Origin: Ignavibacteriales bacterium
GTDB lineage: Bacteria; Bacteroidota; Ignavibacteria; Ignavibacteriales; Melioribacteraceae
DNA: 64,000 nucleotides
Assembly (NCBI GenBank): GCA_026390795.1
Contig: JAPLFG010000003.1
Span: 1,798,001 to 1,862,000 of the forward strand
Direction of reading: 5' to 3'
Part shown: in pieces, positions 1 through 64,000 of the stretch
Layout: every line of letters begins with the position of its first letter
How positions within the stretch are numbered: position 1 is the first letter of the stretch
The notes under the pieces: generated by a model
Seen by the model: the letters and a program-made list of their open reading frames with translations, nothing else
Database searches by the model: none
What the model was told of the DNA's origin: nothing
Made by a program: the position numbers and the translations under genes

Positions 1-1293
1 ATCCAGTAAGAACATAGTTGGAGTTGCATAAACATAATAATCAGATGCAGCTTTTGAATTCCATCCTTTCAGATCGGAAACATTAATCCATTTCAAATTA
101 TTACTCTTTATGAAGCCAAGCCAGTCATCTTTTTTCTCGTCAAGAGAGATTGCAATTACTTCAAATTTTTTTTCTCTTTGAGCATTATAAAACTTATTCA
201 ACTCCGGGATTAAATCTTTACAGTGGGGGCACCAACTGGCATAGTATACTATTAATAATTTATCAGAAGTTGTTTTTTCCAGATCAACATTTTTACCATC
301 AACATCAGGCAGAATTATATTTGGAGCCATAGCATTTACATATAGTTTTTTATTCTGGTCAATTCTTCTTTGTATAGAACTCTCGGTTTTTGAATCGAGA
401 CAAAGATCATCCTTGATTACATAATTCTGAATTATATAATCGAGCGTTTGTTCTAAGCCGAATTTTTTAAATCCGTCTATCATATATTCGGTTATATGCT
501 GATACACAAGCTGGTTTATTTTTGCTTTGTTAAGAATTGAGTCAACTGCAATCATGAATTCCTTTTCAAGAAGCTCTTTGGGAAGCTGCGGGTTCCGGTA
601 ATAAGTTAAGTACTCAATTGTTTTGTTGGTAAAAACATCCGAATAGATTAATCCGGAATTCTTAAAATCAACTTTATCCAATGCATGAGATTTCAGAAAA
701 ACCAATTGCTTCTCCAATGGAAATGTAAAGTCAACCACCGGTAATTGTGATGATCTAATGTATCTGGCAATAAAATTGTTGGGGTTTTTTTGAGAGATGA
801 GATTCACAAATTCCAGATATTGCTTTTGGAGTTGTGCAAATTTATTTCTCGTCGCAGCATAATAATCATCATCTTTAGGATAGCGGGCTAATATCAACTG
901 CAGCAATTCTGTCTTTGTTTTATACTGTTTGTTAAGATTAATAAAAGAATAAAACAACTTATTGGATTCAGATCTATTCACTGCAACAGAGTCTGGAATA
1001 CTATTAACATCGGCGCTAATATCTACATCTTCTCCATCATAAATAAAATTTATTCGCCTATTGTTGCCGAATTGTAAAAAGTAAATGCCGGGATGATGTT
1101 GGGTTGGGACAAATTGATAACTGAATTTATTTATTTGAGTGGATTTAATCGAATCGATAAAAAAAGTTTTTTCGCCTTGGAGAGAAAATAAAACCGCATT
1201 ATTGGTATTAATTCCATCTATCGTAATGCTTACAGTCTGTGCTTCTAAAAAATTGAAGGATATTAGAAAGAACGAAAGCAAAATGTAATTCAT
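1..1293 (-). CDS. Thioredoxin-fold (TlpA/AhpC-like) exported protein, 3' end outside window
   Basis: The reading frame opens with ATG at 1293 on the minus strand and runs off the left edge, giving about 431 codons with no stop. Residues 1-19 form a hydrophobic signal peptide ending in EAQT. The middle 300 residues are helical and unrecognised, like the N-terminal region of Bacteroidota TlpA-type proteins. A thioredoxin core follows with the redox motif C355-P-H-C358 in the context YASWCPHC, then the strand EVIAISLDE and the cis-proline element ATPT. It is probably a periplasmic thiol-disulfide reductase or peroxiredoxin-like protein; the partner is unknown. The next gene on the same strand ends at 1354, so the two may be cotranscribed. 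Confidence 0.8.
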   Translation of the reverse strand, partial: MNYILLSFFLISFNFLEAQTVSITIDGINTNNAVLFSLQGEKTFFIDSIKSTQINKFSYQFVPTQHHPGIYFLQFGNNRRINFIYDGEDVDISADVNSIPDSVAVNRSESNKLFYSFINLNKQYKTKTELLQLILARYPKDDDYYAATRNKFAQLQKQYLEFVNLISQKNPNNFIARYIRSSQLPVVDFTFPLEKQLVFLKSHALDKVDFKNSGLIYSDVFTNKTIEYLTYYRNPQLPKELLEKEFMIAVDSILNKAKINQLVYQHITEYMIDGFKKFGLEQTLDYIIQNYVIKDDLCLDSKTESSIQRRIDQNKKLYVNAMAPNIILPDVDGKNVDLEKTTSDKLLIVYYASWCPHCKDLIPELNKFYNAQREKKFEVIAISLDEKKDDWLGFIKSNNLKWINVSDLKGWNSKAASDYYVYATPTMFLLD

Positions 1294-1353
1294 AAATATT
1301 TCTCAAAAATTCATTCGAATTATAATAAAAAGAAAGAAGAAATTGATGTATGA

Positions 1354-3210
1354 TTAATCCTTGATGCAGCGAACACTGAATGCATTCTTCTTACTATAAT
1401 ATAGAAAATCTCGAGTGATAATTTTAGTGTTATATAAGAGATTAAGGTAATAGGAATGATTAGCATCAGAAGTTTTTGTTGAACTCCAAAAGAAAGTGGT
1501 AGATCCCAAAGTAAGAGGGGCAAAGCCGACCCCGCCGAGGCCTGTATCATAGCCATAACCGGCTATCAATGCTGAGAACCCGCTTGTGTTTGTTCCCGCT
1601 CCATCAGCAGTTCCTTCGCCTCCGGCTTTTAATGCGTTTCCATCATTATCAACTGCACTGCTCGTGCTAAGAGTTTCGAAATCAAATAAGGTTGGTACAT
1701 GCCATCCGGTTGGGCAAATGCCTTGTGCACCTTGGATACTGCTATATTGCATCGCTTCGTCCCACTGATAAAGACCGCCAAATTTTGTACAATTTGCCAA
1801 GGCATTATCATCGTAACAATATTTTTCAATTACACCGTTATTTGTTTGAGCTTCGTTTTTGTTAATTCTCGTTCCAACGTCTAGGTTCTCTCTCATCCAG
1901 CACTGTCTTCCGATCTGAACAACATTATATGATTTACCGGAATAGGTTAGCGTGCCCATACATCTTGTTTTGAAAGTCCATGTTATTGACCAGCCCGATG
2001 TTCCATAGCTATTTGATGCGCTTACCCGCCAGAAATATGACGTTGAAATATTAAAACCGGTCACTTGTTGGAATGTATTAGTTAATCCATTTTGATCATA
2101 GACAAGACTTGTGAACGAACTATTTAAAGATATTTGAAGTGTATAACTAGTTGCACCATTACTTGTGTTCCATGAAAACATAGGAGATATATCAACATCA
2201 GCTGAATTATTAACAGGAGAAAATAATGGAGGTGCAAATGGCGCTGTACCCGTAGTTGTAAATGTCCACGCCGGTGTTGACCAATCCGATGTTCCGTTAA
2301 TACTTGTCGCGCTGACTCGCCAATAATATTTTGTCAAATTACTCAAACCGGCGAGTTGTTGGTTTGTAGGAGTTATACCCGATTGATTGTGGACTAAATT
2401 GGTGAATGAACTATTTGTGGAAACCTGCAATGTATAACTAGACGCACCTGCGCTCGTGTTCCATGCTAAAATTGGAGAAGTGCTTACATCAATAGCCCCG
2501 TTGGCTGGAGATGATAACGTCGGTGGATTAGGAGGAGGGCCTGCTGTTGTAAAAGACCATATTGGTGTTGACCAACCCGAAGTTCCGTAACTATTAGTGG
2601 CGTTAACTCTCCAGAAATAAACAGTAGAAAAATTAAATCCTGTAACTATTTGATTCGTTGTTGTTAGTCCGGATTGGTTGTAAACAAAATTTGAAAAAGA
2701 ATTATTGGTTGATACTTGCAGCGTATAGCTAGTTGCGCCTGAACTTGCGTTCCAGTTTAACGATGGAGAAGTACTAACATTTACTAAATTGTTTGTCGGT
2801 AATGATAATAACGGTATGCTGGGCGCTGAACCTGTAGTTGTAAATCCCCATGTGGGAGACGACCAGCCGGATGAGCCATTAATATTTGTTGCGCTAACCC
2901 GCCAGTAATATGTTGTTAGATTACTCAAACCGGTTAACTGTTGATTTGAAGCCGTTAATCCATTTTGGTTGAAGACAAAACTTGAAAACAAACTATCGGT
3001 TGATACCTGCAATGTATAACTTATTGCGTCGGTAGTTGCATTCCATGTTAGAGTAGGAGAAGTGCTTATATCAATCGCGTTCTTTGCCGGAGATATTAAA
3101 GTAGGTGCCGGTATTAAAGTTTCCGGAATTGTTGGATCTGCAAATTTGCATGAATAAGCCACTAAAAGAAGACCAATATAAAAAATGATCTTAATTGTGG
3201 CAGAATTCAT
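1354..3210 (-). CDS. FISUMP-domain lipoprotein with four fibronectin III-like repeats
   Basis: I place the start at 3210, not at the in-frame ATG at 3333, because residues 1-21 from 3210 form a lipoprotein signal peptide with lipobox LVAYSC (Cys21). Four repeats of about 94 residues follow (roughly 35-410). Each has the core SYTLQVSTxSxF, then YYWRVxAxNxxGxSxWS and FTT, typical of fibronectin III-like surface modules. The C-terminal 200 residues are the Fibrobacter succinogenes major paralogous (FISUMP) domain: GKSYNVVQIGxQCW, ENLD, CPTGWHVPT, GFSAL, FWSST and a terminal SVRCIKD. The function of that family is unknown; the protein is predicted to be anchored at the envelope surface. A paralogue lies at 36521-38608. 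Confidence 0.85.
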   Translation of the reverse strand: MNSATIKIIFYIGLLLVAYSCKFADPTIPETLIPAPTLISPAKNAIDISTSPTLTWNATTDAISYTLQVSTDSLFSSFVFNQNGLTASNQQLTGLSNLTTYYWRVSATNINGSSGWSSPTWGFTTTGSAPSIPLLSLPTNNLVNVSTSPSLNWNASSGATSYTLQVSTNNSFSNFVYNQSGLTTTNQIVTGFNFSTVYFWRVNATNSYGTSGWSTPIWSFTTAGPPPNPPTLSSPANGAIDVSTSPILAWNTSAGASSYTLQVSTNSSFTNLVHNQSGITPTNQQLAGLSNLTKYYWRVSATSINGTSDWSTPAWTFTTTGTAPFAPPLFSPVNNSADVDISPMFSWNTSNGATSYTLQISLNSSFTSLVYDQNGLTNTFQQVTGFNISTSYFWRVSASNSYGTSGWSITWTFKTRCMGTLTYSGKSYNVVQIGRQCWMRENLDVGTRINKNEAQTNNGVIEKYCYDDNALANCTKFGGLYQWDEAMQYSSIQGAQGICPTGWHVPTLFDFETLSTSSAVDNDGNALKAGGEGTADGAGTNTSGFSALIAGYGYDTGLGGVGFAPLTLGSTTFFWSSTKTSDANHSYYLNLLYNTKIITRDFLYYSKKNAFSVRCIKD

Positions 3211-3692
3211 CCGTTTGATTGTTTTATATATCTTACTTTTAGATAGCAACTCGGTTACTTCCCTCATTCCGATTATATCAATATCATTCACATTTATAAT
3301 ATTGGTAAAGAATATTTTGAAATCAACCCACAATCTCTTTTAGAGTCCGATCTTAACTTTTTTAGTGCTTTCCCGCACAATTACGAGGGATTGTGTATAT
3401 AATCTGCTATTCTTTTCTTGATTTAATTAATCAAATGTATTCCACTCACATCCTCTTCAAAAAATTTCCTTGTAATGGTAGTTATGCACTAAGTACTTTA
3501 GGTTAATCAAAAATTGAATTTGAACCAGAATGAACAAAGTAAAACTTTTCTAAACTTTAACTGCTTGGTATAATATTATTTATTTTTATTGATTATTCAC
3601 TTACCAATCTTTAAGTTTATTCAGAGTAAGTATTCAGTCATTTCTTGTTGCTCTCAAATATTTTTGATTCCATATCAATATATTTCAAATTT
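3211..3692. other. AT-rich intergenic region between divergent genes
   Basis: This stretch separates the minus-strand lipoprotein from the plus-strand phosphatase gene, so it must carry two divergent promoters. I see no confident promoter boxes, hairpins or repeats. Confidence 0.5.
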
Positions 3693-5009
3693 ATGTTGAA
3701 AAATGTTGAGAACAATCAAATTCGAATATTCCAATTAGAAGAAGAGAACAGCAAACTAAAAACTTCTGTGCAGGAACTCTCAGTTCTAAATGAAATAGCT
3801 ACCGCAATCAGTTCGACACTTTCAATTGAAGACATTGTGGAACTAATCGTTAAAAAATGTATCAAGCATTTGAAAGTTGAACAGTGCGCCGTAATGCTAT
3901 TAGATAAAAAACCCGATTCACAAAACTTTCATACTCTTATTAGAAAAGAAGACGAAAGTAAAGGTAATCTCCCACTTAAACTCGATCTACAATTAACAGG
4001 GTGGATGATTCTTAATAAAAGTCCATTGATTTCCAATGATTTAAAAAACGACACAAGATTTGTACTAAATCTTTCAGGAGAATCAATTATCAAATCTTTA
4101 ATAAGTGTTCCACTGTTGATGAAAGGCAACCTTATCGGAATTCTTGCTGTGTTCAATAAAAAAAATGACCGCGAATTTACACATGATGAAGAGAGACTGC
4201 TGTCAATTATAGGTGCTCAATCTGCTCATGTTATAGAAAATGCACGCTTGTTTGAAGATGAAAAAAAACTGGAAATTTTACAGGAAGAGCTTGAAAGAGC
4301 TGCAGAGATTCAAAAAAATCTTTTACCTGCTAGATTACCCGTTATCGACGGCTTCGATTTCTATGCAGTAAATATTCCCGCAAAAGAAGTTGGCGGTGAT
4401 TACTATGATTTTATAAATATTGATGAAAACAAGATGGCTTTTTGTCTTGGTGATGTTTCCGGTAAAGGATTACCGGCTGCATTGCTCATGGCAAACCTTC
4501 AAGCAACGTTGCGTAGTCAAATATTATTTAACCTGCCTTGTTGCCAAGCGATAAACCGTTCAAATCTTCTTTTGTATAGAAGCACAGAAGCAGCAAAGTT
4601 TGTAACATTATTCATAGGAATGATTGATCCATTATCTGACAAATTAAAATTTTGTAACGCCGGGCATAATTATCCAATATTAATTTCTAATGATGGAAAA
4701 ATTACTAGATTAAAAGATGGCGGAATTATTCTCGGTTGTCTTCCAAACTATCCATATTCCGAAGGTGAAATTGAGTTCAAGAACGGCGATCTGTTATTCA
4801 TCTTCACGGACGGAATTACTGAAGCAATGAATTTTCAAAAAGATGAATATGGCGAAGAAAAATTAATTGAAGAATTATCAATTATAAAAGATAATTCATG
4901 TGAAGAGATTGCTCAAAAGATTTTAACTAGTGTTAAATCTCACATCAAAGATGAACCACAATCTGATGATATGACATTACTGATTATAAAAAAAATTAGT
5001 CATTTATAA
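3693..5009 (+). CDS. GAF-domain SpoIIE-type Ser/Thr protein phosphatase (RsbU-like)
   Basis: Residues 1-35 are a short coiled coil, about 38-184 a GAF sensor domain, 184-208 a second coiled linker, and 210-437 a PP2C-like SpoIIE domain. Metal-binding signatures are intact: EVGGDYYDF (D236), LGDVSGKG (D254), NAGHN, FTDGITEA and SDDMTLL. Proteins of this design dephosphorylate STAS anti-sigma antagonists in partner-switching cascades, and such an antagonist follows 12 bases downstream. The ligand of the GAF domain cannot be read from sequence. An in-frame TTG at 3645 would add 16 residues; I prefer the ATG at 3693. No anti-sigma kinase (RsbW type) or sigma factor is encoded in the window. Confidence 0.88.
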   Translation: MLKNVENNQIRIFQLEEENSKLKTSVQELSVLNEIATAISSTLSIEDIVELIVKKCIKHLKVEQCAVMLLDKKPDSQNFHTLIRKEDESKGNLPLKLDLQLTGWMILNKSPLISNDLKNDTRFVLNLSGESIIKSLISVPLLMKGNLIGILAVFNKKNDREFTHDEERLLSIIGAQSAHVIENARLFEDEKKLEILQEELERAAEIQKNLLPARLPVIDGFDFYAVNIPAKEVGGDYYDFINIDENKMAFCLGDVSGKGLPAALLMANLQATLRSQILFNLPCCQAINRSNLLLYRSTEAAKFVTLFIGMIDPLSDKLKFCNAGHNYPILISNDGKITRLKDGGIILGCLPNYPYSEGEIEFKNGDLLFIFTDGITEAMNFQKDEYGEEKLIEELSIIKDNSCEEIAQKILTSVKSHIKDEPQSDDMTLLIIKKISHL

Positions 5010-5021
5010 TGGAGGCTTGTT

Positions 5022-5360
5022 ATGAAAATAAATGTTGTTGAAAAATATACTGCGGCGGTCATCGAATTAAAAGGAGATATAACCGGCGCACCGCATAATG
5101 AGGAATTTAGCAACACTTTACGAAAACTAATTGCTGAAGAAAAGAAAAATATTGTTATTGATCTGGCAGAAACTAAATACATGAACAGCTCCGGTTTGGG
5201 AATGCTTATTGGCGGTTATACTACTGTGAAAAACTCCGGCGGCGACTTAAAACTTGCTAACGTTACTAAAAAAATAGAAAGTTTATTGGTGATTACTAAA
5301 CTGAGTACAATATTCGAAAACTATGCAAGTGTTGATGAAGCTGTAAAAAGTTTTAGTTAA
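5022..5360 (+). CDS. STAS-domain anti-sigma factor antagonist (SpoIIAA/RsbV-like)
   Basis: The 112-residue protein is a single STAS domain. It has the strand VIDLAETKYMNSSGLGML, in which S57 (or S56) is the expected phosphorylation site recognised by an RsbW kinase and reversed by a SpoIIE phosphatase. A strong GGAGG ribosome site lies just upstream. It follows the phosphatase gene by 12 bases, so the two form the usual phosphatase/antagonist pair. The cognate anti-sigma kinase must be encoded elsewhere, or one of the downstream Ser/Thr kinases acts on it; that last idea is inference. Confidence 0.9.
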   Translation: MKINVVEKYTAAVIELKGDITGAPHNEEFSNTLRKLIAEEKKNIVIDLAETKYMNSSGLGMLIGGYTTVKNSGGDLKLANVTKKIESLLVITKLSTIFENYASVDEAVKSFS

Positions 5361-5415
5361 AAGTCATTGTAGATTTATATCGTTCTGATTCTTCCTTTTA
5401 ATTAGGAGTGAAGAT

Positions 5416-7905
5416 ATGATCGGTAAAACAATTTCACACTACAAGATTTTAGAAAAACTCGGCGAAGGAGGGATGGGTGTTGTCTATAAAGCTCAGGACA
5501 TTTCGCTTGATCGTATGGTGGCTCTTAAATTTTTAGCTCATCATCTTATTGCCAATGAATCCGATAAAGCGCGATTTATTCATGAAGCAAAAGCAGCTGC
5601 AATTCTAAACCATCCCAACATTTGCACAATTCACGGTATTGAAGAAGATGAAGGCGAAACATTTATTGTAATGGAATTTATTGATGGAAGAACACTTAAA
5701 GAAGTTATACCGACACTCACTTACAAGCAGTCACTCGATATCGCGATCCAAATTGCAAAAGGATTAAGCACAGCGCACGAACATGGAATAATCCATCGGG
5801 ATATCAAACCGGAAAATATAATGGTGAGAAGAGATGGAATAGTTGTGATAATGGATTTTGGATTAGCAAAGCTTAGAGGTGCTTCAAAACTAACGCAGGC
5901 AGGATTAACAGCCGGAACTGCGGGATACATGGCGCCGGAACAAATATTAGGACATGAGTCCGATCACAAAGCAGATATATTTTCTCTTGGAGTAGTCCTT
6001 TATGAATTAATGTCCGGACAATTGCCATTCAAAGGAATGCACTCTTCAGCATTGATGTATGAAATAGTGAATGTGGAAGCTCCCTCTGTATCAACAATAA
6101 AACCGGAAATAAACACTGAACTCGATTTACTAATACAAGAATGTTTGGTTAAAGAGCCTAACGACAGAATTCAATCGGTAGCGGAAGTAAGAAGAAAGCT
6201 GGAGTCAATCTCCGCCTCTAGCAAAAAAACAAAAACAAAAACCGGTCATCAAAAAGTTATAACTTCAAGAAAGAGTGAAGAATCTAAAAGATATAAAGCT
6301 GATTATAACAAAATAAAACAAAGAGCAGTGATATTACTTGGACTATTTGGGTTTTTTACAATATGCACACTGATTTTGCTTTACCTTATCCTGTCACAGC
6401 CGGAACCGCTCGATCTATCAAAATATAAATACACACCATTGGCAACAGACCCTGAGCCCGAAGGTAGTCCTGCATGGTCTCGTGATGGGAAAAGTATTGC
6501 ATATACAAAAGTTGTTAACGGATATTCACAAATATTTGTAAGGAATCTCTCTAAACCGATTCCTTATCAAATAACAAATCTTGATAAGAAAAGTGCTTCA
6601 TCTCCATTTTGGTCCCCTAACGGAAATTTGATTTACTTTATTTCAACTGAAAAATTATACTCTGTAGGTCTTGCCGGAGGTGAGCCCAAAAAAATTATTG
6701 AATCAGTTTCTGCCGCAACTATTTCACCCGATTCCAAAACAATTGCTTACTGGAGTTGGGATGTGGTAAAAAGTAAAGATGCAAACAAACCCGATAAATA
6801 TTCTGCATCTGTCTACATTACTCCCGCAAATGGAGGAGAACGCCGGAAATATATGCCTGCTCCATTTGAAGTTTCTGGAGGATATGTTCCAAAATATATT
6901 AACTTCTCGCCTGATGGAAAAAAAAATGGATTATCGACTTATAGTCAGGATGCTAAAGATGTTGGATTCTGGATTTTACCCTGGCCCGATGGAAATGATG
7001 TAAAACCATTTAAAATATTCCATAACAATAAAGATTTTACCCCTCAACCATTTTCATGGATGCCTGACTCGCGAAATTTAGTTTCTTCTTCATATAGAGG
7101 AAACGGTCTATTTATTGGAGATACTGAAACAAATGAAATAAAAAACATTACAAAAGAAATACCTGGAGGAAATTATTCTTGTGATGTTTCGCCGGATGGA
7201 AACCGGATTGCTTTAGCAATAGGCCGTTCTGATTTTAATATCATTCGAATTCCATTAGATGGATCGGAACCAGAACTATTTATAGCTTCTTCTCGAAATG
7301 AATCATCCATTTCATACTCGGATAATGGGAATAAATCCATATACATCACTAATCGTAATGGAGAAGATGAAATCTGGTTAAGAAAAAATGAAGAAGATGT
7401 CAGGCCGCTTATAGGCAAACAAGATTTTCCTGAGGCAGAAAGATTTACAATTGCATATGCAAATCTCTCTCCAGACGGCACTCGATTAGCTTTCAGAATC
7501 CACGATAATAGCGGTTTTAGAATTTATGTTGTTTCTACTGAGGGCGGTAAACCGACTCGGTTAAATGCTGAACTAATTACATCCTGGTCCCCCGACAGTA
7601 AGTGTTTAGTAACTTTAGATCCAGGTGGTCTGGCAATTGTAAAAGTAGGTGACCCGGAAGGAAAATTTATCCTTCCTAATACTAAGGATTTCGCAGGCTG
7701 GGTGTATTGGTCTCCCGATGGAAAATGGATTTACTACCGACAGAGCGGAAGAGAAAATTTAATTCTGGTTTCAACAGATGGTAAAACGAAAAAAGTGATT
7801 CCAATTCCAGGCATTAATGTTGTCGGTTTGGTGGTCTGGCCTAAAGGAGGTTCTATTCTTTATGGAGTTACGCAGAGAAGTTTATGCTCTATTGATATCA
7901 ATTGA
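5416..7905 (+). CDS. Membrane Ser/Thr protein kinase with TolB-like propeller, stopped early by in-frame TGA
   Basis: Residues 9-265 are an intact Hanks-type kinase: GEGGMG loop, K38 in VALKF, HRDIKPEN (D129, N134), DFG (D147) and APE. A transmembrane helix spans about 303-325, so the kinase is cytoplasmic and the C-terminal TolB/WD40-like propeller is outside. The propeller shows repeated SPDGK-type blade motifs. The frame ends at a TGA (7903-7905), but the same frame continues to 8070 with one more clear blade (TPDGKNIV) and a normal end (SDIWILEGFP). The gene is therefore truncated by a nonsense codon, read through, or affected by a sequence error. It starts MIGKTISHYKI, like its two downstream paralogues. 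Confidence 0.9.
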   Translation: MIGKTISHYKILEKLGEGGMGVVYKAQDISLDRMVALKFLAHHLIANESDKARFIHEAKAAAILNHPNICTIHGIEEDEGETFIVMEFIDGRTLKEVIPTLTYKQSLDIAIQIAKGLSTAHEHGIIHRDIKPENIMVRRDGIVVIMDFGLAKLRGASKLTQAGLTAGTAGYMAPEQILGHESDHKADIFSLGVVLYELMSGQLPFKGMHSSALMYEIVNVEAPSVSTIKPEINTELDLLIQECLVKEPNDRIQSVAEVRRKLESISASSKKTKTKTGHQKVITSRKSEESKRYKADYNKIKQRAVILLGLFGFFTICTLILLYLILSQPEPLDLSKYKYTPLATDPEPEGSPAWSRDGKSIAYTKVVNGYSQIFVRNLSKPIPYQITNLDKKSASSPFWSPNGNLIYFISTEKLYSVGLAGGEPKKIIESVSAATISPDSKTIAYWSWDVVKSKDANKPDKYSASVYITPANGGERRKYMPAPFEVSGGYVPKYINFSPDGKKNGLSTYSQDAKDVGFWILPWPDGNDVKPFKIFHNNKDFTPQPFSWMPDSRNLVSSSYRGNGLFIGDTETNEIKNITKEIPGGNYSCDVSPDGNRIALAIGRSDFNIIRIPLDGSEPELFIASSRNESSISYSDNGNKSIYITNRNGEDEIWLRKNEEDVRPLIGKQDFPEAERFTIAYANLSPDGTRLAFRIHDNSGFRIYVVSTEGGKPTRLNAELITSWSPDSKCLVTLDPGGLAIVKVGDPEGKFILPNTKDFAGWVYWSPDGKWIYYRQSGRENLILVSTDGKTKKVIPIPGINVVGLVVWPKGGSILYGVTQRSLCSIDIN

Positions 7906-8070
7906 GGTAAATGCAAAATAATAAAAGAATACAAAAATATTCGAAGTTATAGTACTAGGTGGAATGCTTCCTTATTTGCTTGTTTAACTCCTGACGGCAA
8001 AAACATAGTAACAACAGCCTATGATTATAAATCTGATATCTGGATACTTGAAGGATTTCCACAGAAATAA
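7906..8070 (+). pseudogene. Detached C-terminal propeller blade of the preceding kinase
   Basis: These 54 codons and a TAA are in the same frame as the kinase that stops at 7905. They encode a typical last blade with LTPDGKNIVTT and a C-terminal SDIWILEGFPQK. There is no plausible start codon or ribosome site of its own. It is best read as the displaced end of the upstream gene. Confidence 0.85.
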
Positions 8071-8087
8071 AATTTTGTGAGGATTGA

Positions 8088-10724
8088 GTGGTTGGTAAAA
8101 TAATTTCACACTATAAGATTTTAGAAAAACTCGGTGAAGGCGGGATGGGTGTTGTCTACAAGGCAGAAGACACCAAGCTCAAACGCATTGTAGCCTTAAA
8201 GTTCTTACCTCATCACCTATCAATTTCTAATGAAGATAATGCGCGCTTACTAAATGAAGCGCAGATGACCGCAAAATTAAATCACCCGCACATCTGTACT
8301 ATTTATGATATTGAAGAAGCGGATGAAGAAAAATTTATTGTGATGGAATTTGTTGACGGTGTAACGCTCAGAACGAAAATGAAAGAAACTGTTTTGAGAT
8401 TCGAAGAAGCTATAAACTACGCAACACAAATAGGAGAGGCATTAGAAGAAGCACATGCGCAGGGAATTATCCACCGGGATATCAAACCTGATAACATAAT
8501 GATCAACAGCAAGAACCAAATAAAGGTAATGGATTTTGGAATTGCTAAGCTGAAAGAAGGATTAGGCGTTACACGAACGATGAGCACTTCCGGTACACTC
8601 TCATATATGGCTCCTGAACAATTATCAAATTCAGCAATTGATGGTAGAGTGGATATATTTTCTTTAGGCATTCTTCTTTATGAAATGCTATCGAGCAAAC
8701 TGCCATTCAGGGGAGATCATCAGGCGGCAATGATCTACTCGATACTAAATGAGGAACCGGAGCCGATAAATAAATATTTATCAGAAGTTCCGTCGGAAAT
8801 GCTTCATGTGCTTAACCGCGCGTTGGAAAAAGATCCTGAAGACCGGTATCAGAACGTTCATGATATGGTAATTGATCTAAGAAGGCTGAAAAAACAAACG
8901 GGCGGAGTTACACACCATACTACAACCCATGAACATTTTGAGAATATAACTGAACCAACTACAAAATCATTTGGATTTTTACGCAGCAAATCCAAAAAAC
9001 AATTAGCGGTTATTTTGTTATTTGTTCTTTTAATTGTTTGTGCAGTTGTTGCTGTCTTATTTATTTCACGCGGACCACAATTAAATCCCGATATGAAATC
9101 ACAAGTAATAACTCTACCATTTCAAAGTGTCAGGTATGCAACAATGTCGAAAGATGGAAACTGGGTGGTATTTCCTGCTGCTGATGATAAAGGAAAATTT
9201 GATATTTACATGATGAACCTTTCTCAAGGTCAACCGAGAAAAGTTACAAATGATTTCAGTGTTAGTATTCCTAATGCAACGATTTCCCCTGATGCAAATA
9301 CAATTTTATTTACACGTTATAATTATAATACAAATCTTAATGAAATTATTAGCGTTTCCTCATCAGGCGGTTCCGAGAGAGTTATATTGGAAAATGCAAC
9401 TGTCGCAGATTGGCGAACAGATGGTCAACGAATTCTATTTTTAATCAGAAAGTTGATAACATATAACCGGAGGGTTTTAGAATGCTGGAGTTCCAAACCA
9501 GATGGATTAGATCGCCGATTTGAATTTGCCGACACCTTTGCAAACAGAATTGGTTACCGCAATGCATTCAATTATTCATCTGATGGGAGATCAATTGTCT
9601 GGACAAAAAATTTTAAAGAGGGGTATTGCGAATTAATGATTCGGGATTTAGAAAAAGGAACGGATCGTCAACTAACCTTCGATAAAAAATTTGCCGATGA
9701 CCCAATATGGGCTCCAAATGATCAAATCATCTATTCATCAAACAGAAATGGAAATATCAATTTATGGATAATTTCTGCTTCCGGTGGAGAAGCTGCACAA
9801 CTAACACGGGGAAGCGGCCATGACATGAGAATGGGTATTACTAGTGACGGAAAAAGATTATTGTACTCGGAGATTCATGAAAATATTGGTCAGATCAAAC
9901 TTGGGAATTTAAATAATGGCAGTATACAGCAGCTAACTTTTGACGACCGTGCACGGGCGAATCCGTCATTTTCGCCCGATGGGAAAGAGATTGTATTTAT
10001 TGCTCAAGAACTGGATGACATTAGCTACATCCGCAATATATATGTAATGAATAAAGACGGAAGTAATGTGCGTAAATTGACGGATGATGTTTCTTTCAAA
10101 AATTATCCAACTTGGTCTGCAGATAAAAAATGGATAATATATGCTGCCCGTCCGACAAATGAGCCCTTAGATTCAATGAGAGTATATTTAATTCAAGCAG
10201 ATAAACCAGGTCCGCCAAGAATGGTGGGATATGGATTCGGGCCTCTTTGGTTTAACGAGAAAGAGTTTACATTTGTTAAATTATCACTAACAACATATAA
10301 GGGTTCAGTTGATTCTAAAGAAGTTCAAAGATTTTCAGAAGATTCTATTGTTGTAAGACCTATTTTAAATGGGAAATATGTATCAATTGGTGATAACCGC
10401 ACCGCACAAAAAAGATTATATACAAACTCAATGACTTCTTACAAATTATCAGGTATAAAAAATGCAAAACCACTTTATCTTTTTAGAGATCTTATTTATT
10501 CTTTTATTGCTTCAACCACCGAATTCTATTATAGGCGCAAAGGGTCAGAAAATGAATTACGAAAAATCACTTTTCCTGACCTAAGCGATTTACAAGTGAA
10601 TTTTGATTTTAATGGTTTAGCACCAACTTACGATTTTAATTTAAGCAACGACGGAAAAGAGATTGTCTATGTTCAAAGTTACTGGAAAGTAAAGTATATT
10701 ATTTTAGATAACATTTTTAAATGA
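8088..10724 (+). CDS. Membrane Ser/Thr protein kinase with TolB/WD40-like propeller
   Basis: The start is GTG at 8088, set by the shared N-terminus (MVGKIISHYKILEKLG) and an AGGA just upstream. Kinase domain 9-268: GEGGMG, K38, HRDIKPDN (D131, N136), DFG (D149), APE. One transmembrane helix lies at about 305-327, followed by a roughly 550-residue propeller with SPDAN, APNDQ, SPDGK and YVMNKDGS blade motifs. By family analogy the propeller senses an extracytoplasmic ligand and the kinase acts in the cytoplasm. Unlike the previous gene, it is intact to its C-terminus. It overlaps the next kinase by 4 bases (ATGA), which suggests coupled translation. Confidence 0.92.
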   Translation: MVGKIISHYKILEKLGEGGMGVVYKAEDTKLKRIVALKFLPHHLSISNEDNARLLNEAQMTAKLNHPHICTIYDIEEADEEKFIVMEFVDGVTLRTKMKETVLRFEEAINYATQIGEALEEAHAQGIIHRDIKPDNIMINSKNQIKVMDFGIAKLKEGLGVTRTMSTSGTLSYMAPEQLSNSAIDGRVDIFSLGILLYEMLSSKLPFRGDHQAAMIYSILNEEPEPINKYLSEVPSEMLHVLNRALEKDPEDRYQNVHDMVIDLRRLKKQTGGVTHHTTTHEHFENITEPTTKSFGFLRSKSKKQLAVILLFVLLIVCAVVAVLFISRGPQLNPDMKSQVITLPFQSVRYATMSKDGNWVVFPAADDKGKFDIYMMNLSQGQPRKVTNDFSVSIPNATISPDANTILFTRYNYNTNLNEIISVSSSGGSERVILENATVADWRTDGQRILFLIRKLITYNRRVLECWSSKPDGLDRRFEFADTFANRIGYRNAFNYSSDGRSIVWTKNFKEGYCELMIRDLEKGTDRQLTFDKKFADDPIWAPNDQIIYSSNRNGNINLWIISASGGEAAQLTRGSGHDMRMGITSDGKRLLYSEIHENIGQIKLGNLNNGSIQQLTFDDRARANPSFSPDGKEIVFIAQELDDISYIRNIYVMNKDGSNVRKLTDDVSFKNYPTWSADKKWIIYAARPTNEPLDSMRVYLIQADKPGPPRMVGYGFGPLWFNEKEFTFVKLSLTTYKGSVDSKEVQRFSEDSIVVRPILNGKYVSIGDNRTAQKRLYTNSMTSYKLSGIKNAKPLYLFRDLIYSFIASTTEFYYRRKGSENELRKITFPDLSDLQVNFDFNGLAPTYDFNLSNDGKEIVYVQSYWKVKYIILDNIFK

Positions 10725-13183
10725 GTATGATCGGTAAAACAATTTCACATTACAGAATCACAGAAAAATTAGGCGGCGGGGGAATGGGAGTAGTTTATAA
10801 AGCCGAAGATATTAAACTTCACAGAACAGTCGCATTAAAATTTTTACCTCCGGAATTAACCCGAAACGAAGATGCTAAAAAAAGATTTTTTCAAGAAGCT
10901 CAAGCCGCATCTTCTCTCCAGCACAATAATGTTTGTACAATTCATGATATAGATGAAACGGAAGATGGGCAAATATTCATCTGCATGGCATGTTATGAAG
11001 GCGAAACACTTAGACAGAAAATTGTGAATGGAAAATTGCGAATTGAAGAAATAATTGATTATTCAAAACAAATTGCTGAAGGTTTGCAAAAAGCGCATGA
11101 GAATGGAATCATCCATAGAGATATAAAACCGGAAAATATTTTCATTACTAAAGACGGCGTCATAAAAATTTTGGATTTTGGTCTTGCAAAATTGTCTGCT
11201 TCCACGATGGTAACAAAAATCAATGAGACAGTTGGAACAGCTTCATATATGTCGCCCGAACAGGCAAGCGGTACTCAAGTTGATCACCGCACGGACATCT
11301 GGGCTCTTGGTGTCATTCTTTTCGAAATACTGACAGGCGGACTTCCTTTCAAAAGTGATTATGAACAAGCTATGATTTACTCAATTTTACATGAGCATCC
11401 GTCACAAAATTTATATTCGCAGAAAAATGTTCCGGGGTATTTAATTAATTTGTGTTATAGCATGCTTTCAAAAAATCCGGAAAATCGTCCTCACGATATG
11501 AAGGAAGTTATAAAATCACTTACTATGTTTGAACCCACTCTGCGCAAAAATCTGAATGTCATTTCATTAAGATCATTTAGAAAACACAAAAATAAAATCT
11601 TAGCGTCGTTGGCATTTATTTCACTATTAATCATAGGAATATGGTATACATCTAAAACGCCTGTGACAGTTGATTCAATAAGTAAAACAGCTATCGCAGT
11701 GGATCCGACAAAAAATTCTCAAATAAATCTATGCGTCATTCCATTACTGAACAACGATGAACAAGATAATAGTATTAAAGATTGGCCCAAGAGAATCCAA
11801 TCTATAGTTGCGAATTATTTGGTAGCACTTGGGATTTATGATCCGTATAGCTTGAATGGTTTATTGGAAAGTACTTTCGGTTCGTCTAATCCTACACGAA
11901 CACCGAACTTATATAAACTTATATCAGGAACATCAAATTACTTAGTTGACGGTCAAATATCTAAAGAAAACGTTGGTTACCGAATAGAGTTGAGGTTAAT
12001 GAATCCTGCGGATCGCAAAAGTCTCCATTCATTTAATTCTAATGTAAAAGAGCAGAAAGATCTTATCGCTACGGTTTCAAGTCTTTCAAAAGATATTTAT
12101 AATTTTTTTATACTGTACGTTTTGCAGTCTACCGAGAAAAAAATAATTGAGCCGTGGATTCAACATGGGACAGAAAATTTAGAAGCGCACGGTGAATTCA
12201 TGAAAGCGTATAAAATGATTTATGATATGCAGCCCGGCAGTGAAATACATCTTAGAAAAGCAATTGCTCTCGATTCAACCTTCATTTCGCCGAGGATTTG
12301 GTTGATACCGACATTGTCTGATAAAAATGATCTCAAGGAGATACGGAAACAATTAAATGCGCTTAAAAAACTTGAAGCGACCGCGGATCCATTTGACCGT
12401 GCAATGATTGAGTGGGCTGGAGCTTTTGTTAAACATGACCTTGAAAAACAGGTTCAGTCATTATCAAAAGCTTTAACTTATTCAGAAAATAATAATATTT
12501 TATTGATTAATCTGGCAGATGATAGATACTATCTGAACGATTTGTCTGGCGCACTCGATGCTATTAATAAGATTCTGAAATCAAAATGGAACTACCCTCC
12601 GTTGTACCCTCTTTACGCTAAATGTTTTATTAGACAGAATAATCTTTCTGAAGCCAAACGCGTTCTTAAAGAATCACTCGATCTGAAAGTTGTAGACTCG
12701 GAAGTATATCTTTTGCTTTCATCTTTAGCTTCAATTGAAAATAACAGCACAGAATCTTCCAAATTCGAAAATGAATATGATAGAAAAATCCGTGAATCAG
12801 GAGCGAGCACTGCTTCCAGTGTATCAGTATTATCCGAGCATGGTGAAATGTTTTTGAGTATTAAAAAATATGATCGCGCAGAATGGCTCTACCGTAAAGC
12901 AAATTCATTAGTCCCTAAAAATTCTGATGTCCAATTCGGTTTAATAAATATCCTTATTGTTAGGAATAAACTTTCAGAAGCTGAATTGGAAATAAGTAAA
13001 GTTCTTCCCGCTAACCATAAGAATTCTCGCTTTTATAAATTAATGAGTGAATTTTATCGAAAGTCGGGCAAGAAATTAAAAGCAGTTGAAAGTCTTAATA
13101 CTGCATTGTTATTCAGTCGCTCGGATGAAGAGAGTAAATATCTACGGCAAAAAATTGATTCATTAAAAAAATTGCCGGATTAA
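10721..13183 (+). CDS. Membrane Ser/Thr protein kinase with TPR-like C-terminal domain
   Basis: Kinase residues are all present: glycine loop LGGGGMGVVY, K40, HRDIKPEN (D134, N139), DFG (D152) and SPE in the APE position. A transmembrane helix lies at about 294-312. Where its two upstream paralogues have a propeller, the outer part is a FlgO/TolB-N-like segment (about 335-450) followed by helical repeats of TPR character to the end (ALDAINKIL, AEWLYRKANSLVP, KAVESLNTALLF). An ATG at 10727 matches the paralogue N-termini better than the ATG at 10721; the difference is two residues. The gene is coupled to the preceding kinase and followed after 26 bases by the small peptide genes. Confidence 0.9.
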   Translation: MSMIGKTISHYRITEKLGGGGMGVVYKAEDIKLHRTVALKFLPPELTRNEDAKKRFFQEAQAASSLQHNNVCTIHDIDETEDGQIFICMACYEGETLRQKIVNGKLRIEEIIDYSKQIAEGLQKAHENGIIHRDIKPENIFITKDGVIKILDFGLAKLSASTMVTKINETVGTASYMSPEQASGTQVDHRTDIWALGVILFEILTGGLPFKSDYEQAMIYSILHEHPSQNLYSQKNVPGYLINLCYSMLSKNPENRPHDMKEVIKSLTMFEPTLRKNLNVISLRSFRKHKNKILASLAFISLLIIGIWYTSKTPVTVDSISKTAIAVDPTKNSQINLCVIPLLNNDEQDNSIKDWPKRIQSIVANYLVALGIYDPYSLNGLLESTFGSSNPTRTPNLYKLISGTSNYLVDGQISKENVGYRIELRLMNPADRKSLHSFNSNVKEQKDLIATVSSLSKDIYNFFILYVLQSTEKKIIEPWIQHGTENLEAHGEFMKAYKMIYDMQPGSEIHLRKAIALDSTFISPRIWLIPTLSDKNDLKEIRKQLNALKKLEATADPFDRAMIEWAGAFVKHDLEKQVQSLSKALTYSENNNILLINLADDRYYLNDLSGALDAINKILKSKWNYPPLYPLYAKCFIRQNNLSEAKRVLKESLDLKVVDSEVYLLLSSLASIENNSTESSKFENEYDRKIRESGASTASSVSVLSEHGEMFLSIKKYDRAEWLYRKANSLVPKNSDVQFGLINILIVRNKLSEAELEISKVLPANHKNSRFYKLMSEFYRKSGKKLKAVESLNTALLFSRSDEESKYLRQKIDSLKKLPD

Positions 13184-13209
13184 TAACAAATTAAATATCG
13201 GAGGAAAAA

Positions 13210-13476
13210 ATGCTACAGAATCTTACTTACTTTGATGTTCTTAAAAAAGCTTATTATGACGATGATTTTTGGCATATGCTGATTGCAAAACCAGCCCATG
13301 CTCTTGACAAATATGGAATCTCTTTAAATGTAGATGATGAAGAAAAACTTTTCTCTGCTTTGAAGGACTTCTCGCTTGTCCTAGCTTTTGATAGGTATAG
13401 GAGACCCAAGCTTAAAATACCACCGACGGATAATATTACGGGATGGGATTGTAAAGTTCCGTGGGGTCAAACATAA
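13210..13476 (+). CDS. Small NHLP/Os1348-like protein, possible RiPP precursor, VPW tail
   Basis: This 88-residue protein has a strong GGAGG site upstream. Residues 8-50 follow the pattern of nitrile-hydratase-leader (NHLP/Os1348) clan peptides: a helix with YYDDDFWHMLIAKPAHAL, then YGISLNVDDEEKL, as in D-x-x-F-x-x-x-L-x-x-x-P-x-x-A-L. The tail is different in style: RYRRPKLKIPP, then GWDCKVPWGQT with one Cys (C81) and Trp79 and Trp85. The neighbouring 100-residue protein has the same architecture and also ends in VPW. A precursor role for a modified peptide is inference; no YcaO, radical SAM or lanthipeptide enzyme is nearby. It could equally be a small adaptor for the kinases. Confidence 0.72.
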   Translation: MLQNLTYFDVLKKAYYDDDFWHMLIAKPAHALDKYGISLNVDDEEKLFSALKDFSLVLAFDRYRRPKLKIPPTDNITGWDCKVPWGQT

Positions 13477-13528
13477 TTGACCTTGGTGAAAATTACTCGG
13501 CTAATATTAAAAATAAGCAGGAGAAGTT

Positions 13529-13831
13529 ATGGCAACAATCCTTCAAGTGCTGAATAGGGCGCTCAAAGATGAAAAATTTTGGGACCAGCTTTTAGTAGAT
13601 TCGAAAAAAGCGCTCGACTCTGCGAATTTTAAATTGTCTCAAGAAGATCTTATTTATTTAATGGACCGCATTCATGATCCGGTCACTGTTGTGAAGTTTG
13701 AAAGACGCAGACATGAATCACCGGCACCGAAAGAGGTATTAGTAAATCGTAAAATGAGTAAAATTTCCAAATCTGAAACAGCTGAGAATGAGTTTCTTGA
13801 CAGTGAAGAAATAAGAGTTCCTTGGAGCTGA
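13529..13831 (+). CDS. Small NHLP/Os1348-like protein, paralogue of the preceding gene
   Basis: The 100-residue product starts after an AGGAG site. Residues 4-47 repeat the NHLP-like leader pattern (LNRALKDEKFWDQLLVDSKKAL, then FKLSQEDLIYL). A positively charged segment FERRRHESPAPK and a polar stretch follow, and the last residues are EEIRVPWS. The shared elements with the previous gene are the FW-x-x-L helix, the aromatic/basic segment after it, and the C-terminal (K/R)VPW. Paired leader-type peptides beside a prenyl-synthase-like enzyme suggest a peptide-modification cluster, but this is a hypothesis only. Confidence 0.7.
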   Translation: MATILQVLNRALKDEKFWDQLLVDSKKALDSANFKLSQEDLIYLMDRIHDPVTVVKFERRRHESPAPKEVLVNRKMSKISKSETAENEFLDSEEIRVPWS

Positions 13832-13887
13832 AGCAATTTGAAAATGTAAAAAATTTCGCGTGCACACTAAGATGTAAAAGATGCTGA

Positions 13888-14820
13888 ATGTTTTCGTTTA
13901 ATACTCGTCTAGAGAAAAAAGCCGGTTTGTGGCCTAAAGAGCAAACTGAACTGCTGAATGATTATTTAAAATCATCAAACGTTTATTTGCTGCGGAATAG
14001 TATTACGCACAAACTAAAAGAATTACCTTATTGGATCTCTCTCCCTTGCTGGATACACTATAAATGGAAAACGGAGAATCTCTTACGTGTGCAATATTCT
14101 CTTGAGGATCTACTCTGGGCTCAATTTTGCGTTTACCTTAGCATTAAAATCGGCGATGACGAACTGGATGGTCAGACTAATATTACCTCTTCCGGATCCA
14201 TTTCTAAATTATTATTAACCGAAGCCGAATTTACACTTTCAAATTATTTTGCCCCATCGGCAAATTTTTGGAAATACTATCATGATTATCTCATTGAGAC
14301 TAATTCAGCAATTAGCAGTGTAAATGAACTGCAGCATAATTGGTCTTTAGAAACCGATCAGTTGGAAAAAGAATATTATTTGCTTTCTTCAGCTTTGAAG
14401 ATCGCTACTCTTGCAATATTTTCAGTTAACAAAAAGCAAGATGAATTTGAGCCTGCGGATAATTATCTAGACGAGATGTCAACCGGGGGACAAATACTTG
14501 ATGATTTTTTAGATTATGAAGAAGATTTACATTCCGGTAAATTGAATTATGCAGCGCGAATATTGCTGAGTGGTTTTCACGAAAATTTTTCGCAAGTAAA
14601 AATATTAGAAAAAATCATTGAGTCGATAATTCGTACAAACAACCATAAAATTATTTTTGATCTCGTCCGGTCTCATTATAATAAAGCCCACGATGCTGCT
14701 ATGGTCTACCATTTGGTAAAAGAAGATAAATATCATTCTGTAGAATTAATGCGCTTGAACAAACATCAAAATAAAATTCATCATGATAGAGTTCGTTTAG
14801 TTCTCGGAGATCTAATGTGA
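13888..14820 (+). CDS. Class I isoprenoid-synthase-like protein
   Basis: The 310-residue protein is all-helical by composition and carries both aspartate-rich signatures expected of trans-prenyl-diphosphate or terpene synthases: GDDELD (D90, D91, D94) and GGQILDDFLDYEED (Q202, D205, D206, D209) followed by SGK (217-218). These bind diphosphate through magnesium in the family. Overall similarity to classic polyprenyl synthetases is low, so the substrate is unknown, and it may bind rather than make prenyl groups. No other isoprenoid gene is present. It is the last gene of the signalling run, 56 bases after the second small peptide gene and followed by a strong hairpin. Confidence 0.65.
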   Translation: MFSFNTRLEKKAGLWPKEQTELLNDYLKSSNVYLLRNSITHKLKELPYWISLPCWIHYKWKTENLLRVQYSLEDLLWAQFCVYLSIKIGDDELDGQTNITSSGSISKLLLTEAEFTLSNYFAPSANFWKYYHDYLIETNSAISSVNELQHNWSLETDQLEKEYYLLSSALKIATLAIFSVNKKQDEFEPADNYLDEMSTGGQILDDFLDYEEDLHSGKLNYAARILLSGFHENFSQVKILEKIIESIIRTNNHKIIFDLVRSHYNKAHDAAMVYHLVKEDKYHSVELMRLNKHQNKIHHDRVRLVLGDLM

Positions 14821-14904
14821 TTCTGTTCTGAGTTCTACGCGTCTTAAAATGTAAACGAGTGTTGCAGCTTCTGAAAAGTCGATTATTCCTTAGTGCATCT
14901 AAGA

Positions 14905-14940
14905 TCAGCAAAGTCCTCACGCTGAAGAGGACTTTGCTGA
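14905..14940. terminator. Perfect 14-bp hairpin between convergent genes
   Basis: TCAGCAAAGTCCTC (14905-14918) and GAGGACTTTGCTGA (14927-14940) are exact inverted repeats around an 8-base loop. It sits between the ends of two convergent genes and could terminate both. There is no U-tract on either side, so the mechanism is uncertain. Confidence 0.7.
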
Positions 14941-14954
14941 AAATATGGAAACAG

Positions 14955-16487
14955 CTACTTCATTAATATAAATTTTTTGGTTGCGGTAAAAGAACCGGCG
15001 GTTAATTGATAGAAATAAACACCGGAAGGTAATTGATAATTTTGAATTGAGAATGTCGAATTATAGCTGCCGGCAGATTTAAACTCATCGACAAGTGTAG
15101 CGACTTCTTCTCCAAGTAAATCGAATACTTTTAAAGTAACATTACTTCCAACCGGTATCTGATAACTGATGTTAGTACTTGGATTGAATGGGTTTGGATA
15201 ATTTTGTCCGAGAGAATAACCAGTAGGAATAGCCGTACTTTCTTCAACAAAAGTAACATTATCGGATGTTAAAATATAGTAGCTGGCAATCTGACTATTA
15301 GAAAAAGTAATTGTGTTTGTAGAGTGATTAATTACAGCGTTGATAATTGTTGTCCATTGATTAGTCTGGTTGTTCCAGTATTTTACTCTCAAACTGTTTT
15401 TATCAATGTGGTAAGCTTGTATTTGTTTATCGTCGAAATGGAATTGAATATTTCCGTTAGCGCCAAAGTTCATCATTCCGCCACATCCGCCATTCTGCAT
15501 CATTCCATTGGAACCGTTTGAATTGAATATGCCCATTTCGTAACCCTTAAATATATTCTGTCCTTTACCGTTCGGCATATTGTAAGGATTCAGTTCAAGC
15601 ATTCGCGCAAACATGGAATCCGACATCATCCCGCCCATATTCCAACCGCTGCCCATCATCATAAAATCTTTATCATCAAATGGATTTGTGACTTTATCAT
15701 TGGAATTATTTTTGCGCATCCAACCACCGCCGAAATTATTTCCTATTAAAACCGGATCTCTCCACACTTTGCCGTTTATTTGATAAACTATAACAACGCT
15801 TAAACCATTTGTCGCTTGCAATTTTCCGCCAACGATTGTTACGTTATCTCCGTTGTTAGGTCTCGTTGCACCGGTGCTCGATTCATACCACCATGGACCG
15901 AAGTTCAAAAAGTAATCCGGCTCTCCATCATTATTCTCATCTAAATAGTAGTGATCCATAAAATAAGTTGTATCTACCAATACTCTTCCGGATAAAGTTA
16001 CATCTTGCGGTTTGGTTCCGCTTGCGCCAAAAGCATAACCGCTGCAATTACCAGCATGCTGCCCCATCATGTGTGTATTGTTTCCAAAGTCATTCCACAT
16101 CGGGTCGAATGGATCTCGCCACAATAATCCATCAATTTTATAAACAATAATCATGGGAAGTCCATTCATATTCAATGAAGTGTTCATCTGACCGCCGATG
16201 ATAGTTATTTGATCTCCCGTTTTTGGTCTTACTGCTGTAGAATTATCCGGTGTATACCAGATGGGACCAAAGTTAAGATAGCAGTCATTTGTGTTATCAC
16301 CGTTTATATCGAGATAGTAAATTGGCATTGGAAGAGATGTATCTACGGTTACTTTACCCGAGAGAGTGATCTGTGCTAATGTATCTGGAAACATAAATCC
16401 CATTCCGCCGCTTCTCATTCCTTGCGCAGAAAGAGATATGACTGACAGAAACATGAACAGTAAAAATATATTTATATTTTTTTTCAT
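14955..16487 (-). CDS. Secreted protein with type IX secretion C-terminal sorting domain
   Basis: Residues 1-21 are a Sec signal peptide ending LSAQ. Two homologous beta-rich modules follow (about 36-130 and 160-250). Each has TLSGxVxVDT, YYLDxNxDxxxDxxLNFGPxWY, RPxxGDxxTIxGG and a WRDP end, with Asp/Asn runs that look like calcium loops. A Met/Gly/His/Asn-rich stretch covers about 255-345. The last 85 residues are a type A sorting domain: LGQNYPNPFNPST, VTLKVFDLLGEEVATLVD, LPSGVYFYQL and a terminal KKFILMK. The protein is predicted to cross the outer membrane through the T9SS. The Met-rich segment and the metal genes downstream hint at metal binding, but that is inference. Confidence 0.85.
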   Translation of the reverse strand: MKKNINIFLLFMFLSVISLSAQGMRSGGMGFMFPDTLAQITLSGKVTVDTSLPMPIYYLDINGDNTNDCYLNFGPIWYTPDNSTAVRPKTGDQITIIGGQMNTSLNMNGLPMIIVYKIDGLLWRDPFDPMWNDFGNNTHMMGQHAGNCSGYAFGASGTKPQDVTLSGRVLVDTTYFMDHYYLDENNDGEPDYFLNFGPWWYESSTGATRPNNGDNVTIVGGKLQATNGLSVVIVYQINGKVWRDPVLIGNNFGGGWMRKNNSNDKVTNPFDDKDFMMMGSGWNMGGMMSDSMFARMLELNPYNMPNGKGQNIFKGYEMGIFNSNGSNGMMQNGGCGGMMNFGANGNIQFHFDDKQIQAYHIDKNSLRVKYWNNQTNQWTTIINAVINHSTNTITFSNSQIASYYILTSDNVTFVEESTAIPTGYSLGQNYPNPFNPSTNISYQIPVGSNVTLKVFDLLGEEVATLVDEFKSAGSYNSTFSIQNYQLPSGVYFYQLTAGSFTATKKFILMK

Positions 16488-16734
16488 CTTATATCCTAAT
16501 TATTATTTCGTATTAAATACTTACTCTTATTTATAATTATCATTTCAACCAGAACCGTTAAGAAATATCAAAATATCACGACAATTTTTTTAGAAAGCTG
16601 TTTGTAAAGTTATCTAAAGTACTCCATGTTAGATAACTAATAATGAAATTAGGTTCCCCTAGAATCAATATTCTTTTAATAATACTTGGTTATCCCATCG
16701 CCGTTTTTCGGTAGTTGTAAACAATAGCCGAGCG

Positions 16735-18354
16735 TCAACGTCGTCCACGCTCACGAAGCCATATCCCAATACGAGTTATTAACATGCCGACAATCCCACC
16801 GAAAATCATAGTTACACCAAGAGTATCGTGCCAGTCGCCCATCGGAGTCATTAAAAGCATTGAACCTCCAACCACTAAAGCCGCGAAAGCGATTGCGCCA
16901 GTTAATCTTCCAAGATTGTGACTTAGTCGACTTCCCAAAGCCTCGAGAGACGGTGCTTGCACACGACCAAGATTACCATCTGCGATATGCCGGAGGATAC
17001 GGCGTGTATCGCTAGGGGCGTCATTTATTAAGCGCTCCATTTCACGGGCAAACTTTGTTGTCTTTTCCTTTATCCTTGCAAGTGAAAAATGTTTCGCAGT
17101 CAGACGTGATATCTCAACGCGAAATGATTTCATATAATTATGTTGAGGTGCGAGTTCGCTCATTAGAGATTCCAGAAGAACGAACGCACGAGTCAGTAAG
17201 AAAAACTCACTTGGATTATGAACACCATTTCGGCTGCCGGCATTCAGTAATGACTCAAATGCATCGCCGATTGAAATATCTTCCGGACCGTTCTTGTGCA
17301 TTTCATAAAGCGTAGCTTTTATATCGACTAACAATGCTGCCTGGTTGACTTCCTCACTTGCAGGTGCCATCTCGAGATATGCCTCTGTTGCAGCACGCGC
17401 ATCGCTTTTGACAACAGATTCGAGCAGGAGTATCAAGGACTCACGCATTGATTCATCAAGATCGCCGGTCATTCCGAAATCGAGAAGAGAGAGCCGCCCG
17501 TCCGGAAGAACAAAGACATTGCCCGGATGCGGATCGGCATGAAACAAGCCTTCTTCGAAGATCGATTGCAGCATCAGTTTTACCAATGTATTAATCACCC
17601 GAGGCATTGCTTTCGGATTCGACTTTGCATAAAGGTCCACCCTTTGGCCGGCGGAATAATCCATTGTAAGAACAGTTTTCCTCGAATACTCAGCAACGAC
17701 ATCAGGAATCCAAAGACCTTTAACATCTGCTAAGGCGGTGCGAAGTAGTACTATTGAACGCGATTCAATGCTGAAGTCGATTTCCTTATTCAGACTATTT
17801 GCAAATTCATGTACCACAACAGGGAGATCAAGTGCACGTAAACGCGGGAAGAATTTTTCTCCCAGATTTACAAGGTACTTCATTGCTGCAATATCTCTTG
17901 AGATTATTTGTTTAAGGTCGGGTCGTTGAACTTTCACTGCCACGTGTCGACCGGTGTGCATTGTGGCTTCATGGACTTGCGCAATTGATGCGGCTGCGAG
18001 TGGTGTTTCACTGAACGAAGAGAACAATGTAATCAATGGTGAACCTAGTTCGAATTCGATCCTCGCTCGGACCGTTTTGATTCCCATCGGCGGCAGATGA
18101 TCGTGTAACAATTCCAACTCATCAATATAAGCGGCTGGAAGAAGATCATGCCTCATAGCAAGCACTTGACCGAATTTGATAAAAGTTAGCCCGAGTTCCT
18201 CGAAAGTTTTCCGTAGTTCTTTTGGTGGAGGCAAATGTTTCTTGCCGAATAGTGAACGCAAAAATTTGTGCCGGACAAGTACGCGCATAATTTGTGTTAA
18301 TCGTGGTGCCGCTCGCAGAAAACTAATTTTCTCCGAGTCGCTAGTTACAGCCAT
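16735..18354 (-). CDS. ABC1/UbiB (AarF) family atypical kinase
   Basis: The 539-residue protein carries the ABC1 signatures: KFGQ motif in FIKFGQVLAMRHDLLP, Ala-rich loop AAASIAQVHEA, VAVKVQRP lysine, FHADPHPGN and LLDFG. Two hydrophobic helices near the C-terminus (about 475-495 and 507-525) anchor it to the membrane. Homologues support ubiquinone and other prenyl-lipid metabolism. No quinone genes lie nearby. Its codons look clearly richer in G+C than the genes around it, as do those of the RNB gene at 30335, which suggests acquisition by transfer. Confidence 0.9.
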   Translation of the reverse strand: MAVTSDSEKISFLRAAPRLTQIMRVLVRHKFLRSLFGKKHLPPPKELRKTFEELGLTFIKFGQVLAMRHDLLPAAYIDELELLHDHLPPMGIKTVRARIEFELGSPLITLFSSFSETPLAAASIAQVHEATMHTGRHVAVKVQRPDLKQIISRDIAAMKYLVNLGEKFFPRLRALDLPVVVHEFANSLNKEIDFSIESRSIVLLRTALADVKGLWIPDVVAEYSRKTVLTMDYSAGQRVDLYAKSNPKAMPRVINTLVKLMLQSIFEEGLFHADPHPGNVFVLPDGRLSLLDFGMTGDLDESMRESLILLLESVVKSDARAATEAYLEMAPASEEVNQAALLVDIKATLYEMHKNGPEDISIGDAFESLLNAGSRNGVHNPSEFFLLTRAFVLLESLMSELAPQHNYMKSFRVEISRLTAKHFSLARIKEKTTKFAREMERLINDAPSDTRRILRHIADGNLGRVQAPSLEALGSRLSHNLGRLTGAIAFAALVVGGSMLLMTPMGDWHDTLGVTMIFGGIVGMLITRIGIWLRERGRR

Positions 18355-18428
18355 GAGTTACTCCAAATAATCATAAGTAGGGTCATTTTTCTCCTCACTG
18401 ATATCATCGAAAAACTTATTCACTCAAT

Positions 18429-19112
18429 CTATTTCACAGTGTATTCAAACGTCTTTATTTTTGAAACTCCATCAACATTGACGGTTATCTTAAATTCATA
18501 TTCACCCTTTTTATCGAGGGTGAGCCCGGCTCCAAAACAGTTGCTCATCATCATAGGTTTGAGGTCGACCGACGAGTGTAACTTTGAAGGAGGCACAATC
18601 ATAATTTTTGCGCTTGCATTATCAATTTCATTTCTGTTTGCAGCATCTGTTATTTCAAGCATAATATGATGCGTGCCAACCATCATCGAGTCCATCATAT
18701 TCTTGTTCATCTCCATACCGTCATGTTTCATCCCCTTCATATCTTTTCCCTTCGCCATACTAGAGTCTTTCATCTTCATACTTTCGTGTTTCATTCCCAT
18801 CATATCTTTTCGCATAGCCATACTGGAGTCTTTCATCTCCATGCCATCATGTTTCATTCCTTTCATATCATCACCCATCATCTTACCCATTTTTTCTTTC
18901 ATCATCTTTTTATGATGTTTCTGAGTCATGAGCCACACCTTCATGTGAAGCCCTTCCACTGTTGCATCAACTATCGGCTTACCCATCATTTTCGACATCT
19001 CATGCTTCTTCATGTCTTTTTTTGTCATGTCGTCATCATTGTGCTGTCCAAACAACGGCGCTGTCAAAGCAAGTGCTAATATCGTAGAGAGAAATACATA
19101 TTTTAATTTCAT
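18429..19112 (-). CDS. Met/His-rich periplasmic protein with 21-residue repeats, putative copper binding
   Basis: A signal peptide (1-22, ending LFGQ) precedes a Met/His/Lys/Asp-rich region. Three consecutive 21-residue repeats start at residues 82, 103 and 124 with the core DMxGMKHxxMxMKDSSMA. The remaining parts (45-60 and 146-227) look like a beta sandwich, with VGTHHIMLEITDA and KKGEYEFKITV. Methionine- and histidine-rich exported proteins of this kind bind Cu(I)/Ag(I), and the gene lies at the downstream end of a Cus-type region. The DNA repeat has a period of 63 bp. Confidence 0.75.
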   Translation of the reverse strand: MKLKYVFLSTILALALTAPLFGQHNDDDMTKKDMKKHEMSKMMGKPIVDATVEGLHMKVWLMTQKHHKKMMKEKMGKMMGDDMKGMKHDGMEMKDSSMAMRKDMMGMKHESMKMKDSSMAKGKDMKGMKHDGMEMNKNMMDSMMVGTHHIMLEITDAANRNEIDNASAKIMIVPPSKLHSSVDLKPMMMSNCFGAGLTLDKKGEYEFKITVNVDGVSKIKTFEYTVK

Positions 19113-19171
19113 GATAAATCCTTCTGATTTAGTTTATAAATTGTTTTAGTTGAGTTCGAGGTGCAACTCAA

Positions 19172-19402
19172 TTATACTTTCTTTTTGAAGATGAACCAAC
19201 CAAGTATGACGCCGATAACCAGTGTCAGTACAGTAGGTGTCCACATCCAACTGCGATTACTCATCCATCCGATTTCATTCAAGCCATTATGCATCCCACC
19301 ATTCATCATTCCACCGGACATTGCACCACCTCCAAAGAGTAAGAAAAGCACGATGACCACAATTAAAGCAATGATTAAAGGATTGTTAGTTTTTGTATTC
19401 AT
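19172..19402 (-). CDS. Small Met/Gly-rich inner-membrane protein
   Basis: A 76-residue protein with two hydrophobic helices (about 9-27 and 54-70) separated by a Met/Gly/Asn/Trp-rich loop (MSGGMMNGGMHNG) and a KKKV end. A ribosome site (GGAGAATATT) is visible upstream. Small proteins of this type often accompany copper-resistance genes in Bacteroidota. The role is unknown; a metal-handling loop between helices is inferred. Confidence 0.7.
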   Translation of the reverse strand: MNTKTNNPLIIALIVVIVLFLLFGGGAMSGGMMNGGMHNGLNEIGWMSNRSWMWTPTVLTLVIGVILGWFIFKKKV

Positions 19403-19483
19403 TAGAATATTCTCCTTTCAGATAAAGGTTAAAAGTAATTATTTGTTTTATAGATGAAACCCAGTTACGATTTTCGCAAAACA

Positions 19484-19514
19484 AAGTGCTGCTTTGCTAC
19501 ACTTAGCAGCACTT
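19484..19514 (-). terminator. Hairpin downstream of the Cys-rich copper storage gene
   Basis: AAGTGCTGCT (19484-19493) and AGCAGCACTT (19505-19514) form a 10-bp stem. Read on the minus strand, the stem is followed by TTGTTTTG. It lies after the gene that ends at 19572. Confidence 0.6.
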
Positions 19515-19571
19515 ACTGTTTTCTTACTTTTAACATTTATATAGAATTATTTGTACATCTTGTTAATGTGA

Positions 19572-19886
19572 TTAAGCAGCACAAGCAGCAGCACATTTTT
19601 TGCAAGCATCTGCACACTTTTTACAACAATCGTGTGTTGAAAGTTTTTCGCATTCAGAAGCACAAGCATTACAAAGGTCTGCACAAAGTTTGCAAAGTGC
19701 ATCACAGAATGATGAACCCCTTGCTTCAAATCTTGCGCACAAAGCACAAATGTCTGCACAGTCACGACAGAGTGCGATACATTTTAAATGGCTTTTATCG
19801 TTCAAGTTGATGCATTCAGTTGCACAATGTTCACATTCAATTGAGCAAGCAAGGCAAGCGTCTATGCAATTTTTGGAATTTTTCAT
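19572..19886 (-). CDS. Four-helix-bundle copper storage protein (Csp-like, DUF326)
   Basis: A 104-residue protein with about 23 cysteines arranged in CxxxC and CxxC spacing along amphipathic helices (NCIDACLACSIECEHC, CRDCADICALC, LCADLCNACASEC, CKKCADACKKC). This is the pattern of cytosolic Csp3 proteins, which line the core of a four-helix bundle with Cys and store many Cu(I) ions. No signal peptide is seen, so it should act in the cytoplasm. It lies within the copper block between a small membrane protein and a DUF305 lipoprotein. Confidence 0.92.
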   Translation of the reverse strand: MKNSKNCIDACLACSIECEHCATECINLNDKSHLKCIALCRDCADICALCARFEARGSSFCDALCKLCADLCNACASECEKLSTHDCCKKCADACKKCAAACAA

Positions 19887-19963
19887 TTTGTTTAAATCCT
19901 TTAATTATAGTTTTCTTCAGTTCCGCTGTCGCCCGGTCTTCAGATTCGCTGTTGCCCGATTTA

Positions 19964-20602
19964 TCATTTTATGTTGTCAAGCCACGATTGGAACTCTTTT
20001 ATCTCTTTATTTTGGTTCACAATAGTTTGTTGTGCCATATTTTTCATTACCGAAAATTTTCCATTAGAAACTTCACCCTTGGCCATTGTTACAGCAATTT
20101 CGTGGTGCTTAATCATCATCATTGCAAAATCTTTATCAGTATTTCCGGTCATCTTAATTTTCTTGAAATTTTCATCCATCGAATCCATTGTTCCCATTTT
20201 GTAGTTTGATTTGACTGCGGAATGCTTTTTAATGAATTCATCCATTTTTAAAATTTCATCTTTTTGAACGGTGATAATATTTAGAGCCATTGCTTTCATT
20301 TTCGCTTCAGTACCAGCAGTCAATTCTATTTCCGACATTTCAATGGCGCCCCTGTGATGCTCGATCATCATCTTTGCATAGTCATAATCATAATCTCCTG
20401 TCATTTTCATTTCAGTCATTTTATAATTCATTTTGTTCATGGATTGCATCATTCCCATATTATTCATGTCGGTTGTTTTTGTAAGAGTTGCAGTGGTATC
20501 GTGTTGTTGGATTTTGGAATTATTGTCTTTATTTACACATCCAGGCATGAATAAAAATGATGCTAAAAGGATAATTATTAATGTGGCTAAGGTTGTTTTC
20601 AT
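19964..20602 (-). CDS. DUF305 lipoprotein
   Basis: Lipoprotein signal with lipobox FMPGC (Cys22). Two tandem DUF305 halves follow, each a helical metal-binding ferritin-like unit: DYAKMMIEHHRGAIEM and DFAMMMIKHHEIAVTMA, each with a later KDEI/NKEI helix. The linker is rich in Met. DUF305 proteins are common in copper and other heavy-metal regions, but their chemistry is not established. The promoter region carries copy 1 of a 29-bp element shared with three other genes in the window. Confidence 0.85.
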   Translation of the reverse strand: MKTTLATLIIILLASFLFMPGCVNKDNNSKIQQHDTTATLTKTTDMNNMGMMQSMNKMNYKMTEMKMTGDYDYDYAKMMIEHHRGAIEMSEIELTAGTEAKMKAMALNIITVQKDEILKMDEFIKKHSAVKSNYKMGTMDSMDENFKKIKMTGNTDKDFAMMMIKHHEIAVTMAKGEVSNGKFSVMKNMAQQTIVNQNKEIKEFQSWLDNIK

Positions 20603-21026
20603 TTTGGTTACCCATTATTTTTTGAACGCTTCAGTTACGCTGTTACCCGCACTTCAGGTTCATTTGATCTATTGACTCTATCCGAAATTATGGGGGGATG
20701 AGTCTAAAGACAATCGCCCAAAGGGATGAAAAGAGAGTTAGTGCTTTTAAGCTAGGAATTACAACTCAGCATGAGACACTTTAGAAGCCTGGATATCTGG
20801 GCACATATAAATAACTTAGACTACATTCTCAAAAGTTTTATATTCATAGAAACAATGAGAGTACTCAAAGAGATAGAAGTTGCTCGTAAAGCCGGGTTCA
20901 ATAAAATCGATTAGGAGAATAACATTCCGTCTGTTTATTATCTCCAGTCAACTTTATTAGAAAGTTTAACCGAACCGCAATGCCCGCTTAGTGTAAATAT
21001 TAAATAAATACTGACTATGGCAGGTT
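20603..21026. other. Intergenic region with regulatory element and a doubtful 47-codon frame
   Basis: It holds copy 1 of the shared 29-bp element (20719-20747). An ATG-initiated plus-strand frame at 20771-20914 encodes 47 residues (ending EVARKAGFNKID), without a ribosome site; it may be a gene remnant. Nothing else was recognised. Confidence 0.4.
20719..20747 (-). promoter_or_regulatory. Shared 29-bp upstream element, copy 1 (DUF305 gene)
   Basis: Read toward the gene it is AAAGCACTAAC, then 5 bases, then TTTCATCCCTTTG. The 3' half matches the other copies exactly; the 5' half is the most diverged of the four. It lies 116 bases before the start codon. A CATAAT box begins 26 bases after its last base. 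Confidence 0.6.
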
Positions 21027-21548
21027 TTATTCGTCACCCATATTCTTTGCATCTTTGTTAAATGATTCATACTGCTCTATCGTCATATTAGGAAGTATTT
21101 GTATAAATGACACTATAGCCCAGATCTTATCATCGCTGTGAGTTGTTCCAAATCCCGGCATTCCTGTCATTTTAATACCGTTCTTAGTGATCCAGAAAAG
21201 TTCTGATGGTTTCCAATCTTTGACAGCTTCAGAAAGCTTCGGCGGACGTGGATAAAGACCTTCTCCAATTTCATCATGTTCAATCCCCGGTGCGCCGTGA
21301 CATCCAACGCACATTTCTCTATAATGAATAAATCCGGTTTTTATTAAAGTTGAATCCGATAAATCTGGAGCTTTGATGTCCTTGGAATTATGCTCTATTG
21401 AGTTATCTGTTAAAGTGCTTACAACCCAAAGAGTCAAACCGTTGTGAGGTTCCAATGCGCTGATATTATAGATTCCAGAATAGAGAAAAAGAATTGCCAG
21501 TACGCAAATAATTATTAGAGTAAAAAAGATTTTCCAAAACTTTTTCAT
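21027..21548 (-). CDS. Membrane-anchored c-type cytochrome
   Basis: A single N-terminal membrane helix (about 6-24) is followed by a mono-heme cytochrome c domain with C80-V-G-C83-H84. The likely axial Met is in GIKMTGMPGFG. KIWAIVSFIQILP forms the last helix. The heme domain lies in the periplasm. It may pass electrons in respiration or in a metal-oxidation step; its place in a copper block is the only hint. Confidence 0.88.
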   Translation of the reverse strand: MKKFWKIFFTLIIICVLAILFLYSGIYNISALEPHNGLTLWVVSTLTDNSIEHNSKDIKAPDLSDSTLIKTGFIHYREMCVGCHGAPGIEHDEIGEGLYPRPPKLSEAVKDWKPSELFWITKNGIKMTGMPGFGTTHSDDKIWAIVSFIQILPNMTIEQYESFNKDAKNMGDE

Positions 21549-21579
21549 TTCAATCCTTTCGAAGGAAAAAGAAAAAATT

Positions 21580-21616
21580 CAGATTTGTTATTCTTAATCG
21601 AAGGATAACAAATCTG
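21580..21616 (-). terminator. Rho-independent terminator
   Basis: CAGATTTGTTAT (21580-21591) pairs perfectly with ATAACAAATCTG (21605-21616). On the minus strand the stem is followed by AATTTTTTC, a clear U-tract. It ends transcription of the gene at 21645-21974 before the cytochrome gene. Confidence 0.85.
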
Positions 21617-21644
21617 TGTTCATGCAAAATCGTTTACGTAAATG

Positions 21645-21974
21645 CTACTTTACTTTGAACCCGTTCTCCAACAAATTTTTCTTTGCCTGCTTAACAGTAA
21701 CTTCTTTCAAAGTCATTTTGCATAACGGACATTTACCGGGCTTGTCGGAAATTACATTCCAATCCATTAGATCTTCGAATACTTTGCCGTCTTTGTTTTT
21801 GTCTATTGCTTTCAAATCAACAACACCTTTACGAACGATATTATCTGTTTTTGCAGTATCTTTTTTCATCTCCATTTTTGAATGATCAGCGCTCATTTTC
21901 ATTTGAGCAAATATTCCTGTAGAAGATGTCATAATTACTGCAAATGCAACTAAAAGAATTTTTATTGATTTCAT
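21645..21974 (-). CDS. Periplasmic heavy-metal-binding protein
   Basis: Signal peptide 1-23 (ending IFAQ). A Met/His segment (MKMSADHSKMEM) precedes an EF-hand-like loop DKNKDGKVFED and a C-terminal heavy-metal-binding motif GKCPLCKMTL, which resembles the CPICGMDL motif of the CusB homologue next door. It may deliver Cu(I)/Ag(I) to the efflux complex, as CusF does in enterobacteria, although it is not a CusF homologue. Confidence 0.75.
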   Translation of the reverse strand: MKSIKILLVAFAVIMTSSTGIFAQMKMSADHSKMEMKKDTAKTDNIVRKGVVDLKAIDKNKDGKVFEDLMDWNVISDKPGKCPLCKMTLKEVTVKQAKKNLLENGFKVK

Positions 21975-22025
21975 TTTGCTACTCCTTATTTATTTTGTTT
22001 TTACTTGTTAATCATGAATTAGATA

Positions 22026-23309
22026 TTACATTTTCATTCCAGGCATTGTGCCGGGAGTTGATTTTTTTGAACCGTTTGTTTTATCACCGTTAGGTATTCC
22101 GGTTTTTAGCTGACTTTCGGAATCGATTAAAAATCCGCCGGTAGCAGCTATTTCGTCGCCTTCATTTAATCCAGAAAGGATTTGATATTTATCTCCGAAC
22201 CGATTACCAATTTGAACGCTTCGCGCTTCGAACATTCCATCGCCAGTTTTTGTCCACACTACGGCTCTTTGGCCAGCAATGATAACGGCATCTGCCGGAA
22301 CAAGTAATCCTTGTCCGCCTGCGCTATTGAACACAGTTTCGCCATACATCTGCGGTTTAAGTTTTCCGCCTAAACTTGAAAACTCACTCCTAACTTTTAC
22401 GGTTCTAGTTTGCGAATTAATCACCGGATAAATGAAAGTAACTCTTCCGTTAAATTCTTCTCCGGGATAAGCACGTAAGTGTAATTTAACCGGACTTCCA
22501 ACTTTTACACTTGCCAAATTATTTTCATACACTTCAGCAATATTCCAAAGAGTTGAAAGCTCGGCAACGTCATAAATTGCGGTTCCTTCGTTTACATAAA
22601 CACCTTCCTGAACTTTCTTCTCAATTACGGTCCCGCTTACCGGAGAAAAGTATGTTAGTGTTAGATTTATTTCGCGTGTCTTCTCAAGTGTTAGAATTTG
22701 TTCTGATGTCAAACCGAAAATCTCTAACTTCTTTTTTGATGCACTCAAAAGAGAAGTAGAGTTCGATGAATTATTTAGGGCAATTAAATATTCATTCTGC
22801 GCTTGAACCAAATCTGGGCTGTAAATTTCAAATAGAGCTTGACCTTTTTTGATATAGTCGCCGGTTTTATCAACGAATAGTTTTTCTATCCTTCCATTGA
22901 ACCTCGCCGAGATTGTTTTGCGGTTATTCTCAACAAAATCTAAATAACTATAAGCAGTAACTTGGTTTTGAAGATTTTCTTTCTTAACAACAACTGTAGA
23001 AACATTCGCCAGAATTTGTTTCTTACCGCTCAGCGTAACCATGTCTGCCATATCTTTATCGTTAGCCGGTTCTACTTTTTCATCGACAACTTTTTTAATC
23101 AAATCCATACCGCAGATCGGGCAAGCACCCGGTCTATCCATATGAACTTGCGGGTGCATTGTGCAAGTCCAATACTCCTTAACACTTGTTTGTGGGTTTT
23201 CGTTTTTATTCTTTGCCGAACAACCTATCAAGATAATAATCAAAAGTATCGCAATGTATAATGGTTGATGGTTGATGGTTGATGTGAAAAATGACTTTAA
23301 TGTTTTCAT
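22026..23309 (-). CDS. cusB: CusB-like RND efflux periplasmic adaptor
   Basis: A 427-residue lipoprotein (lipobox LIGC, Cys30). Residues 46-70 are a heavy-metal-binding domain: YWTCTMHPQVHMDRPGACPICGMDL. Membrane-fusion-protein elements follow: barrel-sandwich strands (ARFNGRIEKLFVDKTGDYI), a helical hairpin (QAQNEYLIAL), and a beta-barrel with GGFLIDSESQ near the end. The Met-rich tail (GTMPGMKM) may also bind metal. It links the inner-membrane CusA pump (25141) to the outer-membrane CusC channel (23774). Near the start, ATCAACCATCAACCAT is a short tandem DNA repeat inside the signal peptide region. Confidence 0.92.
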   Translation of the reverse strand: MKTLKSFFTSTINHQPLYIAILLIIILIGCSAKNKNENPQTSVKEYWTCTMHPQVHMDRPGACPICGMDLIKKVVDEKVEPANDKDMADMVTLSGKKQILANVSTVVVKKENLQNQVTAYSYLDFVENNRKTISARFNGRIEKLFVDKTGDYIKKGQALFEIYSPDLVQAQNEYLIALNNSSNSTSLLSASKKKLEIFGLTSEQILTLEKTREINLTLTYFSPVSGTVIEKKVQEGVYVNEGTAIYDVAELSTLWNIAEVYENNLASVKVGSPVKLHLRAYPGEEFNGRVTFIYPVINSQTRTVKVRSEFSSLGGKLKPQMYGETVFNSAGGQGLLVPADAVIIAGQRAVVWTKTGDGMFEARSVQIGNRFGDKYQILSGLNEGDEIAATGGFLIDSESQLKTGIPNGDKTNGSKKSTPGTMPGMKM

Positions 23310-23310
23310 A

Positions 23311-23685
23311 TTATTTCTTCTTTTTATTTTCTTGTGAGGTTAATTTTATTGATACAAAGATTTTACAAAGCTGTTCGGATTCTTCTAATAAGATCTTCAA
23401 TTGCTTTTGTTGATTACCATCTTTCAGTAATTCAATTAAGACTCTTAACCAAAATTTGGACTCTCTTGCTTCTTTAGAAACAATTCCAATTTTATGAATG
23501 AAATCGTTTTTTGATTCTGCCGCTTGCGATTCTTCATAATTTGCGCCGATTGATGTGACTGCTTTTGCCAGCTGATTAATTATAACTTTGTTTATAGTTG
23601 TAGGCGGAAGAGCATCTAATAATTTCAGAGTATCCACTGCAAATCGAAAAGTTCGATTTAACATTTCCTCTGTTTTCTCATTCAT
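23311..23685 (-). CDS. Four helix bundle protein (23S rRNA intervening-sequence type)
   Basis: A 124-residue helical protein with the family signatures FRFAVDTLKLLDALP, INQLAKAVTSIGANYEESQAA and KEARESKFWLRVL. Members are often encoded in intervening sequences of 23S rRNA or as single genes in Bacteroidota, with no known function. A GGAG ribosome site precedes the start. It is inserted between the adaptor and the outer-membrane channel of a copper efflux operon, 1 base from the adaptor gene, which is an odd place and suggests an insertion. Confidence 0.88.
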   Translation of the reverse strand: MNEKTEEMLNRTFRFAVDTLKLLDALPPTTINKVIINQLAKAVTSIGANYEESQAAESKNDFIHKIGIVSKEARESKFWLRVLIELLKDGNQQKQLKILLEESEQLCKIFVSIKLTSQENKKKK

Positions 23686-23773
23686 AATAAACTCCTTTAA
23701 TTCTTTTATCTGATACTCATTTTTAAATTCTTCAATTAGCCATCGACCATTGTTTCACCTCAACAATCATACA

Positions 23774-25102
23774 TCAAAACTCATCCATTTTTTTCCCAAC
23801 CATCATTTCAATTTCCGCAAGCGACATTTGAGTATCAGCTTTTGCCATGTAATAGTTCATCTGCTGCATCAACAACATGCGGTAAGAATCAATTACTGTT
23901 GTAACACCGGTTCTATTATTCTGATAAGCCGACACTTGCGATTCAGCGGCGTTGCTATAAAGCGGAATTACTTTTTCATTATAGAGTTTTGCCAAATCAA
24001 CAGCCGTGTTATATTTAACAAGAGCAGCTTTTAATTGAGAAGTCATCTCGCGCTGCATATCTTTCTTCTCATATTCAATACTGCTTATTCCGGCAGATAG
24101 TTCTTCTTCCTTTGCTTTGTATTTGTTGATTGACCACGGGGCAAATGGAAGATTGATTGAGAACATCAGTGAATACATGTACTCTGTCTTGGGAGTTTCC
24201 ATTGCAAGCATTGCTAAATCTGTCTTTGATGTAAGAATCATTCCTCGCGGCATTCTCATAAACATACCTTGAACCATTAAATCGGGAATCAACTCACGGT
24301 TGTTGGCATTAATCATCGCTTTATTCATTTCGATCATGCCGCCCATTTTTTTGAGAGTAGGATTTGAATCAGCGAGAATTTCTTCCAACTTAGATTGAGT
24401 TGAAGAGAGAGAATCTGCAGAAAAATCTTTAACAGCATAAACATCTTTTGAATCAAGATTTCGTCCGAGAAATTTATTGAGTTTGTAAATCTCTGCTTCT
24501 TTCTGCTTTTCCAAAATCAGAAGCTGAGTTTCATCCGAAGCGATTTCACTCTGGAGAGTAAGAAGATCCGCTTGATTGATCTTATTTGTGTAGTAAGATG
24601 ATTCAACCGATTTAATTACATTTTTAATTAAAGCAATATTTTTTTTCTGAACATCGATCTTCCTATCAATCAGCCAAAGTGTGTAATAAGACATTTTTAT
24701 TTGAGCCGTGAGATTAATTTTATATATATCAAAATTGTTTCCTTCAACAAAAGTATTCTTCCTTTCAACGTCAGCCATTGCATTCAGTTTTCCGCCAAGA
24801 GGAAACATTTGCGAAAGAGCAATGCTGTTTGAGTTGGATTGATTAAGAATATCTATCGAGCTCGTTGGCACTTGAGAAAACTCAACCGAAAAATTTGGTG
24901 CAGGAAGAGTGTTGATTGATTCAGTTCTCCTTTCTGATGCGGTGATTTTATATTGTAATGATTTCAACTGCGGATTATTTTTTACCCCTTCTGAAACCAA
25001 AGAGTCAACTGACTGTGCATTTATTCTTGTGTTAATAACTAATAATAAACTTAACACAGAGAGTACAGAAAATATCACAGAGTTCCGCAGAGTTTTTCCC
25101 AT
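23774..25102 (-). CDS. cusC: CusC/TolC-like outer membrane efflux protein
   Basis: I start at ATG 25102 (MGKTLRNSVIFSV) because a Sec signal peptide begins there. The upstream in-frame extension to 25162 overlaps a repetitive stretch (TCTCAATTC units) and the CusA stop. The protein has the duplicated long-helix architecture of the outer membrane efflux family, with PNFSVEFSQVP, DRKIDVQKKNIALIKN, ELIPDLMVQGMF and a final MAEADTQ-like helix. It forms the trimeric exit channel for the CusA-CusB complex. Confidence 0.88.
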   Translation of the reverse strand: MGKTLRNSVIFSVLSVLSLLLVINTRINAQSVDSLVSEGVKNNPQLKSLQYKITASERRTESINTLPAPNFSVEFSQVPTSSIDILNQSNSNSIALSQMFPLGGKLNAMADVERKNTFVEGNNFDIYKINLTAQIKMSYYTLWLIDRKIDVQKKNIALIKNVIKSVESSYYTNKINQADLLTLQSEIASDETQLLILEKQKEAEIYKLNKFLGRNLDSKDVYAVKDFSADSLSSTQSKLEEILADSNPTLKKMGGMIEMNKAMINANNRELIPDLMVQGMFMRMPRGMILTSKTDLAMLAMETPKTEYMYSLMFSINLPFAPWSINKYKAKEEELSAGISSIEYEKKDMQREMTSQLKAALVKYNTAVDLAKLYNEKVIPLYSNAAESQVSAYQNNRTGVTTVIDSYRMLLMQQMNYYMAKADTQMSLAEIEMMVGKKMDEF

Positions 25103-25140
25103 TATATAATTCTCAATTCTCAATTCTAAATTCTCCATTA

Positions 25141-28100
25141 TTATTCTCCCTCCTTCATCCAATCGGCCATTTTGGAAATTTCAAGTGTACCTTTTTTAAG
25201 CGCATGTTCTTTCATAATTGCAAACAAAATAGGAGTAACTACAAGTACGTGAACCGCGGATGTTAATAGTCCTCCAATCATTGGTGCGGTAAGCGGTTTC
25301 ATCACATCCGATCCGGTTCCGGTTGCCCACATGATTGGAATAAGTCCAACCATAGCAGTGAAAACAGTCATTAGCTTTGGTCTCAATCTTAGAACCGAAC
25401 CTTCAACAGTTGCTTCATAAATATCATCATTTGTTATTGGTCCTCTTTTCCCTTTTTGATGATCGCGAATCCTTCTATCCAACGCTTCATGCAGATATAC
25501 AACCATTATAACACCGGTTTCAACAGCAATTCCGTATAGAGCAATAAATCCAACCCAAACTGCGACGGAGAAATTGTAACCAAGAATGTAAATCATATAC
25601 ATTCCGCCGATTAGCGCGAACGGAACCGAGAGCATTACAACCCCGGCTTCAACGTAATTTTTAAGTGTCAAATAAAGAAGAAGATAGATCAACACGAAAA
25701 CTATAGGCATAATAATTTCAATTGTCTGCTGCGCGCGGACTTTGCTTTCATATTGTCCGCTCCAAGTGTAAGAGTATCCTGCCGGAAGTTTCAATCCATT
25801 TTCGATAACTTTTTTAGCGTCAACCATTACACTTCCCATATCACGCCCGCGTGTATTCATAAAGACTATTGAACGAAGCATTCCGTTTTCACTGCTGATC
25901 ATGGGCGGACCGGTTACTAAATTTATATCGGCTAATTCAGTGAGAGGCAGATAAGTAACCGCATTTTGATTTACACTTGTTAGTGAATAATCATTTTGCG
26001 TTGCTGGTGCTTCAGGAATAGCGCTAGCTTGATTCGAACTTCCCATCGAAGACATTCCGCTGGAGTTACCTTTATTTGTTCCGCTACTCATCGAACCAGA
26101 TGATGAAGCCATAGGATTTGATAATGCAACCGGAACGATTAAGCTTTTTAGTTCTTCAATGTTATCACGGTAATCTTTTTGATAGCGCATTCTAATCGGA
26201 AAACGCATTCTTCCTTCGAGTACAATTCCAAGGTTTTGACCGCCGATTGCGGTTTCAATAATATCTTGAAGATCACTAATGTTTACACCGTAACGGGCGG
26301 CTATTCCTCTTTTAATATTAATATCGAGATAGTAACCATTTTGAACTCGCTCTGCAACGACATCGGCAGCACCGTTAACATTCTTCAAAATACCTTCTGC
26401 TTTGATTGCGTATGTTTCCAGAGTATCTAAGTTCGGTCCAAAGATTTTGAGACCAATATCTGTTCGCACACCGGTTGAAAGCATATTAATTCTGTTGATA
26501 ATCGGTTGAGTCCAGCCGTTACGCACACCGGGTATTTGTAATTTTGCATCAAGTTCTGCAACAATATCTTGTTTTGTAATTCCAGGGCGCCATTCGCTTT
26601 TTGGTTTGAGTAAAATAATTGTCTCAATCATACTTAACGGAGCGTTGTCTGTTGCAGTTTCTGCGCGCCCGGTTTTTCCCAGAACATGGTGAACTTCTGG
26701 TATAGACTTAATGATTTTGTCTTGTTCCTGTAAAATTCTATTCACTTCACCAATTGACGCACCGGGCAAAGTTACGGGCATATAAAGAATTGATCCTTCA
26801 TCAAGCGGAGGCATGAATTCACTTCCGGTATTAAGAATCATTGGAATTGTAATCAGAAGAGCAATTACATTTATCGCGATTGTAATTTTTCTGTGTTTGA
26901 GCACCCAATGAATTACCGGGGCATAAAGTTTAATAAAAAAATGCGTGGTTGGATTTTTCTCTTCCGGTTTGAATTTACCGCGCATCAGCATAGTCATCAA
27001 GACCGGTATTAGAGAAATAACTACAATGGCAGACCCGATCAATGCAAACGATTTTGTATACGCAAGCGGATGAAATAATTTTCCTTCTTGCCCGGTTAAC
27101 ATAAATACAGGAAGAAATGAAACAAGAATTATTAATTCAGAAAAGAAGATTGCTCTTCCAACTTGCTTCGCCGAATCAATTGAAATGCGTTTATATTCCT
27201 CCGGTGTTAGGTGTCCCTTTACCTCAATTGCCTTAGCTAAGTTTCTGTATGCGTTTTCCACAAGAACAATTGAAGAATCTACTATTACTCCAACAGCTAA
27301 TATTATTCCTCCGAGTGACATGATGTTGGAAGAAATTCCGAACAAATACATAAGAATGAAAGCGATAAGAATTGCTATGGGAAGTTCAATCAAAATTCTG
27401 ACGATGCTTCTGAAGTGAAGAAGAAAAATCATCACCATAATTGAAACGGTAATTGAAGCTTCTATTAATGCTCTTTCTAAAGTTCCTACGGCTTCTTTAA
27501 TCAACGTGCTTCTATCATATGATGTAACAATCTCAACCCCGGGTGGAAGACCGGGAGAAATTTCTTTTATCTTTTCTTTTACATGATCAATTACATCTTT
27601 TGCATTTTCACCGGTTCTCATTACTATTATTCCGCCAACAACTTCTCCTTCGCCGTTTTTATCCAGCGCCCCACGCCGTATATCGCCGCCAAGTTCAACC
27701 GATGCAACATTTTTAATTAGAATCGGAATTCCATTTGAAGCAGTTTTTATTACGGTATTTTCAATATCATTCTTTGATTGAATGTAACCTTGACCGCGCA
27801 CAAAATATTCAGCATTACTTATTTCTAAGATTTTCCCGCCGACTTCATTATTACTTTTCTGAACGGCACTGACTACATCGGAAACCGTTAGATTGTAAGC
27901 GCGTAAATCAGTAGGGTTAACATTGACCTGATATTGTTTTACATATCCGCCTATGCTTGCAACTTCCGCAACACCCGCGACGGAGGAAAGCTTGTAGCGG
28001 ATATACCAATCCTGAACTGCTCGAAGAGTTCCGAGATCATATCCTTTGCCCTCGACTGTATACCAATAAACATGTCCAACACCGGTTCCATCGGGACCTA

Positions 28101-28485
28101 GTGAAGGGACAACTCCGGATGGCAGTTGAGCTTGAATTGTATTCATCCTTTCAAGGACACGTGTGCGAGCAAAATACGGATCAACGCCATCTTCAAATAC
28201 AACAAAGACAAAAGACATACCGAACATTGAAGTTGCCCGCACTGCTTTAACTTTAGGCAATCCTTGTAAACCGGAAACAATTGGATAGGTAACTTGGTCT
28301 TCAATTATCTGAGGTGATCTTCCCATCCATTCTGTATAAATGATAACCTGGTTTTCGGATAAATCTGGAATTGCATCAACCGGAAGATTGACCACACTAT
28401 AAATTCCAGCGGCGATAACAATTAGATAAATCAGAATTACAATGAAACGATTTTGTGATGACCATTCTATAATTTTTTCAATCAT
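25141..28485 (-). CDS. cusA: CusA/CzcA-family heavy-metal RND efflux pump
   Basis: A full-length 1114-residue RND transporter. It begins with MIEKIIEWSSQNRF and has 12 membrane helices and two large periplasmic loops. Signatures include VNLPVDAIPDLSENQVI, YPIVSGLQGLPKVKAVRA, the helix-4 segment GGIILAVGVIVDSSIVLVENAYR and GFIALYGIAVETGVIM. A Ser/Gly/Met/Asn-rich insert (about 785-835, SSGSMSSGTNKGNSSGMSSMGSS) interrupts the second periplasmic loop and is unusual in length. With the Met/Cys proteins nearby, Cu(I)/Ag(I) is the likeliest substrate. Confidence 0.93.
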   Translation of the reverse strand: MIEKIIEWSSQNRFIVILIYLIVIAAGIYSVVNLPVDAIPDLSENQVIIYTEWMGRSPQIIEDQVTYPIVSGLQGLPKVKAVRATSMFGMSFVFVVFEDGVDPYFARTRVLERMNTIQAQLPSGVVPSLGPDGTGVGHVYWYTVEGKGYDLGTLRAVQDWYIRYKLSSVAGVAEVASIGGYVKQYQVNVNPTDLRAYNLTVSDVVSAVQKSNNEVGGKILEISNAEYFVRGQGYIQSKNDIENTVIKTASNGIPILIKNVASVELGGDIRRGALDKNGEGEVVGGIIVMRTGENAKDVIDHVKEKIKEISPGLPPGVEIVTSYDRSTLIKEAVGTLERALIEASITVSIMVMIFLLHFRSIVRILIELPIAILIAFILMYLFGISSNIMSLGGIILAVGVIVDSSIVLVENAYRNLAKAIEVKGHLTPEEYKRISIDSAKQVGRAIFFSELIILVSFLPVFMLTGQEGKLFHPLAYTKSFALIGSAIVVISLIPVLMTMLMRGKFKPEEKNPTTHFFIKLYAPVIHWVLKHRKITIAINVIALLITIPMILNTGSEFMPPLDEGSILYMPVTLPGASIGEVNRILQEQDKIIKSIPEVHHVLGKTGRAETATDNAPLSMIETIILLKPKSEWRPGITKQDIVAELDAKLQIPGVRNGWTQPIINRINMLSTGVRTDIGLKIFGPNLDTLETYAIKAEGILKNVNGAADVVAERVQNGYYLDINIKRGIAARYGVNISDLQDIIETAIGGQNLGIVLEGRMRFPIRMRYQKDYRDNIEELKSLIVPVALSNPMASSSGSMSSGTNKGNSSGMSSMGSSNQASAIPEAPATQNDYSLTSVNQNAVTYLPLTELADINLVTGPPMISSENGMLRSIVFMNTRGRDMGSVMVDAKKVIENGLKLPAGYSYTWSGQYESKVRAQQTIEIIMPIVFVLIYLLLYLTLKNYVEAGVVMLSVPFALIGGMYMIYILGYNFSVAVWVGFIALYGIAVETGVIMVVYLHEALDRRIRDHQKGKRGPITNDDIYEATVEGSVLRLRPKLMTVFTAMVGLIPIMWATGTGSDVMKPLTAPMIGGLLTSAVHVLVVTPILFAIMKEHALKKGTLEISKMADWMKEGE

Positions 28486-28636
28486 AATATTTCTCTTTTG
28501 ATCTTTAGTTTTTTTATAAACTCGATCTCTTTTGCAGATAGCTTAACAAAATAGAATTACTTAAACTGCTTAAAATGCACAGAGATATACGGAGAAGCTA
28601 TTTAACTTCTGTTAAGGAAAAAGAATTAGACGAGAA

Positions 28637-29062
28637 TCAAATGAGAAGAATGGAATCGAGTAAAAATAGAGGAGGACTATGAACTTTCTCTATTCTTTGT
28701 CTGAAATGAAAACTAACTGATTTGTTTTGATAATCCGAAGGAAAATAGATAACGGCAGAAATATTTTCTTTTTGTAACTCAAAATTATTCTGAATGGTAT
28801 AATCAGAATTATTGGTTTTGGAATGAATGCATCCGCAATTCGAAATGCAGTGTGCGGATGTTGAATACTCAAGTTCACAACCGGAAGTTGATTCTTGTGT
28901 AGTTTCCTGGCAGCAAGTATCAAATTTCTTTTCTATTTCTTTTGTATGGCAGCAATCGATTGGACTTACATTCGAAATGAATCCGCTAAGAGTAAACACT
29001 AATTGGACTGATAACCCTAATAGCGTAATTTGTTTTAATATTTTTTGTCTGGATCGAATCAT
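28637..29062 (-). CDS. Cys-rich exported protein upstream of the Cus genes
   Basis: A 141-residue protein with an N-terminal hydrophobic segment (about 12-32), then paired cysteines (DCCH, TCCQE) and CISNCGCIHS. It ends with a hydrophobic helix (PPLFLLDSILLI). I do not recognise a family. Its position, about 150 bases before CusA on the same strand, makes it the probable first gene of the efflux operon, possibly a metal-sensing or metal-binding envelope protein. Confidence 0.65.
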   Translation of the reverse strand: MIRSRQKILKQITLLGLSVQLVFTLSGFISNVSPIDCCHTKEIEKKFDTCCQETTQESTSGCELEYSTSAHCISNCGCIHSKTNNSDYTIQNNFELQKENISAVIYFPSDYQNKSVSFHFRQRIEKVHSPPLFLLDSILLI

Positions 29063-29655
29063 TTTTCTTTATCTAATACGAAACAAAATAAAGATTTATT
29101 TACTTAATAAGAAAATATTTTTATGATCAATGTTTCAACCATAGCCTATATACAATAGTTCCCAATACGGAGGATTTTATGAAAATTAAATAAATCTACA
29201 TATATCTAAGTGTTTTCATTTTGTGATAGGAACGGTAATTTTCTTTTTAAGAACCGCAAAAATTTCAATACTGCGTCTGTAATTAGTCATTAAAAGCAAA
29301 TATGGGATGACGACATTAAATTTAAGATCAAATCTCAAGGAAGCAGCGAATCATTGAAAAATGAAAACTCCAAATTCTTTCGTTTTTGGGGTCTAAAGAG
29401 CTGGCTATAGGGCTCTTCCAAAGGAATCCCTTCGGGAGAACCCGTCCCGACCAGTCGGGACTGATTACAAAGCACTTCTTTTTCTTAAATCCTTTTAGAA
29501 CAAATTAATTTCAAAGGTTTTTCTTCTTATGCAATAGTTCTGCAATAAGAACAATTTACTTTACTTAAAAATGCAAAGGCCTAAGGCTGTAATATTAATT
29601 GTAAACATTACTACTTATATAAAAATTTCAGCGGATTAAACATTAAGAAATTCTG
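29063..29655. other. Gene-free region with a degenerate tRNA-Thr attachment-like repeat
   Basis: It contains the promoter region of the gene starting at 29062. At 29179-29193 there is a 4-codon frame (ATG AAA ATT AAA TAA) after a good GGAGG site, possibly the ruined start of a lost gene. The degenerate tRNA 3' end with inserted palindromes lies at 29369-29471. No other coding sequence is credible. Confidence 0.5.
29369..29471 (-). repeat. Degenerate tRNA-Thr 3' end plus terminator, interrupted by palindromes
   Basis: 29369-29416 matches 35296-35344 closely (shared CCAAATTCTTTCG, TTTTTGGGGTCT and GAGCTGGCTAT). The anticodon-loop end CTGATTACAAA is present at 29461-29471. Between them the T- and variable-arm sequence is split by a segment centred on AAGGAATCCCTT and by the perfect palindrome TCCCGAC-CA-GTCGGGA (29444-29459). 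One terminator stem base is mutated (CTCC for CCCC). It looks like an old attachment-site copy that was later hit by short palindromic repeats. Confidence 0.7.
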
Positions 29656-29850
29656 TCACTCAAGTTCAGTTTCTTTGCTCTTTGTCATAACAATGAAATC
29701 TCTATAGGGTAATCTGTAAGATTTATTATTAACTGAAATTTTTATATCAGGTTTTGTTACATCCAGAACAGTAGCTTTGTCACCGCCGGTGAATTTATAT
29801 TCTTTGTTCAACGGAGTAAAATTTTTTCTAAAAACTCTTTCCAATTCCAT
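29656..29850 (-). CDS. Small hypothetical protein
   Basis: The 64-residue product starts at ATG 29850 after a strong AAAAGGAGTCTAT site. It is a compact beta-rich sequence (KATVLDVTKPDIKISVNNKSYRLPYRDFIVM) that could be an SH3- or KOW-like barrel. I do not recognise the family. It is preceded by copy 2 of the shared 29-bp element, 82 bases upstream of the start, which supports it being a regulated real gene. Confidence 0.65.
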   Translation of the reverse strand: MELERVFRKNFTPLNKEYKFTGGDKATVLDVTKPDIKISVNNKSYRLPYRDFIVMTKSKETELE

Positions 29851-29932
29851 ATAGACTCCTTTTTTTCTTCACATAGAATATTATTGAATCGTGGTCAGAA
29901 ATTATAGAAGAATTTATGAGAAGTAAATAGTG

Positions 29933-29961
29933 CAAAGGGATGAAATGTGCACTACATCTTT
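29933..29961 (-). promoter_or_regulatory. Shared 29-bp upstream element, copy 2
   Basis: In gene direction it is AAAGATGTAGT, 5 bases, TTTCATCCCTTTG. A TATAAT box begins 26 bases after its end, and the start codon of the 64-residue protein is 82 bases away. Confidence 0.65.
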
Positions 29962-30162
29962 TTCGGCAATAAAGATCAAATTTATTCAATAACGACCATA
30001 ATTTCTCAATTGATGTTTTGCCATGAATTAGATGAAGTAGTTATTAAACAGAATTCCGATACTATTCTAAAGAAAAATGTTTTTGAATCATACGGACTGA
30101 AATTTAATATTTGCCTAAAATCTCAACATATTCTAATGTTTCATAGCATAAACGGCATATAA
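29947..30162 (+). CDS. Doubtful 71-residue frame
   Basis: A GTG start lies 7 bases after AAAGGGA, and the product (beginning MHYIFFGNKD) has no recognised features. Its start lies inside the shared 29-bp regulatory element, which argues that the apparent ribosome site is coincidental. Confidence 0.25.
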   Translation: MHYIFFGNKDQIYSITTIISQLMFCHELDEVVIKQNSDTILKKNVFESYGLKFNICLKSQHILMFHSINGI

Positions 30163-30220
30163 AATTGCAAATGATCGGACCTCACATTCACTAGTATTAT
30201 TTCTAATCGTTCATTGGTTT

Positions 30221-30249
30221 AAATATGTAGTTCCGTTTTCATCCCTTCG
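30221..30249 (+). promoter_or_regulatory. Shared 29-bp upstream element, copy 4 (RNB gene)
   Basis: AAATATGTAGT, 5 bases, TTTCATCCCTTCG. A TATAAT box begins 36 bases after its end, and the RNB start codon is 85 bases away. Confidence 0.65.
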
Positions 30250-30334
30250 CTCGATTGAAATACCTCGGATATCTGAATAAATTAGTATAATAGTGTCAAT
30301 ATGAAATTTGTTAATTATAAAATAAGGTAATAAT

Positions 30335-31810
30335 ATGACGAATACAGACGACAGACAGCACCGCTCAAGGTTAAAAAAAATTGCACGTCGTGTGATGAAA
30401 GAAAGAGGTTTCTTTCCGGATTTTTCTATTTATGCGATGGCTGAGCTTGATAAAATACAGGGGCCGGCAACACAACCCGAAGAATCGACACCTGTACTTA
30501 GGAATCTAATCTGGTGCTCAATCGATAATGATGATTCACGTGATCTTGACCAAATTACATTTGCTGAATCACTGACGGGCGGAATTACAAAGATACTTGT
30601 GGCCATATCCGATGTTGATGCTCTTTTAAAGAAAGGTTCGGCACTTGATGATCATGCTAGACAAAACACTACTTCGATCTATACTGCCGCCGAGATATTC
30701 CCGATGCTGCCCGAAAAACTTTCTACAGATCTTACTTCTCTAAATCTTGAATCTGACCGGCTTGCGATTGTTATTGAAATGAATATTTCAGAGGATGGAT
30801 CTCTTAATAGTTCGAGCATTTATAAAGCAGCAGTTCGTAATCATGCAAAGCTTGCCTACAACAGCGTTGCAAATTGGCTCGAAGGTAATGGTCCGATTCC
30901 CGAGGAGGTTCGCACTATAGAAGGACTTGCTGAGAACCTTCAACTCCAAGACCGCACTGCCCAGAAATTAAGAGCACTTCGGCACGAGCACGGCGCTCTT
31001 AACCTTGAGACAATAGAAGCACGACCGGTTTTTGAAGGAGACGAACTCAAGGATCTGAAAGCTGAAAAAAAGAACAGAGCCACAGAAATTATTGAAGACT
31101 TTATGATCTCGGCAAACGGTGTAACTGCACGGTACCTTGCTTCCCAAAAATTTACTTCTCTTCGACGCGTTGTGCGAGTACCCAAGCGTTGGGAACGAAT
31201 TGTTGAACTTGCCAGAGAACGCGGTTCAATATTACCTATGGAACCCGATGCTAAATCACTTGAACAATTTCTTGTATCAGCAAAAGCAAATGATCCGCTT
31301 CGCTTTCCTGATCTATCATTGAGTGTCATCAAACTTCTTGGTCCCGGAGAATATGTCATCGAACTTCCCGGAGGTGACGTCAGTGGGCACTTCGGTCTTG
31401 CGGTCAAGGATTATGCTCATTCGACAGCTCCTAACCGTCGCTTTCCTGATATAATAACACAGCGTTTACTGAAAGCTGCTTTGGCATCAAACCCTCAACC
31501 ATACACGAATGACGAATTAGAATTGCTAGCTAAACACTGCTCTGAAGCAGAAGACGCCGCGAAAAAAGTTGAAAGGCAGGTAACTAAATCTGCGGCCGCA
31601 ATTTTATTGGAATCAAGAATTGGAGAACGTTTCGATGCCATAGTTACCGGCGCATCTGAGAAGGGCACTTGGATCCGTCTGCTACACCCTCCAATAGAAG
31701 GAAGGCTTGAGAGCGGGTTTGAAGGTATGGATGTTGGTCACGAACTCCGAGTGCAACTTGCTAGCACGAATGTGGAGCGCGGATATATTGATTTTAAGAG
31801 AGTGAATTAA
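30335..31810 (+). CDS. RNB-domain ribonuclease (RNase II/R family, short form)
   Basis: A 491-residue exoribonuclease-like protein. The RNB core starts near residue 56; the magnesium-site motif reads SIDNDDSRDLDQ (D64, D70, D72, Q73), where E. coli RNase II has D201, D207, D209 and D210. So the last acidic residue is Gln here. The second signature HSTAPNRRFPDIITQR matches the HFTSPIRRYxDLxxHR region but with Ala and Asn replacements. There is no N-terminal cold-shock pair; a short S1-like end (about 435-490) remains. It is expected to degrade RNA 3' to 5', with possibly altered activity. Codons are richer in G+C than those of neighbours. Confidence 0.88.
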   Translation: MTNTDDRQHRSRLKKIARRVMKERGFFPDFSIYAMAELDKIQGPATQPEESTPVLRNLIWCSIDNDDSRDLDQITFAESLTGGITKILVAISDVDALLKKGSALDDHARQNTTSIYTAAEIFPMLPEKLSTDLTSLNLESDRLAIVIEMNISEDGSLNSSSIYKAAVRNHAKLAYNSVANWLEGNGPIPEEVRTIEGLAENLQLQDRTAQKLRALRHEHGALNLETIEARPVFEGDELKDLKAEKKNRATEIIEDFMISANGVTARYLASQKFTSLRRVVRVPKRWERIVELARERGSILPMEPDAKSLEQFLVSAKANDPLRFPDLSLSVIKLLGPGEYVIELPGGDVSGHFGLAVKDYAHSTAPNRRFPDIITQRLLKAALASNPQPYTNDELELLAKHCSEAEDAAKKVERQVTKSAAAILLESRIGERFDAIVTGASEKGTWIRLLHPPIEGRLESGFEGMDVGHELRVQLASTNVERGYIDFKRVN

Positions 31811-31930
31811 GTAGCGGCACTATAATGTAAGGTTACGAGATACTAGAATTAGAAAAATTTTAGAGACTGACCGGATTATCAATAAGAGAAAATAGTTAAT
31901 CACTCTCTTCAATTTTAAAGTCTCGGAATA

Positions 31931-33139
31931 CTAAACTTTTTTGGTTTGAATTGGAAGATTACGAATCTCATCAAAGAAAGGAGTCTTTTTTTCTTCAACG
32001 CATTTTACTGCATACAAATAAAGTGCAGCACTCCAGGTTTGCCAATCCTGTCCCATCGGTTTTCCATCTTGTGCTTTAATCCACTCATTAAATCCAAAAT
32101 CGACATTCCCGGTAGCAGACATTTTAATAGTATGAGTAAGTGCTAAGAGTTTTTCTTCTGCAAGTTCGTATCTTTTTGCGGCAACTAAGGCTGCCACATA
32201 AAGTCCAGATATAAATGGCCAAATTCCTCCGTTGTGGTATTCACCCGGTTTGTTATAAATTTCATATCTAGGCAGCCAATCGGGGTCCACAGGTTTTATA
32301 AATGGGAAAAAATTAGGAGGTAGATCAACACTCAATTCACCCCTCTTTCTCATAACCCTACATTCCTCTTCGATCCATGAAATCATTTCATCGGATCTTG
32401 TGGGAGAAGCCAAACCAGAAAGAATAGCAAGACTGTTTCCGAGTAAGTCGAATCTTTCACTGCTATAAATTTTGTAGGACCAGAAAGCATAGTATGGTTT
32501 GTGTTTCACTACAAGACCTTCATGAACGTGGTGGTGTATTGTTCCTCCTGTAATAGTAAAGCGACCCATTTCACGTGCTACTTTATCGGCTCTTTCAAAC
32601 TTGCCTAAGATCCTTAGGTAAGAATACTCTAAAGTGTTTACAAACAATCCATATCCTGTAACCCATTGTTCATCGCGCCAGTCACTTGTAGGCTGCTGGG
32701 CAACAAGGTATCTGTCAGATGGACTTTGATATTCCATCCAAGTCAATGCTTTCTCAATTGATTCATTCAGAAAGTCCAATTCACCGGAAATTTTTTTAAA
32801 GATACCAACACCCAGCAAAAAGAGCGGAGTAGTATCACTAGCTCCTCGATCTTCTTTATCATGCACGAGTGAAGGAATGTGACCATGCTCAGTTTGATTT
32901 TTTGCAAGTGTTTCTAATACTCTCCGGATACTATCGAGTAATTTCTGATTTCCAGAAACAGCAATTCCCAAAATAGAAAACATTAAATCTCTTGTATAAG
33001 GTTCTGGATAACCCCAACCTGCAGTACGCGGAAGACCTTGAAAAGGTCCATGGCTATTATGAATTAGTACTTCAAGCGCGGCATCCTTTGCTTTATTTAT
33101 CTCTAACCAATTTTCAGTCTGTTTCGAATTAATTTTCAA
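31931..33139 (-). CDS. Six-hairpin glycosidase (GH100/glycogen-debranching-like)
   Basis: A 402-residue cytosolic protein with an (alpha/alpha)6-barrel style: GYPEPYTRDLMFSILG, HIPSLVHDKEDRGASDTTPLFLLG, QQPTSDWRDEQWVTGYGLF, EYHNGGIWPFISGLYVAAL and FNEWIKAQDGKPMGQDWQTWSAALYLYAV. These resemble neutral invertases (GH100) and amylo-alpha-1,6-glucosidase C-terminal domains; the acidic residues in TRD and SDWRDEQ are candidate catalytic or binding residues. The substrate cannot be chosen from sequence. It is the last gene of a three-gene operon, 1 base after the glycosyltransferase. Confidence 0.7.
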   Translation of the reverse strand: MKINSKQTENWLEINKAKDAALEVLIHNSHGPFQGLPRTAGWGYPEPYTRDLMFSILGIAVSGNQKLLDSIRRVLETLAKNQTEHGHIPSLVHDKEDRGASDTTPLFLLGVGIFKKISGELDFLNESIEKALTWMEYQSPSDRYLVAQQPTSDWRDEQWVTGYGLFVNTLEYSYLRILGKFERADKVAREMGRFTITGGTIHHHVHEGLVVKHKPYYAFWSYKIYSSERFDLLGNSLAILSGLASPTRSDEMISWIEEECRVMRKRGELSVDLPPNFFPFIKPVDPDWLPRYEIYNKPGEYHNGGIWPFISGLYVAALVAAKRYELAEEKLLALTHTIKMSATGNVDFGFNEWIKAQDGKPMGQDWQTWSAALYLYAVKCVEEKKTPFFDEIRNLPIQTKKV

Positions 33140-33140
33140 A

Positions 33141-34283
33141 TTACCTTATTCCTAATCTATCGTTCATTATCTGAACAAATTTTTTTGCAACAATCCGGAA
33201 ATCGAAATTTTTCATTACACGTTCTCTTCCTGCTTTTCCCATTTTATCTCGAAGCTCAGCATTCGTCATCAGCATCATTAAATATTTTGCGATGTCATGA
33301 ACATTTGCACGGTAATCTACTGTTCTTGGTACTTTAAAAGTAACTTTATGTTGATCCTCAAAGCCAGCGTCGTCGCCAAGCAATACATCGTTAACAACAA
33401 TTTTCTGGGCAACACTTGCCAGCAATGCTGTTTCCTCATGGATTAGGGTATCCAGCATTCCCATAGCTTTAATACTTATAACCGGTTTTTGGCAGGCACC
33501 GGCTTCTACTTGTGGCATTCCAAATCCTTCGAGTCTAGAAGGGGCAGCATATATATCGCATGCGCCAATAAGGTAAGGCATAAAATTTCGAGAAATTGTA
33601 TTTGTTTCGTACGTTACATTTTTTTCAATACCCAGATGTGTTGCCATTTCAAGATCAGCTAGATTTTGAATTTTTGTTCGTGGCTGTGGCCATACTTTGC
33701 ATACATATTTCCAATCAGGTGCTTTAGTGTCAATGAGGGCGAGTGCCTGCATTACTTCTTGTGCGCCTTTTGAAGCAGCATCGCCGCCAACGGTCAATAT
33801 CATTAACTGATCTGGTGATATGCCCAAAGATTCGCGCACTGCTAATATTTTTGGATCGTTTTTAGCGTACGGTCTGAATATATCTGTATCACAGCCTACA
33901 GGTAACACTTCAATTTTATCGCCATTAATACCATCGCGTACATACATCTCTTTTACCCAATTCGATGTTACAAGAATGAGTGGAAGGGAATTCAAAACTT
34001 CCTGATAGTTTGCAATGTAACCGTCTGCCACTAACCAAGGTACCGGTTGCACCCCATAACGTAACGGATGAAGTACAAGTTGTGGTGTATGTCCCCAATA
34101 ACCCACGCCTACAACAACATCAGGTTCAAACCAACGATAGTACCATTCCTTTTCCTGAGCGGATTCAAAATGAACCGCATACGCATCAACTCCCAGTTCA
34201 ATTAAACCCTGATAGAGTAGATCTCCCTGTGTAGAAAGTCCCCCGGGTGATGGTGGATAGTCATATAATACCAATACTTTCAT
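33141..34283 (-). CDS. Glycosyltransferase family 4
   Basis: A GT-B-fold glycosyltransferase of 380 residues. The N-terminal half begins VLVLYDYPPSPGGLSTQGDLLYQGL with a GGxS acceptor-side loop. The C-terminal half has ILTVGGDAASKGAQEVMQAL and the EX7E-type nucleotide-sugar motif in SRLEGFGMPQVEAGACQKPVI. It should move a sugar from a nucleotide donor to an unknown acceptor in the cytoplasm. It overlaps the upstream deacetylase gene by 4 bases and is followed immediately by a glycosidase gene, so the three act together on a glycan or glycoside. Confidence 0.88.
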   Translation of the reverse strand: MKVLVLYDYPPSPGGLSTQGDLLYQGLIELGVDAYAVHFESAQEKEWYYRWFEPDVVVGVGYWGHTPQLVLHPLRYGVQPVPWLVADGYIANYQEVLNSLPLILVTSNWVKEMYVRDGINGDKIEVLPVGCDTDIFRPYAKNDPKILAVRESLGISPDQLMILTVGGDAASKGAQEVMQALALIDTKAPDWKYVCKVWPQPRTKIQNLADLEMATHLGIEKNVTYETNTISRNFMPYLIGACDIYAAPSRLEGFGMPQVEAGACQKPVISIKAMGMLDTLIHEETALLASVAQKIVVNDVLLGDDAGFEDQHKVTFKVPRTVDYRANVHDIAKYLMMLMTNAELRDKMGKAGRERVMKNFDFRIVAKKFVQIMNDRLGIR

Positions 34284-34915
34284 ATTAAAACTCCTCTATT
34301 ATCAAGCCATTTTTTTGCATCATTCGGGTTTGTAAATTTCCAAAAAGCTTCTGCCTTTGGAGTCGTTACTGCTTCCCAACTATTTATTTCAAATCCGTAT
34401 GTCTCAGTGATAATTCTATATTTTGTTTTCCAAATTTTTTCTTTAAGATTTTGAAAAAGATCGGCATTTGCTTGAGGTCTCGGATAATATTGTTTATTGC
34501 CGTCTTCGTAAGCAAAGGCCCAGAGTTCACGAGTGAGTATTTCTCCATTATACCAGAGGTTAATAACTGCTCTACCTGTTTCTTCATGCCTTTTATGTCT
34601 TGTGTATTCTCCATTTGGATTGTGAGAAATTATCAAGTCAAAATGCTTTTTTATTAATAATTTTTTGATAAGATTCTCCACCTCTTTCTCATCCAGAGCA
34701 TTCTGTTCAGGGCCATCGTCAAGATCACCCATAATTCCTTCAGCCTTAAGAATTTTTAGTGCATTAAAAAATCTATTAGCACGTTCTATATCACTAGATC
34801 TGCATAACGAAACGATAAACCTTCGCCAATTGGGATGCATTAGTATCGTTCCGCCGGCCCATAATGTTTCATCATCGGGGTGTGCTACAATTAAAGCAAT
34901 TTCATTTGAATTCAA
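34280..34915 (-). CDS. PIG-L/LmbE family deacetylase
   Basis: The metal motif AHPDDE is at residues 11-16, with the paired histidine motif HNPNGEYTRHKRHEE later; together they form the zinc site of N-acetylglucosaminyl deacetylases. The start is TTG at 34915, seven bases after AGGA; no ATG is in frame nearby. The ATG seven bases upstream is out of frame and stops at once. It leads the three-gene glycan operon. Copy 3 of the shared 29-bp element lies 72 bases upstream, so the operon is probably controlled with the RNB gene. Confidence 0.88.
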   Translation of the reverse strand: MNSNEIALIVAHPDDETLWAGGTILMHPNWRRFIVSLCRSSDIERANRFFNALKILKAEGIMGDLDDGPEQNALDEKEVENLIKKLLIKKHFDLIISHNPNGEYTRHKRHEETGRAVINLWYNGEILTRELWAFAYEDGNKQYYPRPQANADLFQNLKEKIWKTKYRIITETYGFEINSWEAVTTPKAEAFWKFTNPNDAKKWLDNRGVLI

Positions 34916-34987
34916 GTTTTCATCCTAACGATATACCATTGTAATCCATTATAAAACTATGAAGAGAGGTAACTTGATTCAATCAAT

Positions 34988-35016
34988 CAAAGGGATGAAA
35001 AAAGAACTACATCTTT
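34988..35016 (-). promoter_or_regulatory. Shared 29-bp upstream element, copy 3 (glycan operon)
   Basis: In gene direction AAAGATGTAGT, 5 bases, TTTCATCCCTTTG: identical to copy 2 outside the 5-base spacer. A TATAAT box begins 34 bases after its end. Confidence 0.65.
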
Positions 35017-35294
35017 TAATTAACGGATGCTTTAAAAAAAATCTAGGTAGGCCTCAGAGATCTGTCGCCCAAGGATGCATTTATTGTTTATTATCTGTAA
35101 GAATAAATATTACCGGCTAGGGAGTAAGAATTGATTCGGTAAAAGGTCCTGCTGATACTATGATTCCAGTGCATTTTACTTCATAGTCACAAGGTATTGA
35201 GATGATCGCTGCAATAGTTTTGTATTAGTAGACTGTTAATAGGTAGGTTAAAGCAGCCATTTTAGGTAAATTCAGGACTTGTGAAAAATAAAAA

Positions 35295-35320
35295 ACCCCA
35301 AATTCTTTCGTTTTTGGGGT
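35295..35320 (-). terminator. Rho-independent terminator of the tRNA-Thr remnant
   Basis: ACCCCAAA (35295-35302) pairs with TTTGGGGT (35313-35320). On the minus strand the stem is followed by TTTTTATTTTT. It follows the 3' end of the tRNA sequence by a few bases, as in an intact tRNA gene. Confidence 0.85.
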
Positions 35321-35326
35321 CTTTTG

Positions 35327-35368
35327 AGCTGGCTATGGGACTCGAACCCGCGACCTGCTGATTACAAA
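35327..35368 (-). repeat. 3' half of tRNA-Thr(UGU), candidate att site
   Basis: On the minus strand it reads from the anticodon loop TTTGTAA (anticodon TGT) through GGTTCGAGTCC of the T arm to the acceptor end AGCCAGC and discriminator T at 35327. The 5' half of the tRNA is missing: sequence homology ends right after the anticodon loop. A tRNA 3' end next to a tyrosine integrase gene (35462) is the classic product of site-specific integration, so this is one junction of an integrated element. Confidence 0.8.
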
Positions 35369-35461
35369 TAATAGTGACTATTAGGATTGTAGCCTAAGAA
35401 CGAAGGATTTTACATGAGTCCCTACTAAAGTCCCTACCAAACATAAGGAGGAGAATTCCTT

Positions 35462-36481
35462 ATGTTCATTTCTAAAACAAAAAAATCACCATTCTATCAA
35501 TTGACTTATGAAGTTGATGGAAAGAAAACAACCATCTCAACGAAAGCTAAAAACCGCACTGATGCCCATCTCTTTTTAATATACTTTCAAAAAAAACGAG
35601 ATGGAGAATCCAAAGAACAAATAAAATCCATATCATTAACTAAATTCAAGGAGGAATATGATGATTACATTAAGCCAACAAAATCAAAAAGCTATCTTCG
35701 TTCTATTAATCTTTCTTTCAAAATGCTAATTGCTTTCAGTGGAGATATTTCATTAAGCAGATTAGATATTCACACAATCGATAAATTTATCACTCACACT
35801 TTTTCACGAACTCCGAGAGGAGCTTCTCTTTATTACCGTACACTGAAAGCTGCTTTTAGTAAAGCTGTTCTTTGGAATTACATTACTGAAAATCCACTTA
35901 AGAAAATTAAAACTCCAAAAGTTTCTAAAGCTTTTCCGGTTTTCATTTCCGAAACAGAATTGAAAACTATTCTGGAAAATACACAAGAGGAATATCTCAA
36001 AGATTTATTTCTCACCGCTTTTTATACCGGAATGCGTCTTGGTGAATTAGTAAATATGAAGTGGTCGTGGGTCGATCTAAAACAGAATCAAATTACTGTT
36101 CAATGCTCAGAGTTTTTCACAACCAAGAGTAAAAAAGAAAGGATCATCCCGTTTAATTCTAATCTCAAAAAGATTTTTATGAATCGATTTCCAAAAGTAG
36201 TCAGTATCAAAAATGACGAATATATTTTTTCAAAACTCCCCGGAATAAAATTCAATGAAGACTTTATAAGCAAAAAGTTCAAGGATTTCGTTCGTGCTGC
36301 CAAACTTGATGAAAGAATTCACTTTCATACTTTGCGGCATTCTTTCGCTTCGCTATTGGTCCAGCGTGGAGTTTCTTTATATGTGGTCAAAGAATTGCTC
36401 GGACATGAAGAGCTTTCAACTACTCAAATCTACAGTCATCTACAACAACAAAACTTGAGAGATGCTGTGAATCTATTATAA
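35462..36481 (+). CDS. Tyrosine recombinase/integrase
   Basis: A 339-residue phage-type integrase. A SAM-like core-binding domain covers about 55-150, and the catalytic domain has R192 (TGMRLGE), a basic strand lysine near 222, H289-x-x-R292 (HTLRHS), H315 (LLGHEE) and nucleophile Y324 (QIYSHL). A strong AAGGAGGAG site precedes the ATG. It lies 94 bases from the truncated tRNA-Thr 3' end, so it probably carried out integration there. It is clearly related to the recombinase at 43137-44249 but lacks the repeat-derived insert of that protein. Confidence 0.92.
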   Translation: MFISKTKKSPFYQLTYEVDGKKTTISTKAKNRTDAHLFLIYFQKKRDGESKEQIKSISLTKFKEEYDDYIKPTKSKSYLRSINLSFKMLIAFSGDISLSRLDIHTIDKFITHTFSRTPRGASLYYRTLKAAFSKAVLWNYITENPLKKIKTPKVSKAFPVFISETELKTILENTQEEYLKDLFLTAFYTGMRLGELVNMKWSWVDLKQNQITVQCSEFFTTKSKKERIIPFNSNLKKIFMNRFPKVVSIKNDEYIFSKLPGIKFNEDFISKKFKDFVRAAKLDERIHFHTLRHSFASLLVQRGVSLYVVKELLGHEELSTTQIYSHLQQQNLRDAVNLL

Positions 36482-36520
36482 AGAATTTTTCGTACTAAGA
36501 AGGATTCCACTTTACACTAT

Positions 36521-38608
36521 TTAATCCTTCAAACATCGAACACTATAACCATAATCTTTCGGATTGAATCTATACCACCCAGAGATTAGAAAGCTCAAGT
36601 CTTCTATTTGTGCATAGGAAGTATCACCTCTATTACTGTATTCTGAAGAACTCCAGAAAATACCATTAACGCTTAAATCAAGAAAATAACTATCACTATG
36701 ACGATAACCGCCAAGTAATGCCGAAAATCCACTTGCATTTGTGCCATTCGCTTGCCCACTAGCTAATAATGCCTTCGCATCATAGCTTACTGTTTTATTT
36801 AATATTTCAAACTCAGCATTTGTTGGAATGTGCCATCCATTAGGACATATTCCTTTAGTTCCTTCTGTTACACTATATTCCATAGCTTCTTTCCATTGAT
36901 ATAATCCTCCATAAGTTGCACAATTTATAGGATCATTGTTATAACAATACTTTTCTATTGTACCATTATTTATCTGGTTAATACTACCATTTATCATTGT
37001 ACCTATATCTAGATTTTCTTTTAACCAGCATTGGTAGCCAATTTGTACAGTGTTATATATTTTACCTTGATAAGAAACTATTGGGACACAATTAGTAAAG
37101 AATGACCAAGTACTTGACCAATTGGAAGTACCGTAATTATTGGTCGCATTAACACGCCAATAATATGTTGTTGAATTGTTTAAACCACTTACTTGTAAAC
37201 TTAGACCTGTAAATCCACTTAGAGATAAAACTGTACTTGTAAAAGAACTACTTGTGGATACCTGTAAAGTATAGCTGGTTGCTTTATCACTCGCATTCCA
37301 GTAAAGAGTTGGTGGAATAGCAATATTAATTGCATTATTTGTCGGTGCTGATAATATTGGTGCACTAGGGGCGGTTCCTGCTACTATTGTCGTAAAACTC
37401 CAAGTGCTCGAATAGGAAGATGTTCCATAACTATTACTCGCGCTTACCCGCCAGTAGTATGTTTGCAAGTTGCTTAGACTGCTTATTTGCTTACTCAATA
37501 CGTTCCCAACATTCTGGTTATAAACAAAACTGGAGAAACTGTTATTTTGAGATACTTGTAATGTATAACTTGTTGCGTCGGTACTTGTATCCCAACTTAA
37601 AGTCGGTGATGTTAATTGATTTGCTGATCCATCGCTGGGTGTCAATAATGTTGGTGCATTCGGAGCTGTCCCTGGAGGAACTATCATAGTAATTGTTAGA
37701 GTTTTCGATCCGCCGTTAGAATTAAAAACAACAGTACCATTAAAACTACCCGGCGCCAATCCACTTTTATTTATGGAAACATTTATTATAGATTTATCTC
37801 CGGCATTTATATTCCCACTTGTTGATGAAAGATTTATCCAAATATTACTAATTGTGGACGTCCAATTCATAACACTCATTCCAGTATTTTTTAGCTCAAC
37901 TTGTGAAGTTAAAATCGATGAACCAAAATCAATACTAGTTGGTGAAATTGATAACTGAGGTAAGTTTGGATCTGGTTTTACCATCAATACATTTATAATT
38001 TTTTCCCCAGCATCCGATACGACATTTATTTGTGCTGTATAAGTCCCGATTGCAATATTATTTCGTGAAACCGAAACTTGTATCGGGTCCGTTTCAGTCG
38101 TTGTAGTTCCTGAGGTCGGTGTTATTGTTACCCATGGTTGATTCGAAGTAATCGTCCACGTAATAGTTCCAACTTTCCCTTTGTTAGTAATAAAAAAACT
38201 CAAATCGTTTTTTGTTGTTTCAAAATCTAAGGTTGATGGAGATGCTTCCAATTCGGGACTTAACTTAACTAATTGAATATCCGCATTTACAGTTTTTCCA
38301 TCGAGAACAGTTACAGTTGTCGTATTATCATTGTATCCATCTTTTTTTGCAGTAATAGTATATTGTATCGGTTTAACATCTGGAATTGTGTAGTTACCAT
38401 CATTACCGGTAACTACAGATGACGTAGCGGGGTTTGAAGTTATTTGTGCACCTACTATTGGTTGAGTGTTTTTACTATCTGTTACTTTTCCGGTTATCTG
38501 TGTTTGTATAATTGGTGCGTCAGTCGGTGCCTGCTTACATGTAAAAATTAATACAAGAGTCATGAAGACAATAAAATATAAACTATAGTTCTTCCATGTA
38601 AGTTTCAT
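36521..38608 (-). CDS. FISUMP-domain lipoprotein with carboxypeptidase-regulatory and BACON-like domains
   Basis: Lipoprotein signal with lipobox LIFTC (Cys24). Domain order: a CarboxypepD-regulatory-like repeat (ITGKVTDSKNTQPIVGAQI to about 115), two BACON/immunoglobulin-like domains (about 120-315, with PWVTITPTSG and IWINLSSTSG), two fibronectin III-like repeats (about 320-505) and a C-terminal FISUMP domain ending YSVRCLKD. It shares the last three module types with the protein at 1354-3210 but has a different N-terminal part, so modules have been shuffled. The function of these surface lipoproteins is unknown. Its place next to an integrase suggests it travels as cargo. Confidence 0.85.
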   Translation of the reverse strand: MKLTWKNYSLYFIVFMTLVLIFTCKQAPTDAPIIQTQITGKVTDSKNTQPIVGAQITSNPATSSVVTGNDGNYTIPDVKPIQYTITAKKDGYNDNTTTVTVLDGKTVNADIQLVKLSPELEASPSTLDFETTKNDLSFFITNKGKVGTITWTITSNQPWVTITPTSGTTTTETDPIQVSVSRNNIAIGTYTAQINVVSDAGEKIINVLMVKPDPNLPQLSISPTSIDFGSSILTSQVELKNTGMSVMNWTSTISNIWINLSSTSGNINAGDKSIINVSINKSGLAPGSFNGTVVFNSNGGSKTLTITMIVPPGTAPNAPTLLTPSDGSANQLTSPTLSWDTSTDATSYTLQVSQNNSFSSFVYNQNVGNVLSKQISSLSNLQTYYWRVSASNSYGTSSYSSTWSFTTIVAGTAPSAPILSAPTNNAINIAIPPTLYWNASDKATSYTLQVSTSSSFTSTVLSLSGFTGLSLQVSGLNNSTTYYWRVNATNNYGTSNWSSTWSFFTNCVPIVSYQGKIYNTVQIGYQCWLKENLDIGTMINGSINQINNGTIEKYCYNNDPINCATYGGLYQWKEAMEYSVTEGTKGICPNGWHIPTNAEFEILNKTVSYDAKALLASGQANGTNASGFSALLGGYRHSDSYFLDLSVNGIFWSSSEYSNRGDTSYAQIEDLSFLISGWYRFNPKDYGYSVRCLKD

Positions 38609-38641
38609 AAAAATTCCGTTTACTTTGTTCTTTATAAAACA

Positions 38642-39445
38642 TTAAAAATTATATCTATAACAAATTTGCAAATTTTGATTACTATCTAAACCGACGTGTA
38701 AATTATCTTGTTTAACCGCAACGGCATCAATTACATTCCAAATGTATAAAGCTGCTGCAGTAATGAGGCTTATCTTGCTATATGTATCATAGTTCTTAGA
38801 TTCATTATTATAAAAATCTCTAACCGCTTGGGTTCTTGCGGAAAGGGCTTTATTAGTTGCATCAATACTCAATTGTTTTAAAATTAATCCTCCTGCAAGC
38901 CCGCCAATACTTCCAACCATAAATGAAATCCCTTTGAATGAATCATTTTTATAAAGTTGTCCCCATCCTGGCACAACAATAGATCGCCATAGAGCATTAA
39001 ATCCCGTAATGAGAGTTGTCGGATAGCAATCATTAAAATTTTCAAAATTAGGATCAATGTTTCCTCTTTCCGCTACTTGGCACAATACCCAAACTTTGTA
39101 GCCTCTCTTTGTAAAGAGAGATTCAGTATAATCACAGACAATATTAATGGGTAGTTTTATATCAACTGAAGCGCCGGGAATTCCTTTCTTCTTGATAGCA
39201 CTTTTTATTTCGTCTAAGTTTACGAACAATCCGATTTTTAATGCACCTTCATAGAGCGCCGTTGCTATAGCACTAATGCGAGCACTCGCTGCATCAATAT
39301 CTTCTGCACTTGCTACTTTATAATAAAATGTACCATAACCTGACGATTGTAATGGAGGGTTCTGTATCCAATTCGGTCGTACCTGAGGGAAAATATTTTC
39401 ATAAAATGTAAAAAATAACGTTATCAGTATTAATAACTTATTCAT
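38642..39445 (-). CDS. Exported DUF5683-like protein
   Basis: Signal peptide 1-20 (ending IFPQ). Residues 25-130 look like an LPP20-type region (AEDIDAASARISAIATALYEGA). Residues 145-200 carry the motif IVVPGWGQLYKNDSFKGISFM with Gly-rich membrane-like helices, typical of DUF5683 proteins of Bacteroidota, and a second hydrophobic helix follows (SLITAAALYIWNVIDA). Role unknown; it lies between two lipoprotein genes on the same strand and probably belongs to one envelope operon. Confidence 0.7.
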   Translation of the reverse strand: MNKLLILITLFFTFYENIFPQVRPNWIQNPPLQSSGYGTFYYKVASAEDIDAASARISAIATALYEGALKIGLFVNLDEIKSAIKKKGIPGASVDIKLPINIVCDYTESLFTKRGYKVWVLCQVAERGNIDPNFENFNDCYPTTLITGFNALWRSIVVPGWGQLYKNDSFKGISFMVGSIGGLAGGLILKQLSIDATNKALSARTQAVRDFYNNESKNYDTYSKISLITAAALYIWNVIDAVAVKQDNLHVGLDSNQNLQICYRYNF

Positions 39446-39501
39446 AAATAAAGCCGCAAGTAATTGAGAAATTTAAGGTACATCCCACACAAATTATTAT
39501 T

Positions 39502-40092
39502 CTATTTCTCCTTAGAAAACTCTTTATACTTTTTCACTTGCTCATCGAAGAAATTTTGAAATTCCTTTTCATTAAACTTAATTCTTAATTCTTCCTCTGC
39601 TTGGATCTGCTTATTCAACTCTTTTTTTAGTATAGCTTTTGGTACTCTTAGGGCAATGTATGCGTGATAAATTCCAAGGTCATCTATTGTGTTTTTTTCG
39701 CATGTCTTATAGGCATCATTGACTACTTTGCTTATTGTAGTTTGAATTTTATCTTTTATTAGTCTTTCTATACCTGAATTATCTGCTTTGGAACTCGCAC
39801 CTTCTAGCCAATTTGTAGTAACACGTTCAACTAGTCCAATTAATCTTCTCATTAACATACCTTGCGCATCCTCAAAAGCAAGATTCCTTACTTTAGAACG
39901 GTCTTTGCCCTCAGACATGCCTACGTCCCGGTAGTTTTCATCATCGTCAAAGGATTCATCACCGCATGGTATTGGTATTTCCTTCTCTATTCTTTCAGTA
40001 AGTGGCGGATTCTTGATGTCTGGAGTACTTGAGCATGATATTAGAATAAAAGAGAATAAACCCACGAAAAAAACTAACATTAACTTTTTCAT
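39502..40092 (-). CDS. LPP20-like lipoprotein
   Basis: Lipobox ILISC (Cys20). The mature protein shows RNLAFEDAQGMLMRRLIGLVERVTTNW and later DLGIYHAYIALRVPKAIL, the pattern of LPP20-type lipoproteins in which a processed helical region precedes a beta strand pair. The tail is a charged coiled coil (KELNKQIQAEEELRIKFNEKEF). It is the first gene of a three-gene minus-strand set with the DUF5683-like and FISUMP proteins. Confidence 0.7.
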   Translation of the reverse strand: MKKLMLVFFVGLFSFILISCSSTPDIKNPPLTERIEKEIPIPCGDESFDDDENYRDVGMSEGKDRSKVRNLAFEDAQGMLMRRLIGLVERVTTNWLEGASSKADNSGIERLIKDKIQTTISKVVNDAYKTCEKNTIDDLGIYHAYIALRVPKAILKKELNKQIQAEEELRIKFNEKEFQNFFDEQVKKYKEFSKEK

Positions 40093-40560
40093 ATTAACCT
40101 CTTTTTGTTACTGTTTTAAGTCTCTTTTTTATTATTCAGTTTTTCTTTAATAAACGTTCATAAAAGCTATTCGAAATTATTTTGATATTTACTTATAGAA
40201 ATGAATATTTATCCATCTAATAAACTCACGTGTTAGTACGTTATAATCTACTATCACATTTATCCCCACACCGTCATATGTTGCGCATACATTAGAATAT
40301 TCGGAAAACGAGATTAAAATATTTTGATATATATAAAGTCTTGCGACTTATTATTTTAATGTGTTTACAAGAAAGTATAATTTGAATTTGTGTCCCCATT
40401 GCGGGTTTACCTTTTTTCAAATAGAACTTAATATATAAATGGATATCTGTCAAATGGTTATAGGCAAATTTATATATCAATAATACCCATCTTAGCATGT
40501 TTTTTATATTTATTTTCGTATAAAAAACTTCCCTTTCAACGCTCGTTTTTCAACTCAAAC
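40093..40560. other. AT-rich intergenic region
   Basis: Apart from the promoter that must serve the lipoprotein gene at 40092, I see no supported gene, hairpin or repeat in these 468 bases. Short frames here are low-complexity and lack ribosome sites. Confidence 0.5.
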
Positions 40561-40773
40561 TCACCCAACCGATACATAACTACTGTCTTTTTCAAAGCCT
40601 TTCGTTGAAACGCCATTTTTAGTAATTGTGCATCCCTTACGATTTGGGTTAGACCCTTGCCGGAAAGGGAATAGCACACAATCCTTAATCGCACACTCCC
40701 GAACTTGCTTTTTTTCATACCCGGAACATTCAAGACAATGTTTCTTAATCGCTTTCAATGGTGTTAATTTCAT
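40561..40773 (-). CDS. Small Cys-rich phage-type zinc-finger protein
   Basis: A 70-residue protein with LTPLKAIKKHCLECSGYEKKQVRECAIKDCVLFPFRQG, in which four cysteines in CxxC...CxxxxC spacing form a likely zinc knuckle. Proteins with this exact layout are common in phages and integrated elements, next to replication genes, with no assigned function. It follows the primase gene on the same strand after about 57 bases. Confidence 0.75.
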   Translation of the reverse strand: MKLTPLKAIKKHCLECSGYEKKQVRECAIKDCVLFPFRQGSNPNRKGCTITKNGVSTKGFEKDSSYVSVG

Positions 40774-40830
40774 TTTATCCCCAGTTTATATTTTGGATAA
40801 GTTGGACAACTTTATTTGTACTTCGGAGAG

Positions 40831-43137
40831 CTAATCGAAAAATGATCTGTCCAAGTTGTCCAAATCACGTAGTTCACCCAGTCTGATATACCTATCGGTA
40901 CCTGATTTTCGCTCAGTTATCTTAATTCCTCTAATTTTGGCTGCTTCTTTAAACCACCTGGAGAATCTTACCGGTTGAATTTCAGCGAATTCTTCATACT
41001 CACTTCTGAAGTTTTCTAACAAATCTTTCTTCTGGAATTCCTTCCCAAGTTCCAATGCTTCAAAATATTCCGCAAATTCCTCACAAGTCGAGTTGATCAA
41101 CTTTTTCTTTTCCAAGTTGATATGATTACACTGTATCATTCCTTTACTAAGGTAAAGCTGTAAGCAACCGATCATATAATTCAAAAAATAATTCCATTCT
41201 TCATTACTCCATTCATCAAAAAATCTATGGCCGAATTCATCTATCGGTCTATTCGTTCTGTTGTAATGGTCCGAAAATTCTACAACAAATTGACGATCCA
41301 AAGTGGAGTCGTCCGATCCTTCAATAGTGTAGTTTGTTGAAATAATAATTTTGGGTGATTCATGAAAGGGGATGATGATCTCATTCTGGTTTTTCTTTTC
41401 AACTGTGATATCATCGGTAATAATTGAAAAGAGCTTATCGAAATTAAATCTCTTAGTTACATCATTAAACTCGATAATTGCGGTATCAAGAGTAACCGAT
41501 TGAAAACTAAAACTCTTTGAGAAATTAAAATTTCTGCCATCCAAGCGAATCGTCTTTCTAAGTTTACCAATCGCTTGAGCAACTAAACCTTTCCCGCTTC
41601 TTCCTGCAGCACCATCACTCAACTTCTCATCAAGAAAAATAATTGCTTTTGCGTTAGTTGAATCTTTGTAATTATGAAGTAAATAACCTATTCCACTCCG
41701 CAGAGAGAAAACTCTTTGCTCATCATCTTTGCATATGTTTCGAATAAACTTTGCAAATTCAGCTTCTCGTTTTTCAACCGTGAATCTTTTATGAATAACC
41801 TGTCTATCCCATATAAACCCTTCCAATTCTTCGTACTTCTTTACCTCTACCTTTGCTTTGGATATTTCAACAAAACAATTTGAGAAAAAGAGAAAACCTT
41901 TCTCCTTTGTGTCACGTAAAAATTCTAAATTCTTCGTTTCCAGAAACTCAAGAAATGTCTGAACAAAATGTTGAGGTGCTCCTTTAATCACGGCATCAAT
42001 CACTTTTATTCGAGGAGTTTCTTTGAAATGTTCATCATCCAATCTCTTTAGATAATCAATAACAAAATCCTTTATGTTAAAAATCTCCACTTCACGCACT
42101 ATATTCTTACTAACCTTCAGCAGAATATATCCTCGTTCTAATTGCAATTTACAGAAGCCATTCTCTTCAAGAAATCTTTTGAAGTTCTGTTTTGAAATAT
42201 GTGTCTTATCATTCTCTATATACCAGAACTTTACAAACGGTTTTTGCCAGCCATATTTTTCGGCAGTATGATAAACCGTTCCGAGTGTTATTCTTCCATC
42301 AGATTTCTTCATCAATTCATCAAACTTTTTATTTATCTCAAATTCAGAATCATGATAGTGCTGATTTCCAAGACTCATCCTCAGAAAATATTTCCTTCCT
42401 TCTTCACCAATCGTTACCAACCCAAAACCAATTCTATACCAATCATCATAACAATTGACCGGAAGATTATTCTCTAAAAACTCAATTGCGCTTTCCAATT
42501 TTTCTTTATCAAAACTTGTCGGTTCAAATGTTCTCTTACCAACTTCAAGGACTTCTTTTTCTTTTTGTAAATCGCAAAACTCTTCCAAGCATTCAATCAA
42601 AACATCAGCATCAATTTCTTCCGGCGGTTTTTTTGGTTCATCATATAAAAACAAATATCTGTTCCCGCTCTCATGTTTCGAATAGGGAAGTACAGTTTGT
42701 GATTGACCCCATCTCAATTCAATATGATCGCATAATCCTTCATCTTTTAGATATAACCGGTAAACACTTTTAGGTCCGTTCAATCTCTCTTTCAATCTTT
42801 CACTCTCACTTACTTTAATCCAGATATGATAACCAACTCCGCTACCACTTTTTATTGTCCACGAATATTTATCACCTAATCCTAATCTTTTACAAATCAT
42901 ATCAACAATACTCGGGTCTGTCACTTTATCGAAATCAATATTTCTCAAATCATTAATTCCGCAAATTCCGCCGATACCGGTTACACTTGCGTTCCATCCA
43001 AGATTAACCACATCATTTTCGGTTTGTTCAATCAATTGCCAATTTTCCCAAGGAATAGTTGGCCGTTTACCTTGTATAGGTAATACGTTGAATCCAAAAG
43101 CATTTTTATAAATTTTTGCCATTTCCAGAAATTGCAT
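40831..43137 (-). CDS. Bifunctional primase-polymerase / SF3-type helicase of an integrative element
   Basis: A 768-residue replication protein. Residues 1-165 resemble a Prim-Pol (AEP) domain: FGFNVLPIQGKRP, IDFD (D68, D70) and GYHIWIKV (H104). A PriCT-like helical region spans about 228-298 (YDDWYRIGFGL). The C-terminal half is a helicase of the D5/SF3 type with Walker A GAAGRSGKG (near 510-517), Walker B-like TAIIEFND and sensor IIISTNY. It probably starts replication of the element. The start overlaps the recombinase stop by one base (TAATG), implying coupled translation. Confidence 0.85.
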   Translation of the reverse strand: MQFLEMAKIYKNAFGFNVLPIQGKRPTIPWENWQLIEQTENDVVNLGWNASVTGIGGICGINDLRNIDFDKVTDPSIVDMICKRLGLGDKYSWTIKSGSGVGYHIWIKVSESERLKERLNGPKSVYRLYLKDEGLCDHIELRWGQSQTVLPYSKHESGNRYLFLYDEPKKPPEEIDADVLIECLEEFCDLQKEKEVLEVGKRTFEPTSFDKEKLESAIEFLENNLPVNCYDDWYRIGFGLVTIGEEGRKYFLRMSLGNQHYHDSEFEINKKFDELMKKSDGRITLGTVYHTAEKYGWQKPFVKFWYIENDKTHISKQNFKRFLEENGFCKLQLERGYILLKVSKNIVREVEIFNIKDFVIDYLKRLDDEHFKETPRIKVIDAVIKGAPQHFVQTFLEFLETKNLEFLRDTKEKGFLFFSNCFVEISKAKVEVKKYEELEGFIWDRQVIHKRFTVEKREAEFAKFIRNICKDDEQRVFSLRSGIGYLLHNYKDSTNAKAIIFLDEKLSDGAAGRSGKGLVAQAIGKLRKTIRLDGRNFNFSKSFSFQSVTLDTAIIEFNDVTKRFNFDKLFSIITDDITVEKKNQNEIIIPFHESPKIIISTNYTIEGSDDSTLDRQFVVEFSDHYNRTNRPIDEFGHRFFDEWSNEEWNYFLNYMIGCLQLYLSKGMIQCNHINLEKKKLINSTCEEFAEYFEALELGKEFQKKDLLENFRSEYEEFAEIQPVRFSRWFKEAAKIRGIKITERKSGTDRYIRLGELRDLDNLDRSFFD

Positions 43138-44249
43138 TATTTATTCTCTCCGGAATTAATTCTAAAAATCTTTAGTTCATTTTTTTGCTTTTCTTCAGTA
43201 TCAAGAATCTTATCTCCAGTATCTAGCTTCTTTACCGCTTCTCTCAAACAATCCATATTTAAATGTGAATAAATTTCAGTGGTAGAAATAGACGAATGTC
43301 CCAGCAGTTCTTTTATTGTATAAAGCGAAACACCTTTCTGGGCAAGATTAGAAGCGAAGGAATGTCTTAAAGAGTGGAAGTGAATTCCATTGTCCATTCC
43401 CGCAGATTTGCAAGCGTCTTTGAATCTTCTCGAGAAATAATTTCCTGTAAACATTTTACCATTCTCTTTGCAAAACACGAAGTTATGTGTAGCATTTCTA
43501 GATTTTATCGAAATAATCTTTTTTTGTTTTTCATTCTGAACTTGTCCGCCGTTCCTTTGGCGGATTCTCAATCCTGCACTGAGCCTTGTCGAAGTGTCTA
43601 AATTCTCAATTATTTTAAGAGCCTCTTCACTCATCGGAATAAATCTTTGTGTTCTTCCTTTCGTGGTAAACTCTTCATCACCAACAGTTATAATCCGTCC
43701 ATTCAAATCCACATTCTTCCATCTTAGATTTACAATCTCATCCAAACGCATTCCGGTATAAAACGCTATCATCACAAAATCTTTTACTTTTTCGCTTTTT
43801 ATCTGATCACGGATAACCGACAACTGATCACTATTGATGAATATCGGTGCCATCTTTTGTCTTTTAGGAAGCTTTACTTTTGTGAAGCAATTCTCTTTGA
43901 TATATCCCCAGTCTTTCGCTTTATTAAATGCTGCTTTAAGATTGCGGTAGTAAACGACATGACCTTTCTTCACCTTTTGCTGAAGGTGAGTAAGAAAATC
44001 TTCAATATCTTTCAATTGAATTGCCTTGATTGAATGTTGTATACCGAAAAAATCAATTAAATGATTTAATGCAATATTCACTGAATTGTAATAAGCTTTT
44101 GAACGGCTATTCTTTATTAGAGTGGAATACTCGTCTTTGAATACCCTCAGCGTAACAACTTCTTTTGGTTCCTGTCCTGGCATTATCGAGATCAACAACT
44201 TGAGTTTTTCTAAATCATCAGCAGAAATATTTTTTAATATCTCTTCCAT
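43137..44249 (-). CDS. Tyrosine recombinase with repeat-derived insert
   Basis: A 370-residue integrase with catalytic R168 (TGMRLDE), H292-x-x-R295 (HSLRHS), H318 (LLGHSS) and Y327 (EIYSHL). Residues about 219-246 are an insert absent from the homologue at 35462. It is encoded by palindromic repeat DNA at 43545-43598, and the reading frame is preserved. The insert falls between catalytic-domain strands and helices where a loop is expected, so the enzyme may still work. It sits in the middle of an operon: HTH protein, recombinase, primase. Confidence 0.9.
   Translation of the reverse strand: MEEILKNISADDLEKLKLLISIMPGQEPKEVVTLRVFKDEYSTLIKNSRSKAYYNSVNIALNHLIDFFGIQHSIKAIQLKDIEDFLTHLQQKVKKGHVVYYRNLKAAFNKAKDWGYIKENCFTKVKLPKRQKMAPIFINSDQLSVIRDQIKSEKVKDFVMIAFYTGMRLDEIVNLRWKNVDLNGRIITVGDEEFTTKGRTQRFIPMSEEALKIIENLDTSTRLSAGLRIRQRNGGQVQNEKQKKIISIKSRNATHNFVFCKENGKMFTGNYFSRRFKDACKSAGMDNGIHFHSLRHSFASNLAQKGVSLYTIKELLGHSSISTTEIYSHLNMDCLREAVKKLDTGDKILDTEEKQKNELKIFRINSGENK
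43545..43598. repeat. Palindromic repeats inside the recombinase gene
   Basis: TCCGCC (43545-43550) and GGCGGA (43559-43564) are inverted arms around 8 bases. Just beyond is CACTGAGCCTTGTCGAAGTG (43577-43596), a member of the CTGAGCTTGTCGAAG family also seen at 44479-44496, 44823-44837 and 47077-47090. Confidence 0.75.
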
Positions 44250-44294
44250 TTTTTACTCCGCTTCATCTAAGAGCTGCCTGCTAAAAGCTAATTG

Positions 44295-44888
44295 CTATCT
44301 TTTCTTCTTTCGCGGAAACTCAATAACAATTTTATGACCCTGTGTTGAGTTCAACGAAGCATTTTCTTTGCTTTTTTCTTCATCAAATCTTTTGTTCTTT
44401 TCTTCATTCCTTCTTCCCTTTTGTTCATCAAATCCTATTTCCATCTGATTCGGATCTTTAGTGGTGAGCTGAGCCTGCAGTGAGTCTTGTCGAACTGTCG
44501 AACCACGTTCATTTTCTTTAGTCACCTCGAGCGAAGTCGAGGAGTCATTCTGTTTGCTGATTTCTGAATTCTGACATCCGCTTTTGTAAATCCACTCATC
44601 CAATTCAGCTTTCGAGAAGAAAATTATTTTGCCTGTTGGCTTGTAATGTGGGATTATTTTTCGGTAGGTTAACTTGTAAAGATAACTTGGCGCATAACCA
44701 AGATAAGCGCACGCCTCTTTGAACGTCAGCGGCTTATCATCTTTTTTCTTGAGTAAATTTTCAAGTGTGGAAAGTTTCTGAAGGATAACCCCGCTGAGTG
44801 AAGCCTGCGGTGAGCCGTAGCTCTGAGCTTGTCGAAGAGGTAGTCGAACCTTCGAAGTGTCTTTCTGCTTTCTCATCTCACACCTCAT
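44295..44888 (-). CDS. Excisionase-like helix-turn-helix protein with repeat-derived segments
   Basis: The 197-residue protein has one recognisable domain, a MerR/excisionase-type HTH at about 52-100: LTFKEACAYLGYAPSYLYKLTYRKIIPHYKPTGK then FFSKAELDEWI. The rest is low-complexity. Residues about 10-34 and 115-140 are encoded by palindromic repeats (44789-44861 and 44471-44544) and read in frame as RQAQSYGSPQASLSG and RQDSLQAQLTTK. It probably directs excision by, or regulation of, the downstream recombinase gene. Confidence 0.8.
   Translation of the reverse strand: MRCEMRKQKDTSKVRLPLRQAQSYGSPQASLSGVILQKLSTLENLLKKKDDKPLTFKEACAYLGYAPSYLYKLTYRKIIPHYKPTGKIIFFSKAELDEWIYKSGCQNSEISKQNDSSTSLEVTKENERGSTVRQDSLQAQLTTKDPNQMEIGFDEQKGRRNEEKNKRFDEEKSKENASLNSTQGHKIVIEFPRKKKR
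44471..44544. repeat. Palindromic repeats inside the HTH gene (3' copy)
   Basis: Contains GTGAGTCTTGTCGAAC (44481-44496) and ACCTCGAGCGAAGTCGAGG (44524-44542). The second shares CGAGCGAAGTCGAGG exactly with 49514-49528 in the methyltransferase gene. Confidence 0.8.
44789..44861. repeat. Palindromic repeats inside the HTH gene (5' copy)
   Basis: CCCCGCTGAGTGAAGCCTGC followed by GGTGAGCC and CTGAGCTTGTCGAAGAGG, then TCGAACCTTCGAAG. It belongs to the same family as the repeats at 43577 and 47071, and is translated in frame as part of the protein. Confidence 0.75.
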
Positions 44889-44944
44889 GTTGAATAATTA
44901 CATGAGTAATATGAAATAGAAAATCAACAAAAAGAATTTATCGG

Positions 44945-45061
44945 CTTTTATGCGATTTTATGGCAAAGCCATAAAAGAGGATAAAAGATTTCAGCACACC
45001 CCTCATTTCTTTTATGGCATTTTATGCCTCAGACATAAAAGATGATAAAAGAGCATAAAAG
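44945..45061. repeat. Iteron-like cluster of CTTTTAT heptamers
   Basis: At least eight TTTTAT/ATAAAA units fall within about 117 bases, arranged as two imperfect inverted repeats: 44945-44987 (CTTTTATGCGATTTTATGGC ... GCCATAAAAGAGGATAAAAG) and 45009-45061. The second overlaps the last codons of the gene ending at 45022. Such a cluster next to excisionase, recombinase and primase genes could be a replication origin or an Xis/Int binding region. Confidence 0.55.
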
Positions 45062-45870
45062 TATATTACCACTGAAAAATTGATCTCTCCAAGAATTCGT
45101 CTGATCAAATTTCCTGTTTGAGTAAAGTTCTCTGTATAATTTTTCTTTTGCGGTAGGTCTCTAAAAACCGTTCCTTTTTTATTAACAAAGTGCTTTGCAA
45201 TTACCTTGAATTTGTTCTCGTCGTCAATCGCACCACGTTTTGCTAACTCATCAACAAAAATTGCAAAGGAACAATCGCTATCGTTCCAACTAAACTTTTT
45301 TGAATGGTGAAACCCTCTGCATAACGGTTCCTGTTTCTCATCCGTAAAATGAATAAGTATTTCCTCTTTCGAATACTTGGGAATGATTTCGTTCCTATAA
45401 AGACAATCAAATAATTTCAACAGATTTTCTTTTCCGCTCCGCCAAACTATTCGTTCTGATATATCAACTTTATTTGTAACATTATTTTCACTTCTAGAAC
45501 ATTCCATCCATTTTGCTTTAGCTTCAAGTTTTGTTCTGTGGTGCGCTAGGAGCGCTTCAGTCCTTTCCAAATAATCAAAATATTCTTCACATAATTTATC
45601 CCCGCATAATTGGACTGCGTCCATTGTTACAGCTTGTTTTATCTTCTTATCGGAATTTATTAGCTCAACTAGGGTGGTTTCTTGTTTTGTAGTTTTTGCA
45701 GATATCTTTATGTCGGCGGGCTCTATATTCTTTACCTCACATTTTACATCCTGAATCGCGTTCCGGCATCTTACTATTTCATTGGAGATGAATTCGATCT
45801 TTTCCACATCGAGTTCAATTCCTTCTAATTGCTTTTCAAGAGCAGTAAACGAAAACCTTTCAATGCGCAT
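45022..45870 (-). CDS. Hypothetical mobile-element protein
   Basis: A 282-residue soluble protein. The N-terminal half is helical (MRIERFSFTALEKQLEGIELDVEKIEF) and the C-terminal half has LLKLFDCLYRNEIIPKYSKEEILIHFTD and FAIFVDELAKRGAIDDE, then FVNKKGTVFRDLPQKK. That C-terminal pattern recalls RteC/DUF6617-like proteins of Bacteroidota conjugative and phage elements, but I cannot assign it firmly. Its last codons run through the CTTTTAT repeat cluster. Confidence 0.65.
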   Translation of the reverse strand: MRIERFSFTALEKQLEGIELDVEKIEFISNEIVRCRNAIQDVKCEVKNIEPADIKISAKTTKQETTLVELINSDKKIKQAVTMDAVQLCGDKLCEEYFDYLERTEALLAHHRTKLEAKAKWMECSRSENNVTNKVDISERIVWRSGKENLLKLFDCLYRNEIIPKYSKEEILIHFTDEKQEPLCRGFHHSKKFSWNDSDCSFAIFVDELAKRGAIDDENKFKVIAKHFVNKKGTVFRDLPQKKNYTENFTQTGNLIRRILGEINFSVVIYFYALLSSFMSEA

Positions 45871-46254
45871 ATTTCCCCCTTACATTAAGAGAGTAATTCT
45901 ATACACACAATTAATTAAGTCAGTCGCCCTTAGAAGTGAGGGCTTTCTTACATCGTCCCGATCTTTAAGCAGAAGAAAGTTTCGATATGGTTTATTCCCC
46001 AAACAAGTAATAAATTATCACTAATTGATATGTTATATAATAATTTTCTTTTAAATTTTCACCACAATTTTTCTAATATGCAATTCTCATCAGAGGTGAA
46101 TTTACTACACATGCAATAAATTGCATTATCCTGGATTTCTCTTCCTTTTTAATAAAAAATACCTTAAACTCTATTCAAGAATTAAACAATTAGAGTAACC
46201 ATTTGCGATAAAGGTCACATTGTGACCATATTCGCAAACCAACACTCCATAAAC
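45871..46254. other. Divergent intergenic region with AbiE operator
   Basis: Besides the operator palindrome at 46202-46238, it holds a weak GCCCTT...AGGGC hairpin near 45927-45944 with no gene before it. The rest is AT-rich promoter sequence for two divergent genes. Confidence 0.5.
46202..46238. promoter_or_regulatory. 37-bp two-layer palindrome, candidate AbiEi operator
   Basis: Outer arms TTTGCGA (46202-46208) and TCGCAAA (46232-46238), inner arms GGTCACA (46213-46219) and TGTGACC (46221-46227), all perfect, symmetric about base 46220. It ends 16 bases before the AbiEi start codon. AbiEi antitoxins repress their own promoter through inverted repeats, so this is the likely site. Confidence 0.75.
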
Positions 46255-47070
46255 ATGCAGAAAGAGCGCATTTATAATTATCTGGAGTCTTACCTCCAAA
46301 ATATTCAAGCTGAGGGTAAACTCAACTTTTCTCTCGATATTCTGAGAAAGGAATTCCCTGGTTATTCCGATAATGCCATTCAAGTCAACTTAAAACGGTT
46401 ATCACAAAAGAATAAAGTTAGATCGGTCTTAAAAGGGTTCTACGTCATAATCCCGCCCGAATACTCAAACAGAAAAATTCTTCCTCCGGAATTATTTATT
46501 GACTCTCTTTTCAAGTTCTTGGAACGCCCTTATTATTTAGGACTTCTTTCTGCAGCGGCTCTCCATGGCGCGGCTCATCAACAGCCGCAAGAATCTTATG
46601 TTTTTATAAACAAGCCGCCTCTTAGGTCTACTAAAGTTGAAGGTATCAAAATAAATTATGTAGTTAAATCGCTCCTTCCTCAAGTTGGAATAGAGAAAAG
46701 AAAAACTGAAACTGGTTACATAAATATTTCTTCTGCAGAATTAACTGCTGTTGATCTGGTTGAATACCAGCATAGAGTTGGTGGATTAAACCGCGTTGCA
46801 ACCGTATTGTTTGAATTAACCGAAGCAATGTCGCCTGAGAAACTAACCGAAGTTTTACAAAATAAATTTTCTTTAACATCACTCCAGCGGTTAGGTTACT
46901 TGCTTGATTGTGTGTTGAATAAGAATGAACTTGCCTCGGTAATTAAAAACCATATGGCAGATAAAAAAGTATTTCGGATTCCTCTCAGTTCAACCGCAAA
47001 CAAAGATGGGGCTTCAACTAATTTGATTTGGAAAGTAATAGAGAACACAAAAATAGAAACCGACTTTTAA
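46255..47070 (+). CDS. AbiEi-family antitoxin (type IV toxin-antitoxin)
   Basis: I start at ATG 46255; the upstream GTG frame (46222) lies inside the operator palindrome. The N-terminal winged helix-turn-helix (IYNYLESYLQ, KEFPGYSDNAIQVNLKRLSQKNKVRSVLKGFYVI) is followed by the AbiEi core with ELFIDSLFKFLERPYYLGLLSAAALHGAAHQQPQ and the C-terminal ELTAVDLVEYQHRVGGLNRVATVLFEL. The protein represses its own operon and counters the AbiEii nucleotidyltransferase downstream. A short palindromic repeat directly follows the stop. Confidence 0.88.
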   Translation: MQKERIYNYLESYLQNIQAEGKLNFSLDILRKEFPGYSDNAIQVNLKRLSQKNKVRSVLKGFYVIIPPEYSNRKILPPELFIDSLFKFLERPYYLGLLSAAALHGAAHQQPQESYVFINKPPLRSTKVEGIKINYVVKSLLPQVGIEKRKTETGYINISSAELTAVDLVEYQHRVGGLNRVATVLFELTEAMSPEKLTEVLQNKFSLTSLQRLGYLLDCVLNKNELASVIKNHMADKKVFRIPLSSTANKDGASTNLIWKVIENTKIETDF

Positions 47071-47095
47071 GTCGTCCTGAGTTTATCGAGGGATG
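47071..47095. repeat. Short repeat of the CCTGAG-TTGTCGAGG family
   Basis: GTCGTCCTGAGTTTATCGAG followed by GGATG directly follows the AbiEi stop codon. It is a diverged member of the family seen in the recombinase and HTH genes. Confidence 0.6.
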
Positions 47096-47152
47096 CAAAC
47101 AATGAGATTATCATTCATGAATCATAATTCTAAATTCATAATTACTTTTTAG

Positions 47153-47938
47153 ATGATACCCAAACCATATATTACAGCATGGTCTAAACATTCACCTTGG
47201 ACGAGTAATTATCTTGTTGAGCAAGATTTAATTATTGAACGTGCTCTTTCAGAAATTTTTTTTGATCCCGATCTAAACAAAAGTTTAGCATTCCGTGGCG
47301 GAACAGCTATTCATAAATTGTTCTTTCACCCACAGCCACGCTATTCAGAAGATATAGACCTTGTTCAAACTGATTCCGGACCAATCGGAGATATACTTAC
47401 ACTTGTTAGAGAAAAATTATCGTTTCTTGGTGATGCCAAATATATAAGATCAGCGCACAACAACACTCTAACTTATCGGTTTGATACAGAATTCGAGCCG
47501 ATCATAAAGCCCAAATTAAAAATAGAAATTAATACACGTGAACACTTCACGGTGTTTGGTTATCAAGAAGTAGATCATAAAATTGAAAACGAATGGTTTA
47601 ATGGCGAATGTAAAATAAAAACATTCTCTCTTGAAGAATTACTAGGAACAAAACTCCGGGCATTGTTTCAGAGAAGTAAAGGAAGAGACCTCTTCGATCT
47701 CTGGTATGCCAATCTCAACTGGAAGTTAGATATTCCCAAAATCATAAAGACATTTCATAAATATCTTGAACATGACGAGCTGCGGGTTTCAAGTAAAGAG
47801 TTTATCCTTAGTCTTGAAGAAAAGCTGGAAGACGACTCCTTCCATGGTGATGTTGCCGGATTGATTAGACCGGAAATAAATTATGATGGTAATGATGCTT
47901 GGGATATCATCAAAGAGAAAATTATAAACATGTTGTAA
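47153..47938 (+). CDS. AbiEii/AbiGii-family nucleotidyltransferase toxin
   Basis: The 261-residue protein has the polymerase-beta-type fold motifs of AbiEii: FRGGTAIHKLF, then RYSEDIDLV with the two metal-binding aspartates, and SLEELLGTKLRALFQRSKGRDLFDLWY. AbiEii toxins transfer nucleotides to tRNA or other targets and stop growth, for example on phage infection. The gene is 82 bases after the antitoxin gene; the spacer contains a short repeat. Confidence 0.9.
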   Translation: MIPKPYITAWSKHSPWTSNYLVEQDLIIERALSEIFFDPDLNKSLAFRGGTAIHKLFFHPQPRYSEDIDLVQTDSGPIGDILTLVREKLSFLGDAKYIRSAHNNTLTYRFDTEFEPIIKPKLKIEINTREHFTVFGYQEVDHKIENEWFNGECKIKTFSLEELLGTKLRALFQRSKGRDLFDLWYANLNWKLDIPKIIKTFHKYLEHDELRVSSKEFILSLEEKLEDDSFHGDVAGLIRPEINYDGNDAWDIIKEKIINML

Positions 47939-47991
47939 AAATCGGTGATAATAGACAATGATTATATTTTATAGAAGAAGGGAACTAAAAA

Positions 47992-50502
47992 TTGGCAATT
48001 AAGAAAAGCGAATTATATAGCTCAATCTGGCAAAGCTGTGATGAACTTCGCGGTGGTATGGATGCCTCGCAATACAAAGATTACGTCTTGGTTATTCTTT
48101 TTATTAAGTATATCTCTGATAAATACGCCGGAGTTCCTTATGCGCCAATCACTGTCCCTAAAGGTGCCAGTTTCAAAGATATGGTTGCGCTTAAAGGCAA
48201 ACCGACTATTGGCGATGATATCAACAAAAAGATCATTGCTAAGATTGCCGGAGCCAATAAACTAACCGGGACAATTGATGTCGCTAATTTTAACGATCCG
48301 GAAAAATTAGGCAGTGGTAAAGATATGGTTGATAAGCTCACCAAACTTATTGCCATATTTGAAAGTCCTTCGCTCGATTTTAGTAAGAACCGTGCGGAAG
48401 GTGATGATCTGCTTGGTGATGCTTATGAATTCCTGATGAAGAACTTTGCCACACAGAGCGGCAAAAGCAAAGGTCAGTTTTACACTCCCGCAGAAGTCAG
48501 CCGTGTTATGGCAAAGGTTATTGGAATCAATCCAAAAATTACGAATGCACAGACAACTGTTTACGATCCCACATGCGGATCCGCTTCTTTGCTTTTAAAA
48601 GTTTCAGACGAAACTGATAAAAACATTTCTCTTTTCGGTCAAGAGATGGATGTTGCAACTGCAGCTCTTGCACGTATGAATATGGTCCTTCACAATCATG
48701 CTTCTGATATTCAAACAATCAAACAAGGCAACACATTAGCAACACCGCTTTTTCTAGATGAACATAATCGTCTTAAGACTTTTGATTTTGCAGTTGCTAA
48801 TCCGCCATTTTCATATAAATCATGGTCAAACGGATTAACAGCACAAGACGGTTCAATCAGCGATCCATACAAACGATTTGATGGTTACGGTATCCCACCA
48901 AATAAAAATGGCGACTTCGCATTTCTTCTTCACATTATTCGCTCACTCAAAAGTAAAGGCAAAGGCGCTTGTATTTTACCTCATGGTGTTTTGTTCAGAG
49001 GTAACGCCGAAGCTGAAATTCGTAAGAATATTATTCAGAGAGGATACATCAAAGGTATCATCGGCCTTCCTGCAAATTTGTTTTTTGGTACTGGTATCCC
49101 GGCATGTATTATAGTTATTGATAAAGAAAATGCTGATAACCGCAAAGCTGTTTTTATGATTGATGCTAGCAAAGGATTTATTAAAGATGGCAACAAAAAT
49201 CGTTTGCGTTATCAAGATATTCACAAAATTGTGGATGTGTTTAATAATAAAATTGAAATTCTAAAATACTCCCGCATTGTTCCGGTGGTAGAGATAGAAA
49301 AGAATGAATTCAATCTTAACATCCCACGTTATATAGATAGCTCCGAGCCCGAAGACATTCAAGATATTGAAGCCCATCTTAAAGGCGGTATTCCTAACTC
49401 TAATATTGAAGCATTACAAAATTACTGGAATGTTTATCCCACCCTCAAACAAGAATTATTCGAACCTTCTGTTCGTAGTGGTTATAGCAACCTAAAGAAT
49501 GGCACTGTCACACCGAGCGAAGTCGAGGTGCCAAAGCGCAACATTAAAGAAGTTATATTCAGCCATCCTGAATTCATCTCTTACAGAGAACAAGTTGATA
49601 ATGTTTTCAACACTTGGAAGAAAAAGAATAAAACAATTCTTAAAAATCTTGCAATTGGTGATAAACCAAAACTTATAATTCGCAATCTTTCAGAAGGTAT
49701 TTTAAAATCATTTACAGATCTTCGGCTTATTGATAAGTATGACATCTATCAGCATCTTATGGAATACTGGGCTTCGGTAATGCAAGACGATATTTATCTT
49801 ATTTCTATTGACGGATGGAAAACAGATTTTATTTATGATGAAAAGAAAAAAGAATACGAATGCGATCTGCTTCCTAAACAGTATGTAATTAACCGTTACT
49901 TTATTATAGAAAAAGAAGAGATAGAAAATCTTGAATCAGAGCGTGAAGCTCTTGCAAGCCAAATGGAAGAAATGATTGAAGAACAAAGTGGAGAAGACGA
50001 TCTATTTGCAGAAGTGAAAACTGATAAAGGAAAAGTAACAAAAGCACGTCTGCAAAAAAGAATTAAAGAACTTGAAAAGGAAGAGCTTAACGAACCTATA
50101 AGGAAAGCAGCTGAACCTAAAGTCGCTTATAAAGGGATTGCTACTGAAGAAGATGGAAAAGATGAATTATCAATCTTAAAATCATTACTTGAACTTATCG
50201 AAAAAGAAGCCGTTCTCAAAAGGAAAATTAAAGAAGCAGAAGAAAAACTTTTGGAACTGCTCAAAAAAAAATACAAAGCTCTTACCGAAACCGAAATAAA
50301 AGATTTGGTTGTAACTGATAAATGGATGACCGCAATTGGTAATGATGTTAAAAGCGATATGGATCGTATCTCACAAAGATTAACACAGCGTATTAAAGAA
50401 CTTGCCGAACGTTACCAAACACCTTTGCCGAAACTCAAGAATGAAGTTGAAGAACTTGAAAAGAAAGTAAACGCGCACATTCAAAAAATGGGTTTCAAAT
50501 GA
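47992..50502 (+). CDS. hsdM: Type I restriction-modification methyltransferase subunit HsdM
   Basis: The start is TTG (47992), giving MAIKKSELYSSIWQSCDELRGG, the usual HsdM beginning; a purine-rich AAGGGA precedes it. An N-terminal helical domain (1-150), then the N6-adenine methyltransferase core with SAM motif YDPTCGSASLLLK (D192) and catalytic NPPF (N270). The long C-terminal region (about 600-836) is coiled coil. Residues about 504-514 (TVTPSEVEVP) are encoded by a palindromic repeat (49505-49532). First gene of an hsdM-hsdS-nuclease-hsdR operon; the stop overlaps hsdS by 4 bases. Confidence 0.93.
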   Translation: MAIKKSELYSSIWQSCDELRGGMDASQYKDYVLVILFIKYISDKYAGVPYAPITVPKGASFKDMVALKGKPTIGDDINKKIIAKIAGANKLTGTIDVANFNDPEKLGSGKDMVDKLTKLIAIFESPSLDFSKNRAEGDDLLGDAYEFLMKNFATQSGKSKGQFYTPAEVSRVMAKVIGINPKITNAQTTVYDPTCGSASLLLKVSDETDKNISLFGQEMDVATAALARMNMVLHNHASDIQTIKQGNTLATPLFLDEHNRLKTFDFAVANPPFSYKSWSNGLTAQDGSISDPYKRFDGYGIPPNKNGDFAFLLHIIRSLKSKGKGACILPHGVLFRGNAEAEIRKNIIQRGYIKGIIGLPANLFFGTGIPACIIVIDKENADNRKAVFMIDASKGFIKDGNKNRLRYQDIHKIVDVFNNKIEILKYSRIVPVVEIEKNEFNLNIPRYIDSSEPEDIQDIEAHLKGGIPNSNIEALQNYWNVYPTLKQELFEPSVRSGYSNLKNGTVTPSEVEVPKRNIKEVIFSHPEFISYREQVDNVFNTWKKKNKTILKNLAIGDKPKLIIRNLSEGILKSFTDLRLIDKYDIYQHLMEYWASVMQDDIYLISIDGWKTDFIYDEKKKEYECDLLPKQYVINRYFIIEKEEIENLESEREALASQMEEMIEEQSGEDDLFAEVKTDKGKVTKARLQKRIKELEKEELNEPIRKAAEPKVAYKGIATEEDGKDELSILKSLLELIEKEAVLKRKIKEAEEKLLELLKKKYKALTETEIKDLVVTDKWMTAIGNDVKSDMDRISQRLTQRIKELAERYQTPLPKLKNEVEELEKKVNAHIQKMGFK
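49505..49532. repeat. In-frame palindromic repeat in hsdM
   Basis: TGTCACACCGAGCGAAGTCG followed by AGGTGCCA. It contains the 15-mer CGAGCGAAGTCGAGG shared with 44528-44542. It falls between the catalytic core and the coiled-coil region of the protein, so it probably lengthens a linker. Confidence 0.8.
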
Positions 50503-51776
50503 AATTGAAAGAGGGTTATAGACAAACGGAAGTTGGAATTATTCCTAATGATTGGGAAATAAAAAGACTAGGTGATTTAGGTTCTTTTAAAAAGGGAAAG
50601 GGAATCAATAAAGATAATGTGATTTCTGATGGATTACCTTGCATAAGGTACGGTGAAATTTATACACACCACAATGAATACATTAAAAAATTTAATTCAT
50701 TTATAAATTATGAAACAGCTAGAGATAGTCAAAAAATTAGTCAAGGTGATTTGCTGTTTGCTGGTTCTGGAGAAACCGCTGAAGAAATTGGAAAGTGCGT
50801 TGCTTTTCTAGATAATATTGAAGCATATGCTGGAGGTGATATCATTATTCTCTCACCAAAAGACTATGATTCAAAATTCCTTTGTTTTTTACTGAACAAT
50901 AATATTGTAACAAAGCAAAAAACTCAACTTGGACAAGGAGATGCAGTAGTACATATTTACTCGCGTAATTTAAGATCCATACTAATTCCTCTTCCTCCAA
51001 CAAAAGAAGAACAAACCACCATTGCCCAAGCGCTTAGTGATACAGACGAACTCATTAACTCACTAGATGGACTCATTGCCAAAAAACGCAACATAAAACA
51101 AGGCGCGATGCAGCAACTCCTAACCGGCAAAAAACGTTTACCTGGTTTTAGAGGTGAGTGGAAAATCGTTTTATTTCAAGAACTGGCTGACAAAACTATC
51201 AAATGGAGTTTTACTGGCGGTCCATTTGGGTCAAATCTTAAAACTACTCATTATACTAATGAAGGAATCAGAATTATTCAGTTGCAAAATATTGGGGATG
51301 GCTGTTTTATTGATGATTATAAAATTTATACATCAATTCAAAAAGCTAATGAATTAATTAGCTGTAATATATATCCTGGTGAACTTATACTTTCAAAAAT
51401 GGGTGACCCTGTTGCTAGAGCCTGTATTATTCCGAGTAATGAAAAGCGTTATTTAATGTCATCCGATGGAATTCGTCTTGCGGTTGATAAAAATAGATTT
51501 AGCAAAGTATTTATCTATTATTATCTGAATTTTCGTGCTTTTAGAACCATTGTAGATTCTGCAAGTACTGGTTCTACAAGAAAAAGGATTGGACTAAACG
51601 ATTTGAAAACTCTTCCATTAATACTCCCCTTTTTACATGAACAAATTGCAATCTCGCAAATTCTATGCGATATGGATTCCGAAATTGAATCTCTCGAGAA
51701 GAAACGTGATAAATATAAAGCCATCAAACAAGGTATAATGCAAGAACTGTTAACTGGAAGAATAAGACTGGTATAA
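50499..51776 (+). CDS. hsdS: Type I restriction-modification specificity subunit HsdS
   Basis: A 425-residue protein with two target-recognition domains (about 1-165 and 210-375), each opening with the usual pattern (YRQTEVGIIPNDWEIKRLGDL; FRGEWKIVLFQELADK). Two conserved helical spacers have matching repeats: LPPTKEEQTTIAQALSDTDELI and LPFLHEQIAISQILCDMDSEI, each ending QGxMQxLLTG. The recognition sequence cannot be predicted from the sequence alone. Confidence 0.92.
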   Translation: MKLKEGYRQTEVGIIPNDWEIKRLGDLGSFKKGKGINKDNVISDGLPCIRYGEIYTHHNEYIKKFNSFINYETARDSQKISQGDLLFAGSGETAEEIGKCVAFLDNIEAYAGGDIIILSPKDYDSKFLCFLLNNNIVTKQKTQLGQGDAVVHIYSRNLRSILIPLPPTKEEQTTIAQALSDTDELINSLDGLIAKKRNIKQGAMQQLLTGKKRLPGFRGEWKIVLFQELADKTIKWSFTGGPFGSNLKTTHYTNEGIRIIQLQNIGDGCFIDDYKIYTSIQKANELISCNIYPGELILSKMGDPVARACIIPSNEKRYLMSSDGIRLAVDKNRFSKVFIYYYLNFRAFRTIVDSASTGSTRKRIGLNDLKTLPLILPFLHEQIAISQILCDMDSEIESLEKKRDKYKAIKQGIMQELLTGRIRLV

Positions 51777-51777
51777 T

Positions 51778-52809
51778 ATGTTTAAACAAATAATTAGTGG
51801 AATAACATACAAACTCCCAAATCACTTAAATGATTTTCAATTAGGAATGTATGTTCATTTAATCAATTGGAAATGGAAATATATTACACCTTCTCCGGGT
51901 GTGAATAAACATAAAGGAAAGTTAATTGAGTATGATGCTATTCTCCCGGCATCAGTTACTAGTAGTTATCCTATAATTTATCCATCTGTACTATCTAAGT
52001 TTTTATCTCATTACTTAAAATATCCATTTAGAGTCCACGAATTTTTTAATCATATGGCAAGCTCTCAAGCTGCTAATGTTAATCTCTTTCTTCCAATTCT
52101 TACCCATTCCAAAGCAAATGAAATATTAAAGATGATAAAATCAGATTTTGACAGATTGGCCATTAATGAACTTGATAACGGTTTTCGGATTGAATTTTGG
52201 GATGAAGGATTCGGCAATTTGAATGATAAAACAAAAGTATCCGGAACCGACTCGGATATTGCAATTGCATACTACAATAATGAAAACCAGCTTTGTCTTT
52301 GGTTAATTGAACACAAACTTACTGAAGCCGAATTTACTGAATGTGGTGGATATACTAGCGAAGGACGAAAAGATAAAGTAAAACATAATTGCAATAAATC
52401 TTTCTTGGAAATTATAATTAATAAAAATTATTGTTATTATCATGATAAGTGCCGTTATAAGTATTGGGAGATAACTGAGAAACATTTACCCTTTTTTAGT
52501 AATCAAAATGCGTACTCTTCTTGTCCATTTCGAGGGGGAATGAATCAGTTATGGCGAAATCAAATTCTTGGACTTAGCATTGAGGATGATTCAAATCAAC
52601 CAGCATATAAACACGTTTATTTTTCAGTGGTTAAGCATCCGGACAATCACTCCCTTGATAAAGCAATCACTGATTATAAAACTCTTGTAGATCATAATCC
52701 GAAATTCTCAGATTATACATCAGTAGATTTTATTAATGCAGCGGCCACTCAAAAGGATTCAACGCTTGATTGTTGGATTAATTGGTACAAAGAACTTTAC
52801 AAACTATAG
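51778..52809 (+). CDS. Putative PD-(D/E)XK nuclease within the type I RM operon
   Basis: A 343-residue protein starting 1 base after the hsdS stop. A nuclease-like core is visible: GTDSDIAIAYY (D158, D160), then LWLIEHKLTE with E178-x-K180, followed by TECGGY and several cysteines (C189, C205, C219, C225) that could bind zinc. This matches the layout of putative restriction endonucleases annotated as PGN_0703 type. An additional nuclease in a type I operon is not usual, and its co-translation position suggests it works with the complex. Assignment by motif only. Confidence 0.65.
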   Translation: MFKQIISGITYKLPNHLNDFQLGMYVHLINWKWKYITPSPGVNKHKGKLIEYDAILPASVTSSYPIIYPSVLSKFLSHYLKYPFRVHEFFNHMASSQAANVNLFLPILTHSKANEILKMIKSDFDRLAINELDNGFRIEFWDEGFGNLNDKTKVSGTDSDIAIAYYNNENQLCLWLIEHKLTEAEFTECGGYTSEGRKDKVKHNCNKSFLEIIINKNYCYYHDKCRYKYWEITEKHLPFFSNQNAYSSCPFRGGMNQLWRNQILGLSIEDDSNQPAYKHVYFSVVKHPDNHSLDKAITDYKTLVDHNPKFSDYTSVDFINAAATQKDSTLDCWINWYKELYKL

Positions 52810-52818
52810 AATATAGCC

Positions 52819-55800
52819 ATGATACAAATTGGTGACGTTGAGCGTAAAACTCAAAATCGTATTGTAAAACTATTTAAAAATCTGCTTAAATACGATTACC
52901 TTGATAATTGGGAAGATCGCCCTAACAATAACAACATCGAAGTAGAATATTTAACTGCATATCTCAAAAGTAAAAAAGTCAGTCCAATACTTATCAGTAA
53001 AACATTGGATAAACTTCGCATTGTTGCTAATAATGATTCTGAAACTCTTTACACCAACAACAAAAATTTCTATAGTTTACTTCGCTATGGTGTTCAAATC
53101 CAAGAAGAAGCCGGGCAAAATCATGATAATGTTGAACTTATCGATTGGGATAACCCTGGAAATAATCACTTCGCTATAGCAGAAGAAGTTACTCTTTTTG
53201 GTAATCATGAAAAACGACCGGATATTGTTATCTATGTAAATGGCATAGCTCTCGCTGTTTTAGAATTAAAACGCAGTATTGTTTCAATTGGTGATGGAAT
53301 ACGCCAAAGTATTGTTAACCAGCAAAAGGAATTTATTCAATCCTTCTTCTCAACTGTTCAAATTGTATTTGCCGGCAATGATACAGAAGGTTTACGTTAT
53401 GGAACTATCGGTACTCCCGAAAAATATTTTCTTAAATGGAAAGAAGACAGCTCCGAACAAAATCTGCTGGATAAATATCTTTTACTTCTTTGTGATAAAA
53501 AAAGATTTTTAGAAATTATTCACGATTTCCTGCTATTTGACGGCGGTATTAAAAAACTTTGCCGCACCCATCAATACTTTGGTGTTAAAGCCGCTCAAGA
53601 TTTTTATAAAAAAAGAGAAGGCGGAATCATTTGGCATACCCAAGGTAGCGGTAAAAGTTTGGTTATGGTTTGGCTTGCCAAATGGATACTAGAACATAAT
53701 CCCAATGCTAGAATTGTTATTCTAACTGATCGAGATGAATTAGATAAACAGATTGAAAGAGTTTTTGGAGATGTAGGTGAAACTCTTAAACGCACTTCTA
53801 GTGGTAAGAATCTTATGGAGTTGCTTAATAATCCATTACCAAGAATGATGTGTTCCCTTATTCACAAATTCGGTCAGAAAAATGTGGATAATTTTGATTC
53901 GTTTATTGAAGAATTAAAAAGCGGGCCTACCCATACATATGGCGAGATATTTGTTTTTGTTGATGAATGTCATCGCACAAATTCCGGTAAACTTCACAAG
54001 TTTATGAAGGCAATACTTAAAAATGCTGTTTTTATTGGCTTCACCGGAACCCCGCTTCTTAAAAAAGATAAACAAACAAGTATCGATGTTTTTGGTAGAT
54101 ACATTCATACATATAAATTTAATGAAGCAGTTGAAGATGGAGTTGTTTTGGATTTGGTTTACGAAGCACGAGATATCGATCAAAGAATTTCTTCTCCCGA
54201 GAAAATTGATGCGTGGTTTGAAGTAAAGACCAAAGAATTAAATTCCTTCCAGAAATCTGAACTAAAAAGAAAATGGGGAACTATGCAGCAAGTGCTTAGT
54301 TCAAAAAAACGTCTTGATCAAATTGTTAGAGATATTATAATTGATTTCAGTCTTAGACCGCGACTTAGCTCAGATTACGGAAATGCAATTCTAATTGCTC
54401 GCAGTATTTTTGACGCTTCAAGATACTATGACCTATTCCAAGAAACAGAACTTCGAAATAAATGTGCAATAATTACTTCATATTCACCAACAACTCGAGA
54501 TATAAGTACGGAGGATACTGGTGCTAACACAGATACAGATAAAGAATTTATTTATAACACATACAAATCACTTCTTAATGGCAAAAGAACAGAAGTCTAT
54601 GAAGATGAAGCTAAAGAACTTTTCAAAAAAGAACCTGCCACTATGAAGCTGCTTATTGTTGTTGACAAATTACTTACTGGATTTGATGCGCCACCATGTA
54701 GTTATCTTTACATTGATAAGAATATGCAAGACCATGGCTTATTCCAAGCTATATGCCGTGTTAATCGTTTGGATGGAGATGATAAACCATTTGGTTACAT
54801 CGTAGATTACAAGGATTTATTCAAGAAAGTAGAATATGCTGTTGCCGTTTATACATCGGAACTGGATTATGATCAGCTTGATAAAGAAGACGTTGATATT
54901 ATGCTCAAGAGCAGATTGGAAAAAGGTAAAGAGCGTTTAGATTCTTCTATGGAAGAATTATCACTTTTATGTGAGCCTGCGCCTCCTCCTAAAAATCAGT
55001 TGTCATATATAAGATTTTTCTGTGGCGATCCGGAAAATCCGAATGACCTTAAAGCCAATGAAGTAAAAAGAACTGCTCTTTATTTAAAAGTAGTCGCATT
55101 TATTAGGGCATACGCGAATATCGCTATAGAATTAGCTGAAGCTGGTTATTCATTGAAGGAAATCGAAGAGATCAAAGCTAAACTCGATTTCTATCTCAAC
55201 CTTAGAGAAGAGATTCGTAAAACAAGTGGAGAAACTCTCGATCTAAAAACTTATGAAGCTGACATGCGTTTCTTGATTGATAATTTTATTCAAGCTGATG
55301 AAAGTAAAGTTATTTCTAAATTTGGTGAGCTTACACTTTTGGATCTGATTGTTAAATCCGGTATAGCTGATGCAATCAACAGTTTACCACAAAGCATGAA
55401 GAACAGCAAACAAGCCATTCAAGAAGCTATCGAGAATAATATCCGTCAGAAAATTATTCAAGAACATCTTATTGATCCCGCATACTTTGAAGAAATGTCT
55501 AAACTCTTAGATCAATTAATTAAAGAAAGAAAACAAAATGCGGTTAGCTATGAAGAATATCTGAAAAAAATTGATGCCCTTGCAAAACGAGTTGTTATTG
55601 GTAATCCGCCGGATCTTCCATCCGAAATTAAGACTAAGGCACAGAAGGCTTTATACAATAATGTCGGTAAACAAAAAGATTTGGCTATAGCATTAGACAA
55701 AGCTATTATGGAATCACGGAAAGCTGATTGGCGCGATAATAATGGTCCGAGAGAAAAAGAAGTAAAAGCAGCGATGTACAAAATTTTAAAAGACATAAAC

Positions 55801-55848
55801 GAAGTAGAAAGAATTTTTGCAATTGTTAAGCAGCAAAATGAATATTGA
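52819..55848 (+). CDS. hsdR: Type I restriction endonuclease subunit HsdR
   Basis: A 1009-residue subunit. The N-terminal nuclease has RPDIVIYV (D135) and LAVLELKRS (E149, K151). SF2 translocase motifs follow: HTQGSGKSL (274-280), LTDRDELDKQI, FVDECHR, GFTGTPLL and LLTGFDAPP with QAICRVNRLDG. The C-terminal third is helical and should dock on HsdM. It forms the motor-nuclease of the restriction complex. Confidence 0.94.
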   Translation: MIQIGDVERKTQNRIVKLFKNLLKYDYLDNWEDRPNNNNIEVEYLTAYLKSKKVSPILISKTLDKLRIVANNDSETLYTNNKNFYSLLRYGVQIQEEAGQNHDNVELIDWDNPGNNHFAIAEEVTLFGNHEKRPDIVIYVNGIALAVLELKRSIVSIGDGIRQSIVNQQKEFIQSFFSTVQIVFAGNDTEGLRYGTIGTPEKYFLKWKEDSSEQNLLDKYLLLLCDKKRFLEIIHDFLLFDGGIKKLCRTHQYFGVKAAQDFYKKREGGIIWHTQGSGKSLVMVWLAKWILEHNPNARIVILTDRDELDKQIERVFGDVGETLKRTSSGKNLMELLNNPLPRMMCSLIHKFGQKNVDNFDSFIEELKSGPTHTYGEIFVFVDECHRTNSGKLHKFMKAILKNAVFIGFTGTPLLKKDKQTSIDVFGRYIHTYKFNEAVEDGVVLDLVYEARDIDQRISSPEKIDAWFEVKTKELNSFQKSELKRKWGTMQQVLSSKKRLDQIVRDIIIDFSLRPRLSSDYGNAILIARSIFDASRYYDLFQETELRNKCAIITSYSPTTRDISTEDTGANTDTDKEFIYNTYKSLLNGKRTEVYEDEAKELFKKEPATMKLLIVVDKLLTGFDAPPCSYLYIDKNMQDHGLFQAICRVNRLDGDDKPFGYIVDYKDLFKKVEYAVAVYTSELDYDQLDKEDVDIMLKSRLEKGKERLDSSMEELSLLCEPAPPPKNQLSYIRFFCGDPENPNDLKANEVKRTALYLKVVAFIRAYANIAIELAEAGYSLKEIEEIKAKLDFYLNLREEIRKTSGETLDLKTYEADMRFLIDNFIQADESKVISKFGELTLLDLIVKSGIADAINSLPQSMKNSKQAIQEAIENNIRQKIIQEHLIDPAYFEEMSKLLDQLIKERKQNAVSYEEYLKKIDALAKRVVIGNPPDLPSEIKTKAQKALYNNVGKQKDLAIALDKAIMESRKADWRDNNGPREKEVKAAMYKILKDINEVERIFAIVKQQNEY

Positions 55849-56563
55849 GAAACAACAAATAAAATTAGGTGATATCTCTATTGATGTGATTTATAAGAAT
55901 ATTAAGAATATTCATCTAAGTGTTCATCCTCCAACCGGCAGAGTTAGAATCGCTTCTCCTACTCGATTCAAATTGGATTCGCTGCGGGTTTATGCAATTT
56001 CAAAATTAAATTGGATAAAAAAACAACAACATAAAATTCAATCACAAGATAGAGAAGCGCCTAGAGAATATATCACTCGTGAGACTCATTATTACCTTGG
56101 TAAAAGATTTTTATTGAATGTAATCATTACTAATTCCACACCTAAAATTATTCTTAACCACTCCACAATTGAATTACATGTTCGTGAAAACTCTACTCTA
56201 TTACAGCGAAAAACTTTGATGAACGAGTGGTATAGAGAAAGCTTAAAAGAAATTATTCCGGAATACATTGAACGATGGGAAAAGATATTAAATGTAAAAG
56301 TTAATGAGTATGGAATAAAAAAAATGAAAACCCGTTGGGGCACATGCAATATAAAAGATCAACGAATCTGGATAAATTTAGAATTAGCCAAGAAACCGAT
56401 TCAATGTTTAGAGTATATTATCGTTCATGAGATGATTCATCTTATAGAAAGAACACACAACGAAAGATTCCTTGCCTTGATGAAAAAATTCCTCCCTCAA
56501 TGGAAGTTATATAAAGAAGAACTCAACCGTTTTCCACTTAATCATGAGGAGTGGGATTACTGA
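55838..56563 (+). CDS. SprT/YgjP-like zinc metallopeptidase
   Basis: I choose ATG 55838, which overlaps the hsdR end by 11 bases. The 241-residue protein has the YgjP-type core: VHPPTGRVRIASP, MKTRWGTCN, INLELAKKPIQCLEYIIVHEMIHLIERTHNERF (zinc HExxH plus later His) and FLPQWKLYKEELNRFP. Such proteins are frequently encoded beside type I hsdR genes, but their role in restriction is not established. Confidence 0.88.
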   Translation: MNIEKQQIKLGDISIDVIYKNIKNIHLSVHPPTGRVRIASPTRFKLDSLRVYAISKLNWIKKQQHKIQSQDREAPREYITRETHYYLGKRFLLNVIITNSTPKIILNHSTIELHVRENSTLLQRKTLMNEWYRESLKEIIPEYIERWEKILNVKVNEYGIKKMKTRWGTCNIKDQRIWINLELAKKPIQCLEYIIVHEMIHLIERTHNERFLALMKKFLPQWKLYKEELNRFPLNHEEWDY

Positions 56564-56598
56564 AATTATTTATTCTAATTATTAGCTAAGGAGATTTT

Positions 56599-58551
56599 AT
56601 GGCATGGAATTCTGACATTAAAGGTTCAGTTCTTAGTATAGCTTCATGTGAGCAAAGTCCATTACGTGTAATGGCTGGTCCTGGTACTGGCAAATCTTTT
56701 TCAATGAAACGAAGAATTCAACGTTTATTAGAGACTCAAGATATTGATCCTTCAAAAGTACTCGCTATTACATTTACAAGAACAGCAGCTGCTGACATGG
56801 TTAAGGAATTATCTTCATTAAATGTTAGAGGGAGTGAGGATATAAAAGCATACACCTTACATTCATATTGTTTCTCAGTCCTGATGCAAAACAATGTCCT
56901 TGAAACTCTCGGTAGATTCCCAAGACCACTTATTACATATATGGAAAGAGGGATACTCAAATTTGAAGTCTCGCCACTTTTAGAAGATTTAAAACTCCAA
57001 GGTGAGTTCGGAAATAAAAGAGAAATGTGTAGAAGAATTAGAGCATTTGAAAGTGCTTGGGCTAGATTACAATCTGAAATACCTGGATGGCCAATTGATC
57101 CAATCGATAATAATTTTCATCGTTTTCTAATTGAATGGTTAAATTTTCACAACAGTATGTTAATTGGTGAAATAATTCCCGAAACGCTTAGGTACTTACG
57201 ATCTAATCCAACGGCCAATTCATTTACCGATTTTGATCACGTAGTTATTGACGAATTCCAAGATTTGAACAAAGCAGAACAAGTTCTTATTGATCTGATT
57301 GCTAGTGGTAAAGATTATTTTATTATCGGGGATGAGGATCAATCTATCTATAGTTTTAGATTCGCACATCCCGAAGGAATTATTTCATTCAATATTTCTC
57401 ATCCGGATACTCATGATGAAAGTTTAACAGAATGCCGCAGATGCCCACAGAAAGTAGTTCATCTAGCAAATAGTCTAATTCTCCATAATCACCGACCAAA
57501 TACTCAGCCTCGTTTAGAAATCAGAAACTCGAATCCAGTTGGTATAGTTAATATTGTCCAATGGGCAAACTTGGATCAAGAAGCAATTGGAATTGCTCAA
57601 TATATTAATTATCTCATCTCAAATAAGGGATATAATGCTGGGGATATACTTATTCTTTCACCAAGAAGACTTATCGCTTACAAAATAATAGAACAAATTA
57701 GAAATTATTCTATACCACTACATAGCTATTATTATGATGCAGTCTTAGAAGAAACTGAAGGCCAGAAGTCGTTTATAATTCTTTCATTATTAACAAATAT
57801 TGAAGATAGGGTTTCCCTTCGTTTTTGGTTAGGAGTTGATGGTACTAACTGGAGAGCAAACCAATACCAAAGAATAAGAGAATATTCATTTACTCATAAT
57901 ATTTCTCCAAATGAAGTCATGCAAAAACTTTTAAGTAAAGAAGTCAATATTCCCAATACTACACAAGTTCAACATCAATATAACACTCTAATCGAATTCT
58001 TAGGTAGATTGCGACAGTTATCAACCCTCGAGGTTTTTGAAGAGTTATTTCCAATTGGTCATGAATGGTCATCTGCAATAAGAGATGCAGTACTAGATAA
58101 AATTAATGAGAACTCAAGTATTCCTGAACTCTTTAATTTGGTTAAAACCTTTATATCTCAACCAGAAAATCCAACCGATGGTAATTATGTAAAAATTATG
58201 AGCCTTCACAAATCCAAGGGATTAACTAGTAAGATTGTAATTATTCCTTCAACTATTCAAGGATTGATTCCTACGGTAGATGCAACGCTTGAAAGGGCTG
58301 AACGAGAAGTTAACCTACAAGAACAAAGAAGATTATTTTACGTCGCGATCACTCGTCCTAGTGAAATCCTTTTAATATCATCCTTTAACGAAATGAATAT
58401 TGCACTTGCATATAAAATTGGAGCATTAGGAGGTAGAAGAATTAGTATCAATCAACAACGAAATATCGCTAGCCAGTTTATTTCCGAATTAGGGCCAAGT
58501 ACCCCTATTTCAAAATTAGGAACTACGTGGGCTATTAATAACTATATCTAG
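56599..58551 (+). CDS. UvrD/Rep-like SF1 helicase
   Basis: A 650-residue SF1A helicase with all motifs: VMAGPGTGKSFS (Walker A), TFTRTAAADM, VVIDEFQDLNKAE (Walker B), GDEDQSIYSFRFA, IMSLHKSKGLTSKIVII and RRLFYVAITRP. It starts after an AAGGAG site, 35 bases downstream of the metallopeptidase gene. It is a little shorter than housekeeping UvrD and lacks a UvrD C-terminal tail. In a defence-island context it may assist the restriction system or form a separate antiphage module with the TIR gene that follows; both are inference. Confidence 0.88.
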   Translation: MAWNSDIKGSVLSIASCEQSPLRVMAGPGTGKSFSMKRRIQRLLETQDIDPSKVLAITFTRTAAADMVKELSSLNVRGSEDIKAYTLHSYCFSVLMQNNVLETLGRFPRPLITYMERGILKFEVSPLLEDLKLQGEFGNKREMCRRIRAFESAWARLQSEIPGWPIDPIDNNFHRFLIEWLNFHNSMLIGEIIPETLRYLRSNPTANSFTDFDHVVIDEFQDLNKAEQVLIDLIASGKDYFIIGDEDQSIYSFRFAHPEGIISFNISHPDTHDESLTECRRCPQKVVHLANSLILHNHRPNTQPRLEIRNSNPVGIVNIVQWANLDQEAIGIAQYINYLISNKGYNAGDILILSPRRLIAYKIIEQIRNYSIPLHSYYYDAVLEETEGQKSFIILSLLTNIEDRVSLRFWLGVDGTNWRANQYQRIREYSFTHNISPNEVMQKLLSKEVNIPNTTQVQHQYNTLIEFLGRLRQLSTLEVFEELFPIGHEWSSAIRDAVLDKINENSSIPELFNLVKTFISQPENPTDGNYVKIMSLHKSKGLTSKIVIIPSTIQGLIPTVDATLERAEREVNLQEQRRLFYVAITRPSEILLISSFNEMNIALAYKIGALGGRRISINQQRNIASQFISELGPSTPISKLGTTWAINNYI

Positions 58552-58583
58552 AATAAATTCAAAAGACTTTCATTTGGCAGTCA

Positions 58584-58670
58584 ATGACCATTCCTTTTTT
58601 TTACAGCGGTGAAGGACTAAAAGAAAAATACAAACAAATTGAAAATGATCTAATAAAAGCATTGGAATAA
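58584..58670 (+). CDS. Short frame ending before the TIR gene, possible remnant
   Basis: The frame gives 28 residues (MTIPFFYSGEGLKEKYKQ then a charged helix ending KALE). It reads on upstream without a stop for 9 codons and ends 12 bases before the TIR start. It looks like the C-terminus of a deleted gene or a small partner. Not recognised. Confidence 0.3.
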   Translation: MTIPFFYSGEGLKEKYKQIENDLIKALE

Positions 58671-58682
58671 AAATTACGATAA

Positions 58683-59597
58683 ATGGAAAAACAAAAAGAA
58701 TACAAATATCAAGTAGCATTGTCATTTGCCGGTGAGGATAGGGCTTATGCAGATCAAGTTGCTAATTGTTTGAGAAAAAAAAGCGTTAAAGTTTTTTATG
58801 ATAATTTTGAGGAAGATATTCTCTGGGGAAAAGATTTATATGAGTATCTGGATAATATTTATAGAAAAGAATCACGATTCTGTGTAATGTTTCTTTCAGA
58901 GAATTATGCTAAAAAAGTATGGACAAACCATGAACGCCAAAGTGCTCAAGCAAGGGCTTTCCAAAAAAATGAAGACTATATCTTACCCGTAAAATTAGAT
59001 GATACAGAAATACCCGGTATAAGACCCACACTAGGATATATTGATGGAAGGAAATACGATCCTCAACAAATCTGTAAGAAAATTTTATCAAAATTAATTG
59101 TTATACCCTCAGTCAAAAAAGAAGCGGATGACGATAAGGATATTCCATTACTAAAGAGAAGAATTACCGAAAAAGAGAAGAAGGAATTTCTATTAACAGC
59201 ATTTCAAGAATTGAAAGATGGGTTCAAGAGCAGATTGGAAAAACTTTCAAATAAAAACAAACATGTTAAAACAAAGTTTAATGAAAAGACTCAATCTAAA
59301 TTTATTACTGTAATAAAAACGGAAGATCATGAAATCGGCTGCAAAATATGGATAGATAAAAGTGGCAATCACGGATTATCAATATTATACAGTGTAGATC
59401 ACAATGATTCGTATATATTCAATTCATATAATGACAGTGCAACCGTTGAAGATGACGGCTATCATATTTATTTCAATATTCTTGGTATGGTATTTTTCTC
59501 TGTCCCGGGTGAAGAAAAAATAGATCTGAAACATGCTAGTATCAAAGACTTGACAAAATACTATTGGAACCGTTTGATAAGAGATCTTGATTATTGA
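58683..59597 (+). CDS. TIR-domain defence protein
   Basis: Residues 8-135 are a TIR domain: QVALSFAGEDRAYADQVANCL, VKVFYDNFEEDILWGKDLYEYL, CVMFLSENYAKKVWTNHE with the likely catalytic Glu (E84) and PVKLDD. Prokaryotic TIR proteins cleave NAD+ or make signal nucleotides during infection. The C-terminal 115 residues (about 190-304) are a mixed alpha/beta domain with CKIWIDKSGNHGLSILYSVD that I do not recognise; it may sense the trigger. No Sir2, STING or ThsA-like partner is adjacent. Confidence 0.85.
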   Translation: MEKQKEYKYQVALSFAGEDRAYADQVANCLRKKSVKVFYDNFEEDILWGKDLYEYLDNIYRKESRFCVMFLSENYAKKVWTNHERQSAQARAFQKNEDYILPVKLDDTEIPGIRPTLGYIDGRKYDPQQICKKILSKLIVIPSVKKEADDDKDIPLLKRRITEKEKKEFLLTAFQELKDGFKSRLEKLSNKNKHVKTKFNEKTQSKFITVIKTEDHEIGCKIWIDKSGNHGLSILYSVDHNDSYIFNSYNDSATVEDDGYHIYFNILGMVFFSVPGEEKIDLKHASIKDLTKYYWNRLIRDLDY

Positions 59598-59701
59598 TCA
59601 AAATATTATGGTATTATTAGCGGAATTCTAATAAACGAATACTCACTTGATTCATAAAGCGGGGAATTAGTTATAACTGAAAGATTATTAAAAATATCTT
59701 T

Positions 59702-60241
59702 TCACTTTTTTACCATCACATACTTTTTTACATATTCGGCAATACTATCTACTGGTAATCTATTCCCTGCCTTTTTCACATCTTTAATAAATTCATCACA
59801 TTCCTCTTCGGTTAATACTTTGCAATTCATAGCCTCCCATAAAAAATCCATAGTCGTTATTATCTTTATTCCGTTCTTATCGCAATAATCTTTAATATCT
59901 TTCAAATTACTGCTTGCAATATATTTTTTATCAATTTTAGCTACTGCCATACATGCGGCTTCCCCTTTCCCAACAAATTTTTGTAGCTTGGCATATTCTA
60001 AGATAAAATCTAAATTGCTATCTAAATCTATTCTTTCAAAATTGTTAACGGAAATAAAATTGAATACTTGCACTTTATATTGCGGGAATAAATAAAGTTC
60101 TTCAAGAACCTTGTCTATAAAAACTATTCTATTTGGAAATATTGCTGGTATTGTATTTAATCTGTTACCATCAACGAAGTGTATTATTACGTCGGCATCA
60201 ATTAAAATTTTAGGTCCAATAAGCTCATTGTTCTTCAGCAT
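59702..60241 (-). CDS. PIN-like domain protein, likely toxin of a three-gene module
   Basis: The 179-residue protein starts at ATG 60241, overlapping the metallopeptidase gene by 17 bases. It has PIN-type acidic residues in LIDADVIIHFVDG, LEELYLF, FVGKGEAACMAVA and YIASSNLKDIKDYC. PIN proteins are metal-dependent RNases. Here it is encoded third after an XRE repressor and an ImmA/IrrE-like peptidase, an arrangement predicted to form toxin-antitoxin modules. Confidence 0.75.
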   Translation of the reverse strand: MLKNNELIGPKILIDADVIIHFVDGNRLNTIPAIFPNRIVFIDKVLEELYLFPQYKVQVFNFISVNNFERIDLDSNLDFILEYAKLQKFVGKGEAACMAVAKIDKKYIASSNLKDIKDYCDKNGIKIITTMDFLWEAMNCKVLTEEECDEFIKDVKKAGNRLPVDSIAEYVKKYVMVKK

Positions 60242-60953
60242 CTTCTTTGTCCCCAAAATCGATTCCCAATTCTCTCATCAATTCCAAATAATGAGCTTTA
60301 GAAATTATATTTTCATCAAACAACTTTTTTGCTTTTACTCCATAATCTCCAATTACAAGATCCTCGTTTCCCGCATCATATAATGCCGTGTCATATCCAT
60401 ATTGCTTGGCCAGTGTCTTTATATCTTCGCCAAATTTTTCTCTAAATTCTTCGGTGATCAAATGTAAATCCACCAACCTTCTTAGCATTGCTTTGTTTGA
60501 ACATGAATAGTATTGTTCTAAAGCCAAGATAGTGCTTACAGAAATTTTGTCTTTTTTTAATTCATCATTTGGAATGAACTTTAATAATCCTTCCCTTGGT
60601 AGCATCAAATTAGCGGCAAATATGTTTGCGTTTTCTTCTTCCTTTTTATCTTTCTTATCAAGGTTATTATCACAAATGATATGTTCGAAATCTTTTTGAA
60701 CAAATAAATGATACAGTTCATGAAAAATTGTGAAATGTTGTCTTCCCAAAGAATGTATCGAGTTGATCAACATAAATTTGTCTTCACCAATTTTCAGTGA
60801 CATACCTGAGAAAGTGCCTTCCATTTTCTTAAATATTGTCAGCACATTTAATTGTAGCAATAGACTTTTTACCCTAATTGGGTTAATTGTATTGTAACCG
60901 GATTTCTCTCTAAATTCTGCTGCTGCTTTTTCTAAGTTAAGATTTGACGGCAT
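60225..60953 (-). CDS. ImmA/IrrE-family metallo-endopeptidase
   Basis: The 242-residue protein has the zinc motif H78-E79-L-Y-H82 in FTIFHELYHLFVQKDF and the family helix EENANIFAANLMLPREGLL. Such peptidases usually cleave a partner XRE repressor and relieve repression. The gene overlaps both neighbours (17 bases each), indicating coupled translation with the repressor before it and the PIN gene after it. Confidence 0.9.
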   Translation of the reverse strand: MPSNLNLEKAAAEFREKSGYNTINPIRVKSLLLQLNVLTIFKKMEGTFSGMSLKIGEDKFMLINSIHSLGRQHFTIFHELYHLFVQKDFEHIICDNNLDKKDKKEEENANIFAANLMLPREGLLKFIPNDELKKDKISVSTILALEQYYSCSNKAMLRRLVDLHLITEEFREKFGEDIKTLAKQYGYDTALYDAGNEDLVIGDYGVKAKKLFDENIISKAHYLELMRELGIDFGDKEDAEEQ

Positions 60954-61299
60954 GTTTTTTTTCTAAGTTCCTAAGTTTAATATAGTTTTTAACAATCCTG
61001 TGGAAGTTCGCAATTGTAATAAAATCTTTTTCTTTTAACTCATCTTTTCTAAAAGCGAATACTTTGTTGATAATTTGTTCTTCGGGATTATCAGTCAATA
61101 AAACTTCCAATTCAACCCCGAATAGATCCGCAATTTTAGTCAAGTGATCCAAGGGGATATTTCTTTCACCTCTCTCATAATAACTTATTGTTGTATGGTC
61201 CTTCAAACCAAGAAAATTGGCCACTTCGATTTGAGTAAAATTATATTTTTCCCTGAGAACTCTTATATTGTTCCCAATTACTTTAAATTTTGAATCCAT
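60937..61299 (-). CDS. XRE-family transcriptional regulator
   Basis: Start at ATG 61299, set by AAGGAG nine bases upstream; the longer frame to 61323 has no ribosome site. Residues 4-68 form an XRE helix-turn-helix: NNIRVLREKYNFTQIEVANFLGLKDHTTISYYERGERNIP. The rest (about 75-120) is a helical region that probably contacts the ImmA/IrrE-like peptidase. Expected to repress its own three-gene operon. Confidence 0.9.
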   Translation of the reverse strand: MDSKFKVIGNNIRVLREKYNFTQIEVANFLGLKDHTTISYYERGERNIPLDHLTKIADLFGVELEVLLTDNPEEQIINKVFAFRKDELKEKDFITIANFHRIVKNYIKLRNLEKKHAVKS

Positions 61300-61493
61300 T
61301 TTGTACTCCTTGAGGGTGATCAAAGTTAATATCTTTGTTACATATTGTCAAATAATTTCCTAATTAGATGTACTATGTAACAAAAGAGTTCCGTTTTTAA
61401 TTCAATTTCAATGTTTGTATTTATTATCGTTAATAGTTTGTAACTGTTTATAGTTAGTCACCCCCTCTTATTCAGCGATACTTCAAACATCTT

Positions 61494-61599
61494 TGTTCAG
61501 TATTCCTGTTTTAACCAATATATTGAACATAATGCTTGTATAAACACGTTTTTTCTTGCTTATTGTTCAATAATCAAATATATTCGCAACAAATGAACA
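61494..61599. promoter_or_regulatory. Two TGTTCA-N24-TGAACA operators, 70 bp apart
   Basis: Half-sites TGTTCA at 61494-61499 and 61564-61569, TGAACA at 61524-61529 and 61594-61599. Each pair spans 36 bp and the pairs repeat with an exact 70-bp offset. They lie directly before the second AbiE-like gene pair and end 12 bases before its start codon. Confidence 0.65.
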
Positions 61600-61611
61600 C
61601 GCTATATCATA

Positions 61612-62616
61612 ATGAAAGACACTGAAAAAAATATAATAACTAAGGCAGTTACCAAGTTCGAGGATGAAACCGGTTTTCGGCTTACAACCAACACCACTGA
61701 TGAAAAAGTCGAGCTGGTTTTAAGAGATAAAGAATACGACCTCAAATTTAACGCTGAAGTAATTCCATTGGTAAATAAAACGAAGTTGGGAATAATTAAA
61801 AATCAACTCGATCGATTAGGTAATATTCCTCTTCTTATTACTCTGATTGCGAACAATGAAACAGCCGATCTCCTTAAAAATTTTGGTATTAATTTTATCG
61901 ATGCAGCTGGTAATGCTTATATTAATATTCACCCATTATTAATAAAAATAAAAGGGCAAAAACTCACTGCTATAGAAAACCCTTTGAAAAATGAAACTTC
62001 TATTTTCAAAACCGCTGGTCTCCAAATAGTTTTTACTCTCTTATGTAATCCTGGTTTGGAAAGAGATCCTTATCGCGATATTGCTGATTGGGCCAATGTT
62101 GCACTTGGCACCGTTCATCTTACAATGATTCAATTGGAAAAACTAGGTTATTTAGTCAATGTTAATAGCGGTGGTAAAAAACTTGTTAATACAAAAGAAT
62201 TGCTGAAAGAGTGGACCCTTGGATTTCCAAGACTTATTAAACAAAAATACTTTTTCGGCAGATATCAGATTGATGATCATGAAACCATCAATAAAATCGA
62301 TCTCAATTATTTTGGTGCTTTGCTCGGTGGTGAGACCGCAGCTGCTCAATTAACAAATTACTTGCGTCCGCTAATCCATACCATCTATATTGGCGATAAA
62401 TTAGGAGAGTTTATTTTGAGAAATCGCCTTAAAAAAAATCCTAATGGTAATATCGAACTGATTAAAAAATTCTGGAATTTTAGCGGTGAATATGAATTTA
62501 AAAATCTGGCACCTGCAATTCTCATTTATACAGATTTAATGACAACCGGTGATCCAAGAAACATAGAAACAGCCAACATAATTTACGAGAGAGACATTGC
62601 TGGACATCTCAACTAA
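61612..62616 (+). CDS. AbiEi-like antitoxin of a second AbiE-type module
   Basis: The 334-residue protein has an N-terminal alpha/beta region (to about 110: GIIKNQLDRLGNIPLLITLIAN, NFGINFIDAAGNAYINIHPLLI), then a winged helix domain (DPYRDIADWANVALGTVHLTMIQLEKLGYLVN) and a C-terminal domain with FGALLGGETAAAQLTNYLRPLIHTIYI and ILIYTDLMTTGDPRNIETA. This is the layout of COG4861-type AbiEi-related antitoxins, usually paired with a nucleotidyltransferase, as here. It overlaps the toxin gene by 20 bases and probably represses via the TGTTCA operators. Confidence 0.78.
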   Translation: MKDTEKNIITKAVTKFEDETGFRLTTNTTDEKVELVLRDKEYDLKFNAEVIPLVNKTKLGIIKNQLDRLGNIPLLITLIANNETADLLKNFGINFIDAAGNAYINIHPLLIKIKGQKLTAIENPLKNETSIFKTAGLQIVFTLLCNPGLERDPYRDIADWANVALGTVHLTMIQLEKLGYLVNVNSGGKKLVNTKELLKEWTLGFPRLIKQKYFFGRYQIDDHETINKIDLNYFGALLGGETAAAQLTNYLRPLIHTIYIGDKLGEFILRNRLKKNPNGNIELIKKFWNFSGEYEFKNLAPAILIYTDLMTTGDPRNIETANIIYERDIAGHLN

Positions 62617-63451
62617 AATAGATCCGTTTACTTCAGAAGTGTTAACGTTGGTATCTAAAATTACCGATACTTTGAATATGGATTTCTTTGTAATCGGAGC
62701 CACCGCAAGAGATATAGTCTTCAATCTTATCCATGGAATTAAAATCCAAAGAGGAACAAACGACATCGATTTTAGTGTTCGAGTAAGGAATTGGGATGAC
62801 TTTAAAAAACTTACCAACGCGCTTATAGACAATAATTTTTCACCTTCTAAGATTGTTCACAGATTCACATACAAATCTATTCCAAGCATTGATATTATTC
62901 CCTTTGGAGAGGTTTCCCTTGATTCTTCTTCAATTCGGTGGCCGGATAAAGAAGCAAAAGAAATGAGTATTCTCGGTTTCGAAGAATGTTTTCTTGATTC
63001 AGAATCTGTTCGGATCCAAACAAATCCTCAAATCGATATTAAATTTGCTTCCACAAGAGGATTAGTTCTAATGAAATTAATTTCATGGAAAGATGGTTTT
63101 CCTACACGTTCCAGAGATGCACTTGATATTCAATATATCATTAAGAATTACATTGAAGCCGGCAATATGGAGCGGTTACAATCTGAACATAATGATTTAG
63201 TCAATGATCAATTTGATTTCGAACTAACTGGAGCTATTCTACTTGGTCGGGACATTGCTGAAATTTCAACTCCTCAAACTCTTGAATTTCTGATAAATAT
63301 TTTGGTAGAAGAAATTAAAAACGGGGGCAATTCAAAATTCATTTCTGATATGATGATTGGCGCCAATATAATTTCACAAAGAGATGAAAAGATCAAACAC
63401 TATACTAATCTTCTCAATAATTTACTCATAGGTTTGAAAAATAAACTGTAG
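62597..63451 (+). CDS. AbiEii-like nucleotidyltransferase of the second AbiE-type module
   Basis: The start is TTG 62597, which overlaps the antitoxin gene; no ATG occurs before the catalytic region. Nucleotidyltransferase signature: FFVIGATARD then GTNDIDFSVRV with paired aspartates, then SIDIIPFGEVS. Later SWKDGFPTRSRDALDIQYII matches the C-terminal region of AbiEii-type proteins. It should transfer a nucleotide to an RNA or protein target. Sequence is only distantly similar to the toxin at 47153. Confidence 0.8.
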   Translation: MLDISTKIDPFTSEVLTLVSKITDTLNMDFFVIGATARDIVFNLIHGIKIQRGTNDIDFSVRVRNWDDFKKLTNALIDNNFSPSKIVHRFTYKSIPSIDIIPFGEVSLDSSSIRWPDKEAKEMSILGFEECFLDSESVRIQTNPQIDIKFASTRGLVLMKLISWKDGFPTRSRDALDIQYIIKNYIEAGNMERLQSEHNDLVNDQFDFELTGAILLGRDIAEISTPQTLEFLINILVEEIKNGGNSKFISDMMIGANIISQRDEKIKHYTNLLNNLLIGLKNKL

Positions 63452-63452
63452 G

Positions 63453-63480
63453 GAACGGTTTGTGACCGTTTCACTTTTTG
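63453..63480 (+). terminator. Terminator-like AACGGT palindrome
   Basis: AACGGT (63454-63459) and ACCGTT (63465-63470) form a stem with a 5-base loop, followed by TCACTTTTTG. It sits just after the toxin stop codon. The same sequence may also belong to a dispersed repeat family. Confidence 0.6.
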
Positions 63481-63503
63481 GTGCAAGCCATTTCTTGACC
63501 AAC

Positions 63504-63893
63504 TCATTTCCTAATCTTCTCAACAATCTTTTCTCCCGTTCTACCCACTACATAACCGCCTAAGCCGATTTGCAATAAAGTCCATGCTTCATTACTTAAA
63601 CGAAATGCAAGCCACCCAAAAGAATCACACACAACTAGGATAAGAAAAGTAAGCATTGTAATTGGTCTCCAATTTCTCTGCAGCCAGCTTTGTCCTTTCG
63701 CTTCTGCTTCAACAACCCGGGATTGAGAATCCAATAACTTTGATTCATATTCTAAAGCTTTACCTAAAAACTCATTCTCAATTTTCGTCAACTCATTTTG
63801 CAATTTCCCGCGCTCTTCGTCAGTCGTTGTAAGATTATCAATCAAATTAGTAATTGGCTTTACAATTCCACTCAAAAAATCTAACACTCCCAT
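63504..63893 (-). CDS. 3TM-type phage holin-like protein
   Basis: Start at ATG 63893 after a strong GAGGAGG site; an upstream TTG frame (63911) overlaps that site. The protein has an amphipathic helical first half (coiled coil, NELTKIENEFLGKALEYESKLLDSQ) and a membrane half with QSWLQRNWRPITMLTFLILVVCDSFGWLAF and LLQIGLGGYVVGRTGEKIVEK, the signature of holins of gene-transfer agents and prophages. It suggests prophage genes to the right of the window. Confidence 0.82.
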   Translation of the reverse strand: MGVLDFLSGIVKPITNLIDNLTTTDEERGKLQNELTKIENEFLGKALEYESKLLDSQSRVVEAEAKGQSWLQRNWRPITMLTFLILVVCDSFGWLAFRLSNEAWTLLQIGLGGYVVGRTGEKIVEKIRK

Positions 63894-63916
63894 TTTAACC
63901 TCCTCGTTCAATTGTC

Positions 63917-63941
63917 ATTCCGGCATGTCTTTAGCCGGAAT
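63917..63941. repeat. ATTCCGGC...GCCGGAAT palindromic repeat
   Basis: Perfect 8-bp arms (63917-63924 and 63934-63941) around 9 bases, upstream of the holin gene. It resembles a dispersed intergenic repeat. Confidence 0.65.
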
Positions 63942-64000
63942 CCATTTCTATTCTAACAGCTAAATACTAATCGCTAGTAGCTGATTTCTGACTACTGATT

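Follow-up and report, generated by a model that had tools for sequence, protein, structure and literature searches.

In the 64 000 nt stretch of Ignavibacteriales DNA analysed here (hereafter the window) we identified four copies of a conserved upstream promoter element that recurs throughout the source genome, and which most likely marks a two-component stress regulon, composed of promoter-headed, co-oriented operons, with a NarL/LuxR-type response regulator binding the conserved block. The original prediction, made from the sequence of the window, that this site defines a regulon is supported by copy number, intergenic placement, a −10 box at a fixed position and co-distribution with a response regulator. 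A large stress regulon of this kind in an Ignavibacteria-like genome appears to be undescribed, and would bring to this little-studied bacterial class a candidate for the master regulator of its stress response, together with a target list and an exactly defined promoter code.

All four 29 bp copies were found, without gaps, at the places and in the orientations originally reported: copy 1 at 20719–20747 (− strand), copy 2 at 29933–29961 (−), copy 3 at 30221–30249 (+) and copy 4 at 34988–35016 (−). These carry 5, 0, 2 and 0 mismatches to the earlier consensus, respectively; that consensus was said to be shared by all four, which holds exactly for the right half of copy 1, whilst its left half is the variant AAAGCACTAAC. 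Distances from element to start codon, calculated from coordinates, were 116, 82, 85 and 72 bases for sites 1–4, in agreement with the range of 72–116 given previously. Using an independent matrix trained on 298 copies outside the source genome (a set of 322 copies, minus 24 that were left out because they derive from that genome), the four sites scored 34.7, 41.2, 43.3 and 57.4. The next-best score anywhere else in the window was ≤ 8, such that only these four sites fit, and the maximum across 60 random windows with the window's dinucleotide frequencies was 1.4. A search of the window for tRNAs found none.

The conserved block exceeds the original 29 bp, extending from an upstream CTCACCC through a downstream −35 region (CGATTGA). 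The full promoter geometry is CTCACCC-AAAA-GATGTAGTYCCTTTTTCATCCYTTTGNCCGATTGA(AT)-N17-TANNNT, with the 29 bp element as its middle; GATGTAGT and TTTCATCC are stretches within the element. TANNNT begins at index 54 in 232 of the 322 copies (172 of 243 after thinning), compared with ∼10 for most other registers, and the −10 was absent from every query and matrix used to find the copies. ATTG at index 30–33 is 81–100 % conserved, 17 bases separate the −35 hexamer from the weak −10 (TANNNT), and there is a weak purine preference near index 66–68. These copy sets were deduplicated, with score cut-offs of >25 for ATTG conservation and geometry and >30 for the 322-copy set, the latter of which window site 1 (score 29.1) falls under. 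The block is mostly non-palindromic, with the five base pairs of a proposed left dyad complementary in 99.6, 5, 12, 54 and 93 % of 243 copies; GGACTAGTCC was absent from all 322 main copies and occurred in a single diverged one, that of G104. As judged from sequence, each copy is best explained as an upstream regulatory site within a sigma-70-type promoter. If +1 lies near index 66 the block would span about −77 to −36, and as this position runs into the −35, a role as an activator site, rather than in repression, is likely.

This register also revises the promoter boxes proposed for the window. The TATAAT or CATAAT sequences described 26, 26, 34 and 36 bases after the element do exist, but the conserved −10 starts elsewhere, beginning 28 bases past the 29 bp element at all four sites. 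Their apparent spacing of one DNA turn was a product of choosing boxes by eye, with TATAAT at 34 and 36 being off register, and a variable −10 spacing was rejected in view of the fixed position of TANNNT. In the 322-copy register, copy 1 has a −35 of TTGTCT at 20708–20713 and a −10 of TAATTT at 20685–20690 (both −); copy 2 a poor −35 (TTTACT, 29922–29927) and TAATTT at 29899–29904 (−); copy 3 TTGAAA at 30255–30260 and TAAATT at 30278–30283 (+); and copy 4 TTGAAT at 34977–34982 and TAGTTT at 34954–34959 (−).

Downstream of copy 1 lies the gene for a DUF305 lipoprotein (19964–20602, −; PF03713), and copy 2 precedes that for a 64-residue protein (29656–29850, −), which had no Pfam family match and belongs to a cluster of four element-headed proteins. 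The target of copy 3 is an RNB-family ribonuclease (30335–31810, +; PF00773), whilst three genes follow copy 4, specifying a PIG-L family deacetylase-like protein (34280–34915, −; PF02585), a group-1 glycosyltransferase (33141–34283, −; PF00534) and a glycosidase-like protein (31931–33139, −; PF12899). Close orthologues of the RNB and PIG-L proteins were found in one of 38 other relatives (G003), where they are 73 and 68 % identical, respectively, and likewise element-headed. The description of these as unrelated genes is accurate with respect to sequence; many targets of the element are nonetheless of stress type, including CsbD, YtxH, Usp and S30AE proteins, and it is this gene content that suggests a stress role. 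Several small membrane proteins, as well as the DUF305 lipoprotein and the 64-residue protein, are of unknown role, and membership of such a regulon would be a likely context for genes of this kind.

The genome-wide motif scan suggested at the outset returned about 26 copies in the source genome, and a comparison with the reversed pattern gave 24 copies versus 0 among the matches listed. Fourteen are arranged head to tail on one strand in a 65 kb array of stress-type operons, with the remainder, including the window's four, situated outside it. Frequent matches inside coding regions, or a lack of positional bias, had been named as evidence against a regulon; the midpoint fell within an ORF of ≥ 100 aa for just 7 of 322 copies, with such ORFs making up 78 % of the DNA examined. 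A suitable downstream ORF was present for 285 of the 322, and none for the other 37. Across four genomes, arrays contained 14, 16, 15 and 11 same-strand copies (among the matches listed) and differed in the order of their units, and single scattered copies also occur outside arrays.

From sequence comparison, the regulator of the element is most likely a NarL/LuxR-type response regulator encoded in the main array. The candidate, found both within this array and at its head, combines receiver (PF00072) and GerE (PF00196) domains, with VraR, NarL, DesR and DevR as its best solved-structure matches. Amongst regulator segments, the expected phospho-acceptor Asp56 is present in 164 of 165 and Lys106 in all 165; atypically, the switch Thr/Ser is replaced by Asp in 149 of 165. 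Upstream of 20 of 302 copies, a regulator gene or what remains of one terminates 26–36 bases short of the element. Points against the assignment are the ∼700 bases between the array-head regulator and the first element in genome G019, along with the atypical switch residue and the mostly non-palindromic block. Regulator homology within the preceding 900 bases was detected for only 37 of 302 copies, and a scenario in which each element had been duplicated jointly with part of the regulator gene was rejected. Response-regulator genes of the candidate's family are themselves often element-headed, so a feed-forward arm in the circuit is probable. As to mechanism, the response regulator is probably driven by kinases of PAS and CheB/CheR type encoded in its own island, and most likely binds the conserved block and recruits RNA polymerase, which would activate about 26 promoters of a regulon for stress or persistence.

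Presence of the candidate regulator follows that of the element. Close homologues were found in 10 of 11 element-positive relatives versus 2 of 28 element-negative ones (among the matches listed) and, in a sample of 159 genomes of ≥ 90 % completeness drawn from the larger class, in 29 of 31 versus 14 of 128, as assessed by Fisher tests that ignore kinship. Of the 14 class genomes with the regulator only, 11 have a diverged element behind the regulator gene; in all, these 14 genomes had 13 diverged elements within 8.6 kb of sequence surrounding or following regulator genes versus 5 in 264.6 kb elsewhere. In G051 the diverged element was found only away from the regulator gene, and in G050 and G101, where the regulator is present, none was found at the scan cut-off. 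As controls, the KaiC-like ATPase of the island was present in 17 of the 31 element-positive genomes, whilst the ECF sigma factor of the array had homologues in 136 of the 159 class genomes, of which 31 carry the element; this factor is thus not discriminating, and was rejected as the cognate one.

Both co-occurrence and adjacency could alternatively stem from linkage within one island, where they would be expected regardless of function. A protein other than the candidate, paralogue A, may then read this promoter site, be it an alternative sigma factor, paralogue B or some other DNA-binding regulator, with paralogue A simply carried along in the island. We consider this improbable, whilst giving it some weight: three element-positive genomes (G031, G097 and G042) contain no close regulator homologue, and the recognition-helix stretches of paralogues A and B are near-identical. 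Set against this are the near-ubiquity of the ECF factor, the poorer tracking of the element by the KaiC-like gene than by the regulator, and the fact that, even in distant families, diverged elements still accompany the regulator gene.

Other readings of the element fare considerably worse than binding by the array-encoded regulator. It is very unlikely that the element serves mainly in recombination or assembly, putting together the co-oriented array in integron-like fashion, with the promoter appearance secondary. Same-strand copies and a unit order that varies between genomes would fit such a role, as would the single match in a viral-contig scan (L188), which lies beside ORFs that by eye are recombinase-like; but the −10 stands at a fixed register, scattered single copies exist outside arrays, and no recombinase family was noticed among protein families common to at least three arrays (by eye, from sequence starts). 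Slightly less plausible still is that the element works at the RNA level, either as a leader or as a structured regulator. GATG and CATC inside the element could pair; however, the −10 is downstream, placing the element outside the transcript from that promoter. A curated Rfam element was discarded, with no Rfam matches in the window, L031 or L033. Finally, the earlier consensus came from four sites picked by eye, which is how a chance resemblance of AT-rich intergenic DNA might have arisen. This we regard as having a negligible probability, refuted by independent scores of 34.7–57.4 (≤ 1.4 in random windows) and by the genome copy counts versus the control.

Searches of open-licence PubMed Central literature on Ignavibacteria regulons, islands and promoters, as well as by the letters of the element, did not recover it, and papers containing its short words were unrelated by title among the matches listed. 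The symmetric half-sites familiar from CRP/FNR regulators are absent from the element. CRP/FNR regulons, described as MalR-like and carbon sensing, are predicted in Ignavibacteria (PMC8510549), representing a predicted regulon in the same class but with a regulator of a different family. The closer likeness is to NarL/LuxR-family regulons (NarL, VraR/LiaR and DevR), which share the receiver and GerE architecture and have sites upstream of sigma-70 promoters. In contrast to these, the block here is ∼40 bp, largely non-palindromic and near-invariant among copies, its targets lie in a co-oriented array, and at the position occupied by Thr in VraR and Ser in NarL the candidate regulator carries Asp. 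General stress response regulons are governed by SigB or EcfG/PhyR; CsbD, YtxH, Usp and S30AE genes amongst the targets are a point of likeness, whereas the promoter here is sigma-70-like with an upstream site, and the ECF factor does not track with the element.

Integron cassette arrays consist of co-oriented, reshuffled units, each with a common short sequence, and the arrays described herein resemble them in these respects. More tentatively, and with appreciably less confidence than we place in the regulon itself, the regulon may be a modular, transferable island, with the regulator gene at one end, at least 10 same-direction operons each bearing a copy of the promoter, units reshuffled between genera, and a regulator from an unusual class of response regulators whose switch residue is Asp. 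Gain, loss and reshuffling of promoter-plus-operon units would turn the promoter into a common socket for an array of stress genes and, as every operon brings its own copy, would allow a large regulon to be transmitted and reassembled as a whole. Such an island would be integron-like in outcome but promoter-built: no attached integrase was noticed by eye among families common to at least three arrays, what the units have in common is a promoter whose −10 is fixed, and each unit is an operon that may comprise one gene or many.

The four element copies of the window lie where the original prediction placed them and point towards its named targets, at 20719-20747 (minus strand; DUF305 protein), 29933-29961 (minus; a 64-residue protein that matches no Pfam family), 30221-30249 (plus; RNB protein) and 34988-35016 (minus; PIG-L protein, group-1 glycosyltransferase and glycosidase-like protein). 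Using a matrix from 298 copies in other sequences only, these sites scored 34.7, 41.2, 43.3 and 57.4, respectively; all other window positions scored ≤ 8, and 1.4 was the maximum across 60 random sequences generated from its dinucleotide frequencies. The genome-wide scan suggested alongside the prediction revealed further sites, as the window's own genome (G000; 4.08 Mb, five contigs) contains 24 matches to GATGTAGTNNNNTTTTCATCCYTTNG with ≤ 2 mismatches vs none for the reversed pattern. A second pattern likewise gave 24 matches, and the union of the two is 26 copies by hand count, the second adding window site 20719-20747 and a weak copy on contig C3 (1042459-1042488, plus strand). The latter precedes a gene for a lipoprotein-like product; by eye, this gene is similar to L229:14456-15103, which is element-headed in the relative G003; thus, weak copies can be real.

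Alignment of 315 copies, drawn from all the sequence collected and with the G of GATG as index 0, showed conservation from about index -11 (CTCACCC) through AAAA-GATGTAGTYCCTTTTTCATCCYTTTG to CGATTGA. A -10 box follows 17 bases past the -35 hexamer (T54 77 %, A55 87 %, T59 96 %) and constitutes independent evidence, as it was absent from every query and matrix. TANNNT occurs at index 54 in 232 of 322 copies, compared with ~10 in most other registers (next highest, 60 at index 59 and 30 at index 42), and was in register in 172 of 243 copies after thinning of those with similar downstream DNA. All four window sites have TANNNT in register; the TATAAT or CATAAT boxes previously proposed 34 and 36 bases after two of the elements fall outside it. 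Nor did we see the many matches in coding regions against which the original prediction had cautioned: the midpoint lies inside an ORF of ≥ 100 aa in 7 of 322 copies, such ORFs making up 78 % of the DNA.

In G000, the main array comprises 14 copies, all on the minus strand (C3:414-65162), and among the matches listed one-strand arrays elsewhere hold 16 (G007), 15 (G023) and 11 (G019) copies. When mechanically picked ORFs were laid out by eye, like operon-like units headed by the element appeared in differing order across these four genomes, and each array had a response-regulator gene ahead of its first element, immediately adjacent in three genomes and ~700 bases away in G019. A first ORF behind the element was found for 285 of 322 copies; classes, assigned via cluster representatives or homologues, included ice-binding proteins (34), response regulators of the candidate's family (29), KaiC-like ATPases (20), CsbD (11) and YtxH (9). 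The G000 array further encodes a universal stress protein and a hibernation-type protein (S30AE). This array may continue over an assembly break, as the end of contig C2 (304698-304723) and the start of C3 (414-439) both carry element-headed genes whose products resemble ice-binding or repeat-rich secreted proteins.

The window's targets are part of this element system. Amongst 38 other relatives, only G003 encodes a protein close to the window's RNB protein (73 % identical; remaining matches 27-31 %), and it also holds the one close homologue of the PIG-L protein (68 %); database grouping places G003 and another relative, G001, in the same genus as the window genome. Both G003 genes are element-headed (RNB, element C53:78703 and gene at 78808; PIG-L, element C98:8486 and gene at 8606), and the RNB gene stands directly behind a regulator gene (C53:77989-78672) and an element.

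The candidate regulator, a receiver plus GerE protein whose nearest solved structures are VraR and NarL, is encoded inside the G000 array (C3:19153-19842), with a second, 78 % identical copy at the array head (C3:65194-65874). Across 165 distinct homologous segments, with both paralogue types pooled, the phospho-acceptor Asp is kept in 164 and Lys106 in all 165; in 149, however, Asp occupies the position that aligns with Thr in VraR and Ser in NarL. As a lead only, these residues suggest that activation may depart from the usual route. Short or interrupted regulator-gene remnants occur at G003:C110:91301-91522, G003:C28:10662-10910 and G019:C5:606284-606693, two of them within ~60 bases of an element.

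Regulator and element tend to occur together. Across 39 relatives, a regulator homologue (> 200 bits) was found in 12, the strict element in 11 and both in 10; G031 has the element with no close regulator, and G025 and G033, which have the regulator without the strict element, each carry a diverged element after the regulator gene. In 159 genomes of the class, 31 had the element, 43 the regulator (E-value ≤ 1e-45) and 29 both (Fisher p = 6e-19, kinship ignored), G097 and G042 having the element without a regulator at this threshold. In the 14 regulator-only genomes, we found 13 matrix matches in 8.6 kb around or after regulator genes vs 5 in 264.6 kb elsewhere. Diverged elements stood at regulator genes in 11 of the 14 (TANNNT in register in 8 of the 13); G050, G051 and G101 had no matrix match there, and G051 had one elsewhere. 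Of the controls, a KaiC-like ATPase occurred in 20 of 159 genomes (17 element-positive, 19 regulator-positive) and the array's ECF factor in 136. Among the genes compared, the regulator fits the element's distribution best, although this falls short of proof because both are linked within one island.

A likely mechanism is as follows; within it, regulator binding, the sign of regulation and the signal are inferred. Island kinases (PAS plus CheB/CheR-type, identified by eye) would drive the regulator, which would bind the conserved block and assist polymerase at a promoter whose -35 is fair and whose -10 is weak; the contact might be made at the weak dyad G-N3-TA-N3-C around GATGTAGTYC. Additional response regulators, often element-headed themselves, would amplify or extend the response. 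No description of the element or regulon was found in open-licence PubMed Central papers. The regulons predicted for Ignavibacteria in one paper (PMC8510549) belong to CRP/FNR, a different family from the receiver plus GerE regulator considered here. Two-component regulons are a known kind; the present one adds a large new example, and its array layout is unusual.

Among the matches listed (80 of 115), named records with exact matches were mostly Ignavibacteria metagenome-assembled genomes, including Stygiobacter and Melioribacter (a member of this class), and some were labelled, as deposited, Bacteroidetes, Bacteroidales, Chlorobiaceae or Aminicenantes. A search of the 64-kb window for tRNA genes found none. 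Adjoining the copy at 34988-35016, in the opposite direction, is a tyrosine-recombinase gene (phage integrase family, PF00589; 35462-36481, plus strand). Within the viral collection, the element occurs on a single contig, L188 (1608-1654), just upstream of ORFs (1791-2786) that are recombinase-like by eye, and this locus is perhaps a prophage edge.
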